Origin: Desulfuromonadales bacterium
GTDB taxonomy: Bacteria > Desulfobacterota > Desulfuromonadia > Desulfuromonadales > Geopsychrobacteraceae
Reading direction: 5' to 3'
Assembly: GCA_019429255.1 (NCBI GenBank)
Contig: JAHYIY010000019.1
Span: 1-54,432 of the forward strand
DNA length: 54,432 bases
The stretch's first letter is position 1. Each line of letters starts with the position of its first letter. A program made the position numbers and the translations under genes. The notes beneath the pieces were generated by a model. That model was not told where the DNA came from. It worked only from the letters and a program-made list of their open reading frames with translations, and searched no databases. Positions 1 to 54,432 of this stretch are shown here, one piece after another.

Positions 1-2
1 GG

Positions 3-599
3 TCAGTTAATCCTTATGAGTTATCGTCGCTGCGCCGGCAAGCGGTCCGCGATTATAGCGCCGCAGCTTATCCCGGCTATCGCAGCGCTAAAGGTCTTGA
101 TCGTACTGCCTATGGTCGGCAGATGGCAAGCCTTCACCAGTCAGCGCTTGCCTACCAACTCTATGACCAGGCCCGGTATGCTGAAGCAGCGGCAGAACAG
201 ACAAAAGCCCTGCAATTATATCATCAGGCGATCCGGCAGCAGCCCCAGAGCCTGTTACTGACGGCGTTGGGGATGGCTTATCTGCGCGGCGAAGATCTGA
301 TCCCGGCACGACGCTATCTGCGTCAGGCGGTTGCCGCAGATACAGATTATTATCAGTCTCGACTGGGCCTTGGTTACATTCATTTGCGCCGCGCTGAATG
401 GCCGGATGCCGTCGCGGAAATAGAAGCTTCGCTGGCACTGCTACCGACATTGCAGGGTGTTTTTCTGTTGGCGGAAGCAGAAGAGGGGCGTGGCAACGGT
501 GATCGCGCCCGTAACCTGTATCGGCACCTGCTGGAGGTTGATAGCCGTAGTGCGCTTGGACGTGCCGCTGCTGAGCGGTTGCGGCAGTTGCCGCGCTGA
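3..599 (+). CDS. TPR-repeat protein, 5' end outside the window
   Basis: The reading frame is open from the first complete codon at position 3 to the TGA at 597-599, so the protein enters from the left and the ATG at 123 is probably internal. The visible part is almost wholly alpha-helical and alanine/leucine rich, with tetratricopeptide-like units, for example around LLTALGMAYLRGEDLIPARR followed by a second unit near SRLGLGYIHLRRAEWPDAV. TPR arrays are protein-interaction scaffolds and no catalytic motif is visible. The PH-like membrane gene starts 5 bases downstream, so the two are probably co-transcribed. The N-terminus, which would show whether the protein is exported or anchored, is missing, so no specific role can be assigned. 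Confidence 0.75.
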   Translation, partial: SVNPYELSSLRRQAVRDYSAAAYPGYRSAKGLDRTAYGRQMASLHQSALAYQLYDQARYAEAAAEQTKALQLYHQAIRQQPQSLLLTALGMAYLRGEDLIPARRYLRQAVAADTDYYQSRLGLGYIHLRRAEWPDAVAEIEASLALLPTLQGVFLLAEAEEGRGNGDRARNLYRHLLEVDSRSALGRAAAERLRQLPR

Positions 600-604
600 A
601 CGGT

Positions 605-1108
605 ATGCTGGTTTGGCCCCTGGAAAAAAATGAGGTTTTGCTCTGGCAGGGGCGGCCGGCACCGCGTTGCTATCTGTTGCGGCACTGGCGCAGTCAACTT
701 GGCGCGCTTGTTGTGCTGCTGTTTTTTGGGCCGCTCTTTTTAGGAAGCTGGCATCGTGAGCTTTCGCTTCTGACGTTGGCTCTTTTCCTTTTGCCGTTGC
801 TACCGGCCTTGGTTTTAGGCCCCTTACGGTTGGTGTATTTACGCCGGCGCTGGGAAACCCTTTTTTATGCCGTCACCGACCGGCGTTTATTGGTTCGGTA
901 CGGATTGAACAAGCAAACCCTCAGCTATCCGTGGTTGTCGCTGCATGCCGTTACTCTTCATCCCTACACAGACCGGCTGGCCACTATTGAACTGAGATTT
1001 ACTGATTCGCGCAGGGTGATGCTCGAATGTCTGGAAGAACCCACGACCTGCCTGCGCACCTTGCCTGCTGCGGCGATTAATCCCCTGGGACAAGAGGATC
1101 CTGTTTGA
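605..1108 (+). CDS. Small membrane protein with bacterial PH-like domain
   Basis: 167-residue protein starting 5 bases after the TPR gene. Residues about 30-80 form two hydrophobic, leucine-rich membrane segments separated by a short SWHREL turn. The following segment (FYAVTDRRLLVRYG) matches the strand pattern of bacterial PH-like domains (bPH2/YdbT type), in which a phrase such as 'xVTxxRlxxrxG' follows a membrane hairpin. The C-terminal half is beta-rich, with LATIELRFTDSRRVMLE. Family members are membrane proteins of mostly unknown function. The tight spacing suggests one operon with the TPR protein. Identification rests on the pattern only; a generic hypothetical membrane protein is the alternative. 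Confidence 0.6.
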   Translation: MLVWPLEKNEVLLWQGRPAPRCYLLRHWRSQLGALVVLLFFGPLFLGSWHRELSLLTLALFLLPLLPALVLGPLRLVYLRRRWETLFYAVTDRRLLVRYGLNKQTLSYPWLSLHAVTLHPYTDRLATIELRFTDSRRVMLECLEEPTTCLRTLPAAAINPLGQEDPV

Positions 1109-1186
1109 CTCGGATAAGTTGTCGTGGCTATGATGTTAAGTTGACTGAAAATCCGTGCCGCAAGGTACTTAAACGATGATGGTGAT

Positions 1187-2515
1187 ATGAAATCTTTTTA
1201 CCTGGAAACTTTTGGCTGTCAGATGAATGTGGTTGATTCCGAGCAGATTACCGCGCTGTTGCAGGACATCGGCTATCAGCCGGTTGACGCACCCGATCTG
1301 GCCGATCTGGTGTTGCTCAACACCTGTTCGGTGCGGGATAAGGCGGAACGTAAGGTGTATGGACATCTCGGCCGCTTCAAGCCGATCAAGGACAAGCGCC
1401 CGGAGCTGATTATCGGCGTTGGTGGCTGTGTCGCCCAACAGGAGGGGCAACGCATGCTCGATACGGTTTCTTATCTCGATCTGGTTTTCGGCACCCACAA
1501 CATCCACCGTTTGCCCGAAATGGTGCAGCAGGTGGAACAGACGCGTGGGCGCGCCAGTGAAACCGATTTTCTCGATCGTGAAACGCGCTTGAATCTGTTT
1601 CCCGAGCGTTCGACCAGTGAGAGTGTCACGCGCTTTGTCACCATCATGCAAGGGTGCGATAATTTTTGTTCCTACTGCATCGTCCCTCACGTCAGGGGGC
1701 GGGAGATCAGCCGTCCCAGCACGGAAATTCTCGCAGAAATTGAGAACCTGGCAGCATCCGGAGTCAAGGAGGTGACCCTGCTCGGCCAGAACGTCAATTC
1801 CTATGGGTGCAAGACGGATAATGAGATGTCTTTCGCCCAATTGTTACAGGCCGTGGACGCACTCCCCGGTTTGGAACGCTTGCGCTTTGCGACCTCGCAT
1901 CCCAAGGACATTACTACTGAACTGATTGACTGCTTTGGCCGTTTGAAAAGCCTGTGTCCGCAAATTCATCTGCCGGTTCAAAGTGGCTCAGACCGGATTC
2001 TGGCGTTGATGAATCGCGGCTATGATGCTGCCGATTATCTTGACAAGGTGCGCCGTTTAAAAGCCGTGTGTCCGCAGATCCGCTTGACTACCGATATTAT
2101 CGTCGGCTTCCCAGGGGAGACAGAAGAAGATTTTCAGGCCACCCTCGATCTGGTTGAACAGGTCAGGTACGCCGATGCCTTTACCTTTTTGTATTCACCA
2201 CGGGTCGAAACAGCCGCAGCGACCATGCCCGACAATGCCTCCGCCCACCGGAAACAGCAGCGTTTTGATCGGCTGCTGAAACTGCAACAGCGCATCAGTA
2301 GCGAGATCTGGCAAGAGGATGCCGGATGCATCGTGCCGGTGCTGGTGGAAGGGGCGAGTAAACAGGGGAATGGTCAACTTTTCGGGCGTACAGTCTGGAA
2401 CCGGATTGTCAACTTCAGTGGTCCGCAGGAGCTGATCGGCCGAATTGTTCCCGTTACTATCGTCAAGGTGTTGCGCAACTCCCATCTGGGGGACTACCAG
2501 GATAACTTCTGCTGA
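1187..2515 (+). CDS. miaB: tRNA-2-methylthio-N6-dimethylallyladenosine synthase
   Basis: 442-residue radical-SAM methylthiotransferase that adds the 2-methylthio group to i6A37 of tRNAs reading UNN codons. The N-terminal UPF0004 domain carries three cluster ligands (C11 in ETFGCQMN, C47 in NTCSVRDKAE, C81 in GGCVAQ). The radical SAM motif is C157-xxx-C161-xx-C164 in CDNFCSYCIVPHVRGRE, and the C-terminal 60 or so residues fit a TRAM RNA-binding domain. The SVRDKAE and IVPHVRGRE signatures fit MiaB rather than MtaB or RimO, and MtaB is encoded separately at 19511. Length is normal for the family. The ribosome-binding site is weak. Function should depend on Fe-S supply, for which the isc genes at 16256-18374 are available. 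Confidence 0.95.
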   Translation: MKSFYLETFGCQMNVVDSEQITALLQDIGYQPVDAPDLADLVLLNTCSVRDKAERKVYGHLGRFKPIKDKRPELIIGVGGCVAQQEGQRMLDTVSYLDLVFGTHNIHRLPEMVQQVEQTRGRASETDFLDRETRLNLFPERSTSESVTRFVTIMQGCDNFCSYCIVPHVRGREISRPSTEILAEIENLAASGVKEVTLLGQNVNSYGCKTDNEMSFAQLLQAVDALPGLERLRFATSHPKDITTELIDCFGRLKSLCPQIHLPVQSGSDRILALMNRGYDAADYLDKVRRLKAVCPQIRLTTDIIVGFPGETEEDFQATLDLVEQVRYADAFTFLYSPRVETAAATMPDNASAHRKQQRFDRLLKLQQRISSEIWQEDAGCIVPVLVEGASKQGNGQLFGRTVWNRIVNFSGPQELIGRIVPVTIVKVLRNSHLGDYQDNFC

Positions 2516-2528
2516 CAGGAATACTACG

Positions 2529-3179
2529 ATGATTGATCTTCATACCCATACGTTTTTTAGCGACGGTGAACTGGTGCCGGCTGAACTGGTGCGGCGCGCT
2601 GCTGTCGCCGGCTATCGCGCCATCGCCATTACCGACCACGCCGACAAAAGCAATATCGCCTGGCTGCTCGCCAATCTCGTTGGTGTCGTCAACGAGATCG
2701 GTGAGGCCAACGGCATGCAGGTTCTGGCCGGGGTGGAGCTGACCCATGTCGCACCGGCAGCCATCGCTGATGCCGCTAAACTGGCGCGCGATCATGGTGC
2801 CGAACTGGTGGTTGTCCATGGTGAAACCATTGTCGAGCCGGTGATGACGGGAACCAACCTGGCCGCCATCAAGGCGGGTGTCGATATCCTCTCACATCCG
2901 GGACTTATTACCCCTGAAGAAGTCCAACTGGCTGCAGAAATGGGCGTCTGCCTGGAAATTACCACCCGTAAAGGGCATTCCCTTACCAATGGCCATGTTG
3001 CTAAACTGGCAAACAAGTACGGTGCCAAACTGGTCATCAATAATGACACCCACGGTCCCGGTGATCTGGTCTCTGGCGAGCAGATGCGCCGGATTGCGTT
3101 GGGGGCGGCACTGACCGAAGATCAATTTCTGCAGGCTCAGGCCAACTCACGCGCCCTGGTTGCGTACGCTAAAGGCTAG
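2529..3179 (+). CDS. PHP-domain phosphoesterase
   Basis: 216-residue metal-dependent phosphohydrolase of the PHP superfamily. Motifs appear in the expected order: MIDLHTHTFFSDGE at the extreme N-terminus (two metal-binding histidines), AITDHAD, VVHGET and ILSHPGLI, then the C-terminal NNDTHGP. The frame stays open upstream to 2445, but the ATG at 2529 is preferred: it lies after the miaB stop, has an AGGA-type site 8 bases upstream (ACAGGAATACTACGATG), and puts the DLHTHT motif at the usual N-terminal position. It sits between miaB and the M42 peptidase gene with gaps of 13 and 3 bases, consistent with one transcript. Histidinol-phosphatase and nucleotide-phosphatase activities occur in this family; the substrate cannot be told from sequence. 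Confidence 0.85.
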   Translation: MIDLHTHTFFSDGELVPAELVRRAAVAGYRAIAITDHADKSNIAWLLANLVGVVNEIGEANGMQVLAGVELTHVAPAAIADAAKLARDHGAELVVVHGETIVEPVMTGTNLAAIKAGVDILSHPGLITPEEVQLAAEMGVCLEITTRKGHSLTNGHVAKLANKYGAKLVINNDTHGPGDLVSGEQMRRIALGAALTEDQFLQAQANSRALVAYAKG

Positions 3180-3182
3180 AAA

Positions 3183-4250
3183 ATGAACACCTTTAATCAT
3201 TTCGATTTTCTTAAACAACTGGTTGAAACCCCCAGCCCGTCAGGATTTGAACAGCCGGTGCAACGCCTGATTCGGCAGCAGCTTGAGCCTGTGGCCGACA
3301 CCATTCAAACCGACATCATGGGCAATTTGATCGCCTTGCTTAAGGGACGGGGCGGCCCCACTGTCATGCTCGCCGGTCACTGCGATGAAATTGGTTTCAT
3401 GGTCCAGTTTGTCGATGATAAGGGCTTTATCTATTTCGGCGCCATTGGTGGTGTCGATCCCCATCTGTCTCCGGGTCAACGGGTGCGTATCCACACTGAC
3501 CACGGGGATGTGGCCGGTGTTATCGGCAAAAAAGCTATCCATCTGATTGAGAGTAAAGACCGGGATACGGTCATCAAGTTAAATAAGCAGTATATCGATA
3601 TTGGTTGCACGTCACGCGAAGAGGTTGAAGCAAAGATCGGTATCGGCGATCCGGTAACTTTCGCCGTTGGCTTACAACCCTTGCAGGGTCGGCGGGTTAC
3701 GGCGCGTGCTTTTGACGACAAAATGGGCGCTTTTATTGTCACTGAAGTAATGAGACAGGTTCAGCACAGCGGCGGCATCGCGGCCGATCTGTATAGCGTC
3801 TCGACGGTGCAGGAAGAGGTCGGCCTGCGCGGTGGTACGACTAGTAGTTATGGGGTTAATCCTGATATAGGTATTGTCGTTGAGGTGACCCATGCCACCG
3901 ACTGCCCCGATGTTGAACAGAATGGTATCGGTCGGGTCGAACTCGGCAAGGGGCCGGTGCTTGCCCGAGGCGCCAATATCAATCCGGCGCTTTTTAATCT
4001 ACTGGTTGAAACGGCAAAAGCCGAGAATATACCGGTGCAGATTATCGGTGTACCGCGTGCTACCGGTACTGATGCCAACGTGATGCAATTGTCCCGTGGC
4101 GGGGTTGCCACGGCATTGCTGGGCATTCCCCTGCGCTACATGCACACCCCGGTGGAAACCCTGGATCTGGCCGATCTGGAAATGGCCATCAAGCTGCTCA
4201 CCGCGACCCTGGCCAGGGTCGACAGCCACACCAGCTTTATTCCGGCGTGA
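3183..4250 (+). CDS. M42-family metallo-aminopeptidase (glutamyl aminopeptidase/endoglucanase type)
   Basis: 355-residue cytoplasmic di-metal peptidase. Visible signatures are LAGHCDEIGFMV (metal-binding His/Asp), ARAFDDKMGAF (bridging Asp), VQEEVGLRGG (catalytic and metal-binding glutamates), EVTHATDCPD and, near the end, LRYMHTPVETLDLADLE (last metal-binding His). Family members form large dodecameric tetrahedral aminopeptidases that finish peptide breakdown; older annotations call them endoglucanase M, which is not well supported. It starts 3 bases after the PHP gene, and length is typical. Confidence 0.92.
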   Translation: MNTFNHFDFLKQLVETPSPSGFEQPVQRLIRQQLEPVADTIQTDIMGNLIALLKGRGGPTVMLAGHCDEIGFMVQFVDDKGFIYFGAIGGVDPHLSPGQRVRIHTDHGDVAGVIGKKAIHLIESKDRDTVIKLNKQYIDIGCTSREEVEAKIGIGDPVTFAVGLQPLQGRRVTARAFDDKMGAFIVTEVMRQVQHSGGIAADLYSVSTVQEEVGLRGGTTSSYGVNPDIGIVVEVTHATDCPDVEQNGIGRVELGKGPVLARGANINPALFNLLVETAKAENIPVQIIGVPRATGTDANVMQLSRGGVATALLGIPLRYMHTPVETLDLADLEMAIKLLTATLARVDSHTSFIPA

Positions 4251-4259
4251 TGACAAGCG

Positions 4260-5423
4260 ATGGCTATGGAGACCGAATTACATAATCAGCAGACACGTGC
4301 GGCGCGTAAAGTTACACTGATCGGCCTGGTGGTCAACGTCATCAATGCGGGTGTCAAGATGTTCGTCGGTTTTTGGGCCAATTCCTACGCCCTGATTGCC
4401 GACGGTATCCATTCCGCGTCCGATATGCTCAGCGATGTTCTGGTGCTGGTTGCCAGTCACTACGGGCGGCGGCAGCCGGACAAAGACCATCCTTACGGTC
4501 ATGATCGTTACGAAACCCTGGCGACATTGATTCTGGGTGCCTTGTTGATTGCCGTTGCCGGTGCCCTGGTGTGGGACAGTCTGATGCGTCTGTTAACCCC
4601 GCGTGAACTGGTAACACCCGGTGCTATTGCTCTGGTCGTTGCTCTGGCATCGATTGTCAGCAAGGAGTGGATTTATCACTACACCATGCGGATTGCCCGG
4701 CAGATAAACTCGCGTTTGCTCGAAGGCAACGCCTGGCATCATCGTACCGATTCCCTTTCCTCCATTGTCGTTTTTGTCGCTATCGGCGGGGCCCTACTCG
4801 GTATTTCCTGGCTGGATCAACTGGCGGCAGTGTTTGTTGCCCTGATGGTGGCGCGCATCGGCTTTACGCTGATCTGGGAAAGTCTCAAGGAGTTGGTTGA
4901 TACCGCGCTACCCCAGGACGAGGTGAACGCGATCCGCGCAGCGGTTCTCACCATCCCTGGTGTCAGGGATGTGCATGACCTGCGCAGTCGGCGCATGGCG
5001 AACCGTACACTGCTCGATATCCACCTGCAGGTTGATCCGCATATCAGTGTGTCAGAGGGGCATGAAGTTGGGGCCTGGGTCGCGCGTTTGTTACGAAATC
5101 AATATGATCATATCTCTGATGTCACTTTTCATATCGATCCCGAATGTGATGAGCATGTCGATGTCACCGAAGATAACCGCCGACTGCCGTTGCGCCCGGA
5201 TGCGGTTGCGCAGTTGGATCAGCGCTGGCAGGGGGAGCCGTTGTTTGAGCAGCCCCATCATACCGTGTTGCACTATCTCGATCAGACCATTGATGTAGAC
5301 TTGTTCTATGCGGCAACAGATGTTTCTAGCGAAAACCTTGCGCAGTTGCAGGCCATTTTGACTGCACGTGCCGGTGATCTGCCGTGGTTGCGCCAGGTAA
5401 AGGTCTGGGTGGGGCAGCCATAG
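4260..5423 (+). CDS. Cation diffusion facilitator family metal exporter
   Basis: 387-residue inner-membrane exporter of divalent metals. Residues about 15-210 form the six-segment membrane domain. TM2 carries ADGIHSASDML and TM5 carries HHRTDSLSS, the two HxxxD/DxxxD pairs that make the transport site in this family. The cytoplasmic C-terminal domain begins around ALPQDEVNAIRAAV, includes RSRRMANRTLLDIHLQVDP and ends the first dimerisation unit at DVTFHIDPE. About 90 further residues follow, which is longer than a minimal CDF protein, so the tail may be an added domain. The metal (Zn, Fe, Mn or Co) cannot be decided from sequence. It closes the forward operon-like run begun at 1187 and faces a convergent gene 44 bases away. 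Confidence 0.93.
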   Translation: MAMETELHNQQTRAARKVTLIGLVVNVINAGVKMFVGFWANSYALIADGIHSASDMLSDVLVLVASHYGRRQPDKDHPYGHDRYETLATLILGALLIAVAGALVWDSLMRLLTPRELVTPGAIALVVALASIVSKEWIYHYTMRIARQINSRLLEGNAWHHRTDSLSSIVVFVAIGGALLGISWLDQLAAVFVALMVARIGFTLIWESLKELVDTALPQDEVNAIRAAVLTIPGVRDVHDLRSRRMANRTLLDIHLQVDPHISVSEGHEVGAWVARLLRNQYDHISDVTFHIDPECDEHVDVTEDNRRLPLRPDAVAQLDQRWQGEPLFEQPHHTVLHYLDQTIDVDLFYAATDVSSENLAQLQAILTARAGDLPWLRQVKVWVGQP

Positions 5424-5467
5424 TACCCTGAAATCCGGACCCGGTCGCAAAAGTTTCTGCTACGTCT

Positions 5468-6673
5468 CTACTCACAGACGCAACGTTTATTGAGTTCTTC
5501 TTCGCTCAAGTGAGGGGCTTCTGCCGATAATTCCAGGCCATCAGTCATGATTTTGTCTCCACAGCCTTTAAGTAACTTAAGAAAGTTCATTGTCAGGCAG
5601 GGGTTGAGCTGACTCCCTGCTACTTCCAGCATACGGCCACTGATTCTTGGTAAATCCCAGGGTTCATTGTAGGCACGCCGCGTTCTTAACGCATCAAAGG
5701 TATCTGAAATCATTGTCATCTGAGAGCAGAGATTGAGCTGCCAGGTCGATGGTGGTGTCGGGTAGCCTGTCATGTCGTAGCGCATGTGGTGTTCGAAAGC
5801 GGTTAAAATCGCGATTTGCGGAACCCCGTCCTGCCCCATCAGATACTGCGCCCCGCGGGTGGGGTGTTTCTTGATCTCCTGCCACTCAGCGTCAGATAAT
5901 TGATGAGTTCCCCTGATAATTTCCTTGTCGACAAAAATTTTTCCGGCATCGTGCAGCATTCCGGCCAGTCCCACATCATGGAGCAGGTCTGTGCCGAAGC
6001 CCAGGGATGTTGCCTGGGCAATATTGAGAATGGCGACATTGATGGAGTGGGCAAAGCTATATTCGTCTTCAATCTTCAATGGAACCAGGGCCAGCAGCGG
6101 GTTGCATTCCTGTTGAAAGGCGGTGACGAAACCGGAGATGATCGAGGAAATCCGGTGAAGGTCAAAGTTTTCCTTGTCGGCGATTTTATCATAGAGGGTT
6201 TTGATGCTTGCCAGTTCTTCACGGCTCAAATCCTCAAAGCGGGCAATAGCGAGGATTGCATCCGGATCATCCTTGATGTCAATTTCACCATAGTCAATAT
6301 GTGGGGCACTTGTCTCGAGCTGGTCGGCCGACTGATTACCACAAGCAACATCGATGAACAGCTCAATTTCACTGTTGTCGACCCCTTTGGTTATACTGAA
6401 ATAACCGATATTGCGGTGGTGAAGAGAGCGGGCAATGCGTTCGCAGTGGAGGGTTTGTTCCAGAGGGGTGCCCTCAAACAGGAGTTCCTTTTTGACGATC
6501 ATAAAGGTTAACTCCCCTTGCTGTTTGAACAGGGTGTTAAGGCATTGTTGAATGCGATAAATCTGTTTTTGTACCTGCTCATGTTCGAGGGAGTAGAGTT
6601 TGGTCGTGGCTATGGCGGTTGAAAAAAGGCGTAATAGCTCATCGATTTTACTTCGATCAATGCCTGATTTCAT
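5468..6673 (-). CDS. HD-GYP-like phosphohydrolase domain protein
   Basis: 401-residue protein. The C-terminal half is an HD-domain hydrolase related to the HD-GYP cyclic-di-GMP phosphodiesterases: SFAHSINVAILNI, then GLAGMLHDAGK (metal-binding HD pair), KKHPTRGAQYL, FEHHMRYDMTGYPTPP (the GYP element) and SDTFDALRTRRAY. The N-terminal 170 residues have no recognisable domain and resemble the start of the protein encoded just upstream (HEQVQ/HCERIARSLHHRNIGYFSI compared with FQHGVTSFTI), so both may share a sensory module. Its ATG overlaps the upstream gene's stop by 4 bases (ATGA), implying translational coupling. A role in c-di-GMP turnover is inferred; some family members hydrolyse other nucleotides. 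Confidence 0.85.
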   Translation of the reverse strand: MKSGIDRSKIDELLRLFSTAIATTKLYSLEHEQVQKQIYRIQQCLNTLFKQQGELTFMIVKKELLFEGTPLEQTLHCERIARSLHHRNIGYFSITKGVDNSEIELFIDVACGNQSADQLETSAPHIDYGEIDIKDDPDAILAIARFEDLSREELASIKTLYDKIADKENFDLHRISSIISGFVTAFQQECNPLLALVPLKIEDEYSFAHSINVAILNIAQATSLGFGTDLLHDVGLAGMLHDAGKIFVDKEIIRGTHQLSDAEWQEIKKHPTRGAQYLMGQDGVPQIAILTAFEHHMRYDMTGYPTPPSTWQLNLCSQMTMISDTFDALRTRRAYNEPWDLPRISGRMLEVAGSQLNPCLTMNFLKLLKGCGDKIMTDGLELSAEAPHLSEEELNKRCVCE

Positions 6674-8832
6674 TGGGTTTTCTCCCGGCTGTTACGCTGA
6701 AGAATCTGTCTGGCCAGGTTAACGGTTTCAACGTTTCCTCTGTTAAGCTGGTGTTTGAGTAGCGGGTTGGCTTGATCCGGGGGGTACTTGGCAAGGGCTC
6801 TGATAATTTCGACTTTAAGTTGCTCAAATCTCTGGCGATGGAGCAGGTTACGACGGTTTAAGATTTTTGTGAAAACGCTCAGAGCCTGAGGATGTGCTTT
6901 TTCAGCCAGGGATTGAACCAGGGTTTTTTTCAGCTCCAGATCAAAACTAAACAGCGATTTTTCGCCGAGCATCAGCAACAGCTGATTATTTACTTCTGCA
7001 TGGTTTATCCGTTTTGTATGAAGAATGGTGTTTAAGACTTCCTGACGGTTTTTTGAATGAAGGCTGTTAATAATCTGCTTGATGGCGAGGGTGTCGCCCA
7101 GCAACAGGCAGGTTTTTAACGCTTCCTGGCGCACCTTGATGTGGTTGTGGTTGAGCAGGGGGCGGATCTTGGGCAGTTGTTCTTTGGCCTCCAGTTCTCC
7201 CAGCAATAGCAGCATGTTGCGGACAATGTACCATTGATCTTCTTTAAGGTATGCAGTCGCAGTGGTGATGACCTGTTGCCCGAGCTTTTTTAAGCAGCTT
7301 AAATAAAAAAAGCGGTTAGATCGACTGGTTTCGCTAATCGTCAATTCGATCAGGGGGGCAATAAAAGGTGAGCCGATCAGATCAATGATCTCACCTACCA
7401 TAATTTTATGATCACCGCCCTGATAGCAGGCTTCAACCACCGCCTGTTTCAGCAAGGAAGGGGAAATCAATTTGATCAGAGAATGGCTGCTCTCTGGATT
7501 GGGCTGAGCAAAACTTGATTGACAGAGGTCCAGCAGGCTGGTGAAGTCGCCGGCATCAATATAGAATTGCATCGATTTGATAATTTGCCGATGCAACGCC
7601 GGCAGCTGCGCTGTGTCGGGTCCAAGCTTTAACAGGTAGACGGTTAACTGAGCGATTTGAACTTCGACCTGAAAATCTTCCAGACTGGTTTTGAGTTGCT
7701 TCAGTCTGCTTTTTAGTGCTGCCGGCGGTGACTGGTTGACGAGCATATCCAGTAGGGTTTCCTGGTATTCCGGGGGGACAAACTGGACGACATTTTCATT
7801 GCTCAACAGCTCACGGCTTTTCTTGGAAAAACCCTTTTCCGCACCTTTCAGCCGGTTAAGTTCCTGTTTGGAAACAACCTCTCGTGAATCTGCCAATTTT
7901 TTAATCAACGCCATCATCATCGGTGATGTGTAATGCTGTCCTGAGCAGCTTTGATACAGTGCATTGAGGACAACCTTGTTGGACAGATTATTGAAGAACT
8001 CTTCCGCAAAGGTCGCGGGGATAGGCAGTTTGAAAATTTCCTGGAGAATTTCTTGCCGCGGCATATCCTCCAGGTGGTTGATAAGTTGCGCCAGTTTACT
8101 GAGAATTTCCAGTCGTTCAGATTTAGGATGATGGGTCTGGGTGGTGGTAATACAGCGGATCAGGGTTTTGCAGAACTGAGACTGATCATCCTCCGCCGTG
8201 CCCGTTAATAACAGGCTGACCTGGCGCGCCAATGTTGCGGGATCAAATCCCTCTTGCTTCAGCTTGTCGAGGTCAGCGTCCGGCAGGGAAGACATCAGGG
8301 CACGGGCATAGCGTTCCCAGAACCGGTCGGCCATGCTCACCATGTGCGCCCTGTTGTCGTGATCTGTGCCATCGACCAGCAGAAAGTCGCTGCGTGACAT
8401 CTGAGTGACAATAATTCCGCGAATCTGCTTATGCTCAAGCAAGTTGATGATACCACCGGCATCCCAGGTGTCATCGGGGTTGCTCATGATGCTGCGAAGG
8501 AATTTGTAGAGGGACGTGACTGTCAGTTCTGAGGTTATGGTGAAAGAGGTGACGCCGTGCTGAAACATGCGGTAGGCATATGTGCTAAATAAAGGATTTT
8601 TGGGGTTTAGCAGCACTCCCAAAACCATAAAATTGTTTTTGGCAACGGTGATTTGAACTGGCCGGTCGGCAGCATGGGCACTTTGCAGGGCGCTCATCAG
8701 TTTAGCGGTCGCCGTCTGGACGACAGAGTTTTCCTCATCGTACAAACTCAAATGCTTGCTGAGTAACAGCATGTCTTTGAGAATATCTTCGCTGTGACTG
8801 ATGAAGACGTCAATGTCCAGCTGTTGAGTCAT
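6670..8832 (-). CDS. Large alpha-helical HEAT-repeat-like protein
   Basis: 720-residue soluble protein with no catalytic motif. The last ~200 residues show repeated helical pairs of HEAT type (for example NHNHIKVRQEALKTCLLLGD and KAHPQALSVFTKILNRR), normally a protein-binding solenoid. The first ~150 residues (VQITVAKNNFMVLGVLLNP, YRMFQHGVTSFTI) resemble the N-terminal region of the HD-GYP protein encoded downstream. Together with the 4-base overlap between the genes, this suggests the proteins act together, perhaps as sensor/scaffold and effector. No convincing ribosome-binding site precedes the ATG, so the start is less certain. It reads away from a 333-base intergenic stretch that should hold the promoter. 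Confidence 0.75.
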   Translation of the reverse strand: MTQQLDIDVFISHSEDILKDMLLLSKHLSLYDEENSVVQTATAKLMSALQSAHAADRPVQITVAKNNFMVLGVLLNPKNPLFSTYAYRMFQHGVTSFTITSELTVTSLYKFLRSIMSNPDDTWDAGGIINLLEHKQIRGIIVTQMSRSDFLLVDGTDHDNRAHMVSMADRFWERYARALMSSLPDADLDKLKQEGFDPATLARQVSLLLTGTAEDDQSQFCKTLIRCITTTQTHHPKSERLEILSKLAQLINHLEDMPRQEILQEIFKLPIPATFAEEFFNNLSNKVVLNALYQSCSGQHYTSPMMMALIKKLADSREVVSKQELNRLKGAEKGFSKKSRELLSNENVVQFVPPEYQETLLDMLVNQSPPAALKSRLKQLKTSLEDFQVEVQIAQLTVYLLKLGPDTAQLPALHRQIIKSMQFYIDAGDFTSLLDLCQSSFAQPNPESSHSLIKLISPSLLKQAVVEACYQGGDHKIMVGEIIDLIGSPFIAPLIELTISETSRSNRFFYLSCLKKLGQQVITTATAYLKEDQWYIVRNMLLLLGELEAKEQLPKIRPLLNHNHIKVRQEALKTCLLLGDTLAIKQIINSLHSKNRQEVLNTILHTKRINHAEVNNQLLLMLGEKSLFSFDLELKKTLVQSLAEKAHPQALSVFTKILNRRNLLHRQRFEQLKVEIIRALAKYPPDQANPLLKHQLNRGNVETVNLARQILQRNSREKTQ

Positions 8833-9032
8833 CGTGAAAAGCTGTCCGCTCTGCTAAGGTCAAAAAAAGCAAAAGCACCCACGCTGCTTTCGACGATAGC
8901 GCAGAAATATCTCCTTCACAAGCAGGAATGCAACATAAGGTGGTGTGCGCCCCTCAACTGCTATTAAAAAAATGTAACTGTTCAGTATCGGCTCGGGGAT
9001 CCTATGTCAAGGGACGCGATTGTTTCCCGTTG

Positions 9033-9073
9033 GGTCATCCATGACCGCTTGTTGTCGCCATCCATGGCGACAA
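9033..9073. repeat. Two adjacent hairpins sharing a CATCCATG core
   Basis: Between the HEAT-repeat gene and the helicase gene (8833-9165, no credible gene) lie two back-to-back palindromes: 9033-9046 (GGTCAT-CC-ATGACC) and 9052-9073 (TTGTCGCCAT-CC-ATGGCGACAA). Their tops are identical (CATCCATG) while the lower stems differ but remain self-complementary. Neither has a U-tract on the side expected for terminating the reverse-strand helicase gene's neighbours. I see no other structure in this intergenic stretch. Confidence 0.6.
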
Positions 9074-9165
9074 ACATCCTTGCCACAGGAACCCCGACCC
9101 TGCGCAAGGACAGCAGTGAATAGTTACAAAAAAATAACAGCAACCGGTTCAGCTCTGTGTAGTGA

Positions 9166-10908
9166 TCAGCTGCGTTTCGGATTTCTGCTGCGAGGTGCCT
9201 TTGTCGGGGCCGGGCTGCGCCCCTTGCCGGCAATGCGTTTGCCCCGGTTCGTGCTTTTGTGCCCATCCGGCTGATTTTGCCCCCTGTTGTCGAGGCTGAT
9301 TTGCAAAGGGCGCTGGTTGATACTGATATCTTTGATGCGTTTAAGCTGTGCTGGATCAAGGGGAATAAGCAGATCCACCAGGCTGAAATGCTCAAAAATA
9401 TTGATTCGACCAATCGCGCGGCTGTCGACGCGGCCTTCGTTACTCAAGGCGCCAACAATATTCCCCGGCTCAACGCCATGGCTGCGACCAACCTCGAGCC
9501 GGTAACAGGTTGTCTGTTCGCTGGTACTGCGTTCGGTTCTCCTGCCGGCGGGACGTTGTTCGCTGAGATCCTCTTGCACAAAGGTGTCTTCCTCCATTTG
9601 CAGGGGGCGTTCTTTCTGCAGGAGGAACGCCATGGCCGCTGCGATGCGACGATGACCGATATCGTAATCAGATTGAATATCATCAATCAAGGACTCAAAG
9701 AACTCCAGGTCCTGGGATTCCAGGGTGGCATTGACCTGCTCTTTAAATAAACCAACGCGGCGATTGGTAATGTCCTTGCGGCTCGGCAAAGCCATTGCTT
9801 TGATCGGTTGCCGGGTGGCACGTTCAATTGAAGCCAGCATCCTCTTTTCCCGGGGTGCCACAAACAGGATGGCTTTTCCTTCCCGCCCGGCACGTCCGGT
9901 ACGACCAATGCGGTGTACGTAGGCCTCGGTGTCGTGGGGGATGTCGTAATTGACGACGTGGCTGATGCGCTTGACATCCAGACCGCGGGCCGCAACATCG
10001 GTGGCAACAACAATGTCGAGACTTCCCTCCTTGAGCCGTTCCACGGTTTTCTCGCGCATCACCTGGGTCATGTCGCCATTTAAGGGGGCACTGGAAAATC
10101 CACGCGCTTCAAGCTTTTCTGCCAGCTCTACCGTGGAAATTTTAGTGCGCACAAAGATGATCATGCCGTCAATTTCTTCCGCCTCAAGAATGCGGGTGAG
10201 GGCATCAAGCTTATGCAGACCCTTGACCTGCCAGTAGCGCTGGCTGACCAGCTCAACCGTCGAGGTTTTTGATTTGATGCGAATTTCAACCGGGTCATTG
10301 AGATGACGGCGGGCAATCTTGAGTACTTCCTGTGGCATGGTGGCGGAAAAAAGGGCGGTCTGGCGCTCGGGTGGGGCGTGGGAGAGGATCTCTTCAACCT
10401 CTTCGATAAACCCCATTTTGAGCATTTCGTCCGCTTCGTCGATAACAACAGCGCTCAGTTTGTCGAGTTTGAGGGTCCCCCGGTTCAGGTGATCCTTGAT
10501 CCGTCCCGGGGTGCCAACGACGACCTGTACACCGCGCTGCAACTGGCGTAACTGCTGGACCATGTTTTGCCCACCATAAACGGGAAGAACCTGAAACCCC
10601 GGCAGATAGCGGGCGTAGGTTTGTACGGCTTCGGCTACCTGCAGCGCCAGTTCGCGGGTCGGGGTCAATACCAGCAGTTGCGGATATTTAAGTTCCGGTT
10701 TCAGCCGGGATAAAAGGGGCAATGAAAAAGCTGCCGTCTTGCCGGTACCGGTCTGCGCCTGGCCGAGGAGATCTCGTCCTGCGAGCAGGAGTGGGATGCT
10801 TTGTGCCTGGATGGGCGTTGGCGATTCGTAACCGACTTCGTCGATGACTTTAAGGAGGGCCGGTGCCAGGCCCAGTTCGCTGAATGAAAGTGGTTCGTTA
10901 CTACTCAT
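9166..10908 (-). CDS. DEAD-box ATP-dependent RNA helicase with DbpA-like RNA-binding domain
   Basis: 580-residue RNA helicase. Motifs in order: FSELGLAPALLKVIDEVGY with PTPIQAQSIPLL (Q motif), AQTGTGKT (Walker A), PTRELA, TPGRIKDHL, VIDEADEML (DEAD), FSATMP (SAT), VATDVAARGLDV and HRIGRTGRAGR. A stretch around CYRLEVGRSHGVEPGNIVGAL is the DbpA-type RNA-binding domain, followed by a basic, probably disordered tail ending RNPKRS. This layout matches DeaD/CsdA-type helicases of ribosome biogenesis and cold adaptation. The start at 10908 is chosen over an open upstream extension because AGGACAGGA lies just upstream and the Q motif then falls near the N-terminus. Confidence 0.93.
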   Translation of the reverse strand: MSSNEPLSFSELGLAPALLKVIDEVGYESPTPIQAQSIPLLLAGRDLLGQAQTGTGKTAAFSLPLLSRLKPELKYPQLLVLTPTRELALQVAEAVQTYARYLPGFQVLPVYGGQNMVQQLRQLQRGVQVVVGTPGRIKDHLNRGTLKLDKLSAVVIDEADEMLKMGFIEEVEEILSHAPPERQTALFSATMPQEVLKIARRHLNDPVEIRIKSKTSTVELVSQRYWQVKGLHKLDALTRILEAEEIDGMIIFVRTKISTVELAEKLEARGFSSAPLNGDMTQVMREKTVERLKEGSLDIVVATDVAARGLDVKRISHVVNYDIPHDTEAYVHRIGRTGRAGREGKAILFVAPREKRMLASIERATRQPIKAMALPSRKDITNRRVGLFKEQVNATLESQDLEFFESLIDDIQSDYDIGHRRIAAAMAFLLQKERPLQMEEDTFVQEDLSEQRPAGRRTERSTSEQTTCYRLEVGRSHGVEPGNIVGALSNEGRVDSRAIGRINIFEHFSLVDLLIPLDPAQLKRIKDISINQRPLQISLDNRGQNQPDGHKSTNRGKRIAGKGRSPAPTKAPRSRNPKRS

Positions 10909-10988
10909 GTTATTCCTGTCCTGAAAAAATGTATTTTTGACGGCAAAGCTTTTTATTATAACCTGTCTGTTGGCCCAATGCCAGTTTT

Positions 10989-13496
10989 TTAAATGGATTG
11001 CTGGCGTGGTTGCCACATAAGTAGCAGCAGTGCCAGCAGGGTCAAATTGGCAAACATGGCGACCAGCATGGCCAGGCCGGTGAACAATCCAAAGTAGATG
11101 GTTGGATTGAAGTTAGACAAAGCCAGAATGGAAAAACCGGTAATAATGGTGATCGACGTGTAATACATGGCGCGGCCGACACTGTCGTGGGTGCGTCGGA
11201 CCGCCCCTCGAGGATTGCCATCGACACGTAATTCGTCGTTGAAACGATGAACATAGTGGATGGTATCATCCACGGCAATGCCAATAGTGATGGCGGCAAT
11301 GGTGATGGTCATGATATCCAGGGGTATTTTCATCAATCCCATCAAGCCCAGTACGGCAGCTGCTGAGATCAGGTTGGGAACGATGGCGATGAGGGCCAGC
11401 CGCAGTGAGCGGAACTGGACCAGGAACATACCGACAATCACCAGAAATACCACGCCGATGGTCATGATCTGGGATGCGAACAGGCTCTGCAGCACATTAT
11501 TGTAGAGCACAAACATACCGGTCAACTTGACCTGTTCCGGCTTGAGATCGAACAACTCAACCAGATCCCGTTCAATCTTGCCGAGCAGTTCATTGCGCCG
11601 CAGGTTCGGATCGGAGTCGATAATGCGCAGATTGAAACGGATCTGGTTGCCGTCCGTAGCCATGTAGGGGCGAAACAGGCTGTTGTCAATCACTTCCGGC
11701 AGCTTGCGATGGATCACCGACAGGGCCATGTTGTCCAGCGGTTGCCCCTCATTGACATGCTGCATCAGGGTAAAGGTGGTCGACATGGACAGCACCTTGC
11801 CCGATTCCGGCAGTTGATCGAGATAGTCATGAATCGCGTGAATGTTATTGACCTGGTAGCTATTAAACCAGTAACTGCTGCCGGAAATTCCGGCTTCGAC
11901 CGTATCAGCGGCGAAAAAATCGTCGCCAAAGGGGTCATCGTCGGCAAATGCCGCTTCCTGCTCACGGGCAGTAAAAAACTCAGGATCAGCATCAACCACA
12001 ACATCGAGGGGGGTGGTGCCACCCAGTTGCCGGTCGATCAGAGCCATCCCCTGATAGATTTCCGTTGTTGGTTTGAAGTAGTCGATGAAGCGGTTTTCTA
12101 CGGTTAATTGGGCGATGCCGTAGATGCTGACCAAGGTGATGAGGGCAAAGGCAAACAGTGTTGAACGGCCGTGATATTCGACCAGGTGAGCGCAACCACG
12201 AGTCATATATCTGGTGACGTCGAAGCGCGGGACGAAGGGCTGTGGCTTTTTCAGCAGAACCAGTCCGGCCGGGAAGAGAATCAGGCTGATAATCAGGGCA
12301 AAGCCGATGCCGATGGCCATCATCCAGCCAAAATCAATAATCGGGCGGATATCACTGGTCAACAGGGAAGCAAAAGCGGCGATGGTTGTGAGGGCGGTAA
12401 AAATACTCGGCAGAGCCTTGGTGCGAATGGTTTCGCGGATCAATTCAGCGTGGTTGGTATCGGGTTGTTCGGCCAGCAGTTCGTTATAGCGGACCATCAG
12501 GTGGACGCAAAGGGAAAGGGTGATAATCAGTAGCAGTGAGGTAAAGTTGGAAGAAACCACCGTGACTTTCCAGCCAATCAACCCCAAAAATCCAAACATG
12601 AATAATACGGTACAGAAGCAGCAGGCCATGGGCAGTAACACCCACTGGGTGCGGCGGAAAATCAGCATCAGCATGGAGACCAGAAACACCAGGACACCGA
12701 CGCCAAACTTGACCAGGTCGTTGCGGATGAAGTCGATCATATCGACAACAATCATCGGGATGCCACCTAGAAACAGTTCGGCAGCGTCGCGATGCTCAGC
12801 CATGATGGCGCGAATGATGGCGATGTCGCGTGCTTCCTGGTCGTTATGGGCACGACTGACCCGGTCGTAGGCAGTAGAAACTTCATCCAGTTGTTGTTCT
12901 TCTGCCGCCGAGATAACCCCATCATCACGCTTTTCCCGCAGTTCGGTGCGTTGGCGATGCAGTGACTGCAGCTCTTCGTTGGTTGCCAGCATCACCTGCA
13001 GGGCGGTGGTACGCCCGTCGGCGCTGACCAGCAGATCTTTATAGATCGACCCGGTGGTAAATTCGATCAGGGCCGACTCCATATCCATGCCCGGTGTTTC
13101 GACGGTGCGGATCTCGCGGCTGAGTTCCGCCAGGGTGACCCGCGGGCTGTCGATCAGCGGCGCATCGAGGATGCTCAATACCTGCGTTACCCGCTCAACC
13201 TCCAACAGGCGCTCGCGCAGCTTGCGGATGTCCGCGATGGTTTCGGGTGCCAGCAGCTCCCTTTTGGGAGTATAGCTGATGATCAGAAAGTCACTGGTGC
13301 CGTAAAGAGCGTTAATCTGGCGGAAATAGCGTAGATCCTTATCATGCTCAAGCATCAAAGAGTCAGCTGAAGCATCAAGATGGAAATCCTTGGCAAAAAA
13401 ACCGACGGAAGCAATCAGTACCAACAGCAAGCTCAGGGTGGTCAGGGGATGTTTCAGGACCAGGCGCTCATATACAGAAATAACTGTTTGTTTCAT
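10989..13496 (-). CDS. RND/MMPL superfamily transporter
   Basis: About 835 residues, inner membrane. Topology is the duplicated MMPL pattern: a TM1 hydrophobic stretch near residue 20-40 (LTTLSLLLVLIASVGFF), a large external domain, a five-helix bundle, a second external domain with an acidic segment around AAFADDDPFGDD, and a second bundle. Charged signatures within the membrane include IAVDDTIHYVHRFND in the second half. Such proteins (HpnN-like or 'predicted exporter' RND family) export lipids or hydrophobic compounds; the substrate is unknown. The frame is open upstream to 13565, but the ATG at 13496 places the first helix normally. No periplasmic adaptor or outer-membrane partner is nearby. 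Confidence 0.88.
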   Translation of the reverse strand: MKQTVISVYERLVLKHPLTTLSLLLVLIASVGFFAKDFHLDASADSLMLEHDKDLRYFRQINALYGTSDFLIISYTPKRELLAPETIADIRKLRERLLEVERVTQVLSILDAPLIDSPRVTLAELSREIRTVETPGMDMESALIEFTTGSIYKDLLVSADGRTTALQVMLATNEELQSLHRQRTELREKRDDGVISAAEEQQLDEVSTAYDRVSRAHNDQEARDIAIIRAIMAEHRDAAELFLGGIPMIVVDMIDFIRNDLVKFGVGVLVFLVSMLMLIFRRTQWVLLPMACCFCTVLFMFGFLGLIGWKVTVVSSNFTSLLLIITLSLCVHLMVRYNELLAEQPDTNHAELIRETIRTKALPSIFTALTTIAAFASLLTSDIRPIIDFGWMMAIGIGFALIISLILFPAGLVLLKKPQPFVPRFDVTRYMTRGCAHLVEYHGRSTLFAFALITLVSIYGIAQLTVENRFIDYFKPTTEIYQGMALIDRQLGGTTPLDVVVDADPEFFTAREQEAAFADDDPFGDDFFAADTVEAGISGSSYWFNSYQVNNIHAIHDYLDQLPESGKVLSMSTTFTLMQHVNEGQPLDNMALSVIHRKLPEVIDNSLFRPYMATDGNQIRFNLRIIDSDPNLRRNELLGKIERDLVELFDLKPEQVKLTGMFVLYNNVLQSLFASQIMTIGVVFLVIVGMFLVQFRSLRLALIAIVPNLISAAAVLGLMGLMKIPLDIMTITIAAITIGIAVDDTIHYVHRFNDELRVDGNPRGAVRRTHDSVGRAMYYTSITIITGFSILALSNFNPTIYFGLFTGLAMLVAMFANLTLLALLLLMWQPRQQSI

Positions 13497-13593
13497 CAAT
13501 CGTCCAGTGGTGAAAGTGTAGCCTGTGCGTGTCGAATATCTGTCGCATGTGAGAGGGATGTGCAACTATAGCGCTACAGCGCTGAAAACACAA

Positions 13594-13620
13594 AAGCCTC
13601 GAAACGATGTCGAGGCCTTT
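13594..13620 (-). terminator. Hairpin downstream of fumarase
   Basis: GCCTCGA and TCGAGGC form a perfect 7-bp stem around a 7-base loop, with flanking A/T-rich bases (AAAA on one side, TTT on the other). It sits 24 bases past the fumarase stop on the reverse strand and before the next reverse gene, as expected for an intrinsic terminator. The U-tract is short, so termination efficiency is uncertain. Confidence 0.55.
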
Positions 13621-13643
13621 GTGATGCATTGATTTAGCGCCGG

Positions 13644-15263
13644 CTACAGGCCAAGCTTTTTAAAAAAGTCGTTACCCTTGTCATCAACCAGAATGAAAGC
13701 CGGGAAATCAACAACCTCAATCTTCCACACTGCTTCCATGCCCAGTTCGGGAAAATCGATGCACTCCACCTGCTTGATGTTTTCTTCCGCTAATACGGCA
13801 GCCGGGCCACCAATAGAACCAAGGTAGAAGCCGCCATGTTTGGCACAGGCATCAGTAACTTGCTGGCTACGGTTACCCTTGGCAATCATCACCATCGAGC
13901 CGCCATTGCTCTGGAGCAGATCAACATAGCTGTCCATGCGTCCGGCTGTGGTTGGGCCGAAAGAACCGGAGGCTTTGCCGGCAGGGGTTTTAGCCGGGCC
14001 GGCATAGTAGATCGGATGCTGCTTCAGGTAGTCAGGCAGGGGCTTGCCACTGTCTAGAATTTCCTTGAACTTTGCATGGGCAATATCCCGACCGACAACG
14101 ATTGTCCCATCGAGAAGAAGCGGGGCTCCGACCTCAAGTTTGGAAAGATCAGCGAGAATGTCTTTCATCGGTCGATTGAGGTTGATACGGGTCCCATGGC
14201 TTTGTTTGTTGCGATATTTCTCAGGAATCAGGCGACCGGGATTGCGATCCATTTCCTCGACAAAGAGCCCATCGCGGGTAATCTTGGCTTTGATGTTACG
14301 ATCCGCCGAACAGGACACTGCCATGCCGACCGGGCAGGATGCGCCATGGCGGGGCAGACGGATAACACGTACATCGTGGGCGAAATACTTGCCGCCGAAC
14401 TGGGCGCCAATCCCAAGCTCCTGGGCCGCCTTGAGAAGTTTTTCTTCCAACTCGATATCACGGAACGCCTGACCGTGATCATTACCGCTGGTCGGCAGGC
14501 CATCAAGGTAGCGAGCGGTTGCCAGCTTGACGGTTTTCATACAGGCATCAGCAGAGGTGCCGCCGATAACAAAGGCCAGATGGTAGGGCGGGCAGGCTGC
14601 AGTGCCGATGGTCTTCATCTTCTGCACGAGGAAGTTGTGGAGCGCGTCAGGGTTAAGCAGTGCCTTGGTTTCCTGGTAGAGCATGGTTTTGTTGGCCGAG
14701 CCGCCGCCCTTAGCAATAAAGAGAAACTTGTAGGCATCACCATCGGTTGCGTAGATGTCGATCTGGGCCGGCAGGTTGGTGCCGGTATTTTTTTCATTGT
14801 ACATGTCGAGCGCTACGGTTTGGCTATAGCGCAGATTTTCTTCCGTATAGGTCTTGAAAACCCCTTCGGAGATTAATTCTGCATCGTTGCAGCCGGTCCA
14901 GACCTGTTGCCCTTTTTTGGCAACAACTGTTGCGGTTCCGGTATCCTGACAGGTTGGCAGTTCAAACATGGCGGAAATTTCAGCGTTGCGCAAAAAGGCC
15001 ATGGCGACACCGCGATCGTTGTCGCTGGCTTCCGGGTCGCTGAGAATTTTTGCGACCTGCTCATTGTGTTCGGGGCGCAACAGGAAGGAAACATCGCGCA
15101 TGGCCACATGGGACAATACCTTCAGCGCTTCGGGATCGACCTTGATGACTTCCTTGCCTTCGAAAGTGGTGACACTGACATACTTTTCAGATCCTTCAAT
15201 CTTGTAGTACCTGGTGGTGTCTGCTCCCATCGGCATGGGATCCTGGTAGGTGAATTCCGGCAT
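13644..15263 (-). CDS. Class I (iron-sulfur) fumarate hydratase, single-chain
   Basis: 539-residue fumarase of the oxygen-sensitive [4Fe-4S] class, interconverting fumarate and malate in the citric acid cycle. The alpha part includes [13 protein letters not shown] (first cluster Cys), [18 protein letters not shown] and [16 protein letters not shown] (other cluster Cys). The beta part includes [18 protein letters not shown] and [18 protein letters not shown], both hallmarks of the family. The single-chain length matches E. coli FumA/FumB-type enzymes. The frame is open 51 bases further upstream, but AAGGAGAG lies 6 bases before the ATG at 15263 and fixes the start. A good promoter (15331-15359) precedes it. 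The gene is divergent from cysE and the isc cluster. Confidence 0.95.
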
Positions 15264-15330
15264 CGCTCTCTCCTTGGTCAATGTGAATTGGATTTTAGGG
15301 CCAAGACAGCCCACAAATTTAACGGAAACA

Positions 15331-15359
15331 ACTATAGGTGAATTTTATCCCAGTGTCGA
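15331..15359 (-). promoter_or_regulatory. Sigma-70-type promoter for fumarase
   Basis: Read on the reverse strand, TCGACA (15354-15359) and TATAGT (15331-15336) are separated by exactly 17 bases; each hexamer matches consensus at five of six positions. It lies about 70 bases upstream of the fumarase start. Confidence 0.6.
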
Positions 15360-15424
15360 CCGCTAAGTACAGTGTCCAGGTGTAAAACGAAAGAGCAATT
15401 TAATTGAAAATTTACCGGGCGCGA

Positions 15425-15479
15425 ATACCTGACTGTTTCTCTTGGAAAGAAATTGACAGAAACACTCAGGTATGATAGT
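15425..15479 (+). promoter_or_regulatory. Candidate cysE/isc operon control region with inverted repeat
   Basis: ATACCTGA (15425-15432) and TCAGGTAT (15466-15473) are perfect inverted copies 33 bases apart. They flank a consensus TTGACA at 15453-15458; the best following -10 match, GATAGT at 15474, gives a short 15-base spacer. The region lies about 80 bases before cysE, which is followed by an IscR-type repressor gene, so an autoregulatory operator is plausible. The repeats do not obviously match the E. coli IscR site, so the regulator is unassigned. Confidence 0.35.
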
Positions 15480-15560
15480 CGTTCGGAACAGATTGGGGTG
15501 CCGATACGGGTTGTTATGTCATTGCTGTGGCTGGTGGATATGTTTTTTGGGAGGTAGCTT

Positions 15561-16259
15561 ATGTTCGCTTTTTTCAAGGATGATATCAAGGCCGTTTTTG
15601 ATCGTGATCCGGCCGTGCGCAGCGTATTTGAGGTAATTTTCTGTTATCCCGGGTTCCATGCCATGTTGTTTTATCGCCTTTCACACTGGTTATGGAATAA
15701 AAACCGGACATTTATGGGGCGCTTTGTCTCGCATCTCGGGCGTTTTTTCACCGGCATTGAAATCCACCCCGGAGCAAAAATCGGCCGCGGTTTTTTTATT
15801 GATCACGGCATGGGTGTGGTGATTGGCGAAACGGCCGAAATCGGTGAAAATTGTACCCTCTACCATGGCGTTACCTTGGGAGGGACTTCCTGGGCCAAAG
15901 AAAAGCGTCATCCGACCCTGGGTAATAATGTGGTGGTCGGCTCCGGGGCCAAGATTCTTGGTCCCTTCAAGGTCGGTGATGATAGCAAAATCGGCTCGAA
16001 CTCTGTTGTTGTCAAAGAGGTCCCAGCAACGGCGACAGTCGTTGGTATTCCCGGGCGCGTGGTGCTGTCTGGTGAAAAACGGGTCGGTGTTGATCTCCAG
16101 CACGGTGAATTGCCTGATCCCGTTGCCAAGGCGGTGAGCTGTGTGTTTGACCAGATTCAGCGCCTGGAAGAACAGGTCGTCAGTTTGCGTCAGGAACAGG
16201 GTCGTCTCAGGGCTGAATTGTCACAATATCGGGCTGATGAGGAGGATAGGGTTTCATGA
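15561..16259 (+). CDS. cysE: Serine O-acetyltransferase
   Basis: 232-residue acetyltransferase making O-acetylserine from serine and acetyl-CoA, the committed step of cysteine synthesis. After an N-terminal helical part ([27 protein letters not shown]) comes a left-handed beta-helix of hexapeptide repeats with [19 protein letters not shown] (catalytic His), [15 protein letters not shown] and [20 protein letters not shown]. The C-terminus ends in a coiled-coil-like segment ([18 protein letters not shown]) typical of the shorter bacterial form. A GGGAGGT site precedes the ATG. It overlaps the IscR gene by 4 bases, placing cysteine synthesis in the same transcript as Fe-S assembly. Confidence 0.95.
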
Positions 16260-16702
16260 GATTGTCAACCAAAGCCCAGTATGCAGTACGTGCTCTGGTC
16301 AGTCTGAATCTGGTCAGTGACGGTAGCCCGATGACGATCAAGGATATATCTGAACGTGAAAATATTTCACTGAATTATCTTGAACAGCTTTTTGTCAAAC
16401 TCAGACGCGGCGGCATTGTCAGAAGTATCCGCGGTCCCGGCGGTGGTTACCTGCTGGCGCGCGCGGCGAATCAGATCAGTGTGGATCAGATCGTGGATAC
16501 GGTAGAGGAGATTCTCGTACCGGTCTCCTGCATGAACGATGATGGCAGTTGTGGTTGTGACCTGGAGTGTGCGACTCAGTCAGTCTGGCAGGGGCTCGGC
16601 AATCAGATTCGTAATTTCCTCGCCTCCATGACCCTGGAAGATCTGACCAAAGATGCGCGGCGCCGTCTCGATCAGCGGATCAGGCATCAGGTGCCCCTCT
16701 AA
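16256..16702 (+). CDS. iscR: Rrf2-family regulator, IscR type
   Basis: 148-residue winged-helix transcription factor. The N-terminus [17 protein letters not shown] and the recognition region [24 protein letters not shown] with [10 protein letters not shown] are diagnostic of Rrf2 proteins. Cysteines C92, C99, C101 and C105 lie where E. coli IscR has its [2Fe-2S] ligands (92/98/104), so cluster binding is likely although spacing differs by a residue. IscR-type proteins sense cluster supply and repress isc genes. It overlaps cysE by 4 bases and lies 31 bases before iscS, consistent with autoregulation of the whole operon. Confidence 0.9.
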
Positions 16703-16733
16703 TTCTATGTTCTCGTAAACCCGGAGGATTTTT

Positions 16734-17954
16734 GTGAAGCAGATTTATCTCGATAATAACGCAACAACAGCAGTCAAGCCGGAAGTTCTGGATGCCATGC
16801 TTCCCTATTTTCGTGAACAGTTCGGCAACCCGTCGAGTGTTCACTGGGCCGGGCGCATGGTCAGTGGCGCGATCGAAAAAGCCCGTGAACAGGTGGCGGA
16901 ATTATTGAACTGTTCACCGGCAGAAATCATCTTTGTCTCCTGTGGCAGCGAAGGGGACAACTTCGCCATTAAAGGGACTGCTGAAGCGTTGCGTCACAAA
17001 GGAAACCACATTATCACCACGACGGTGGAACATCCCGCCGTATTGGAGACCTGTGAATATCTGGAAAAAAACGGCTTTGAGGTGACCTATCTGCCGGTCG
17101 ACAAAGACGGCATGCTCGATCTGACGCAACTTGAGGCTGCCATTACCGACAAGACAATTCTGATTTCGGTTATGTGGGCCAACAACGAAACCGGCAATCT
17201 GTTCCCCATTGACGCCATTGGTGAGATTGCCGGACGTCACAAGGTGCGTTTTCACACCGATGCGGTTCAGGCCGTCGGCAAGGTGCCGGTCGACGTGCAA
17301 GCGGCGAAGGTGGATATGCTGGTCCTGTCAGGGCACAAGATTGGCGCACCCAAAGGCGTCGGCGCCCTTTACCTGCGACGTGGTACGCGCATGATCCGTT
17401 TTATGCATGGTGGTCATCAGGAACGCAATCGCCGCGCTGGAACCCACAATGTTGCCGGCATCGTTGGCCTCGGAGTAGCCTGCGAACTGGCCCGTCTCAA
17501 TCAGGAAAAAGACTATGCCTACGTGCGCCGTCTGCGTGACAAGCTTGAGCAGGGAATTCTCAGCACGGTGCCGGATGTCAAGCTCAATGGCCATCCGAAC
17601 CCGGATCTGCGACTGCCTAATACCCTCAACGTCAGTTTCAACTTTATCGAAGGGGAGTCGTTACTGTTGTTTTTCGATATGAAGGGGATTGCAGCTTCCT
17701 CCGGCTCAGCCTGCACCTCCGGTTCGCTGGAACCCTCCCACGTGATGCGGGCGATGGGGGTGGATATTGTCCTGGCCCATTCCAGTGTGCGTTTCAGCTT
17801 CAGTGCTGACAACACCGAGGAGGAAGTTGACTATATTCTGGCCGAACTTCCCCCCATTGTTCAGCGCCTGCGTGACATGAGCCCCCTATATCATCGTCAA
17901 GAACCGACACCACTGCACTGTGATGAGTGCCGGATGGTGCATAAGGCCAGCTAA
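16734..17954 (+). CDS. iscS: Cysteine desulfurase, NifS/IscS type
   Basis: 406-residue PLP enzyme that strips sulfur from cysteine and passes it as persulfide to the IscU scaffold and to MnmA. The PLP lysine is K202 in VLSGHKIGAPKG and the active-site cysteine is C327 in ASSGSACTSGSLEPSHVM, within the longer loop of group I enzymes. YLDNNATT begins the protein. The start is GTG at 16734, supported by CGGAGG 8 bases upstream. The C-terminus carries an extra CDEC pair (LHCDECRMVHKAS) beyond the usual fold. Flanked by iscR and iscU. The gene could equally be labelled nifS; no nitrogen-fixation genes are present. Confidence 0.94.
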   Translation: MKQIYLDNNATTAVKPEVLDAMLPYFREQFGNPSSVHWAGRMVSGAIEKAREQVAELLNCSPAEIIFVSCGSEGDNFAIKGTAEALRHKGNHIITTTVEHPAVLETCEYLEKNGFEVTYLPVDKDGMLDLTQLEAAITDKTILISVMWANNETGNLFPIDAIGEIAGRHKVRFHTDAVQAVGKVPVDVQAAKVDMLVLSGHKIGAPKGVGALYLRRGTRMIRFMHGGHQERNRRAGTHNVAGIVGLGVACELARLNQEKDYAYVRRLRDKLEQGILSTVPDVKLNGHPNPDLRLPNTLNVSFNFIEGESLLLFFDMKGIAASSGSACTSGSLEPSHVMRAMGVDIVLAHSSVRFSFSADNTEEEVDYILAELPPIVQRLRDMSPLYHRQEPTPLHCDECRMVHKAS

Positions 17955-18005
17955 ATAGAAAATATGAGCCTTCACTGTAAATACTAAAAAACAGGAGACA
18001 GAAGG

Positions 18006-18374
18006 ATGTACACAGAAAAGGTCATGGATCATTTCACCAACCCGCGTAACGTTGGTGAAATTGAAAATCCCAATGGTGTCGGTGAAGTCGGCAATGCTTC
18101 CTGCGGTGATATCATGAAGATCTTCCTTAAGGTCGAAGACAACATCATCAAGGATGTTAAATTCAAGACATTCGGTTGTGGAGCGGCGATTGCCACCTCT
18201 TCCATGGTGACGGAGCTCGCCATCGGCAAGACCATTGACGAGGCGCTGGTATTGACCAATCAAGCGGTTGCTGAGGCTCTCGACGGCTTGCCGCCGGCCA
18301 AGATGCACTGTTCCAATCTGGCCGCCGATGCCCTGCATGAAGCGATCAAGGATTACAAAGCCAAAAATTCCTGA
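18006..18374 (+). CDS. iscU: Fe-S cluster scaffold protein, IscU/NifU-N type
   Basis: 122-residue scaffold on which [2Fe-2S] and [4Fe-4S] clusters are assembled from IscS-derived sulfur. The three conserved cysteines are C33 (ASCGD, with the regulatory Asp at 35), C58 (TFGCGAA) and C102 (KMHCSNLAADAL). It lacks the ferredoxin and Nfu domains of full-length NifU, so it is the stand-alone form. AGGAGACAGAAGG precedes the ATG. The hscBA/fdx genes found in proteobacterial isc operons are absent here, a shortened arrangement like that of several anaerobes. Confidence 0.94.
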   Translation: MYTEKVMDHFTNPRNVGEIENPNGVGEVGNASCGDIMKIFLKVEDNIIKDVKFKTFGCGAAIATSSMVTELAIGKTIDEALVLTNQAVAEALDGLPPAKMHCSNLAADALHEAIKDYKAKNS

Positions 18375-18404
18375 TTTGTCCGTGTTTCTGCAAACAATTT
18401 TCTT

Positions 18405-18433
18405 AAAGGGCTCCGCTTATGTCGGGGCCTTTT
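18405..18433 (+). terminator. Hairpin with U-tract between iscU and mnmA
   Basis: AAAGGGCTCCG (18405-18415) pairs with the complementary run ending CCTTTT across about ten positions with one mismatch, and is followed directly by T residues. It lies 30 bases after the iscU stop and immediately before mnmA, so it may end or attenuate the isc transcript. Confidence 0.45.
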
Positions 18434-18446
18434 GTCCGAGGTAGCT

Positions 18447-19523
18447 GTGAAAAAACGGGTTGTAGTTGCCATGAGTGGCGGAGTTGATTCCTCGGTAACC
18501 GCCGCACTGCTGCAAGAGCAGGGATATGAGGTTGTCGGCATGACCATGCAGATCTGGGATTATTCCAGCTACACCGATCAGCATGGTGAAACCTTCGGTA
18601 GCTGCTGTTCTCTTGATGATGTCTATGATGCCCGGCGGGTTGCCGAACAACTGGGTATACCCTTTTATGTCATCAATTTTGAAAGACAGTTCCAGCAGCA
18701 GGTGATTGATCGTTTTTGTGATGACTACCTTGCCGGTCTGACGCCTAATCCTTGCGTGCTGTGCAATCAGGTGCTCAAATTTGAGTTGCTGATGCGCAAG
18801 GCGCGCGAACTCGAAGCGGATTTTCTGGCGACCGGCCATTACGCCCAGATTATTGCCGATGTCGATGGTGGCTACGCACTGCATAAGGGGATCGACAGGG
18901 ATAAGGATCAGAGTTACTTCCTCTTCACCCTGACTGCAGAGCAGATGGCACAGGTGCGCTTCCCCCTGGGTGGCATGACCAAGGAGGAAGTGAGGGCGCA
19001 TGCGGCTCGTTTTAATCTGCGTGTAGCCGAAAAGGCCGAGAGTCAGGATATCTGTTTTGTTCCCGATGGCGACTATGTGCGTTTTTTGGAAGAAGAACGC
19101 CAACTCGACGATTGCGCCGGGCCGATTGTGCATGTGACCGGGCAGGTGCTCGGACAGCATCAGGGCTACTATCGCTATACCGTCGGACAGCGTAAAGGGT
19201 TAGGCATCGGCTGGCGCGAGCCGCTCTACGTTATCCGTATCGATGCCGCTGAGAAGCGGGTGATCGTCGGTGAAAAACAGCACCTGCTGTGTGCTCAGAT
19301 GATTGTTGGTAACTGTGTCTGGAGCATGACGCCACCGCAACAACCTTTCGCCAGCGCCTGTCGTATCCGTTACCGCCAGCAGGAACAACCGGTGCAGGTT
19401 GTGCCTCTGGCTGATCAGCGCGTTAAAGTGATTTTTTCGACCCCCCAGGCGGGGGTGACGCCGGGACAGGCTGCCGTGTTCTATCAGGGAGATCGGGTGT
19501 TGGGGGGGGGATGGATTCAGTAA
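18447..19523 (+). CDS. mnmA: tRNA-specific 2-thiouridylase
   Basis: 358-residue enzyme that inserts sulfur at U34 of tRNAs for Lys, Glu and Gln, with sulfur relayed from cysteine desulfurase. AMSGGVDSS near the N-terminus is the PP-loop that adenylates the tRNA. The two catalytic cysteines lie in NPCVLCNQ and SQDICFVPDGDY, and GHYAQI, YFLFTL and YTVGQRKGLGI are family signatures. A TTG at 18432 would extend the frame by five codons, but it lies in the hairpin; the GTG at 18447 has GAGG five bases upstream and gives the typical MKKRVVVAMSGG start. It follows iscU, its sulfur source, and overlaps mtaB by 13 bases. Confidence 0.95.
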   Translation: MKKRVVVAMSGGVDSSVTAALLQEQGYEVVGMTMQIWDYSSYTDQHGETFGSCCSLDDVYDARRVAEQLGIPFYVINFERQFQQQVIDRFCDDYLAGLTPNPCVLCNQVLKFELLMRKARELEADFLATGHYAQIIADVDGGYALHKGIDRDKDQSYFLFTLTAEQMAQVRFPLGGMTKEEVRAHAARFNLRVAEKAESQDICFVPDGDYVRFLEEERQLDDCAGPIVHVTGQVLGQHQGYYRYTVGQRKGLGIGWREPLYVIRIDAAEKRVIVGEKQHLLCAQMIVGNCVWSMTPPQQPFASACRIRYRQQEQPVQVVPLADQRVKVIFSTPQAGVTPGQAAVFYQGDRVLGGGWIQ

Positions 19524-20830
19524 CCAGATCGGTGGCGATTGTCACCCTCGGCTGCAAGACCAACCAGTTTGAATCAGCGGCCATGCTCGAACAATTGACC
19601 GGCAACGGTTACTCTCAGGTGAAATTTGATGCTGGAGCTGATCTGGTTATCGTCAATACCTGCACGGTGACGGCGGCTACCGATTCCCAGTCACGCAATC
19701 TGATCCGCCGCGCGCAGCGCTTAAACCCGACAGCGCGGATTGTCGTCACCGGCTGTTATGCCCAGATTAATCCTGACGAGCTGCAAAAACTCCCCGGCGT
19801 GAGTTTGATCATCGGCAATGAAGAGAAAAAGGAATTATTGCGTCTGCTGACGCAAACACAACAGAACGACTGCAGCGAAAGCACTACCCTGGTGACCGAT
19901 ATCCGCGCCGCCCAACACTGTACCCCCCTTGATCTACACACCTTTGCCCAGCGTAGCCGCGCCTTTGTCCAGATCCAGAACGGTTGTGATGCTTTTTGTT
20001 CCTACTGCATCATTCCCTATGCCCGTGGCGCCAGTCGCTCGGTACCGATTGATCAGGTTGTTGCCCAGGTCGAGGGCCTGGGGGCAAGCGGCTATCGGGA
20101 GATTGTTCTGACCGGTATTCATATCGGTGGTTACGGTCAGGATCTGGGCAAAGGTATCAGTCTGTTAACCTTGTTGCAGGCGATAGAAAGCTGCGGGTTT
20201 GCCGGCCGTGTGCGCCTGGGGTCGATTGAGCCGACGGAGCTGCCCCTTCAACTGCGCGATTATCTGGCCCAGGCTTCATGGCTCTGTCCTCATTTGCATA
20301 TCCCCCTGCAGGCCGGTGATGACGTTATTCTACGCCGCATGAATCGTCACTACGATACAGCATTTTTTGCTGATCTGCTCGCTGATCTGCAGCAGCGCAA
20401 TGCGGCGATGGCGATCGGACTTGATGTGATCTGCGGTTTTCCCGGTGAAACGGAAGAATACTTTTCCCGCACTGTTGAGCTTTTACAGCGCTTGCCTTTC
20501 AGTCATCTCCATGTTTTCCCTTTCAGTCGCAGACCCGGCACCCCGGCGGCGACTATGCCCGATCAGGTAGCGCCGGCGCTCATTAAAGAACGTGCCGCCA
20601 GGTTGCGGGCATTGGGCGATGAAAAATTGCAGCAGTTCAGCCGCCGTTTTGTCGGCGCCCCATTGTGGATGCTGGTCGAGAGGGGGGTCAGCAACGGTCA
20701 ACGTAAAGGGATATCGGAGAATTATCTGAACTTGTTGATCGATCAAGACCAGGCACAAGCGGGGGAGCTGTGCCTGGTGCGGGTTACTGATCTGGTGGCT
20801 GGCGGACTGCGGGTGGAGCGTGTGAACTGA
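19511..20830 (+). CDS. mtaB: tRNA (t6A37)-methylthiotransferase
   Basis: 439-residue radical-SAM enzyme converting t6A37 to ms2t6A37 in tRNAs reading ANN codons. N-terminal cluster cysteines are C15 (TLGCKTNQFES), C51 (VNTCTVT) and C82 (TGCYAQ). The radical SAM cysteines are C159, C163 and C166 in NGCDAFCSYCIIPYARG. The TNQFES and IIPYARG..SRS signatures distinguish it from MiaB. It overlaps mnmA by 13 bases, so two sulfur-inserting tRNA enzymes are translationally coupled downstream of the cluster-assembly genes. Its substrate base t6A needs TsaD, encoded at 26141. Confidence 0.93.
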   Translation: MDSVTRSVAIVTLGCKTNQFESAAMLEQLTGNGYSQVKFDAGADLVIVNTCTVTAATDSQSRNLIRRAQRLNPTARIVVTGCYAQINPDELQKLPGVSLIIGNEEKKELLRLLTQTQQNDCSESTTLVTDIRAAQHCTPLDLHTFAQRSRAFVQIQNGCDAFCSYCIIPYARGASRSVPIDQVVAQVEGLGASGYREIVLTGIHIGGYGQDLGKGISLLTLLQAIESCGFAGRVRLGSIEPTELPLQLRDYLAQASWLCPHLHIPLQAGDDVILRRMNRHYDTAFFADLLADLQQRNAAMAIGLDVICGFPGETEEYFSRTVELLQRLPFSHLHVFPFSRRPGTPAATMPDQVAPALIKERAARLRALGDEKLQQFSRRFVGAPLWMLVERGVSNGQRKGISENYLNLLIDQDQAQAGELCLVRVTDLVAGGLRVERVN

Positions 20831-21097
20831 TCAGCTCTCTGAGCGGTAAGCACAGGTTGCCGGCAGCCAGTGAAGGCTGTCGATATTCTCCGGCGTCAGT
20901 TGCACGCAGTCGTCTTCCAGTTCCTGGCGTTGAGCATAAACGCGGCAGGTGCGTTCATGGATGTCGAGAAAGCGGCAGGGTACCGGTGTGGTGTGGACAC
21001 AGCCATAGCGATCGATGATTTTCTCGAAACAACATTCGCCACAGCGCCGACACCGGCTTTCCCAATCCTGCCATTCTCTTGGATCAGGCACACTCAC
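20831..21097 (-). CDS. YcgN-like cysteine-cluster protein (UPF0260/YkgJ group)
   Basis: About 88 residues. CRRCGECC near the N-terminus, PCRFLD, RTCRVYAQR and DDCVQLTPENIDSLHWLPATCAYR match the UPF0260 (YcgN) arrangement of conserved cysteines, thought to bind zinc or an Fe-S cluster; the biochemical role is unknown. The start is inferred as GTG at 21097: it precedes the conserved WxxxCRRCG region closely, whereas the upstream extension is an alternative-frame read of the nrdJ tail. This start lies inside nrdJ, overlapping it by 14 bases, so translation is probably coupled. Shorter than E. coli YcgN, lacking its C-terminal tail. Confidence 0.8.
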   Translation of the reverse strand: MSVPDPREWQDWESRCRRCGECCFEKIIDRYGCVHTTPVPCRFLDIHERTCRVYAQRQELEDDCVQLTPENIDSLHWLPATCAYRSES

Positions 21098-23303
21098 TGT
21101 AGCCGCAGGCGTGGCAGACGCAGCAGCCCCCCTCATGTTCCACCGGGCCGCCGCAATCGGGGCAGGCGCCGCCATTGTTGCTGAACGCCGCGACAGTTTC
21201 TTCCGTGTCCGCCATATGCAGTTGAATCGCCTTGGCAACAGCGTCGGCACAGGAGGTGATACGATTATTACCGAAACCGCTGGGTTTATGACAGGTGATG
21301 CCGATCAGTTGTTTAACGCTCTGGCGCGCCTGCACGCCACTGCGCCAGGCCAGGGAGACCAGACGACCGATAGCCTCACACTGTGAGGCCGCACAGCCAC
21401 CGGCCTTGCCCATGGTGGTGAAGAGTTCAAACAGCCCTTTTTCGTCCTGATTGATGGTGATGTACAAAGGGCCGCAACCGGTTTCCATCTGGTAAGTAGC
21501 ACCGCTGAGAGCACGTGGTCGTTCACGTTTGCGCAATCCTTTGCGGGCTTCCATCGGGACACCTTCTTCCGCTTTGGCTTCCGCTTTACCGGCTACCGAC
21601 AGGACTTGCATCGAACGTGAGCCATCACGATAGATGGTCACCCCTTTGCATCCCTGTTGATAAGCGAGACGGTAGACGGTAGAAACATCTTCACGGCTGG
21701 CGCTGTGACAGAAATTCACGGTTTTGGATACGGCGTTGTCGGTATATTTCTGGAACGCCGCCTGCATCATCACGTGATCGGCCGGGGTAATGTCGTGGGC
21801 GGTGACAAAGATTTTGCGGATATCGTCAGGGATCGCTTTGATATCCTGTACCGAACCTTTTTCGGCGATTTCCTGCATCAACTCTTCCGAGTAAAAGCCG
21901 CGCTCGCGAGCAATACGGGCAAACACCGGGTGGACTTCGATCAGCTTGTTGTTGTCCATCACCTGACGCACATAGGAGACAGCGAACAGAGGCTCAACCC
22001 CGCTGGAACAGTTGGCGATAATCGAAATGGTACCGGTCGGAGCAATGGTGGTGCAGGTGGCATTGCGCATGGCGCGCCCTTCGGGATGGTCAAAAACGCT
22101 CCCCGGGAAGTTGGGGAAGGAGCCGCGCTCGGCCGCTAATTGTGCAGACTGTTGGTGAGCGGTGTCATTGATGAAGCGCATCACCTTTTCAGCCAGCGCA
22201 ATCGCTTCGGAACTGTTGTAGGGGATCTTGAGCAGAATCAGTAAATCAGCCCAGCCCATGACACCGAGGCCGATCTTGCGGTTGGCGCGGGTCATCTGAT
22301 CGATTTCCGCCAGCGGGTAGGAGTTGGCTTCAATGACGTTGTCGAGAAAGCGGGTTGCCAGTTCCACGGTTTTCTTCAGTTTCTCCCAATCAATCTGCTC
22401 GTTGCTGATCATCCGCGCCAGATTGATCGAGCCCAGATTGCATGACTCGTAGGGGAGCAGGGGCTGCTCACCGCAGGGATTGGTGCTTTCGATTTCTCCC
22501 ACCAGCGGGGTGGGGTTGTCACGGTTCAGACGATCGAGAAAAACGATACCGGGTTCGCCATTGTTCCAGGCCATGTCAACGATCTGATTAAAGACCTTGG
22601 TGGCATTCAGCAGTTTGACCTGCTCGCCGGTACGTGGGTTAATGATGGGGTAATCGTCACCCGCTTCCACCGCCTCCATAAAGGCTTCGGTCACGCCGAC
22701 GGAGATATTGAAATTGGTCAGTACCGTTGGATCGCGCTTGGCCATGATAAAGTCCATGATGTCGGGATGGTCGACGCGCAGGATGGCCATGTTGGCACCG
22801 CGACGGGTGCCCCCTTGTTTGATGGTTTCCGTTGCTGCATCGAACACCCGCATGAAGGAGATAGGGCCTGAGGAAACGCCGCTGGTTGACTGAACCTCGT
22901 CATTGGCCGGGCGGATGCGGGTAAAGGAGAAACCGGTGCCGCCGCCACTTTTATGGATCAGGGCGGTGTGCTTGATGGCATCGAAGATGCTCTCCATCGA
23001 ATCTCCGATGGGCAGGACAAAACAGGCTGACAGCTGCCCCAGGGGGCGGCCGGCGTTCATCAGGGTTGGCGAATTGGGGAGAAAATCGAGCTGCGACATC
23101 ATCTCATAGCAGGCAGCTTCAAACTCTTCGCGGCGGGTGGGGTCGGTTTCAACCCCGGCGATGGTGCGTGCGACGCGACGAAATAATTCTTCGGTATTTT
23201 CCAGGGGCTTGCCGCTGGCGTCGCGAATGAAATAACGTTTGCGCAGAACAGTGAGGGCGTTAATGGACAGGTTGAGCGTGTTTTCAGGTTGGTTGTCAGT
23301 CAT
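21084..23303 (-). CDS. nrdJ: Adenosylcobalamin-dependent (class II) ribonucleoside-diphosphate reductase
   Basis: 739-residue enzyme making deoxyribonucleotides by a B12-generated thiyl radical, with no need for oxygen or an activase. Visible features: LPNSPTLMNAGRPLGQLSACFVLP, GGTGFSFTRIRP, STNPCGEQPLLPYESCNLGS (active-site Cys and Glu), and APTGTISIIANCSSGVEPLF. The C-terminal zinc-ribbon-like end has CPDCGGPVEHEGGCCVCHACG, containing redox and metal cysteines. Upstream ATGs exist at 23345 and 23318, but only the one at 23303 has a good site (AAGGA seven bases before). Tandem NrdR-like boxes lie 50-96 bases upstream. No class I or III reductase is in the window. The YcgN-like gene overlaps its stop. 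Confidence 0.95.
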   Translation of the reverse strand: MTDNQPENTLNLSINALTVLRKRYFIRDASGKPLENTEELFRRVARTIAGVETDPTRREEFEAACYEMMSQLDFLPNSPTLMNAGRPLGQLSACFVLPIGDSMESIFDAIKHTALIHKSGGGTGFSFTRIRPANDEVQSTSGVSSGPISFMRVFDAATETIKQGGTRRGANMAILRVDHPDIMDFIMAKRDPTVLTNFNISVGVTEAFMEAVEAGDDYPIINPRTGEQVKLLNATKVFNQIVDMAWNNGEPGIVFLDRLNRDNPTPLVGEIESTNPCGEQPLLPYESCNLGSINLARMISNEQIDWEKLKKTVELATRFLDNVIEANSYPLAEIDQMTRANRKIGLGVMGWADLLILLKIPYNSSEAIALAEKVMRFINDTAHQQSAQLAAERGSFPNFPGSVFDHPEGRAMRNATCTTIAPTGTISIIANCSSGVEPLFAVSYVRQVMDNNKLIEVHPVFARIARERGFYSEELMQEIAEKGSVQDIKAIPDDIRKIFVTAHDITPADHVMMQAAFQKYTDNAVSKTVNFCHSASREDVSTVYRLAYQQGCKGVTIYRDGSRSMQVLSVAGKAEAKAEEGVPMEARKGLRKRERPRALSGATYQMETGCGPLYITINQDEKGLFELFTTMGKAGGCAASQCEAIGRLVSLAWRSGVQARQSVKQLIGITCHKPSGFGNNRITSCADAVAKAIQLHMADTEETVAAFSNNGGACPDCGGPVEHEGGCCVCHACGYSECA

Positions 23304-23352
23304 TTTCTGGTCCTTCATCGTTCGGTGAGGAAATGGCGCGTTCATGTTCTGG

Positions 23353-23399
23353 CTACTATATGTATGAAGGTTGAAACTTTAGCCGACTAGATGTTGTGG
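23353..23399 (-). promoter_or_regulatory. Candidate tandem NrdR boxes upstream of nrdJ
   Basis: On the reverse strand, 23384-23399 (CCACAACATCTAGTCG) matches the NrdR consensus ACACWATATATWGTGT at 11 of 16 positions, and 23353-23368 matches at 9 of 16, including the core ATATAGT. The two anchors are exactly 31 bases apart, the spacing known for cooperative NrdR boxes. They precede nrdJ by 50-96 bases. The boxes also overlap an inverted repeat (GGTTGAAAC at 23369 with GTTTCAACC at 23399). Each box alone is weak; the spacing is the main support. Confidence 0.45.
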
Positions 23400-23407
23400 T
23401 TTCAACC

Positions 23408-23615
23408 CTTTTTTTATTTATTTCTTATAACCCGCGAGCCGCTCCCGGCTAAGCACCGGTCCGGTTCTCCTGGAGGCAAGGATCAGCTATAGTGGCAGAT
23501 ATGTTTGGCCCATGGCTGGGCCGGCGCGAGATTGTCTTGTCGCCACCCCAAATTTTAAGTATTGTCCGAATTTTGATAACAACTTACCTAAATTTTTGCC
23601 ATTACAGGATCAACA
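23408..23615. other. Intergenic DNA between nrdJ and the second cysteine desulfurase
   Basis: T-rich at its left end, then GC-rich with a short palindrome GGCCCATGGCTGGGCC near 23508. No ORF, no tRNA and no recognisable cobalamin riboswitch were found. It must contain the divergent promoters, but no hexamer pair with good spacing stands out. Confidence 0.4.
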
Positions 23616-24770
23616 GTGGCCATGAATTCATTTTATCTCGATAACGCTGCTACCAGTCACCCCAAGCCGGAAGCCGTATATCGGGCGGTTGATGCGGCAC
23701 TGCGGAGCGGCGGGAGTGCCGGGCGCGGCAGTCATCAACAGGGGATCGTCGCTGATCGTGAGGTGTTTGCCACGCGGGAGCTCCTGGCGCAGCTGTTTGG
23801 GGTGTCCTCCTCAGAACGCTTTGTTTTCACCGCCAATGCGACTCAGGCGCTGAATCTGGCACTCTTTGGCCTCCTGAATGGCGGTGATCGGGTGGTCACC
23901 ACCAGTATGGAACATAATGCGGTCACCCGGCCCTTGCGTGCACTGCAGGATCGGGGTGTTGAGATTGTCAAGGTGGCAGCCAATCCACACACCGGGGTAG
24001 TAGCGACGGCGGATATTCAGGCCGCCTGTCTGGCAACGCCCACCCGCCTGCTGGTGATCAATCATGCGTCCAATGTGTTTGGTTCATTGCAACCGCTGGA
24101 TGATTTGGGCTCCTGGTGCCGTCAGCAGGGGATTGTCCTGCTGGTTGACGGCTCCCAGACCGCCGGACTGCTACCGATCAACCTTAATGAGTTAGCGATT
24201 GACCTGTTTGCCGCTCCCGGCCATAAAGGGTTACTGGGACCGCAAGGAACAGGTTTTTTGTATGTGCATGAGGGGATTGAATTGCGGCCGCTGATTTACG
24301 GTGGCACCGGCGCTAATTCCCACTCGGCCCAACAGCCGGAAATGCTTCCCGAGCGTTTTGAAAGCGGCACCTTCAATATTCCCGGCCTGGCTGGTCTGAG
24401 CGCCGCACTGCGCTTCTTGCTGGAAACTGGAGTTGCGCAGATTCATGCCCGTGAGATCCAACTGGTGCAGCTACTGATTAACGGTCTGGCGCAGATTCAT
24501 CAGGTTCAGCTTTATGGTCCGCCCGCCGACCAGCCCCGTGGTTCCGCCGTATCCTTCACCATCAAAGGCATGGATACGGCCACTGCGGGCTATCTTCTCG
24601 ATCAACGTGGCATTGCGGTGCGTACCGGATTGCATTGCTCTCCGGACAGCCATCGCAGTTGCGGGACTTTCCCCGCTGGAACCATTCGTGTCAGCCCCGG
24701 ATTTTTTACCACTGCAGCGCAGATCAACTATTTTCTTGAGCAGGTTGACAGCTTAAAGACGGCTTTTTGA
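23616..24770 (+). CDS. Cysteine desulfurase-family class V aminotransferase-fold enzyme
   Basis: 384-residue PLP enzyme of the desulfurase group sometimes annotated by TIGR01977 (EF2568 type). FYLDNAATSHPKPEAVYRAV starts the protein; the PLP lysine is in AAPGHKGLLGPQGTGF; the candidate active-site cysteine lies in RTGLHCSPDSHRSCGTFPAGT. Distinct from the IscS at 16734: the active-site loop and sequence differ, and it does not sit next to a scaffold gene. GTG at 23616 has AGGA six bases upstream; an ATG two codons later is an equally good biological start. Family members are linked in some anaerobes to selenium or sulfur-transfer functions; the role here is undetermined. Confidence 0.85.
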   Translation: MAMNSFYLDNAATSHPKPEAVYRAVDAALRSGGSAGRGSHQQGIVADREVFATRELLAQLFGVSSSERFVFTANATQALNLALFGLLNGGDRVVTTSMEHNAVTRPLRALQDRGVEIVKVAANPHTGVVATADIQAACLATPTRLLVINHASNVFGSLQPLDDLGSWCRQQGIVLLVDGSQTAGLLPINLNELAIDLFAAPGHKGLLGPQGTGFLYVHEGIELRPLIYGGTGANSHSAQQPEMLPERFESGTFNIPGLAGLSAALRFLLETGVAQIHAREIQLVQLLINGLAQIHQVQLYGPPADQPRGSAVSFTIKGMDTATAGYLLDQRGIAVRTGLHCSPDSHRSCGTFPAGTIRVSPGFFTTAAQINYFLEQVDSLKTAF

Positions 24771-24810
24771 CCTGGATTGATGAGGTCCTGACCTCAGGGA
24801 GAGATATGTG

Positions 24811-26127
24811 ATGAAACATTATATTCTGGATACCAATGTTGTTCTGCATGATCCCCAGGCCATTTTTAAATTTGATGACAATATTGTCATCCTTCCCTTG
24901 ACGGTGATTGAGGAGATTGATCGATTTAAAAAGGATCAAAGCGAAACCGGCCGTAATGCGCGCCATATATCGCGGATGATCGATGGTTTTCGTTCCCAGG
25001 CCAAACTGGTAGAGGGCGTAACGCTGGAAAATGGCGGCATTCTCAAGGTCGCTGTCTATAGGCAGGAGTTTATGCAGAAGCTGCCACCGGAGCTGCGCAT
25101 CGATCGGGGTGATAACCGTATTCTGGCAGTGGCAAACGACCTGATGAATTCCCTGCCTGATGGCACAGTAGTTCTTGTTACTAAGGACATTAATCTGCGC
25201 ATCAAAGCTGACACCATGGGTATGCGGGCAGAAGATTTTCAGAATGACAAGGTACCGGTGGATGAATTATATACCGGTACGGTGGAGCAGCTTGTCAGCA
25301 AGGAACAGGTTGATCTGTTTTATGAGCAAGGTTCCATTAATGTTGATGCGGACTTTTATGCGAACCAGGGGGTGACTCTGGTGGATGAAACCAACTCGTC
25401 CCACACTGCTCTGGGTCGCTACGTTGCCGCTCAGCAGAAAGTTGTTGCCTTGATCAAGGTCCCCAAGAACGGGGTGTGGGGAATCCATCCGCGCAATCGC
25501 GAGCAGCAGTTTGCTTTTGATCTGCTGCTGAATGACGATGTTCAGCTGGTTTCTCTGGTCGGCAAGGCGGGGACTGGTAAAACCCTGCTGGCCATTGCTG
25601 CCGGGCTGCTCAAATCGGCCGACGAGGGAACCTATAATCGGCTGCTGATCTCGCGCCCGGTTTTCCCGATGGGACGTGATCTGGGGTTTTTGCCCGGTGA
25701 TATTGAAGAAAAGCTGGCACCCTGGATGCAGCCGATTTTCGACAATGTTGAGCTGCTGCTGTCTTCCCACGATGAAGGGGGCAAGCGTAAACGTGGCTAT
25801 CGGGAGCTGATCGATCTCGGTTTGATGGAAATCGAGCCCTTAACCTATATTCGGGGGCGTTCAATACCGAAACAATATCTGATTGTCGATGAGGCCCAGA
25901 ATCTGACCCCCCATGAAATTAAAACGATTATCAGTCGCGCCGGCGAAGGGACAAAGGTTGTTCTAACCGGCGACCCCTATCAGATCGACAACCCGTACGT
26001 CGATTCAGCCAGTAATGGACTTTCTTTTTCGGTTGAACGGCTCAAAGGGCAGGAACTGGTCGGCCACGTTACCCTGACCAAGGGGGAACGTTCGGCGCTG
26101 GCTGAAGTGGCCGCCAATTTATTATGA
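24811..26127 (+). CDS. PIN domain-PhoH fusion ATPase/ribonuclease
   Basis: 438-residue two-domain protein. The N-terminal PIN nuclease fold begins KHYILDTNVVLHDP, with acidic residues in VIEEIDRFK and RGDNRILAVAND. The C-terminal PhoH ATPase has VGKAGTGKTLLAIAAG (Walker A), LIVDEAQNLTPHEIKTIISR (Walker B) and VVLTGDPYQID. This PIN-PhoH arrangement (YlaK-like, PhoH2) couples helicase and RNase activity in characterised relatives. ATG at 24811 is preferred to the adjacent GTG at 24808, with an AGGGAGAG site ahead. It stands between the desulfurase and tsaD. Confidence 0.92.
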   Translation: MKHYILDTNVVLHDPQAIFKFDDNIVILPLTVIEEIDRFKKDQSETGRNARHISRMIDGFRSQAKLVEGVTLENGGILKVAVYRQEFMQKLPPELRIDRGDNRILAVANDLMNSLPDGTVVLVTKDINLRIKADTMGMRAEDFQNDKVPVDELYTGTVEQLVSKEQVDLFYEQGSINVDADFYANQGVTLVDETNSSHTALGRYVAAQQKVVALIKVPKNGVWGIHPRNREQQFAFDLLLNDDVQLVSLVGKAGTGKTLLAIAAGLLKSADEGTYNRLLISRPVFPMGRDLGFLPGDIEEKLAPWMQPIFDNVELLLSSHDEGGKRKRGYRELIDLGLMEIEPLTYIRGRSIPKQYLIVDEAQNLTPHEIKTIISRAGEGTKVVLTGDPYQIDNPYVDSASNGLSFSVERLKGQELVGHVTLTKGERSALAEVAANLL

Positions 26128-26140
26128 TTTATAAGGATCT

Positions 26141-27157
26141 ATGATGTTGCTTCTGGCTTTGGAAAGTTCCTGCGATGAGACTGCCGCCGCTGTTGTCCGA
26201 GATGGCCGTGAGGTGTTGTCGAATATTATCTCGTCGCAGGTTGATCTCCATGCGACCTATGGTGGAGTCGTGCCGGAACTGGCATCGCGGCGCCATCTGG
26301 AGGTTATCAATCCGCTGGTAGAAGAAGCGTTGCAACGTGCTGGAGTGACTCCTGCCGAACTCGACGGGGTGGCGGTGACCAGTGGCCCCGGGTTGACCGG
26401 TGCCCTGCTGGTTGGCGTTTCTTTTGCCAAAGCCTTTGCCTACGCCCTTAACATCCCCTTTATCGGGGTTCATCATATCGAAGCCCATATCCAGGCGATC
26501 CGTCTTGAACAGGAGGTCGCTTTTCCGTTTCTCGGTGCAGCGGTTTCCGGTGGCCATACCCACCTGTATCGTGTTGATGGTATCGGTTCTTACCGTTTGC
26601 TCGGTCGCACCATTGATGATGCGGCCGGCGAAGCTTTTGACAAGGTAGCCAAAATGCTTGGGCTTGGTTACCCCGGTGGGCCGATTATCGATAAACTGGC
26701 TGCCAGGTACGCTGGTGGTGAGATTAAATTTCCACGGCCTTTGCTCAATCGCGACAACCATAACTTCAGTTTTTCCGGCTTGAAAACTGCGGTGCTCAAT
26801 CACATTCAGGGTTTGCCCCAGCCTTTAGGTGAAGAACAGGTAGGACAGGTTGCCAGTGCCTTTCAGGAAGCAGTGGTCGATGTGCTCACGATCAAGGTGT
26901 TGCGCGCGGCGCAGCAGGAAGGGCTTGAACGGATTGTCGTTGCCGGTGGGGTTGCCTGCAATTCGGGTCTGCGGCAGCGTTTTGCTGATTTGACAGCCGC
27001 GACGACGATGAGTGTTTATTTCCCCCGGCCCCTGTTGTGTGGCGACAACGCAGCGATGATTGCGGTGGCTGCCGATTATTATTTAAGTCACGGCAAGCGT
27101 TCTGGTTTTGATCTCAATGCGGTGTCGAGCTGGCCCCTGGAGCAGGTTTCCCTTTGA
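26141..27157 (+). CDS. tsaD: tRNA N6-adenosine threonylcarbamoyltransferase
   Basis: 338-residue ASKHA-fold protein that transfers the threonylcarbamoyl group to A37 of ANN-reading tRNAs. Key elements: LALESSCDETAAAVV, GGVVPELASRRH, TSGPGLTGALLVG, GVHHIEAHIQA (metal-binding histidines), SGGHTHLY, DDAAGEAFDKVAKMLGLGYPGG and CGDNAAMIA. Length is standard. Two ATGs in tandem (26141, 26144); AAGGA is better spaced for the second. Its product t6A is the substrate of MtaB (19511). Confidence 0.96.
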   Translation: MMLLLALESSCDETAAAVVRDGREVLSNIISSQVDLHATYGGVVPELASRRHLEVINPLVEEALQRAGVTPAELDGVAVTSGPGLTGALLVGVSFAKAFAYALNIPFIGVHHIEAHIQAIRLEQEVAFPFLGAAVSGGHTHLYRVDGIGSYRLLGRTIDDAAGEAFDKVAKMLGLGYPGGPIIDKLAARYAGGEIKFPRPLLNRDNHNFSFSGLKTAVLNHIQGLPQPLGEEQVGQVASAFQEAVVDVLTIKVLRAAQQEGLERIVVAGGVACNSGLRQRFADLTAATTMSVYFPRPLLCGDNAAMIAVAADYYLSHGKRSGFDLNAVSSWPLEQVSL

Positions 27158-27684
27158 CTGAGCGATCTGACAACCGCTGGCAACGTTTCGGCTTTTTCCG
27201 CCGGTTTAAACTTAATCTGATCCGCCTGGCACGCATCAAATCTTCCCCCGATGCTGTAGCCCGGGGGATGGCCCTCGGTGTCTTTATCGGCTTTACGCCG
27301 TTCTTCGGTTTTCACATCCTGATTGCCCTGTTTTTTGCCTTTCTTCTGCAACAGAACAAGATTGCTACCTTCGTTGGTGTTTGGATCACCAATCCGCTAA
27401 CGGCCCCTTTTATCTATGCGCTGGAATATGAAATAGGCCGCATGCTGCTGGGCAAGCCGGCCATCGGTGTGGCCGCATTCACTCGAGAATTAACCTGGGA
27501 TACGGCCTTGCAGTTAGGGCTACCATTGGGGCTTGGGTCCATCGTCCTCGGTCTTCCGGTGGCGTTGATCAGCTATGCCCTGACCCTGCGTCTGATGCCC
27601 TGGTTGCGTCAATACCGCATACCACGCTGGCCTAAACGTCTGCGCAAACTGTTACCCGGTGATAACAGAAACGAGATGCCATGA
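27154..27684 (+). CDS. DUF2062 inner-membrane protein
   Basis: 176 residues. Basic N-terminus (RWQRFGFFRRFKLNLIRLARIKSSP), then the DUF2062 core DAVARGMALGVFIGFTPFFGFH, IALFFAFLLQQNKIATFVGVWITNPLTAPFIY, and a late hydrophobic segment; three to four membrane segments in all. Function is unknown, though members are often near envelope or translation genes. The predicted start is a TTG overlapping the tsaD stop (TTGA), with AGG seven bases before; no ATG lies before the conserved domain, so a TTG start is required. Its own stop overlaps the rsmA start. Confidence 0.8.
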   Translation: MTERSDNRWQRFGFFRRFKLNLIRLARIKSSPDAVARGMALGVFIGFTPFFGFHILIALFFAFLLQQNKIATFVGVWITNPLTAPFIYALEYEIGRMLLGKPAIGVAAFTRELTWDTALQLGLPLGLGSIVLGLPVALISYALTLRLMPWLRQYRIPRWPKRLRKLLPGDNRNEMP

Positions 27685-28469
27685 GTTATCAGACAAAAAA
27701 GCGCTTCGGCCAGCATTTTCTCCATGATCCTGCCGTGATCGACAAAATTATCGCTGCAGCACGGCTGGATCCTCAGCAGCGGGTTGTTGAAATCGGCCCG
27801 GGTCTGGGTGTGTTAACCGACCGACTGCTTGAGAAGGTGCCGCAGGTTGCGGTGATGGAGATCGACCGCGACCTGATCGCGCTACTGCATCAGCGTTATG
27901 ATGATCGTCTGATGATCCATGAAGGCGATGTTCTCAAGTTGCCATGGTTCGACTTGTTGACTGATCCTCCCTATACCCTGGTTGCCAACCTGCCTTACAA
28001 TATCTCAAGCCAGATCCTGTTCAAGCTGCTGGATCACCGCTCCCTCTTTACCCGGTTGGTTCTGATGTTTCAGCGCGAGGTTGGCGAACGTCTGATGGCT
28101 CAGCCGGGCAGCAAAGATTACGGCATCCTCTCGGTGCTATGCCAACTTTGGTATGATATCGACAAGGTGGCCCTGGTCAAGCCGGGAGCTTTCAACCCCC
28201 CCCCCAAGGTGGATTCCCTGGTGCTCTCATTTCTCCCGCTGGCCCAACCTCGCGTTGATCCGGTTGACGAAACCCTGTTTAAAAAAATGGTGAAGGGAGC
28301 TTTTACCCAGCGCCGTAAAACCCTGCGCAACAGCCTGCTGGCCAGTGGTTTTCAGCCTGCCGCTATCGATGACGCCTTGTCCCTGGCCGCTATTGATCCT
28401 GGCTGTCGCGGTGAAACCCTCAGCCTGCAACAATTCTCAGCCCTGACCAGGGCGTTTTTTGGGGATTGA
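27681..28469 (+). CDS. rsmA: 16S rRNA (A1518/A1519)-dimethyltransferase
   Basis: 262-residue SAM-dependent methylase (KsgA) that dimethylates two adjacent adenines in the 3' hairpin of 16S rRNA during 30S assembly. FGQHFLHDPAVIDKI begins the fold; VVEIGPGLGVLTDRLL is the SAM-binding motif I; VANLPYNISSQILFKLL is motif IV; FNPPPKVDS and AFTQRRKTLRNSL are C-terminal family signatures. It overlaps the DUF2062 gene by 4 bases and closes the run starting at 23616. Confidence 0.96.
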   Translation: MSYQTKKRFGQHFLHDPAVIDKIIAAARLDPQQRVVEIGPGLGVLTDRLLEKVPQVAVMEIDRDLIALLHQRYDDRLMIHEGDVLKLPWFDLLTDPPYTLVANLPYNISSQILFKLLDHRSLFTRLVLMFQREVGERLMAQPGSKDYGILSVLCQLWYDIDKVALVKPGAFNPPPKVDSLVLSFLPLAQPRVDPVDETLFKKMVKGAFTQRRKTLRNSLLASGFQPAAIDDALSLAAIDPGCRGETLSLQQFSALTRAFFGD

Positions 28470-28595
28470 GGCGATAGAATAAAAGCCTCCTGAGCCTTGC
28501 AACCCGGCACGGGCTATTTTATATTTCTTTGGTGCCAAAGGTGTATACTAAGGGGCAGTAGATAGATGTTCACATCACCAACAAAGGAGTCGGTA

Positions 28596-31500
28596 ATGAA
28601 GGTTACGGTTCTCAGTGGCGGATCAAAAAAGGAAAATGAACAGCTGTTTGAACCGGAGGCCATAAAAAAAGAATTGCGACGGCAGGGGCAAAAGACCCAT
28701 CTCGACACCTTTGTCGCCTTGTCTGACGTACTGCGCAGCGAGATTCCCGAGCGGTTACTGGCGCAGTTGAGCTTTGCCGAACTGATTGAACAGTTGATTC
28801 AGGCCGGCAACTTTCTCCTGGAACAGGAGCAGGAAATCAGGGTTAAGCTGTTCCCCCTCAAGAATTCCGGTCACTATCGCCTGTTTACCAACTCCCCCGA
28901 TGCCAATCATATTTTTTCTACCCTGCAGGAATATCTGCACCGTAAAGCTCTGCAGTTTCACGTTATTTGCCATCCGATTTTGTCGATAGCAAGAAAAGAT
29001 GGGCAAGTTCAGACCCTCACCAACGCTTCCGATGATTTACCACGCGAATCATTTGTCTGGCTTGAGCTCGAGCGTGTTGCTGAAGGGCAGATTGAAGAAC
29101 TTGAAGCGGCGCTGACAACCATCATCACTGCGGCACTGACCATCTACCGCGATCGTCCGGCGATGCAGGAAAAGTTTGATGTATTGCTGCAAAAAAAGGA
29201 ATTTGCCGGACACCAGGCGCTTTTTGATTGGCTGCAACAGGATAACTATATTCCTGTTGCCACGCGCAGTTTTACCTATACCTCTGCTGCTGATATCAAT
29301 CATTTCAAAGAAGAAAAAAGCAAGGCGCTGGGTTTGACGGAATTTTATCTCGAACCCTTCCATAAGGCCGATAAACCCTTCACCCTCAATGTGAAAAAAG
29401 TTTTCCCGTTGCTGGGTCAGGGCAAATTTGTCGATGTTGAACGGACCGAATTTCGCTGCCCGTTACACCGTTTTGAGCGCCTGACCTATCTGGGTTTCCG
29501 TGAAAAAATCAAAGGTGGTTATCGTGAGCACTGTTTTTTCGGGTTTTATACCCAGAAAAGCATTGATGAAAACAGCTTCATGATCCCGGCCCTGCGCCGG
29601 CGGATTGAGAAGGCGCAGCAGCAGTTGAACATTGTGCGCGACAGTCACAACTATCGCAAAACGGTGCAGATTATCAACAGCTTCCCCAAGATCGAACTGT
29701 TTCTGATGGAAGAGGATGAATTACGGCGCATGCTGCGCTCTTTCATTCAGATGCATCGCCAGGCCGGGGTCAAGGTGGTGATTGCACCAACAACGGCGGA
29801 GCAGGGGTTGACGCTGCTGCTGATCATGCCCAACGAGTATTATCTGCCCGAGCATATCGAACCTCTTGAGACCTATCTGCGCCGCTATTTCAAGGCAGTC
29901 AGCGTGGACATTCGCCTGATCCATGCGGCATCGGACTATTTGACCCTGCACGTTAATCTGCAGTTGCGCCATAAAGAGGTTCAGGTTGACCTGCTGAAAC
30001 TGGAACAGGGCTTGACGCGTCTGACCATGCCGTGGAAACTGCGCTTTCGCACCCTGCTGGAAAAGAACTTCAGCAGTGAATCCTTTGCCACCTGGGACAC
30101 CTACATTAAAGCGTTTGACAAGGAATATCGGGCCCGGAACGAACCGCGCTTTGCTATCCGGGATCTGCGCAATATCGAAAAACTTCTCCAATTTCAGCAG
30201 GATGTTTTCGATCTGTGGGGACCGTTCCACGATCAGCGCGATTACTTCCGTTTACAGTTTTACAGTTTGAACCGGTGCTATCTGAACGACCTGATGCCCT
30301 ATTTGCAGAACCTCGATCTCTATGTGCTGCATCAGGTCGATTCCGATCTGGTTATCAACGATCAGCCGGTTTATATCAAAAGTTTTTCCGTGCGTGCCGA
30401 CACGGCCAAAAGTTTACCCATGGCACAGGTTAAAACGCATTTGATCGACACCCTGCGGGCGCTGAACAATAATGAAGTGGAAAACGACTATCTCCACAAG
30501 TTGTTGTTGCCAACCGGACTCTCATGGCGCCAGATCGATGTCTTTCGTGCTTATCGCAATTACTATCTGCAATTGGGCAGCCCCTTTTCCAAAAAACGGG
30601 TCGCGGAAACCCTGACCAATAACATTGCTGCGACACAACTCTTGTATCGTTATTTTGAAGGGCGTTTCAAGCCCTCAGCAGAATGGGATGACCCGATGGT
30701 GCGTGAGTTGGAGGTACTCTCACCAGTGCGTCAGGAGCTGGTCAAGGTACTGGAAGACGTCAGCAACCCGAATGAAGATAAAATTCTGCGCACCCTGTTT
30801 AATCTTATCGACTCAACCATTCGCACCAACTTTTTTGTGCGCTGCGAGCGCGACGACTACTTTATTTCCCTGAAGATCAGCTCCCTGGGCGTTATCGACA
30901 TGCCGGCACCACGTCCGCTTTATGAGGTCTACGTCCATTCAGCGCAAATGGAGGGAATTCACCTGCGCGGCGGCAAGGTTGCCCGCGGTGGGGTACGCTG
31001 GTCCGATCGACCGGATGATTTCCGCACCGAAGTGCTGGGCCTGGTCAAGGCGCAGATGACCAAAAATGCGGTGATTGTACCGGAAGGTTCCAAAGGAGGA
31101 TTCGTCACCAAACGCAGCAGTGACGATCGTGATCAGCTTGGGCAGATTGTCAAGGAGGCCTACCAGACTTTCATGTGCGGGCTGCTGGATATCACTGACA
31201 ACCGTGTCGGTGAAGAAGTTGTTCGCCCTGTCGGGGTGATTGCTCATGATGATTATGACCCCTATCTGGTGGTTGCCGCCGACAAAGGGACGGCGCATCT
31301 GTCCGACGTCGCCAATGCCATCAGCGAGTCCTACAACTTCTGGCTCGGCGATGCCTTTGCCAGTGGTGGTTCCCACGGTTATGACCATAAGAAATTAGGT
31401 ATTACCGCGCGTGGCGCCTGGGAGAGTGTCAAACGTCTGTTCCGGGAGATGGGACAGGATATTCAGACTGAGCCCTTTACCGTGGTCGGCATCGGCGATA

Positions 31501-33353
31501 TGAGTGGTGACGTGTTCGGCAATGGCATGCTGTTATCAAAGCAGATCCGTCTGCTGGCAGCCTTTGATCACCGTCATATCTTTCTTGACCCGAATCCTGA
31601 TCCGCAAACCTCCTGGCAGGAACGCCGGCGGCTGTTCAATCTGCCACGTTCAACCTGGGAGGACTACAACAGTGAACTGATCTCTGCCGGTGGCGGCGTT
31701 TATTCACGACAACTCAAGGAGATTCCCCTGTCCCCGCAGGTTGCCAAATGGCTCGGTGTTCGTCAGAGCAGTATAGATGTGCCCGGTTTGATTAAATTAC
31801 TGCTGACCGCGCCGGTTGATCTGTTGTGGAACGGTGGTATCGGCACCTATATCAAGGCCTCTACCCAGAACCATGAAGAAGCCGGTGATCGTGCCAACGA
31901 TGGATTGCGTGCGGATGGCCTTGAGGTGCGTGCCAAAGTGATCGGCGAGGGGGGGAATCTCGGGTTGACCCAGGCTGGGCGGATCGAGTTTGCCCTTAAT
32001 GGCGGTCGGGTAAATACCGATGCCATCGATAACTCCGGTGGCGTTGACAGCTCTGATCACGAGGTCAACCTGAAGATATTGTTGCGCCTGTTGCGCCAGG
32101 AGCGCAAAGTCAAGTCGCTTAAAGACGGCTATGCCCTGCTGGCGGAGATTGAAGAAACCGTTTGTCAGGATGTGCTTGCCAACAATTACACCCAGACCTT
32201 GTCTATCTCTCTGGATGAGTTGCGCATTGAAAAGGATGTCGAGCCGCACCTTGAACTGATCGACCGGCTCAGCCGTTCAGGCTTGCTTGACCGCCGTGGA
32301 GAAGGGCTGCCAAGTCGTAAAGATGTGGCATTGCGGCAACCCAACCGCTTAACCCGCCCGGAACTGGCGGTACTGCTGGCCTACAGCAAGATGTTCCTCT
32401 ATCGGGGTCTGCTTGAGGCGGAATTGCCGGATAACAAGGTAGTAAAACAGCTGCTCTTTGATTATTTTCCGGCAGAAATTGGTGAGCGCTATGCTGAACA
32501 GCTGCCACGTCATCCGCTGGCGCGTGAAATTATCGCGACCATGCTCACCAACCGCGTGGTTGATCAGGCCGGCAGCGCCTTTTTGCAGACTGTCAGTCGT
32601 TTGACCGGGCGTTCGCAAGTCAGCGTCGCCAATGCCTATCTGACCTTTGACAGCCTGCTCAGCGGCACAGAGCTGCGCCGCGCGGTATATGCCTGCGATA
32701 ATCAGATGGCGGCAGCACGCCAATATGAGCTGCTGCTGCGCCTTGAAAATATTCTGGCCACCTTCTGTGTGTTTGCTCTTGGCTACGGCATGGCGATCCC
32801 GTCAACCACCAGCGATCTCGAACGGATCAGTGCTCAGCTTCAGGACTACGCTGGCTTGTTGCCCAAGGTTCTGCCGGCCGCTGTCTGGCAGGACTGTCGG
32901 CAACGTAAAAGCACGCTGCAGAATGAAGGGTTGAATCCCGACATCGCCTACAAATTTTCGGTGCTGGATAACCTGGTCGATTTTCTGCCGTTGTTGTGTA
33001 TGGTTGACAGCTCCGGTCAGAGTCTTGATGTCCTGGCACAGATCAAGGTGCTGGTGGATCAACAGGTCAACATTGATATGCTGCTGGCGCAACTGGCGAA
33101 AGTGCCGGTACGTGACAGTTGGGATCGCCAGGCGCGTGAATCTTTAATCAGTAGTCTTCACGCTGTCAATGTCAAACTGGTGTATCAGGTGGCAACGGAA
33201 TCAGCAGAGCAACCTGAAGCCTTTTTCATCCAGCGGCGTGCCAAGCTGCGCTTCTTTGATGCCGCCCGCCAATCGTTGATTGCCGAGGAACCGCAAAACT
33301 TTCATCCGTTTTCGGTGCTGCTGCATAATCTCGAGGGGCTGGTAAAATCCTGA
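28596..33353 (+). CDS. Large NAD-specific glutamate dehydrogenase (GDH-180 class)
   Basis: 1585-residue enzyme oxidatively deaminating glutamate to 2-oxoglutarate. The catalytic domain is in the central-to-C-terminal part: LRGGKVARGGVRWSDRPDDF, VPEGSKGGFV (substrate lysine region), a Rossmann-type stretch with VVGIGDMSGDVFGNGMLLS, LDPNPDP and VIGEGGNLGLTQ. The long N-terminal ~700 residues are the regulatory extension of this class, with beta-rich, ACT-like segments. The frame is open to 28566, but AAAGGAG lies directly before the ATG at 28596. The C-terminal ~400 residues are helical. Isolated between short intergenic regions and reads alone. Confidence 0.93.
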   Translation: MKVTVLSGGSKKENEQLFEPEAIKKELRRQGQKTHLDTFVALSDVLRSEIPERLLAQLSFAELIEQLIQAGNFLLEQEQEIRVKLFPLKNSGHYRLFTNSPDANHIFSTLQEYLHRKALQFHVICHPILSIARKDGQVQTLTNASDDLPRESFVWLELERVAEGQIEELEAALTTIITAALTIYRDRPAMQEKFDVLLQKKEFAGHQALFDWLQQDNYIPVATRSFTYTSAADINHFKEEKSKALGLTEFYLEPFHKADKPFTLNVKKVFPLLGQGKFVDVERTEFRCPLHRFERLTYLGFREKIKGGYREHCFFGFYTQKSIDENSFMIPALRRRIEKAQQQLNIVRDSHNYRKTVQIINSFPKIELFLMEEDELRRMLRSFIQMHRQAGVKVVIAPTTAEQGLTLLLIMPNEYYLPEHIEPLETYLRRYFKAVSVDIRLIHAASDYLTLHVNLQLRHKEVQVDLLKLEQGLTRLTMPWKLRFRTLLEKNFSSESFATWDTYIKAFDKEYRARNEPRFAIRDLRNIEKLLQFQQDVFDLWGPFHDQRDYFRLQFYSLNRCYLNDLMPYLQNLDLYVLHQVDSDLVINDQPVYIKSFSVRADTAKSLPMAQVKTHLIDTLRALNNNEVENDYLHKLLLPTGLSWRQIDVFRAYRNYYLQLGSPFSKKRVAETLTNNIAATQLLYRYFEGRFKPSAEWDDPMVRELEVLSPVRQELVKVLEDVSNPNEDKILRTLFNLIDSTIRTNFFVRCERDDYFISLKISSLGVIDMPAPRPLYEVYVHSAQMEGIHLRGGKVARGGVRWSDRPDDFRTEVLGLVKAQMTKNAVIVPEGSKGGFVTKRSSDDRDQLGQIVKEAYQTFMCGLLDITDNRVGEEVVRPVGVIAHDDYDPYLVVAADKGTAHLSDVANAISESYNFWLGDAFASGGSHGYDHKKLGITARGAWESVKRLFREMGQDIQTEPFTVVGIGDMSGDVFGNGMLLSKQIRLLAAFDHRHIFLDPNPDPQTSWQERRRLFNLPRSTWEDYNSELISAGGGVYSRQLKEIPLSPQVAKWLGVRQSSIDVPGLIKLLLTAPVDLLWNGGIGTYIKASTQNHEEAGDRANDGLRADGLEVRAKVIGEGGNLGLTQAGRIEFALNGGRVNTDAIDNSGGVDSSDHEVNLKILLRLLRQERKVKSLKDGYALLAEIEETVCQDVLANNYTQTLSISLDELRIEKDVEPHLELIDRLSRSGLLDRRGEGLPSRKDVALRQPNRLTRPELAVLLAYSKMFLYRGLLEAELPDNKVVKQLLFDYFPAEIGERYAEQLPRHPLAREIIATMLTNRVVDQAGSAFLQTVSRLTGRSQVSVANAYLTFDSLLSGTELRRAVYACDNQMAAARQYELLLRLENILATFCVFALGYGMAIPSTTSDLERISAQLQDYAGLLPKVLPAAVWQDCRQRKSTLQNEGLNPDIAYKFSVLDNLVDFLPLLCMVDSSGQSLDVLAQIKVLVDQQVNIDMLLAQLAKVPVRDSWDRQARESLISSLHAVNVKLVYQVATESAEQPEAFFIQRRAKLRFFDAARQSLIAEEPQNFHPFSVLLHNLEGLVKS

Positions 33354-33358
33354 TTTTA

Positions 33359-33400
33359 AGCCCCTGGTGCCGGCTGCCGGCTGGTTGTCGGACAGGGGCT
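33359..33400 (+). terminator. Hairpin after glutamate dehydrogenase
   Basis: AGCCCCTG (33359-33366) and CAGGGGCT (33393-33400) are perfect inverted copies, starting 5 bases after the GDH stop, around a 26-base GC-rich loop. No U-tract follows, so it may be an mRNA-stabilising hairpin or a factor-assisted terminator. The remainder of the 619-base gap up to panB is described in the next entries. Confidence 0.4.
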
Positions 33401-33620
33401 CCAGGGGAAAAGATGATGGACAGCTTTTTCCCCTCTGTGTTATATCCGATGCGTTTTACAGGGTTTTTAAACCGTCCAGGAACTAAATCCTCCGCTGTTT
33501 GCGCTGCAGTCATTCATTTGCCTGCTGTATTGGTTCGGTTGTTGTTATAATATTTGTTTATTCACTTCGCTCCAGCTATAACAGTTAGAAGATCGCGACC
33601 GATGCGACTTGCTAATAATC

Positions 33621-33716
33621 TGGATCCTGCGACTTCGCGCAGGATGACACAGAAGGACGTTGATGGAAAAAAACGGGTGTCATTCTGCGCGGAGCGAGGC
33701 GTAGTCGCAGAATCCA
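33621..33716. repeat. Intergenic palindromic repeat (TGCGACT...CGC family)
   Basis: The left arm 33621-33650 begins TGGATCCTGCGACTTCGCGC and the right arm 33677-33716 is its imperfect inverted copy, with about 10 extra bases (CTGCGCGGAGCGAGGCGTAG). Arms share GTGTCAT/ATGACAC and TCTGCG/CGCAGGA ends around a 26-base loop. No reading frame. It looks like a dispersed palindromic element of the REP/MITE-like kind rather than a terminator. Confidence 0.7.
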
Positions 33717-33786
33717 TATCCTGTTTTCTGATTTACTGGAGTCAAATAGATAACCAGATAATATTATTGGACTGATTGGCGAAGGA

Positions 33787-33918
33787 GCCCTGCGACCCGG
33801 AACTGGTGCCGGAGTTTTGCTGGGCCTTTTAACATAGCAGAAGCAACATAAGCGCCTGGATCATTATGACCGGGACGAAATGGTAATCTACGCAGTGAAG
33901 CCGGGTGCTTCGACTGTT
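33787..33918 (+). promoter_or_regulatory. Possible structured RNA leader upstream of panB
   Basis: GCCCTGC (33787-33793) pairs with GCTGGGC (33819-33825) with one T-T mismatch, enclosing an inner CCGG...CCGG hairpin and followed by CTTTT. A second structured portion (33834-33918) contains a CCTGG/CCGGG hairpin near 33862-33881 and GAAGCCGGGTGCTTC. The strong terminator at 33919 follows immediately, then panB. Order and position fit a cis-regulatory leader. The pieces CCGGGACGAAA and GCCGGGT recall the GEMM c-di-GMP fold, but its GCAAAC/GCAAAG cores are missing. Confidence 0.3.
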
Positions 33919-33947
33919 GCCTTTCGTTGCGACGGAGGGCTTTTTTT
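33919..33947 (+). terminator. Strong intrinsic terminator just upstream of panB
   Basis: GCCTTTCGT and ACGGAGGGC form a nine-pair stem (with G-T pairs) around TGCG, followed by seven T residues. It ends 25 bases before the panB start, with no coding gene between GDH and here, so it either terminates a small non-coding transcript or acts as an attenuator of panBC-panP. Confidence 0.7.
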
Positions 33948-33972
33948 GTTTTGACCAACAGGATACGTCATC

Positions 33973-34776
33973 GTGGAAAAAAGAAAAACCATCCTTGATA
34001 TTGCCCGTATGAAGCAGGACAAGAGCAAGATTGCCGTTCTGACTGCTTACGATTATCCCTTTGCGCGTCTGATGGACGCAGCCGGTATCGATATCATTCT
34101 GGTCGGTGATTCGGTTGGCTCGGTGGTGTCCGGCTATGACAACACCCTGCCGGTCACCCTGGACGAAATGATTTACCACACCAAGGCGGTCATGCGCGGC
34201 AGCCGTCAGGCCCTGGTGGTCACTGATATGCCCTTCATGTCCTATCAGACCGATATCCGTGATGCACGCATCAATGCCGGCCGCTTGATCAAAGAGGGTG
34301 GTGCCCAGGCGGTCAAGCTTGAAGGCGGCGTGCCGATGGCGGCGACTATCCGCGCTTTGGTCGATATTGACATTCCGGTGGTTGGTCATATCGGTCTGAC
34401 GCCGCAGTCGATCCATCGTATGGGTGGTTTTCGGGTACAGGGTCGAGCTGAGGAACAGGCCCAGCAGCTGATTGCCGATGCCAGGGCCGTTGAAGAAGCT
34501 GGGGCCTTCGCCCTGGTGTTGGAGGGTATCCCGGCGCTGCTGGCGCGTGAAATTACCCGCCTGCTGACGATACCCACCATCGGCATCGGGGCCGGAGTCG
34601 GCTGTGATGGTCAGGTCCTGGTGATTCATGATCTGCTCGGGCTCTACGACAAATATGCGCCCAAGTTTGTCAAGCGCTATGCTGATGTTGCCCCGGTGAT
34701 TTCGCGCGGCATCGAAGACTATATCCACGAGGTCAAGCAGGGGATATTCCCCGGTGATGATCACTCCTTCAAGTAG
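33973..34776 (+). CDS. panB: 3-methyl-2-oxobutanoate hydroxymethyltransferase
   Basis: 267-residue TIM-barrel enzyme, first step of pantothenate (vitamin B5, CoA precursor) synthesis, forming ketopantoate from ketoisovalerate and methylene-THF. [41 protein letters not shown] (metal-binding Asp), [29 protein letters not shown] and [15 protein letters not shown] are family signatures. GTG start at 33973 with AGGA upstream. First of the panB-panC-panP set and preceded by the terminator-like leader. Confidence 0.96.
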
Positions 34777-34786
34777 GTGTTAAGGG

Positions 34787-35638
34787 ATGGAGATTGTAGA
34801 ATCGATAGAGTCGCTGCAGCAGCAATTGGCGCACGCGCGTGCTGCCGGTAAAACGATTGCCTTTGTGCCCACCATGGGGTTTCTTCATGCTGGGCATCTG
34901 TCCCTGCTCGAAGAAGGGCGCCGCCGCGGTGATGTGCTGGTGCTTTCCATTTTTGTTAACCCGACCCAGTTTGGCCAGGGGGAGGATTTTGAAGACTATC
35001 CGCGCGATCTGCAACAGGATTGTGCTCTGGCCGAGGCAGTTGGTGTTGACCTGGTTTTTGCGCCCTCAAGCGCAGCCATGTACCCGCGAGGTTATGCCAC
35101 CGAGGTCAACGTCAGCGGTATCACCGCCGGACTCTGTGGTGCCAGCCGACCGACCCACTTTCGTGGTGTCTGTACCGTAGTGACCAAGCTGTTCAATATT
35201 GTCCAGCCCCATGTTGCCCTGTTTGGCAGCAAAGATTTTCAACAACTGGCGGTGGTCAAGCGGCTGACGCAAGATCTCAACCTGCCGATTGAGATCATCG
35301 GCATGCCGATCTACCGTGAAGCTGACGGCCTGGCAATGAGCTCGCGCAATGTGTATCTCGATTCTGAGCAGCGCCGCCAGTCACTGGCTCTGTCGCAGGC
35401 GATCACCCTGGCGCAGGATCTCGTCAAACAGGGGGAAGGGGAGGTCGCTACAGTTATAGCCGCCGTCTCTCGCCACCTTGGCGCCCAGTCGCTGATTCGC
35501 AGTGACTATGTTGCCATCTGCCATCAATTGACCCTTGAACCGCAGCAACGGATTGACAAGGATTCAGTGCTGCTTATCGCCGCCTTTGTTGGTCAGACCC
35601 GACTGATTGATAACGGCTATCTGATGGATCTGTCATGA
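34787..35638 (+). CDS. panC: Pantothenate synthetase
   Basis: 283-residue ATP-dependent ligase that joins pantoate and beta-alanine. Visible: AFVPTMGFLHAGHLSLLEEG (HIGH-type nucleotide site), VLSIFVNPTQFGQGEDFEDYPR, FRGVCTVVTKLFNIVQP, LFGSKDFQQLAVVKRL and LAMSSRNVYLD. Length is standard. It lies 10 bases after panB and overlaps the next gene by 4 bases (ATGA), which supplies its beta-alanine substrate. Confidence 0.96.
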   Translation: MEIVESIESLQQQLAHARAAGKTIAFVPTMGFLHAGHLSLLEEGRRRGDVLVLSIFVNPTQFGQGEDFEDYPRDLQQDCALAEAVGVDLVFAPSSAAMYPRGYATEVNVSGITAGLCGASRPTHFRGVCTVVTKLFNIVQPHVALFGSKDFQQLAVVKRLTQDLNLPIEIIGMPIYREADGLAMSSRNVYLDSEQRRQSLALSQAITLAQDLVKQGEGEVATVIAAVSRHLGAQSLIRSDYVAICHQLTLEPQQRIDKDSVLLIAAFVGQTRLIDNGYLMDLS

Positions 35639-37281
35639 CTGACACAGCGCGGGCTAATCTGGAAAACCTCTACCGCATCTTTACGGTACCGGAGGCCCCT
35701 GATTCGACCCTGGGGGCAATTGACCAGGCTATTACCCAGAATGTTGCTGATTTTTTGCAGAAACATGTGGTCGCCCTGGAGCGTAGCCTCGAGGATATCG
35801 AGAAGGATTTCTCCCGTAGCCGTATCCCCGATGAACCGACCTTTGTGTCTGATTACACCACCTTCGTTAAAGAAAAGCTTGTCGCCCAGTCGGTTCACAC
35901 TGCAGCTCCCGGCTTTATTGGTCACATGACATCGGCCTTGCCTTATTTTATGTTGCCCCTGTCGCGTATCATGACGGCACTTAATCAGAACCTGGTGAAG
36001 GTAGAAACGTCCAAAGCCTTCACGCCGATGGAACGGCAGGTACTGGCGATGCTGCACCGCTTGATTTACGCCGGCGATGACGGTTTTTATCAGCAATGGA
36101 TCCATGACAGTCGTCACGCTCTAGGTGCTTTTTGTTCCGGTGGAACTATCGCCAATATCACCGCTTTATGGGCTGCCCGCAATCGCCTCTGTGGTGCTCG
36201 GGAAGATTTTGCCGGTCTGGCAGAGGAAGGCCTGCAGCGCACCCTCGAGTATCTTGATTGCGCCGGCCTGGCGATACTGGTGTCACGCCGCGGCCATTAT
36301 TCCCTCGGCAAAGCCGCCGATCTGCTGGGTATCGGGCGCAAACAACTGGTCATTGTGGATACGGATGTGAATAACCGGATCGACATGCAGTGTCTGCGTG
36401 ATGCCTACAGCAAACTGCAGCAGCAGAATATGCGTGTACTGGCGCTGGTCGGCATTGCCGGGACCACAGAAACCGGACATGTCGATCCGTTGGAACAGAT
36501 GGCTGATTTTGCTGTTGAGGCCGGTTGCCATTTTCATATCGACGCCGCCTGGGGTGGACCAACCCTCTTTTCCGATACCCATCGCCATTTGTTAAAGGGT
36601 ATTGAACGGGCCGATTCGGTCACCATTGATGCCCATAAGCAACTTTACGTGCCGATGGGGGCAGGGATGGTTCTCTTCAAGGACCCCCATAGCCTGACTG
36701 CTATTGAGCATCATGCCAACTATATTTTGCGTGAAGGCTCCAAGGATCTCGGTAGCCATACCCTTGAAGGTTCACGTCCGGGCAAGGCGATGCTGGTTCA
36801 TGCCGGGCTGTCCATCATCGGCCGGCGGGGCTATGAGCTGTTGATTGATCTGGGGATCGATAAAGCTCGGCGTTTTGCTGAGATGATCGTTGCCCATCCC
36901 GACTTTGAGCTGATCACGGCACCGGAGCTCAATATCCTCACTTACCGTTATCACCCCGCCTGGCTGCAGCAACAGATGGCCAATCTCGACCCACAGCGCC
37001 GGCGTGAGGTGAATCTGTTGCTGGATCAGTTGACCCGCGAGGTACAAAAACGTCAGCGCGAGGCCGGCAAGACGTTTGTCTCCAGAACGCGCTTGCGCAG
37101 CGCGGTCTATGGAACGGAACAGCTCACCGTGTTCCGTGTCGTTCTGGCCAATCCCCTGGCTACCGATGCCATTCTTGAAGCGGTACTGGCGGAACAGCTT
37201 GAGATTGTTGCCGCTGCAGATCTACAGGTGCTCTTCTCATCCATCGCTGAAATCTGTCAGTCGGCAGCACAGAACGGCTGA
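35635..37281 (+). CDS. panP: PLP-dependent aspartate 1-decarboxylase (PanP type)
   Basis: 548-residue group II PLP decarboxylase. Core signatures: GTIANITALWAAR, a histidine-bearing HYSLGKAADLLGIG, GIAGTTETGHVDP, HIDAAWGGP, and SVTIDAHKQLYVPMGAG with the Schiff-base lysine. The N-terminal PGFIGHMTSALPYFM is typical of glutamate/aspartate decarboxylase-like enzymes. Its position overlapping panC strongly suggests that it makes beta-alanine from aspartate, replacing the pyruvoyl enzyme PanD, which is not seen here. Glutamate decarboxylase activity is the main alternative; gene context argues against it. Confidence 0.85.
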   Translation: MTDTARANLENLYRIFTVPEAPDSTLGAIDQAITQNVADFLQKHVVALERSLEDIEKDFSRSRIPDEPTFVSDYTTFVKEKLVAQSVHTAAPGFIGHMTSALPYFMLPLSRIMTALNQNLVKVETSKAFTPMERQVLAMLHRLIYAGDDGFYQQWIHDSRHALGAFCSGGTIANITALWAARNRLCGAREDFAGLAEEGLQRTLEYLDCAGLAILVSRRGHYSLGKAADLLGIGRKQLVIVDTDVNNRIDMQCLRDAYSKLQQQNMRVLALVGIAGTTETGHVDPLEQMADFAVEAGCHFHIDAAWGGPTLFSDTHRHLLKGIERADSVTIDAHKQLYVPMGAGMVLFKDPHSLTAIEHHANYILREGSKDLGSHTLEGSRPGKAMLVHAGLSIIGRRGYELLIDLGIDKARRFAEMIVAHPDFELITAPELNILTYRYHPAWLQQQMANLDPQRRREVNLLLDQLTREVQKRQREAGKTFVSRTRLRSAVYGTEQLTVFRVVLANPLATDAILEAVLAEQLEIVAAADLQVLFSSIAEICQSAAQNG

Positions 37282-38564
37282 TGATGCAGCAACAGCACCT
37301 CCAGATCATTGCTGCCAGGTTCCTGGTTACAGCGGGCAGTTCTCCAGTTGAAAGGGGAGCCTTGCTGTGCAATGCTGATCGGATTGTTGCTGTCGACAGC
37401 CTGACGGCCCTGAAAAAAACCTATCCCGGCGTCACGGTTAGTGACTATGACGATGCCGTTATCCTCCCCTTATTTGTCAATGCCCATACCCATCTGGAGC
37501 TCACCGATTTTTGTCACTGGGCGGATAAGAAGGGAAAGCAGGTTGAACAACACAAGGGGTTCATTGACTGGATTCTCCGGCTGATCCAGATTAAAAAAAA
37601 CCTCGACCCCGATAGCTATCGCCACGCACTAATGAACGGTATTGAACAGTCTTGCAAAGCCGGAACCGGTGTGGTCGGGGATATTCTCGCTCACCACAGT
37701 GCGCGTAGCGTCTATCATAACGCGCCGCTGGCCGGGGTTGTTTTCCTTGAAACCCTGGGACAGGATCCGGCGATGATCGACCGGCTGAAAAAAGCCCTGC
37801 ATCAGACCCTCGAAGAACCCTTTGCCGCAGAAACTGTTCTTGGCCTCTCCCCCCACTCCCCCTATACCATCAGTAACCGCTATTTGCGCCATATCTATGA
37901 TCTATGTAAAGGCCGCGGCCTGCGCTGTTGCACCCATGTTGCCGAATCGGAAGAAGAACTGACCTTTACCCGTGACAGCCGTGGTGCCATTGCTGAGCGT
38001 TTTTACCATGCCATCAATTGGCAAAGGTTTATCCCTCCACCGAGCGGGTTACGCCCTGTGGCTTATCTTGAAAAGGTCGGCGGATTATTCCCGGAAAATC
38101 TGCTGGTCCACGGTGTTCATCTTGATAACCAGGAGATCGAGCTGCTGGGGCGCAACAAGATGTCACTGGCATTATGTCCACGCAGTAACGCACGTCTGAA
38201 TGTTGGCAAGGCACCAGCCCGGCGGCTGCAAAAAGCCGGCGTCAACCTGGCTCTTGGTACCGACAGTCTGGCCAGCAATGATAGCCTGTCGATCTGGGAC
38301 GAAATGCATTTTGCCGCTCGCTGGTTTGCCGGAGAGCTCGACGCGCCGACCATTTTTGCCATGGCAACGCAGCAGGGAGCAGATGCCCTAGGGGTTGGTG
38401 AGGATTACGGCAGCTTGAACACCGGCAAAAAAAGCAGTTTCCAGGTTGTCAGTGCCCCCGTTGCCGCTGCCGGTGAACTTCATGAATATTTCACCTCCGG
38501 CATTGTCACGGATGCTATAATACAGATTTACCGCAATGGAGTGCCGCAGCTTTCCGGGGTATAG
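37281..38564 (+). CDS. Amidohydrolase-superfamily deaminase (chlorohydrolase/aminofutalosine deaminase-like)
   Basis: 427-residue cytoplasmic metal-dependent hydrolase. Metal and substrate motifs: PLFVNAHTHLELTDF (HxH), LSPHSPYTISN, CTHVAESEEEL, VHGVHL, CPRSNARLN and LALGTDSLASNDSLSIWDEM (last metal Asp). These fit the ATZ/TRZ-like deaminase group, which includes deaminases of adenosine derivatives and, in menaquinone-making anaerobes, aminodeoxyfutalosine deaminase. Neighbouring mqn genes are not in view, so the substrate stays open. Its ATG overlaps the panP stop by one base (TGATG). Confidence 0.82.
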   Translation: MMQQQHLQIIAARFLVTAGSSPVERGALLCNADRIVAVDSLTALKKTYPGVTVSDYDDAVILPLFVNAHTHLELTDFCHWADKKGKQVEQHKGFIDWILRLIQIKKNLDPDSYRHALMNGIEQSCKAGTGVVGDILAHHSARSVYHNAPLAGVVFLETLGQDPAMIDRLKKALHQTLEEPFAAETVLGLSPHSPYTISNRYLRHIYDLCKGRGLRCCTHVAESEEELTFTRDSRGAIAERFYHAINWQRFIPPPSGLRPVAYLEKVGGLFPENLLVHGVHLDNQEIELLGRNKMSLALCPRSNARLNVGKAPARRLQKAGVNLALGTDSLASNDSLSIWDEMHFAARWFAGELDAPTIFAMATQQGADALGVGEDYGSLNTGKKSSFQVVSAPVAAAGELHEYFTSGIVTDAIIQIYRNGVPQLSGV

Positions 38565-38570
38565 ACAACC

Positions 38571-39014
38571 ATGGTGGAGGAATTTGGAACGGTGATCGCC
38601 CTGCGCGAGGGTGGGCGTATCGCTCTGGTGCAATGTCACAAGCAAACGGCCTGTGACGCCTGCCAGGCTGCCGGTGTGTGTCGGCCCGGTCATGGTAAGC
38701 TGCGCGAGGTCGAAGCTCGCAATGATGCGCGGGCGCTGGAACATGATCGAGTCAGGCTGGCGACCAGCAGCAAAAACTTTTTGCGCTCTTCCTTTATCCT
38801 CTATATCCTCCCGGTGCTGGGATTGCTCGGCGGCGCCGGTCTAGGATTTCAGCTTGGCCATTCCGGGTTTTCGGCGCTTGATCCGGAATTATTGATGGCG
38901 TTATCAGCTGTCGCCGCCATGACGATTGTTTTTGGTTTGATTTATCATCTGACCCGCCGTCTCAAACGGGACGCTTTTATGCCGGTTGTCGTTGCGGTTG
39001 AGATGAAAAAATAG
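38571..39014 (+). CDS. RseC/MucC-family membrane protein
   Basis: 147-residue inner-membrane protein. The N-terminus is a short beta-rich domain with four cysteines in QCHKQTACDACQAAGVC, a likely redox or metal site. Two membrane helices follow (SSFILYILPVLGLLGGAGLG and LLMALSAVAAMTIVFGLIYHL). The pattern matches the RseC/MucC (SoxR-reducing system) family, which in characterised species works with the Rnf electron-transport complex to reduce regulators or modulate sigma-E. No rnf genes lie next to it. Six bases after the amidohydrolase gene. Confidence 0.82.
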   Translation: MVEEFGTVIALREGGRIALVQCHKQTACDACQAAGVCRPGHGKLREVEARNDARALEHDRVRLATSSKNFLRSSFILYILPVLGLLGGAGLGFQLGHSGFSALDPELLMALSAVAAMTIVFGLIYHLTRRLKRDAFMPVVVAVEMKK

Positions 39015-39036
39015 CAGTAAAGGGACGTACACACCC

Positions 39037-39492
39037 ATGGGAATCAAAATCATTGCCACCAACAAAAAAGCCTATCACGATTATTTTATCAGTGATGTGT
39101 TTGAAGCCGGTCTGGTTTTGACCGGAACGGAAGTCAAATCGATCCGCGCCGGCAAGGTCAACTTGAAAGAAGCTTTCTGCCGGATCAAGGATGGTGAGGT
39201 CTTTATCAACAACATGAATGTTGCCGAATACACCCACGGTAATCGCGAAAATCACGATCCGACGCGGATGCGCAAGTTGTTGCTGCATCATACTGAAATC
39301 GACAAGCTGATCCGCATGACCGAGCAAAAAGGGTTGGCCCTGATTCCAACCAAGATTTATTTCAAGAACAATTACATTAAATTGGAAATCGGCCTTGGTC
39401 GCGGAAAAAAACTCCATGATAAACGCGAAACCTTAAAGAGCAAAGAAGCAGACCGCGAGATGGCCAAGGCGGTGAAGCAGCATGCACGATAG
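39037..39492 (+). CDS. smpB: SsrA-binding protein
   Basis: 151-residue partner of tmRNA, essential for trans-translation rescue of stalled ribosomes. IKIIATNKKAYHDYFI, FEAGLVLTGTEVKSIRAGKVNLKEAF, NMNVAEYTHGNRENHDPTR, RKLLLHH and the basic C-terminal tail LHDKRETLKSKEADREMAKAVK are all as in SmpB. AAAGGGA upstream of the ATG. It stands 255 bases ahead of ssrA. Confidence 0.97.
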   Translation: MGIKIIATNKKAYHDYFISDVFEAGLVLTGTEVKSIRAGKVNLKEAFCRIKDGEVFINNMNVAEYTHGNRENHDPTRMRKLLLHHTEIDKLIRMTEQKGLALIPTKIYFKNNYIKLEIGLGRGKKLHDKRETLKSKEADREMAKAVKQHAR

Positions 39493-39516
39493 CCAGGAAT
39501 GGCTAGACCGGTTCTT

Positions 39517-39647
39517 AAGTCCAAATCGAAATCGCTATCGCTATCGGGAGCGTTTTTGCTGTTGTAGATTGCCTGATCCTCTCTGGCTAGCGAGTTACGT
39601 GTTTCGATTTCGATTTCGATCCCGATAGCGATTTGGATTTGGATTGT
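39517..39647. repeat. Palindromic repeat between smpB and ssrA
   Basis: The left arm 39517-39549 (CCAAATCGAAATCGCTATCG...) and the right arm 39602-39644 (ending ATAGCGATTTGGATTTGG) are imperfect inverted copies built from the trinucleotide-like blocks ATC/GAT and AAATCG. A 50-base loop follows the arms' inner ends. No ORF. It looks like another dispersed palindromic element rather than the ssrA promoter. Confidence 0.65.
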
Positions 39648-39747
39648 CCTAACGTTTGTTTAGATGGAAAAAACAAGCAGGATGGATTTGCTATTTTTCG
39701 CTATTTTTGAGATAATTACAACATCGCAGTTCAACGACTTTATCAAT

Positions 39748-40104
39748 GGGGGTGTCAAGGTTTCGACGGGGGAAGGAAACGAAGTGCCGCATGCCGGAGT
39801 GGGCTGGCTCCGAAAAAAAGCCCAACTTAACTAAACGCAGACTCTGACGTTAGTTACGCATTAGCAGCTTAATAGCTGTTACGTCCTGTTAATCATCGCC
39901 TGTGTGGCTGATGGGACGTTAATTGCAGCGGGCTGGTTTTGAAGAAAGACTGTGGCTTCGAAACGAGACTAAAAGCAGACTCGCCTGATCCGTATCCTGT
40001 CTGTAGGAGCCTGATCAAGGTTAAATTCAATTTACAGACTAAGCATGTAGAAGCCTTACGCGGATAGCTTTCGGACGCGGGTTCGATTCCCGCCACCTCC
40101 ACCA
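39748..40104 (+). ncRNA. ssrA: Transfer-messenger RNA (tmRNA)
   Basis: 5' acceptor GGGGGTG (39748-39754) pairs with CACCTCC before the discriminator A and the encoded CCA (40102-40104). The 3' T-arm reads GGTTCGATTCC. The tag reading frame begins at the resume codon GCA (39837-39839) and gives ADSDVSYALAA before TAA at 39870. It includes GTCAAGGTTTCGACGGGG near the 5' end, as in other tmRNAs. Length is 357 bases. The 3' end is the junction to an accessory region, and ssrA 3' ends are common integrase targets. Confidence 0.97.
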
Positions 40105-40116
40105 TTTAGAAAAGAC

Positions 40117-40165
40117 AAACCCGTCTCTCTGGGGCCATTCTCCTTAGGTGACGGGTTTTCTTTTT
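40117..40165 (+). terminator. Intrinsic terminator of ssrA
   Basis: AAACCCGTC (40117-40125) and GACGGGTTT (40150-40158) form a perfect nine-pair stem followed by TTCTTTTT. It begins 12 bases after the CCA end of the tmRNA. Confidence 0.85.
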
Positions 40166-40428
40166 CCCCTTGTTGATAAAGGGTTTGCGCCCGTTTCACA
40201 TCTTTCCAAAGCACCTCTTCGCACCATCGATTCTCCCCATCCTCCCGCCTTTCTTTCTCTGTTTGGCCCCTGATTCTCTGGCATCGAAGGACCAAGTCCG
40301 AAGCTCGTCCGGAAAGCTACATCCTTGATTGATATGGGTTTGCGGCTGATTGCCGTTCTTGGCGGTTGTCTTAGGTCATCGTTCGATGCCGCAACCGGAC
40401 GTTTTTTTCGAAATCGCCTGCCTCGGCC
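40166..40428. other. Accessory-side intergenic DNA after ssrA
   Basis: Non-coding stretch between the tmRNA terminator and the first accessory ORF. I see no integrase, no second copy of the tmRNA 3' end and no structured element. Confidence 0.4.
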
Positions 40429-40959
40429 ATGAAAAGAAGCGTGGTCAACTCCGGTTTCCTGCCCCCCAAAGAAGAAAAGCCGACGATGATGGTCGGCTCT
40501 CTGGGGCGGTCTCCGGTCCGGTCGTCAGTCGGTTACAACGCCGATTATCTGTTCCGCCGTCTCGGACTGCCGCGCTACGCCGAGGTGGACAGCGAGCTGA
40601 TCTTCCGTCTGGCCGACCGCTTCGCGCCAGAAGGCCCCATCGACCAGGAGGGCCTGAAGAAGGCGCTTGCCCTCTGTCGCGGCCAAATGAGCGCCGTGCT
40701 GACCTCACGCCTCGACCCCGGCACCATCACCGTGCTCAAGGGCAACAAGCCACTCTGCCTGCGCATCCACCGCCAGCACCGGGTGGTGCTCTACGCCTCG
40801 GACGACGCCTTTATTGACTTTGCCGTGGTCAACGAGAAGGGCTGGCGCGAGCTGGAGGTTCCGCCCATGACCATGCTCACCATCCGCCACGAGGATGTGC
40901 GGGCTATCGAAAACAGCGAATTCCGCTTCATACCCCAGGAGCGCAAAGGGACGAGCTGA
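40429..40959 (+). CDS. Probable truncated class II glutamine amidotransferase-like protein
   Basis: 176-residue frame whose middle (AEVDSELIFRLADR, then AVLTSRLDPGTITVLKGNKPLCL and HRVVLYASDDAFIDFAV) resembles the C-terminal half of class II amidotransferase domains, where DTExxxxLI and GNxPLxxG..VVxAS motifs occur. The N-terminal catalytic Cys and the NGxIxN element are absent, and the first 30 residues look unrelated, so the frame is likely a 5'-truncated remnant. High GC, unlike brxA/brxB. Its stop abuts a palindromic arm starting at 40958. I do not assign an active function. Confidence 0.5.
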   Translation: MKRSVVNSGFLPPKEEKPTMMVGSLGRSPVRSSVGYNADYLFRRLGLPRYAEVDSELIFRLADRFAPEGPIDQEGLKKALALCRGQMSAVLTSRLDPGTITVLKGNKPLCLRIHRQHRVVLYASDDAFIDFAVVNEKGWRELEVPPMTMLTIRHEDVRAIENSEFRFIPQERKGTS

Positions 40960-41392
40960 TTGATGATTTCGGATTGCGGACTGCGGATTACTTGCGGGAG
41001 CGGGCGGTTTTTATGGAGGCGACGACCATGGAAAGGATTTCATTTGCTTCGTTTTTCAGATCGGTCAAGCGCTTCTCGTTCATTAATCCGGCTTCGGCGA
41101 TCAGCTCCATCCAGTAGATGGATTCATCGCATTCTTCCTCGACGATGGCCATTTTAGCGATGAAGTCGGCAGGGGATTTGGCGCGGCAGGAGGCCCGATA
41201 GTTCGCGCCAACCGAGGTGCCACAACGAAGCAACTGGTTTCCAATCACTTTCGCGGTCTGGTTTTTCGGCAACGCTTCCACCAACCGGATCACCCTGATC
41301 GCGAAAGTCTTGGTTCTGTTTTTGAACTCATCAGCATCCATGGAGGCAACATATGACATTTTCAATCAATCCTCAATCCGAAATCCCCAATC
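40958..41392. repeat. Inverted repeats bracketing the four-helix-bundle gene
   Basis: Left arm 40958-40989 (GATTGATGATTTCGGATTGC...) and right arm 41363-41392 are imperfect inverted copies (shared block GATTTCGGATTG). Between them lies only the four-helix-bundle gene, giving a 435-base cassette. The right arm also supplies the N-terminus of the following gamma-glutamylcyclotransferase frame (SINPQSEIPNQ), so the cassette seems to have been inserted between or into older genes. Confidence 0.65.
40988..41359 (-). CDS. Four-helix-bundle protein (23S rRNA intervening-sequence family)
   Basis: About 123 residues, all helical. VIRLVEALPKNQTAKVIGNQLLRCGTS, VGANYRASCRAKSPADFIAKM and EEECDESIYWMELI are the consensus blocks of the S23/'four helix bundle protein' family, first noticed in intervening sequences of 23S rRNA genes and later found scattered in genomes. 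Biochemical role is unknown. The start is ATG at 41359 or at 41341 (MDADEFKNRT); the shorter form fits most relatives. It is the only gene inside the inverted-repeat cassette 40958-41392, oriented opposite to its neighbours. No reverse transcriptase is near, so a DGR Avd role is not supported. Confidence 0.88.
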   Translation of the reverse strand: MSYVASMDADEFKNRTKTFAIRVIRLVEALPKNQTAKVIGNQLLRCGTSVGANYRASCRAKSPADFIAKMAIVEEECDESIYWMELIAEAGLMNEKRLTDLKNEANEILSMVVASIKTARSRK

Positions 41393-41909
41393 AGCAATTG
41401 TTGCGGCTCTTCGTCTACGGCACCCTGAAACGGGGCTACTGGAACCATCAACGCTTCTGCGCCCAGGCCCGCAGCATCGAACCGGCCGTGGTCTGGGGCA
41501 GGCTCTACCATCTCCACGCCGGGTTCCCGGCGCTCGAAGTGCCGGAGGGCCTGATCCTGGCCCGAGGCACCGCCAACCCGCTGGCCGACGCCCGCAGACA
41601 ACAAGAGATCGGCACACCACGCTTCGGCCGCCCGACCGGCGATTGGGATCTGATCCATGGGGACCGTTTGCCGGGAAAACGATTCACTGGATCGTTTTAT
41701 GACCCGGCTCACCCTTCATCGACCCGCAGCGCGACTTACCGCCCAACGACCGGCTGGAAGGCTTTCGGCCCGGCGGGCACAGCATGTACCAGCGAGTGAT
41801 GATGGCGGTGCTGAGCGGGCACACCTCGATTACGGCTTGGACCTACCGGATGCCGCGCATCGACACCGGGAGCAGGCTCGGATCAGGCGTCTGGCATCGA
41901 CCTTGTTAG
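41353..41909 (+). pseudogene. Frameshifted gamma-glutamylcyclotransferase-like gene
   Basis: Frame 41353-41799 encodes LLRLFVYGTLKRGYWNH, FPALEVPEGLILARG and GDWDLIHGD, the AIG2/gamma-glutamylcyclotransferase N-terminal part. The expected continuation (FIDPQRDLPPNDRLEGFRPG, then SMYQRV and AWTYRM) occurs in another frame from about 41717 to the TAG at 41907. A frameshift therefore lies between about 41665 and 41717, where a 37-base hairpin is also present. The first 13 residues of the frame derive from the palindromic arm, so the original start is lost. It is not expected to give an intact product. Confidence 0.7.
41671..41707. repeat. Hairpin at the frameshift of the cyclotransferase remnant
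   Basis: AAAACGAT (41676-41683) and ATCGTTTT (41691-41698) form a perfect eight-pair stem; CCGGG (41671) and CCCGG (41703) extend it outward. It coincides with the point where the protein's reading frame changes, so it may be an inserted palindrome, although a single-base slip must also be involved to restore the frame seen downstream. Confidence 0.5.
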
Positions 41910-41940
41910 CAAATAATCGGCTTTAATCGGTAAAGATCGT

Positions 41941-41968
41941 TTGACAACCGGCAGCCAATTCGTATATT
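41941..41968 (+). promoter_or_regulatory. Promoter of the BREX operon
   Basis: TTGACA (41941-41946) and TATATT (41963-41968) are separated by 16 bases: one hexamer is perfect, the other five of six. About 100 bases of leader follow before the HTH gene, and no other strong promoter is visible from there to brxC. Confidence 0.7.
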
Positions 41969-42066
41969 TTCAAGTCATTTGAATGGGAGAACAGCGCCTG
42001 TTTTCCCTTACTTCGCCTCTGGCGAGCACATGGTTTAACCCCAATCGCCCACGAGGAGCTTGAGAA

Positions 42067-42270
42067 ATGGCCGAGATGGAAGACCGCTGGTTATCGATAA
42101 GTGAGATCTGCAAGTACCTCGGGGTCAGTAATGACACCGTGTACAAGTGGATTGATAAACATGAAATGCCCGCGCATCGCATGGGCCGCCTCTGGAAGTT
42201 CAAGAAGGATGAAGTGGACGAATGGGTCAAGGCCGGTGGCGCAGCCGAGCATTACAAAAAGGAATCCTGA
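42067..42270 (+). CDS. Excisionase/MerR-type HTH DNA-binding protein
   Basis: 67 residues. RWLSISEICKYLGVSNDTVYKWIDKHEMP is a MerR-like/excisionase helix-turn-helix, and GRLWKFKKDEVDEWVK is the wing that ends this fold. Such proteins regulate or act in excision. It is preceded by GAGGAG eight bases before the ATG and by the promoter at 41941, and brxA starts 6 bases after it, so it is probably the local regulator of the BREX operon. Excisionase activity is possible but no integrase is in view. Confidence 0.85.
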   Translation: MAEMEDRWLSISEICKYLGVSNDTVYKWIDKHEMPAHRMGRLWKFKKDEVDEWVKAGGAAEHYKKES

Positions 42271-42276
42271 CCAAGA

Positions 42277-42891
42277 ATGAGTAACGACAGATACAGCATG
42301 TCATTTACAACGGGCAGTCTCTTTCACCGCGAATCGGTGAAGCTGGCCGCGCTGTATCTTGATCTTGGCGACTGGAACTCTGTTCGAGACAAGGTCATCG
42401 CAGAAAACTTACTACAGACAAGAACACTGAATACGCTCAAACGAGTCTGCCGCGAGATCATCTCTCGGCTTAGAACGATGAGCCCAGGTGAACTTGAATT
42501 CCTTGTTGAGGGCAGCCACCAAGAGCAGGCCTATCTCCTGTGGCTCGCCGTTTGCCGTCGGTACAGATTCATCGCTGATTTTGCCGTCGAAGTGCTTCGA
42601 GAGCGCTATATCACGCTGAAAGCTGATCTGACCTTTGATGATTTTGATTCCTTCTTCAACCGGAAATCCGAATGGCATTTGGAACTGGATGAGATCACCC
42701 CGGCGACGCGAAGCAAATTGCGGCAGGTCTTATTCAAGATACTTCGAGAGGCGGATCTCTTAGCGGCCAACAACATGATAAACGCTGCCATGCTCAGCCC
42801 GAGATTGTTGGATGTGATCCATCGTGGCAGCCGCAGGGATGTTTCGTACTTCCCTTTATTTGAATCCGATCTGAAGGGGATGGCGAAGTGA
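42277..42891 (+). CDS. brxA: BREX protein BrxA (DUF1819)
   Basis: 204-residue helical protein of the DUF1819 family, the first core gene of type 1 BREX phage defence; structural work on relatives shows a DNA-binding fold. Signatures seen: MSFTTGSLFHRESVKLAALYLD, LLQTRTLNTLKRVCREIISRL, FLVEGSHQEQAYLLWLAVCRRY and the C-terminal LSPRLLDVI. More AT-rich than the flanking DNA. It ends in a GTGA overlap with brxB, so the two are translationally coupled. Confidence 0.9.
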   Translation: MSNDRYSMSFTTGSLFHRESVKLAALYLDLGDWNSVRDKVIAENLLQTRTLNTLKRVCREIISRLRTMSPGELEFLVEGSHQEQAYLLWLAVCRRYRFIADFAVEVLRERYITLKADLTFDDFDSFFNRKSEWHLELDEITPATRSKLRQVLFKILREADLLAANNMINAAMLSPRLLDVIHRGSRRDVSYFPLFESDLKGMAK

Positions 42892-43499
42892 CAGCAGATA
42901 TAGCCAGAATGCCAATGCAAGACAGGTTTCAGCATCTCTTTGCTGTGATCTCGGGCCAGCGTTTTCTCAACAAGCAAGGTCTCGGTAACGAGGTTCCGTT
43001 TTTCATCTGTCCCTTCAAGCCGGAAGATTCCGTTGAAATGGAGCGGCTCCAGCGTCAGCTGGTCAATCGCCTTGAGCAGGCCGGTGTCCGGATACTGGAG
43101 ATCAACCTGTACGATCTTTCGATAGAAATCCTCAAAGAGCGTGATATCTGGAACCAGATTGTCGAAATGGAGGATTCTGTCTCCAAAGAGCAGCTCAAAG
43201 AGTTATTGCAAGGCGTGCTGGACCCCGAAGCGCATCTTGTTCCGGCCATAGCAAGCAAGCTGGCAAGCACGGATTTCGAGGTTCTTTTTCTGTCCGGCGT
43301 TGGCGAGGTGTTCCCCTACATCCGCTCGCACAACGTTTTGAATAATTTGCAGAGCACGGCGAAAGAAAAGCCGACCGTCATGTTTTTCCCAGGAGCCTAC
43401 ACCCACTCCCTGGAGTCAGGAGCATCGCTCGATCTCTTCGGAAGGCTGCATGACGACAAGTATTACCGGGCATTCAACATCTTTCACTGCGAAGCATAA
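42888..43499 (+). CDS. brxB: BREX protein BrxB (DUF1788)
   Basis: 203-residue protein of the DUF1788 family, second core gene of type 1 BREX; exact role unknown. DRFQHLFAVISGQRFLNKQGLGNEVPFFICPF, EVLFLSGVGEVFPYIRSHNVLNNLQ and VMFFPGAYTH are typical. GTG start at 42888 overlaps the brxA stop. It lies 14 bases before brxC. Confidence 0.88.
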   Translation: MTADIARMPMQDRFQHLFAVISGQRFLNKQGLGNEVPFFICPFKPEDSVEMERLQRQLVNRLEQAGVRILEINLYDLSIEILKERDIWNQIVEMEDSVSKEQLKELLQGVLDPEAHLVPAIASKLASTDFEVLFLSGVGEVFPYIRSHNVLNNLQSTAKEKPTVMFFPGAYTHSLESGASLDLFGRLHDDKYYRAFNIFHCEA

Positions 43500-43513
43500 A
43501 CGAGGGAAGCGTG

Positions 43514-46500
43514 ATGACTCTTAAGACCATTTTTAACAAGCCAGTTGACCGCCCGATTGAAGGGGTTATCAAAGCTGACGATGAAGCAAGTCTTCGCCTC
43601 GAAATTGAAGAATACGTGCTGACCAATGAAGTCGAGAAGCGGCTTGAGTCTTTCCTGGATGCCTACAACAACTACGAAGGTGCCAACGGCGTTTGGGTTT
43701 CCGGTTTCTTTGGGTCCGGTAAATCCCACCTGTTGAAGATGCTGGCGCTCTTGCTCGAAAACCGGCAAATCGACGGGGCCTCCGCACTTGACTTGTTCCT
43801 GCCCAAGTGTGGCGACAACGAAATCCTGCGCGGTGATCTCAAGCGAGCGGTCGCCATCCCGTCGAAAAGCATTCTGTTCAATATCGACCAGAAAGCGGAC
43901 GTCATCAGCAAGACCCAGATCGATGCGCTCCTCGCAGTCTTCGTCAAGGTCTTTGACGAGATGTGCGGTTACTACGGCAAGCAGGGGCACATCGCCCAGT
44001 TCGAGCGCGACCTCGACAGCCGTGGCCTCTACGAACAGTTCAAATCCGCCTATGAATCCATGGCAGGCAGGACATGGCAAAAAGGCCGCGAACAGGCCCT
44101 GCTGGAGGCGAAAAACATCGCCAAAGCCTATGCCCAGGCAACGGGTGGCGACGAGCCGTCAGCCATGGGAATACTGGATAAGTACCGCAGCCAATACCGG
44201 GTCTCCATCGAGGATTTTGCTGAACAGATAAATGCCTATATCGAACGGCAATCGACCCAGGAAAATCAAAAAGAATTCCGCTTGAACTTCTTTGTTGATG
44301 AGGTCGGTCAGTACATCGCTGAAAACGTCAAGCTGATGACCAACCTCCAGACCATTGCCGAAAGCCTGGCCACCAAATGTCGAGGCCGCGCATGGGTCGT
44401 CGTGACCGCCCAGGAAGATATGGGGACAGTCGTGGGTGAGATGGGCAAACAACAGGGTAACGACTTTTCAAAAATTCAGGCACGATTTGCTAACCGCATG
44501 AAGCTGACCAGCGCCGATGTGGCAGAGGTCATTCAAAAGCGCCTGCTGACGAAAAACGAAGAAGGCGTTCGTCTGCTGTCGGACATTTATCACGCGCAGT
44601 CCAACAACTTTAAGACCCTATTCGACTTTGCGGATGGGTCCCAAACCTACCGGAACTTTCAGGATCGGGATCACTTCATTCAAAGCTACCCGTTTACCCC
44701 GTACCAATTCTCACTGTTCCAGTCGGCCATTCAGAATTTGTCGCAGCATAACGCCTTCGAGGGCAAGCACAGCTCGGTGGGCGAACGCTCTATGTTGGGT
44801 GTGTTCCAGCAGGTGGCGATCCAGATCGGGGATCATGAAATTGGCCAGTTGGCGACCTTTGACCTGATGTTCGAGGGGATTCGCACCGCGCTGAAATCCA
44901 ATATCCAGCGAGCCATCATTCAGGCGGAAAACCATCTTGACGGTCCCTTCGCGATCCGGCTGTTGAAAACGCTCTTCCTGGTCAAATACGTCAAGGAGTT
45001 CAAGCCGACTCTTCGGAATCTGTGCGTCCTGATGCTGGACGGCTTCAATCAGGATTTGCCTGCTCTGCGAAAGCGTGTCGAAGAAGCCCTCAGCCTTTTG
45101 GAACAGCAGACCTATGTGCAGCGCAATGGCGAGATCTACGAATACCTCACCGACGAGGAAAAAGACGTCGAACAGGAAATCAAGAACACCGAGGTGGAGT
45201 CGTCAGACGTTTCCGCCGAGCTTGAGAAGCTCGTTTTTGACCACGTCATCAAGCATCGGAAGATTCGTTACGACGAGAACGGCCAGGACTACCCGTTCTC
45301 CAGAAAGCTCGATGATCGTTTGCACGGGCGGGAGTACGAGCTGGCTATCCATGTCATCAGCCCGTTCCATGAAAACGCCGAAAGTGAGTCCATCCTGCGG
45401 ATGCAGAGCATGGGCCGGGACGAGCTGCTGGTCCTGATGCCTGCGGATGAACGCCTGGTTCGCGACATCTTGATGTACAAGCGGACTGAAAAATACATCC
45501 GCCAGAACATTTCGATCACACAGCAGGAGGCGGTGAAACGCATCCTGACCGACAAGGGTTTCCAGAACCGGGAACGGTATGCAGAGCTCCAGCAGCGCGT
45601 TCAAAGCCTGATGGGTAAGGCCAAGTTATTCATGGCAGGTGCCGACATCGAAATCGGTTCCGAAGATGCGCAGACCCGGGTGCTGCGCGGGTTCCATGAA
45701 CTCGTCTCTCGTGCATATTCGAACCTTCGTATGCTGCGCGGCATCACCTACACCGAGAACGACATCGCCAAATGCCTCAAGCACTCACAGCAAGGATTGT
45801 TTGGCAACGATGCCACCTCCCTTGCCGAGTCCGAGCAGGAGCTTTTGGCCTTCATCCAGAGCAATAACCGGGGCGGCGTGCGTACCACGCTGAAAAACCT
45901 GCTGGAGAAATTCGAGCGCAAACCCTACGGCTGGTACTACGCCGCCGTGCTTTGCACCTTGGCCAACCTGTGCGCTCGCGGCAAGGTCGAGGTCCGCACC
46001 GACGGCAACCTGCTGGAAGAGGACGAACTGGAACGGACGCTGCGCAACACCCATGGCCACGGCAATGTAGTGCTGGAGCCCCAGGTCGAATTTACCGCAT
46101 CGCAGGTCCGCGCCCTCAAGGAGTTCTTTGAGGACTTTTTTGATGCCCCGCCCCGCGCCAGTGAAGCGAAGGCGCTCGGCAAGGAAACCGGTACCGCGCT
46201 CCAGGATCTGACGCATCAGCTCACCCCGTTGGCGGCACAGGCATCCCAATATCCGTTCCTGAATGTGCTGACACCGGTGCTTGAGAAGCTCAAAGAGCTG
46301 ACCGGCAAGCCCTATACCTGGTATCTGACCGAACTCACCCGCCAGGAAGACGCGCTGCTCGACATGAAAGAAAGCGTCATCGATCCTGTCCGCAAATTCA
46401 TGAGCGGGCCGCAGAAAGGCATCTTCGATAGCGCCCGCAAGTTTGTCCAAAGCCAGGAGCCCAACTTCGCCTACATAGATAGCGACGAAACCGCTCAGGT

Positions 46501-47050
46501 GGTTGCCAGCTTGACCGATCCGGAATGTTTCAAGGGCAACCGCATGCAGCAGGTGAAGACCCAAGTCGAAACCCTGCAGGAGAAGGTCACGGCCCAGATC
46601 GAGGCCGAGATTGCCAAAGCCAAGGAGACGGTCGCCGCTCTTAAAGGCCGTCTCTGCGGCATGGCTGAATTCGGCGCACTGAACGGCGATCAGCAGGAGC
46701 AGATCACCCGCCCGTTCAACGAATTCAACGTGGCTATCGAGCGCCAGAAGCTGATTGCCGTTATCCGCGACACCCTGCGCCGGTTTGAGGAAAGCGACTA
46801 TCTGCAGTTGCTAGCGCAACTGAGTGGGCAGCGGGCAGTGGGCAGTGATCAGCAGGAGCGTCGTGACGAACAGATAAAGAGTGGTCAAACAAGCAAAACG
46901 ATCCACTACCCACTGGTCACTATCCACTCGCTGAAGGTTCCTTTCAGCGCTGCCTGGCTGGCCAACGAGAATGATGTGGAGCGATACCTGAAATCCATGC
47001 GCGAAGCGTTGCTGGAAGAAATCCGCAACGGGAAGCGCATCCAAATTTAG
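43514..47050 (+). CDS. brxC: BREX P-loop ATPase BrxC (DUF499/6079-type)
   Basis: 1178-residue ATPase, the third BREX core gene, needed for exclusion of phage DNA in studied systems. Start MTLKTIFNKPVDRPIEGVIK; Walker A at residues 64-71 (GFFGSGKS); a candidate acidic Walker B in FRLNFFVDEVGQYI; then long helical and coiled-coil stretches. ATG at 43514 is preferred to the GTG one codon earlier. Residues about 1104-1140 (positions 46820-46934) are an in-frame palindromic insertion not expected in the family. The C-terminus resumes as VPFSAAWLANENDVERYL. Length without the insert is normal. Confidence 0.93.
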   Translation: MTLKTIFNKPVDRPIEGVIKADDEASLRLEIEEYVLTNEVEKRLESFLDAYNNYEGANGVWVSGFFGSGKSHLLKMLALLLENRQIDGASALDLFLPKCGDNEILRGDLKRAVAIPSKSILFNIDQKADVISKTQIDALLAVFVKVFDEMCGYYGKQGHIAQFERDLDSRGLYEQFKSAYESMAGRTWQKGREQALLEAKNIAKAYAQATGGDEPSAMGILDKYRSQYRVSIEDFAEQINAYIERQSTQENQKEFRLNFFVDEVGQYIAENVKLMTNLQTIAESLATKCRGRAWVVVTAQEDMGTVVGEMGKQQGNDFSKIQARFANRMKLTSADVAEVIQKRLLTKNEEGVRLLSDIYHAQSNNFKTLFDFADGSQTYRNFQDRDHFIQSYPFTPYQFSLFQSAIQNLSQHNAFEGKHSSVGERSMLGVFQQVAIQIGDHEIGQLATFDLMFEGIRTALKSNIQRAIIQAENHLDGPFAIRLLKTLFLVKYVKEFKPTLRNLCVLMLDGFNQDLPALRKRVEEALSLLEQQTYVQRNGEIYEYLTDEEKDVEQEIKNTEVESSDVSAELEKLVFDHVIKHRKIRYDENGQDYPFSRKLDDRLHGREYELAIHVISPFHENAESESILRMQSMGRDELLVLMPADERLVRDILMYKRTEKYIRQNISITQQEAVKRILTDKGFQNRERYAELQQRVQSLMGKAKLFMAGADIEIGSEDAQTRVLRGFHELVSRAYSNLRMLRGITYTENDIAKCLKHSQQGLFGNDATSLAESEQELLAFIQSNNRGGVRTTLKNLLEKFERKPYGWYYAAVLCTLANLCARGKVEVRTDGNLLEEDELERTLRNTHGHGNVVLEPQVEFTASQVRALKEFFEDFFDAPPRASEAKALGKETGTALQDLTHQLTPLAAQASQYPFLNVLTPVLEKLKELTGKPYTWYLTELTRQEDALLDMKESVIDPVRKFMSGPQKGIFDSARKFVQSQEPNFAYIDSDETAQVVASLTDPECFKGNRMQQVKTQVETLQEKVTAQIEAEIAKAKETVAALKGRLCGMAEFGALNGDQQEQITRPFNEFNVAIERQKLIAVIRDTLRRFEESDYLQLLAQLSGQRAVGSDQQERRDEQIKSGQTSKTIHYPLVTIHSLKVPFSAAWLANENDVERYLKSMREALLEEIRNGKRIQI
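46820..46934. repeat. In-frame palindromic insertion inside brxC
   Basis: Left arm 46822-46852 (AGTGGGCAGCGGGCAGTGGG...) and right arm 46900-46933 (GATCCACTACCCACTGGTCA...) are imperfect inverted copies. CTGA occurs at 46820 and again at 46931, exactly 111 bases apart, so removal at these repeats would leave the frame intact as LLAQLKVPFSAAW. The insert encodes 37 residues rich in Gln/Ser/Arg, unlike the surrounding helical protein. Confidence 0.7.
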
Positions 47051-47059
47051 GGCCCGTCG

Positions 47060-48733
47060 ATGACTGAAAACGAACGCCAGATTCCCGATCTCATTCAGCA
47101 AGGCGAAAGCCTGGCCCTAGAGTTCAAGAGTGACCTCAAATGCCTTCCTGACCGAGAGTTGGTTGCAGCCGTGGTGGCCATGGCGAACACCGAGGGCGGC
47201 GACCTGCTGCTCGGCGTCGAAGATGATGGCACCCTTACCGGCCTGCATCCGAATCACGCAGACGTTGCCGGGCTACCCGCGCTGATCGCCAACAGAACCA
47301 ACCCTGCAATAGCGGTCCGGGTGGAAGCCATCGAGGTTTATGGACAACACATCGCCCGCATCTCGGTACCAAAGTCCCGTCAGCTGGTTTCCACCTCCGA
47401 GGGGTTGTTGCAGCGCCGTCGACTCAAACTGGACGGCACCCCGGAGGCGGTCCCGTTCTACCCCCATGAATTCATTCAGCGTCAGTCCGGCATGGGACTC
47501 ACCGACCCATCGGCCATGCCCTTCGAACATATCGCGGTGGAACAGCTCGATCCGCTGCAACGGCTGCGCATTCGCAATGCCATCAAGAAATACGGCGGAG
47601 ACCAGAGCTTGCTGCCTCTAGCTGATGAGGAGTTGGACGGCGCGTTAGGACTGGTGGTCAACACCCGTGGCCAACGAAATCCAACGGTGGCGGGCCTGTT
47701 GCTGCTTGGCAACGAGACTCTGTTGCGTCAGCACCTGCCGTCCCACGAAGTCGCCTTTCAGGTACTACGCGGTACGGATGTCTTAGTGAACGAGTTCTTT
47801 CGCAAACCGTTGTTAGAGACCTTTGAAGACGTGGAGCTGATGTTCAGGGCTCGGGTCAGTGAGGAGGAGATCCAGGTCGGGCTGTTTCGCGTGCCCATCC
47901 CCAACTTTGACCGCCGTGCCTTCCGGGAGGCCTTCGTCAACGCTCTGGTGCATCGGGACTACAGCACTCTCGGCGCCGTTCACGTCAAGTTGGATGACGA
48001 CGGACTCACCATCAGCAGTCCAGGAGGATTCGTCGACGGGGTAACCCTGGAGAATCTGCTGGTCGTCGACCCTCGCTCCCGCAATCCATTGCTGGCCGAT
48101 ATCATCAAGCGCATCGGTCTGGCCGAGCGCACCGGTCGCGGCATTGACCGTATCTTTGAAGGGATGCTCCGCTACGGGCGTGCAGCGCCCGATTACTCCA
48201 TGTCATCCCCCTACACCGTGTCGGTCGGAATGGCGGCGACCGATGCCGACCTCGAATTCCTGCGGATGATCCTTCAACGAGAAGACCGAACCGGTCGCGC
48301 TATGCCCATCGACAGCCTGATTGTCCTCTCTCGGCTAAGGGAGGAGCGTCGCCTGACCACTGCCGACCTTGCCACTGCAGTGCAAAAGCCGGAAAGCGTT
48401 GTCCGTGCCAATCTGGAAAAGCTGGTGGAGGCGGGCCTGGTAGAAGCCCATGGCGCCAGCCGAGGCCGAACCTACACTTTGAGCGTCAAAGTCTACCAGC
48501 GCTCAGGACAAAATGCCGCCTATGTGCGCCAGGCCGGTTTTGACCCCATCCAGCAGGAGCAAATGGTCCTCAGCTATATCGCAACACACGGCAGCATCAA
48601 GCGCGCCGACGTCATGGAGCTGTGCCGCCTTACCGGCGATCAAGCATATAAGCTGCTGGCCCGGCTGAAGAATCGCGGAGAAATCATGCAAATCGGCGAC
48701 CTGAAGGGGGCCTTTTATGAGCGCAAGCGTTAA
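47060..48733 (+). CDS. AlbA_2/RecG-C-like ATP-binding regulator within the BREX operon
   Basis: 557-residue protein. N-terminal AlbA_2 (Schlafen-type) domain, residues about 10-135 (ESLALEFKSDLKCLP, ANTEGGDLLLGVEDDG), then a RecG C-terminal-like GHKL ATP-binding part with FREAFVNALVHRDYSTLG, LTISSPGGF and AERTGRGIDRIFEG, then winged-helix segments (LTTADLATAVQKPESVVRANLEKL). Such proteins are often called 'ATP-dependent DNA helicase RecG-like' but lack helicase motifs, and act more plausibly as transcription regulators. It is not a BREX core gene, and follows brxC by 9 bases. Operator-like repeats lie just after its stop. Confidence 0.8.
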   Translation: MTENERQIPDLIQQGESLALEFKSDLKCLPDRELVAAVVAMANTEGGDLLLGVEDDGTLTGLHPNHADVAGLPALIANRTNPAIAVRVEAIEVYGQHIARISVPKSRQLVSTSEGLLQRRRLKLDGTPEAVPFYPHEFIQRQSGMGLTDPSAMPFEHIAVEQLDPLQRLRIRNAIKKYGGDQSLLPLADEELDGALGLVVNTRGQRNPTVAGLLLLGNETLLRQHLPSHEVAFQVLRGTDVLVNEFFRKPLLETFEDVELMFRARVSEEEIQVGLFRVPIPNFDRRAFREAFVNALVHRDYSTLGAVHVKLDDDGLTISSPGGFVDGVTLENLLVVDPRSRNPLLADIIKRIGLAERTGRGIDRIFEGMLRYGRAAPDYSMSSPYTVSVGMAATDADLEFLRMILQREDRTGRAMPIDSLIVLSRLREERRLTTADLATAVQKPESVVRANLEKLVEAGLVEAHGASRGRTYTLSVKVYQRSGQNAAYVRQAGFDPIQQEQMVLSYIATHGSIKRADVMELCRLTGDQAYKLLARLKNRGEIMQIGDLKGAFYERKR

Positions 48734-48744
48734 TTTATGCACAT

Positions 48745-48774
48745 GGCGCAAATATATGCGCCCATATATGCGCC
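48745..48774. promoter_or_regulatory. Operator-like repeat cluster before the AAA ATPase gene
   Basis: GGCGCA (48745) and TGCGCC (48757) form an inverted repeat around AATATA. The unit ATATATGCGCC occurs twice with a 12-base period (48752 and 48764). This lies in the 75-base gap between the AlbA_2 regulator and the ATPase gene. Period and symmetry suggest a protein-binding site, possibly for the upstream regulator. Confidence 0.5.
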
Positions 48775-48808
48775 GGGCGTAAATCCGCAAAGGAAAAAGG
48801 ATTCAAAT

Positions 48809-49873
48809 ATGATCGAGCGTCTTGAACTGAGAAACTTCACGGTCTTCACTGGCCTTACTCTGGATCTCTCGCCCAAGATCAACGTGATCATCGGCGAGAA
48901 CGGCACCGGCAAAACCCATCTGCTCAAGGCGGCGTATGGGCTTTGCGCCGGTGCGCCCCTGTTTAAGAACAAGCCCGTGACCAGCGACGATGAGCTTGAA
49001 GCGGCGCTGACCGCCAAGCTGTTGCGCCTTTTCATGCCGCTGGACGACAAGCTCGGCAAGATGCATCGCCAGGGCGCGATCGACCAGGCCTATCTGTCGG
49101 CCCGGTTCGCAGGGGGGCAGAAGATTGCCGCGACCTTTTTCAACAACTCAAAGGCGCTGGCCGTCCAGGATCGCGCCAACTACGAGCAGTACCAGGCCGA
49201 GGCAGTTTTCATCCCGACCAAAGAAGTCCTCTCGTTCATGAAGGGGTTCAACAGCCTGTATGAGAAATACGGGCTCTCCTTTGACCAGACCTATCAGGAC
49301 ATCTGCCTGCTGCTGGATCTCCCCGAGGTCCGTCCGGAAACCCTGCACGAAAAATCCAAATGGGCCATGGCCGAGATCGAAGGCATCTGCGGCGGCCGTT
49401 TCGTTTTCTATGGTGGCGGCAAGGTCACCTTCAAAACCGAGAATGCCGAATACTCTGCCAACTCCATGGCCGAAGGCTTCCGCAAGGCGGGAATACTCTC
49501 GCGTCTTCTGGAAACCGGCGCGATCCAGCCCGGTGTCAGCGGTCCGCTGTTCTGGGACGAGCCCGAATCCAACCTGAACCCCAAGCTGATGAAGCTGCTC
49601 GTGCAGATCCTGCTGGAGCTGTCACGAAACGGCCAGCAGATCATTCTGGCGACCCACGACTATGTGCTGCTCAAGTGGTTCGATCTGCTCATGGACAAGG
49701 GCAAGGATGACCACGTGCGCTTCCATAGCCTGTACCGCGATGCGGAAACTTCCGAGATCAAAGTCGCCTCCACCGAGGACTACCTAAAAATCACGCCGAA
49801 CCCGATTGACGAGGCCTTTGGCTTTCTCATCAACCAGGAGATCGAAAACGACATGGGAGGCCTCGGCAAATGA
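48809..49873 (+). CDS. AAA ATPase (ABC/SMC-like, AAA_21 type)
   Basis: 354-residue ATPase. MIERLELRNFTVFTGLTLDL is the typical start of the AAA_21/OLD-like group; Walker A at residues 29-36 (GENGTGKT); Walker B at 247-251 (LFWDE) with PESNLNP after it; histidine switch H283 in LATHDYVLLKW. ATG at 48809 with AAAGGA upstream is preferred to a further 24-codon extension. Overlaps the next gene by 4 bases. Such ATPases pair with nucleases in several defence systems; here the partner would be the ExK-bearing protein. Confidence 0.85.
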   Translation: MIERLELRNFTVFTGLTLDLSPKINVIIGENGTGKTHLLKAAYGLCAGAPLFKNKPVTSDDELEAALTAKLLRLFMPLDDKLGKMHRQGAIDQAYLSARFAGGQKIAATFFNNSKALAVQDRANYEQYQAEAVFIPTKEVLSFMKGFNSLYEKYGLSFDQTYQDICLLLDLPEVRPETLHEKSKWAMAEIEGICGGRFVFYGGGKVTFKTENAEYSANSMAEGFRKAGILSRLLETGAIQPGVSGPLFWDEPESNLNPKLMKLLVQILLELSRNGQQIILATHDYVLLKWFDLLMDKGKDDHVRFHSLYRDAETSEIKVASTEDYLKITPNPIDEAFGFLINQEIENDMGGLGK

Positions 49874-50409
49874 AGATCGTTGAGGCTGACGGTTTTGAAT
49901 TCCGCTTTGAGGATGCCCTGGACGCATTCGTCTTCGACGAGACGGACAGCACCAAACCGACATTCCACGGAGCGCCCATGAAAGGCGTCGACATCGTCGC
50001 CGAGTTCGCTGAGGCCTATGTCTACGTGGAACTGAAGGACTATGACGACCCGTCGATTTATGACGTCCTCGGCGCGGCGACCGAAGACGAGACAAACTCG
50101 CGGCAAGCCAGCTTCAAGTGGCTGAAGAACTACCTGAAGTACAAATTCCGGGATTCCTACCTCTACCGGCATGCCGAGCAGAAGGTGGAAAAACCCGCCC
50201 CCCCCGTCTGCCTGATCACTTTTGACAACGCCTTGAACAGCCGGATGCAGAAAGCCCTGAAACAGGAGCTGCCGGTGGGCAAAGCATCACGCTGCTGGGT
50301 CCAGGCCCTGGCCACAAGCTGTCATGTCGTCAACCTGGACAAATGGAATGAAAACTTCCCGAAGTGGCCGGTCACTCGCCTGGCCGCTGCTGCAGCCGGA
50401 GGAGCCTGA
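49870..50409 (+). CDS. Small protein with PD-(D/E)xK-like signature, partner of the ATPase
   Basis: 179-residue protein without clear family. D41 followed by YVYVELKDYDDP (E54-x-K56) fits the core of PD-(D/E)xK nucleases: an Asp at the end of one strand and ExK in the next hydrophobic strand. It lies in a 4-base overlap with the ATPase gene and 4 bases before pglX, so the pair is transcribed inside the BREX operon. A nuclease or DNA-binding role is inferred; no homologue could be checked, and a DUF4435-like identity was considered but not seen. Confidence 0.55.
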   Translation: MKIVEADGFEFRFEDALDAFVFDETDSTKPTFHGAPMKGVDIVAEFAEAYVYVELKDYDDPSIYDVLGAATEDETNSRQASFKWLKNYLKYKFRDSYLYRHAEQKVEKPAPPVCLITFDNALNSRMQKALKQELPVGKASRCWVQALATSCHVVNLDKWNENFPKWPVTRLAAAAAGGA

Positions 50410-50413
50410 ATAG

Positions 50414-53400
50414 ATGGAAACCGCAAAACTCAAAAAATTCGCTCAGTTCGCCCGGCGCAGCCTGCTGGAGCAGGTCTCCGCCAAGCTAAAACTGGTGCTG
50501 GCTGAAAACAGCGCCGCCCGGCGTGAACGTGCCGAGGCCATCAAGAAACTGGAAGAGGCGATCAAGGGGCACGGCAAGGAACAGGTCATCGAACGAGTGG
50601 CCTACATCTGGTTCAACCGCTTCTGCGCCCTGCGTTTCATGGATGTGAACCGCTACACCCGCATCGGCGTGGTGTCTCCCGCCGAGGGACAGTTCCAGCC
50701 CGAGATTCTGGCCGAGGCCAAAATGGGGCACATCGACGAAGAGACGGTGCACGACAAGGTCCGGCAGCAGATCTTCGCCCTGCTCGACGGCAAAGCACCC
50801 AGCCGCGATCCACAGGGCGAGGCTTACCGCCTGCTGGTGGTCGCCGCCTGCAACTTCTGGAACAAGGCAATGCCGTTCCTGTTCCAGCGCATCGACGACT
50901 ATACCGAACTGCTGATGCCCGACGATCTGCTCTCGGGCAACTCCATCCTCGCCTATACCCGCGAGGCGATGACGCCGGATGTTTGTGGAGTGGCTAGTGA
51001 CCAGTGGCCAGTGGCCAGCAAAGACAACACTAGCCACCAGTCACTAGCCCCTAGCCACTCAGCCGCCGCAGGCGGAGTAGAAGTCATTGGCTGGCTTTAC
51101 CAGTTTTACATCTCCGAAAAGAAAGATGAGGTGTTCGACGGCCTGAAGAAGAACAAGAAGATCACGCCCGAGAACATCCCCGCCGCTACCCAGCTTTTCA
51201 CCCCGCACTGGATCGTGCGCTACCTGGTGGAAAACTCCCTCGGCCGCCTGTGGCTGCTCAACCGTCCCGGCTCGAAGCTGATTGAGCAGATGGACTACTA
51301 CATCAAGCCCGCCGATGGGGATCAAGTCGCGGAGACTGATTTTCTGCGCATCGCCAAGCCGGAAGAGATCAAAATCTGCGACCCGGCCTGCGGCTCCGGC
51401 CACATGCTCACCTATGCCTTTGACCTGCTCTACACCATCTACGAGGAGGAAGGCGTTGATCCCGCCGAAATCCCGGAGAAGATACTCACCCACAACCTCT
51501 ACGGTATCGAGATCGACGAACGCGCCGGGGAGCTGGCCGCCTTTGCCCTGACCATGAAGGCCCGCGCCAAGCAGCGCCGGTTCTTCAACAAGGGCGTCAA
51601 GCCGAACATCTGCGTGCTGGAGAACGTCCATTTCGACGAGGGCGAGCTGAAGAGCTACATGGATTTTGTCGGGCGCGACCTGTTCACCGCGCCACTGCAA
51701 ACCACCCTGCGCCAGTTCGAGGAGGCCGACAACTTCGGCTCCCTGATCCGTCCGGATGTCACCGACGTCGACGGCATGCTCAAGATCCTAGAGTCAAAGA
51801 ACGTCTCTGGGCACCTGTTTATCAGCATGACCCACCAGAAAGTGCTGCAATCCCTGCGGCAGGCTGATTACCTCAGCCCTAAATACCATGTAGTGATTGC
51901 TAATCCTCCGTATATGGGAAATAAAGGCATGAATGGCCGATTGGCCGTTTATGTTCAAGATAATTATGAACTTGCGAAATATGACCTGTTTGCATCATTC
52001 ATTGATCGCAGCTTTGAATTGATACAAAAGAGAGGTTTTGCTGCTCTGGTAACAATGCAGAGCTGGATGTTCACCCATCGCTATCATGCATTCCGTCTCA
52101 ATTTATATGAAAAATGCAGCATCGAAGCCATGTGTCACATGGGGAATATGGTTATGGGGATTGCATTTGGTACCAGCGCAACAGTTTTCAAAACCTCACA
52201 TGATACAAAGAAAGCAGGCGGGTACTGCTATGTGGAGATGGATGACATCGACGAGATCACAAACAAGCCTAAAAAATTCAAAAGAATAGCTAAGTGTAGC
52301 ATCAACGACTTCCTGACAATTCCAGGTGCTCCAGTCGTATATTGGGCTAGCACGAGCGTCCGATCTTTGTTTTCTAACAACGCATGCATAGAAGATTATT
52401 TTGAAACAAGAGAGGGGCTTGCTACAGCAGATAACGACAGGTTTGTTAGATATTGGTCGGAAGTGTCAGGTAGCGCTGTCGGATTTAACTGCAAAAACTT
52501 AGATGAAGCCTCTGAATCCGAGAAAAGATGGTTCCCTTATGTCAAGGGAGGAGCCTTTAGAAAATGGTCAGGAAACAACGAGTTAATTGTTGATTGGGAA
52601 AATGACGGTGATCGAGTTAGGAACAACATCGACCACAATACGGGAAGGATTCGATCTCACAATTACAACGGAGACTATGCATTTCGTAAAGGGTTCACTT
52701 GGTCAGGACTTTCAAGTGGTGGCTTCTCGGTTAGACATGTACCCGGCGGGTTTATGTTTGATGCAAAAGGCCCGATGGGTTTTCCAAAGGATGAATGTGG
52801 TCTTGGGTTTGTAGAGGGTTTTCTAAACAGCAAAATAACCGCATTCTTACTCGAAATGCTAGCACCGACTATGGACTTTAAGCTTGGCCACGTCCTAAAA
52901 CTGCCGCTCAAAAAGGAAAACAGTTACTCCGAGATACAAAAAGATGCTGAAAGGCTCGTTCATGCATCGAAATCAGACTGGGATTCTTATGAAACCTCCT
53001 GGGATTTCACCAGCCTGCCACTCCTGAATCCCGACTACCGCCAGCAAACCCTGAAGGCCACCTTCCAGAAACTCCGCGCCCACTGGCGGGAGATGATGCT
53101 GGAGATGCAGCGGCTGGAGGAAGAGAACAACCGCATCTTCATCGACGCCTACGGCCTGCAGGATGAACTAAAGCCCGAAGTACCGCTGAACGAGATTACC
53201 CTGACCTGCAACCCGTATTACCGTTACGGAAAAGAGGAACCACGAATAGACACGAATAAACACGAATTAAAAGAAAGCATTAGTGTGAATTCGTGTTCAT
53301 TAGTGGTTCAAAAAGAATTTCCCATTGACCCCGACTTGGAAGATCGCTTGCTGGCCGACACCATGCGGGAGCTGGTCTCCTATGCCGTGGGTTGCATGTT

Positions 53401-54184
53401 CGGCCGTTATGCGCTGGACAAGCCGGGGCTAATCCTCGCCAATCAGGGCGAGACCATCGAGGATTATTACAAGAAACTACAGGAACCACGAATTGACACC
53501 AATGGACACGAAGGAAAAGACAAAGACAACATTAGTGTTGATTCGTGTTCATTAGTGGTTCAACCCTCTTTCCCGGCGGACAACGACAACGTCATCCCCA
53601 TGCTCGACGGAGACTGGTTCACCGACGACATCGCCGAGCGCTTCCGCAAGTTCCTGCGCGTGGCCTTTGGCGATGAGCACTACGAGGACAACCTCCGCTT
53701 CGTTGAGCAGGGCCTGAACATCAAGGGCAAGCGTAACTACGGCATCCGCGACTACTTCCTCGGCGAGTTCTACACCGACCATGTGAAGCGCTACAAGAAG
53801 CGGCCCATCTACTGGCTGTTCTCCAGCCCCAAGGGAAGTTTCAACGCGCTGATCTACATGCACCGCTACCGCCCGGATACGGTCAGCGTGGTGCTCAACG
53901 ACTATCTGCGCGAGTTCCGCACCAAGCTCACCTCCCACAAGAACCATCTGGAGGCGGTCAGCATCAGCGCCAGCAGCAGCCAGAGCGAAAAGACCAAGGC
54001 CCTGAAGGAGATCGAGAAGATCACCAAGATGATCGCCGAGATGGAGGAGTACGAGCGCGAAGTACTGTACCCGCTGGCCACTGAGCAGGTGGAGATCGAC
54101 CTCGACGACGGCGTGAAGGTCAACTACCCCAAACTCGGATATGCATTAAAGAAAATACCGGGACTCGATGCCAAGGAAGACTGA
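50414..54184 (+). CDS. pglX: BREX adenine-specific DNA methyltransferase PglX
   Basis: 1256-residue methyltransferase that marks host DNA at an adenine in a non-palindromic site, the self-recognition element of type 1 BREX. Motif I is at residues 322-332 (CDPACGSGHML), motif IV at 497-500 (NPPY). The region about residues 491-857 is noticeably more AT-rich and probably contains target-recognition sequence. Three in-frame palindromic insertions (near residues 192-220, 940-966 and 1024-1050) account for about 82 residues. KLKKFAQFARRSLLEQVSAKL starts the protein. Two of the three stop-codon bases belong to the next palindromic arm. Confidence 0.92.
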   Translation: METAKLKKFAQFARRSLLEQVSAKLKLVLAENSAARRERAEAIKKLEEAIKGHGKEQVIERVAYIWFNRFCALRFMDVNRYTRIGVVSPAEGQFQPEILAEAKMGHIDEETVHDKVRQQIFALLDGKAPSRDPQGEAYRLLVVAACNFWNKAMPFLFQRIDDYTELLMPDDLLSGNSILAYTREAMTPDVCGVASDQWPVASKDNTSHQSLAPSHSAAAGGVEVIGWLYQFYISEKKDEVFDGLKKNKKITPENIPAATQLFTPHWIVRYLVENSLGRLWLLNRPGSKLIEQMDYYIKPADGDQVAETDFLRIAKPEEIKICDPACGSGHMLTYAFDLLYTIYEEEGVDPAEIPEKILTHNLYGIEIDERAGELAAFALTMKARAKQRRFFNKGVKPNICVLENVHFDEGELKSYMDFVGRDLFTAPLQTTLRQFEEADNFGSLIRPDVTDVDGMLKILESKNVSGHLFISMTHQKVLQSLRQADYLSPKYHVVIANPPYMGNKGMNGRLAVYVQDNYELAKYDLFASFIDRSFELIQKRGFAALVTMQSWMFTHRYHAFRLNLYEKCSIEAMCHMGNMVMGIAFGTSATVFKTSHDTKKAGGYCYVEMDDIDEITNKPKKFKRIAKCSINDFLTIPGAPVVYWASTSVRSLFSNNACIEDYFETREGLATADNDRFVRYWSEVSGSAVGFNCKNLDEASESEKRWFPYVKGGAFRKWSGNNELIVDWENDGDRVRNNIDHNTGRIRSHNYNGDYAFRKGFTWSGLSSGGFSVRHVPGGFMFDAKGPMGFPKDECGLGFVEGFLNSKITAFLLEMLAPTMDFKLGHVLKLPLKKENSYSEIQKDAERLVHASKSDWDSYETSWDFTSLPLLNPDYRQQTLKATFQKLRAHWREMMLEMQRLEEENNRIFIDAYGLQDELKPEVPLNEITLTCNPYYRYGKEEPRIDTNKHELKESISVNSCSLVVQKEFPIDPDLEDRLLADTMRELVSYAVGCMFGRYALDKPGLILANQGETIEDYYKKLQEPRIDTNGHEGKDKDNISVDSCSLVVQPSFPADNDNVIPMLDGDWFTDDIAERFRKFLRVAFGDEHYEDNLRFVEQGLNIKGKRNYGIRDYFLGEFYTDHVKRYKKRPIYWLFSSPKGSFNALIYMHRYRPDTVSVVLNDYLREFRTKLTSHKNHLEAVSISASSSQSEKTKALKEIEKITKMIAEMEEYEREVLYPLATEQVEIDLDDGVKVNYPKLGYALKKIPGLDAKED
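50987..51078. repeat. In-frame palindromic insertion in the N-terminal part of pglX
   Basis: Left arm 50988-51017 (GAGTGGCTAGTGACCAGTGG...) and right arm 51030-51060 (...CACTAGCCCCTAGCCACTC) are inverted copies. GGAGT at 50987 recurs at 51074, 87 bases away; joining at these gives VCGVEVIGWLYQFY. The insert encodes 29 residues (VASDQWPVASKDNTSHQSLA...). Sequence resembles the brxC insert (AGTGG-based arms). Confidence 0.8.
53230..53316. repeat. In-frame palindromic insertion in the C-terminal part of pglX, copy 1
   Basis: Left arm 53237-53268 (GAACCACGAATAGACACGAA...) and right arm 53279-53309 (ATTAGTGTGAATTCGTGTTC...) are inverted copies ending GAACC/GGTTC. AAAAGA occurs at 53230 and 53311, 81 bases apart; joining there gives YRYGKEFPIDPD. 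Encodes 27 residues (EPRIDTNKHELKESISVNSC...). Confidence 0.8.
53483..53565. repeat. In-frame palindromic insertion in the C-terminal part of pglX, copy 2
   Basis: Left arm 53483-53512 (GAACCACGAATTGACACCAA...) and right arm 53531-53561 (ATTAGTGTTGATTCGTGTTC...) match copy 1. AACC at 53484 and 53562 are 78 bases apart, giving KLQEPSFPADND if joined; because AACC is within the arm, the exact junction is less certain than for copy 1. Confidence 0.75.
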
Positions 54185-54214
54185 ACCACGAATGGACACG
54201 AATAAACACGAATT
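54183..54214. repeat. Palindrome arm at the start of the GxxExxY gene
   Basis: GAACCACGAATGGACACGAA... at 54183-54214 is a third copy of the left arm found twice inside pglX. No right arm follows within the visible 218 bases; instead the GxxExxY frame begins inside the arm (ATG at 54192). The right arm would be expected after that gene, beyond the window. Confidence 0.75.
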
Positions 54215-54432
54215 ATTGCTGAAGGAAGAGGTGTTCCAGATCGTGGGATGTGCCATGGAGGTGCTGAACACACTCGGGCATGGTCTCCTTGAAAAGCCCT
54301 ATGAGAATGCTCTGGTAGTCGAGTTCGGACTCCGGGGTATTCCTGTTAGTCAGCAGCAACGATTCGATGTCCGTTACAAAGACGTGAAGGTTGGCGATTA
54401 TGTCCCTGACTTGATTTCCTTCAACAAGGTGA
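54192..54432 (+). CDS. GxxExxY protein, 3' end outside the window
   Basis: 80 residues visible. GHGLLEKPYENALVVEFGLRGIPV contains the G-x-x-E-x-x-Y signature (GLLEKPY), followed by QQQRFDVRYKDVKVGDYVPDL; family members continue to a PD-(D/E)xK-like 'DLIVxxxVIxELK' end, which is beyond the window. Function is unknown; genes of this family are scattered and often patchy. The start codon and first ~8 residues (MDTNKHEL) come from the palindromic arm at 54183. Confidence 0.85.
   Translation, partial: MDTNKHELLLKEEVFQIVGCAMEVLNTLGHGLLEKPYENALVVEFGLRGIPVSQQQRFDVRYKDVKVGDYVPDLISFNKV

Follow-up and report, generated by a model that had tools for sequence, protein, structure and literature searches.

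The window analysed here, an entire contig of 54,432 bases, carries between the brxC and pglX genes of a type 1 BREX operon a two-gene unit of the catalogued HEC-02 family, consisting of an ABC-type ATPase (HEC-02A) followed by a small protein with a predicted PD-(D/E)xK nuclease fold (HEC-02B). We consider it likely that this pair is a self-contained defence module, with an ATPase sensor and a nuclease, that acts as a back-up layer within the BREX operon, probably by abortive infection. In the mechanism that we propose, the small partner would be controlled by the ATPase, which probably acts as a dimer. A cue of infection, in all probability a protein of the phage, would be sensed by the variable middle lobe of the ATPase. 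The ATPase would then activate the nuclease, and cleavage of nucleic acid, either of the host (RNA or DNA) or of the phage (DNA), would stop the infection, probably at the expense of the cell. Placement between brxC and pglX would lead to co-production with BREX, and the pair would come into play once BREX had been evaded or blocked. The roles of infection sensor and nuclease switch are ascribed to the ATPase because of the analogy with WonAB and PARIS, two systems discussed below.

On the forward strand, the gene order is brxA (42277–42891; Pfam BrxA, 6e-54), brxB (42888–43499; Pfam BrxB, 9e-43), brxC (43511–47050; NCBIfam BREX_BrxC, 1294 bits), an AlbA_2-type gene (47060–48733), the ATPase gene (48809–49873), the gene for the 179-residue protein (49870–50409) and pglX (50414–54184; NCBIfam BREX_1_MTaseX, 1439 bits), the last encoding a BREX-1 type methyltransferase. 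The type 1 core genes brxA, brxB, brxC and pglX are present in order according to Pfam, PADLOC and NCBIfam. The contig terminates 248 bases past pglX, and a search of the whole assembly, run without a positive control, yielded no match for pglZ or brxL. A small gene that starts near the end of pglX (54168–54432), and which we take to resemble a GxxExxY/PDDEXK_3 protein, is interrupted by the contig end. A 22-base repeat is located in brxC (46908–46929, reverse strand) and in pglX (50988–51009, forward strand) with three mismatches between the copies, and no such repeat was obtained in 100 shuffles. Comparison of the pglX of the window with that of one relative, L017, revealed three in-frame inserts of 26–28 residues each. 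An Rfam scan of positions 40000–54432 returned a tmRNA as its sole match.

The reading frame of the ATPase is open from 48737 (48737–49873, 378 amino acids), the start adopted in an earlier note on this DNA. Given that relatives overlap the brxC stop codon by four bases at the equivalent position, as found in 14 of the 21 relatives whose ATPase gene directly follows brxC, the true start is most likely 48809, which gives a protein of 354 amino acids and is also implied by the numbering of the Walker A lysine as K35 in the earlier note itself. We therefore rejected 48737, since relatives begin at the equivalent of 48809 and since the segment 48781–48812 is a relic of brxC. The Walker A and B motifs, described previously as intact, are indeed so: the protein contains Walker A (GENGTGKTH, with K35), the signature AEGFRK, Walker B (WDEPE, with D250 and E251), the D-loop NLNP and the H-loop H283, the full set that characterizes an ABC-type ATPase, and the 12 motif positions checked were unchanged in 51 of 51 alignment rows, that of the window included. 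The ATPase alignment A5 covers 49 relatives, L062 having been excluded by hand. Pfam matches were to AAA_21 (1.5e-18) and AAA_15 (2e-14). The structure model (pLDDT 90) matched PtuA, Rad50 and SMC heads in both Foldseek and VIA, with Z scores of 18–21 among the best 50 VIA rows, and HEC-02A is probably an ATPase that dimerizes. Septu PtuA of retron Ec78 was among the best full-length fold matches (305 residues aligned, Z 20.3), with SMC heads scoring equally. In Septu-type systems the partner nuclease is of the HNH type, and PDB titles for retron IA among the Foldseek matches of the ATPase name an HNH nuclease, whereas the small protein of the window had no Pfam, PADLOC or NCBIfam match at E ≤ 1 to an HNH or PtuB family.

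The gene upstream of the ATPase (47060–48733) gave Pfam matches to Schlafen AlbA_2, HATPase_c_4 and a winged-helix domain. The earlier note had placed an AlbA_2 regulator in the slot, and such a gene is there, but its coordinates fall outside the range that was given. Between this gene and the ATPase gene, 32 nucleotides (48781–48812, forward strand) are identical to the 3' terminus of brxC in two relatives, L016 and L017, in which brxC runs directly into the ATPase gene, and the stop codon of this relic overlaps the ATPase start at 48809. In L031, a longer relic of a brxC end follows the AlbA_2 gene and precedes the ATPase gene, whereas none was apparent by eye in L027, L028 and L030, which also carry the AlbA_2 gene. 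The simplest inference is that the AlbA_2 gene entered later, together with a new brxC end, into an operon with the order brxC–ATPase–nuclease–pglX. The possibility that the AlbA_2 gene belongs to the unit formed by the pair was rejected, and we read it as a separate module. It precedes the ATPase gene in 6 of the set comprising the window and 28 relatives in BREX context (the window, L027, L028, L030, L033 and L031, with brxC cut off in the last), and it may constitute a third layer. Identity in brxC falls over the last ~350 bases (66–71%), but we set this fall aside as a recombination signal, given that it is also seen in L022, where the AlbA_2 gene is absent. A small inverted repeat between the AlbA_2 and ATPase genes (GGCGCA-N6-TGCGCC with a second TGCGCC, 48745–48774) is perhaps an operator. 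No description of the brxC relic was found in the literature searched, the scope of which excluded most subscription papers and all preprints.

The gene for the small protein (49870–50409, forward strand, 179 amino acids) shares the bases ATGA with the ATPase gene, in agreement with the four-base overlap noted earlier for the two genes between brxC and pglX. Its motif D41...E54-x-K56 is likewise present as described: all three residues are unchanged in every one of 52 aligned nuclease rows (7 of the 58 loci, with short or broken frames, were omitted from the alignment, A4), a set in which only the conservation of E54 and K56 is free of selection because one of the two search patterns behind it includes D41, and they are also unchanged in 12 of 12 rows gathered by profile rather than by motif. 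In the AlphaFold model (52 rows; pLDDT 84, pTM 0.80), D41 immediately precedes a strand (42–45), E54-x-K56 lies within a strand (50–56) and a long helix (72–102) follows, so that the conserved D...E-x-K residues are placed on neighbouring strands as in the PD-(D/E)xK superfamily. Foldseek against the PDB gave the small subunit of R.BspD6I (E 0.016, probability 0.99) and Can2 as top matches, with none at E ≤ 0.001. Among the first 18 VIA rows, 16 were chains of BspD6I/N.BspD6I, Can2, Cdn1, BstEII, FokI or McrBC, which we take to be PD-(D/E)xK nucleases; the best of these had a Z of 6.6 (rmsd 3.8, 123 residues aligned) and the top row overall was Upx (Z 7.1), not classed by fold, and the weight of these comparisons is limited in that best Z scores of 7–8 are typical of models with no clear match. 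From the invariant D, E and K residues together with these middling fold matches, we predict that HEC-02B very likely adopts a PD-(D/E)xK nuclease fold. The search for such a fold that the earlier note had proposed thus favoured a nuclease at the level of the AlphaFold model and fold comparison, whereas a sequence profile search of the PDB returned nothing of weight. No Pfam or NCBIfam family matched the small protein at E ≤ 1.

Comparison with PADLOC-DB assigned both proteins to the same family. The ATPase matched the HEC-02A profile PDLC04213 (E 7.4e-118, residues 1–350 to positions 1–335 of 337), and the small protein matched the HEC-02B profile PDLC04229 (E 1.3e-62, residues 1–172 to positions 1–169 of 171); all nine PADLOC families that the small protein matched at E ≤ 1 are labelled HEC-02B. 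The two genes are adjacent with the ATPase first, so that the HEC-02 entry of PADLOC-DB 2.0.0 is matched near full length by both proteins and in gene order. The labels of the library are not entirely clean, given that the model PDLC04146, labelled HEC-02B, matches the ATPase. HEC stands for Hma-embedded candidate (PMC12988326), these candidates having been named in a preprint (10.1101/2024.01.29.577857) as cited there, and in the same paper antiviral activity is reported for several of them, including HEC-06. The name thus derives from Hma loci, whereas the host operon in the window is BREX. A 2026 survey of BREX (PMC12839542) reports pairs of an OLD-ABC ATPase and a PD-(D/E)xK nuclease that serve BREX loci as back-up effectors, and counts alternative nucleases in BREX loci of 594 taxa; the kind of module and the host operons are shared with the window pair, and the term 'HEC' does not occur in the text of that paper. 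Judged by sequence, the window pair is a member of the HEC-02 family, and its kind is already known; the BREX-embedded form of such pairs is at least implied by the survey. The suggestion in the earlier note that the pair may be an undescribed second layer of immunity therefore does not hold as to novelty. In the literature searched, we found no experiments on the HEC-02 pair, and immunity is suggested by the comparisons that follow.

Two characterized systems provide the closest analogies. WonAB, a two-gene operon of an OLD-ABC ATPase and a PD-(D/E)xK nuclease, confers abortive infection with translation shutdown, requires both active sites and shows nuclease toxicity only with an active ATPase (PMC12137116). 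According to its authors, ATPase sensors with partner nucleases form a family whose members differ in regions termed Insert 1/2. HEC-02 resembles WonAB in operon layout and in the predicted types of both proteins. WonAB originates from a prophage, and WonA has a C-terminal extension to which WonB is predicted to bind. In PARIS, an ATPase sensor keeps hold of a nuclease, which is triggered by a phage protein (PMC12409363). PARIS (AriA/AriB) combines an ABC ATPase sensor with a small nuclease effector, the layout proposed for HEC-02, and is found embedded in a type I BREX island. AriB is a Toprim tRNase (PMC12409363), whereas the conserved residues and PD-(D/E)xK-like model of HEC-02B indicate another fold, and no Toprim or AriB family matched the small protein at E ≤ 1 in Pfam, PADLOC or NCBIfam.

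A motif-seeded scan of the genome_contigs collection identified 58 relatives, including Pseudomonadota, Thermodesulfobacteriota, Myxococcota and one contig binned as Planctomycetota. The ATPase gene lies directly upstream of the nuclease gene in 57 of the 58, the exception (L070) starting at the nuclease at a contig end, and the two genes overlap by four nucleotides in 46 of the 57. Recurrence of the pair inside and outside BREX, together with fold matches that are best to PD-(D/E)xK nucleases if middling in score, supports the suggestion of an embedded ATPase–nuclease pair and answers the survey that the earlier note had called for. BREX context was found in 28 relatives: in 25 the pair lies between brxC and pglX genes or halves, in 2 it precedes pglX with the brxC side cut off, and in 1 it follows brxC with no pglX. 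In L025 (7144–12460), the pair lies between two PglX-matching open reading frames (600 and 581 codons), the first of which overlaps the ATPase gene by four nucleotides. The BREX hosts include a deeply diverged lineage (L033; PADLOC PDLC02489 for BrxC and PDLC02528 for PglX). For the other 30 relatives, no BREX gene was found in the sequence available around the pair with the type 1 proteins of the window and those of L033 and L017 as queries, the flanks reaching at least 4.5 kb on both sides in 11 and on at least one side in 23, with the rest being too short.

These data bear on the possibility that the pair belongs to BREX itself as an accessory component, such as a nuclease arm that BrxC or PglX recruits. 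The four-nucleotide overlap between the brxC stop and the start of the ATPase gene, seen in 14 of the 21 relatives in which the two genes are neighbours, as well as the identical brxC–pglX position in two deeply diverged BREX lineages, would fit such a role, but we judge it quite unlikely given the 30 of 58 relatives described above with no BREX gene in their stretch and given that unrelated modules also occupy the slot. The surroundings of the non-BREX copies are similarly relevant to a toxin-antitoxin or repair function, in which a RecF/SMC-like ATPase and a repair nuclease would have no anti-phage role. Such a function would suit the closeness of the ATPase fold to Rad50 and SMC heads and the presence of some stand-alone copies beside housekeeping genes, such as those for leucyl-tRNA synthetase (L061) and an M16 peptidase (L059). 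We nevertheless consider it very unlikely, in view of the patchy distribution of the family (present in 13 of the 395 phylum genomes sampled, counting its own), the occurrence of nearly identical copies in distant groups (95%, on the contig binned as Planctomycetota, a binning that may be wrong), the repeated placement inside BREX operons and the apparent local replacement of the middle lobe. A comparison of 46 nearest neighbours at 28 of the 30 non-BREX loci with PADLOC (E ≤ 1e-15) found few defence families, namely PDC-S01 (two members) and methyltransferases, an RtcR/CARF-type protein and PDC-M72A (one member each) among the matches listed (25 of the 28), and the stand-alone copies are not clearly located within defence islands. 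ATPase or nuclease frames are short or split in the non-BREX loci L045, L047, L061, L062, L068 and L071; in the 27 BREX-context loci with both genes, no ATPase frame is shorter than 340 codons and no nuclease frame shorter than 160. A scan of viral_contigs with the nuclease alignment gave 171 pattern matches and no relatives, a tblastn search of phage records gave no match, and a plasmid search gave two records at 29–31% identity.

The content of the brxC–pglX slot was surveyed in 395 genomes drawn evenly from the phylum, with that of the window among them; 13 of these genomes carry HEC-02B (E ≤ 0.001) and 25 carry BrxC (E ≤ 1e-30). For the 25 brxC-bearing genomes, 20 regions were retrieved and G000, G357 and G141 were covered by the window, L033 and L037; G212 and G304 (brxC fragments) and L103 and L114 (no brxC-to-pglX slot readable) were omitted. 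A gene is present in 13 of the 21 readable slots: HEC-02 in 6 (two of which also contain an AlbA_2 gene), an AlbA_2 gene alone in 2, HEPN proteins in 2, and an AbiLi-like/RloB pair, a PDDEXK_3 protein and a phosphatase-like protein in 1 each. The remaining 8 have no called gene, an absence that carries little weight for L107, whose pglX frame is already open at base one. The earlier view that core type 1 systems have nothing at this position is thus true of the core gene set but not of most slots in this sample. Occupation of the slot elsewhere by an AbiLi-like ATPase with RloB, HEPN proteins and a PDDEXK_3 protein fits the proposed defence role of the pair. In L105, the AbiLi-like ATPase and RloB-type genes lie at 6852–8782 on the reverse strand, inside the slot of another BREX locus. 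Salmonella PARIS occupies the same brxC–pglX slot.

The location of PARIS within a type I BREX island of Salmonella (PMC11341690) raises the further possibility that the pair guards BREX, with the ATPase sensing BREX inhibitors such as Ocr-like DNA mimics and firing the nuclease, as PARIS does. Ocr blocks BREX, and the lobe of the ATPase is variable, as a sensor might be. Many relatives lack a nearby BREX system, however, no trigger is known for the pair, and the embedded Salmonella PARIS did not respond to Ocr, so that we regard a guard function as unlikely. Given that deletion of ariA or ariB in Salmonella moreover increased defence against one phage tenfold, embedding in BREX need not mean cooperation with it.

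The middle lobe of HEC-02A (residues 42–215; 48932–49453, forward strand) varies between operons that are otherwise similar. Relative to the window, L019, L021, L023 and L028 show 79–90% identity in the C-terminal part of the ATPase (residues 238–354) and 77–89% in the nuclease, but 27–40% in the lobe. For L027 and L028, identities are 88% for BrxC, 90% for the AlbA_2 protein, 78% for both ATPase ends, 81% for the nuclease, 88% for PglZ, 65% for PglX, 70% for BrxA and 74% for BrxL, compared with 27% for the lobe; for L017 and L019, they are 91% for BrxC, 80 and 91% for the ATPase ends, 92% for the nuclease, 91% for PglZ and 72% for PglX, compared with 42% for the lobe. The lobe thus has the lowest identity in both comparisons, lower even than that of PglX, the known specificity factor. 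At the nucleotide level, identity between L027 and L028 drops in consecutive 15-codon blocks, from 82% through 62% to 23%, and recovers from 35 to 73% between adjacent blocks. Among 47 rows with both proteins, 54 pairs have a core identity of 80–85%, with lobe identity ≤40% in 15, 40–60% in none and >60% in 39; all 15 low-lobe pairs involve the same four loci and are therefore non-independent, and the split is clear only at 80–90% core identity, intermediate values being common at 75–80%. Tree comparisons gave a similar picture, with the qualification that the clades tested were named after the trees had been inspected and that long branches are present: the lobe data reject a clade of L027, L028 and L030 (p-AU 1e-61) that BrxC supports at 100, and a grouping of the four odd-lobe loci is in turn rejected by BrxC (p-AU 9e-31). 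The odd lobes remain alignable relatives of the other lobes and are not a foreign domain.

On these grounds, we prefer the reading that the lobe has apparently been replaced between otherwise similar operons. Given that a clade of these four loci is not rejected by the ATPase ends together with the nuclease (p-AU 0.551 and 0.562), it is also possible that the whole pair moved after one old replacement of the lobe; a burst of change within the lobe is another possibility. A role of the lobe as sensor is suggested by its position and variability and is consistent with the variation in Insert 1/2 among WonAB-like families (PMC12137116). We tentatively suggest, as a reading somewhat less likely than not, that the lobe is an exchangeable sensor cassette: BREX operons may keep the nuclease and ATPase core and replace the lobe by recombination, and may in this way direct the back-up layer towards new triggers from phages, in the manner in which PglX lets BREX redirect its methyltransferase. 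Section 35 of the BREX survey (PMC12839542) makes no mention of exchange of the ATPase lobe, and lobe exchange within HEC-02 was not found in the literature searched, with the same exclusions as above.

Nested second layers in BREX have already been catalogued. The brxC relic shows one route by which modules join the brxC–pglX slot. A constant nuclease combined with an apparently replaced ATPase lobe in close operons amounts to a natural swap experiment, and, if the lobe is the sensor, exchanging this segment between two environmental alleles should move phage specificity.
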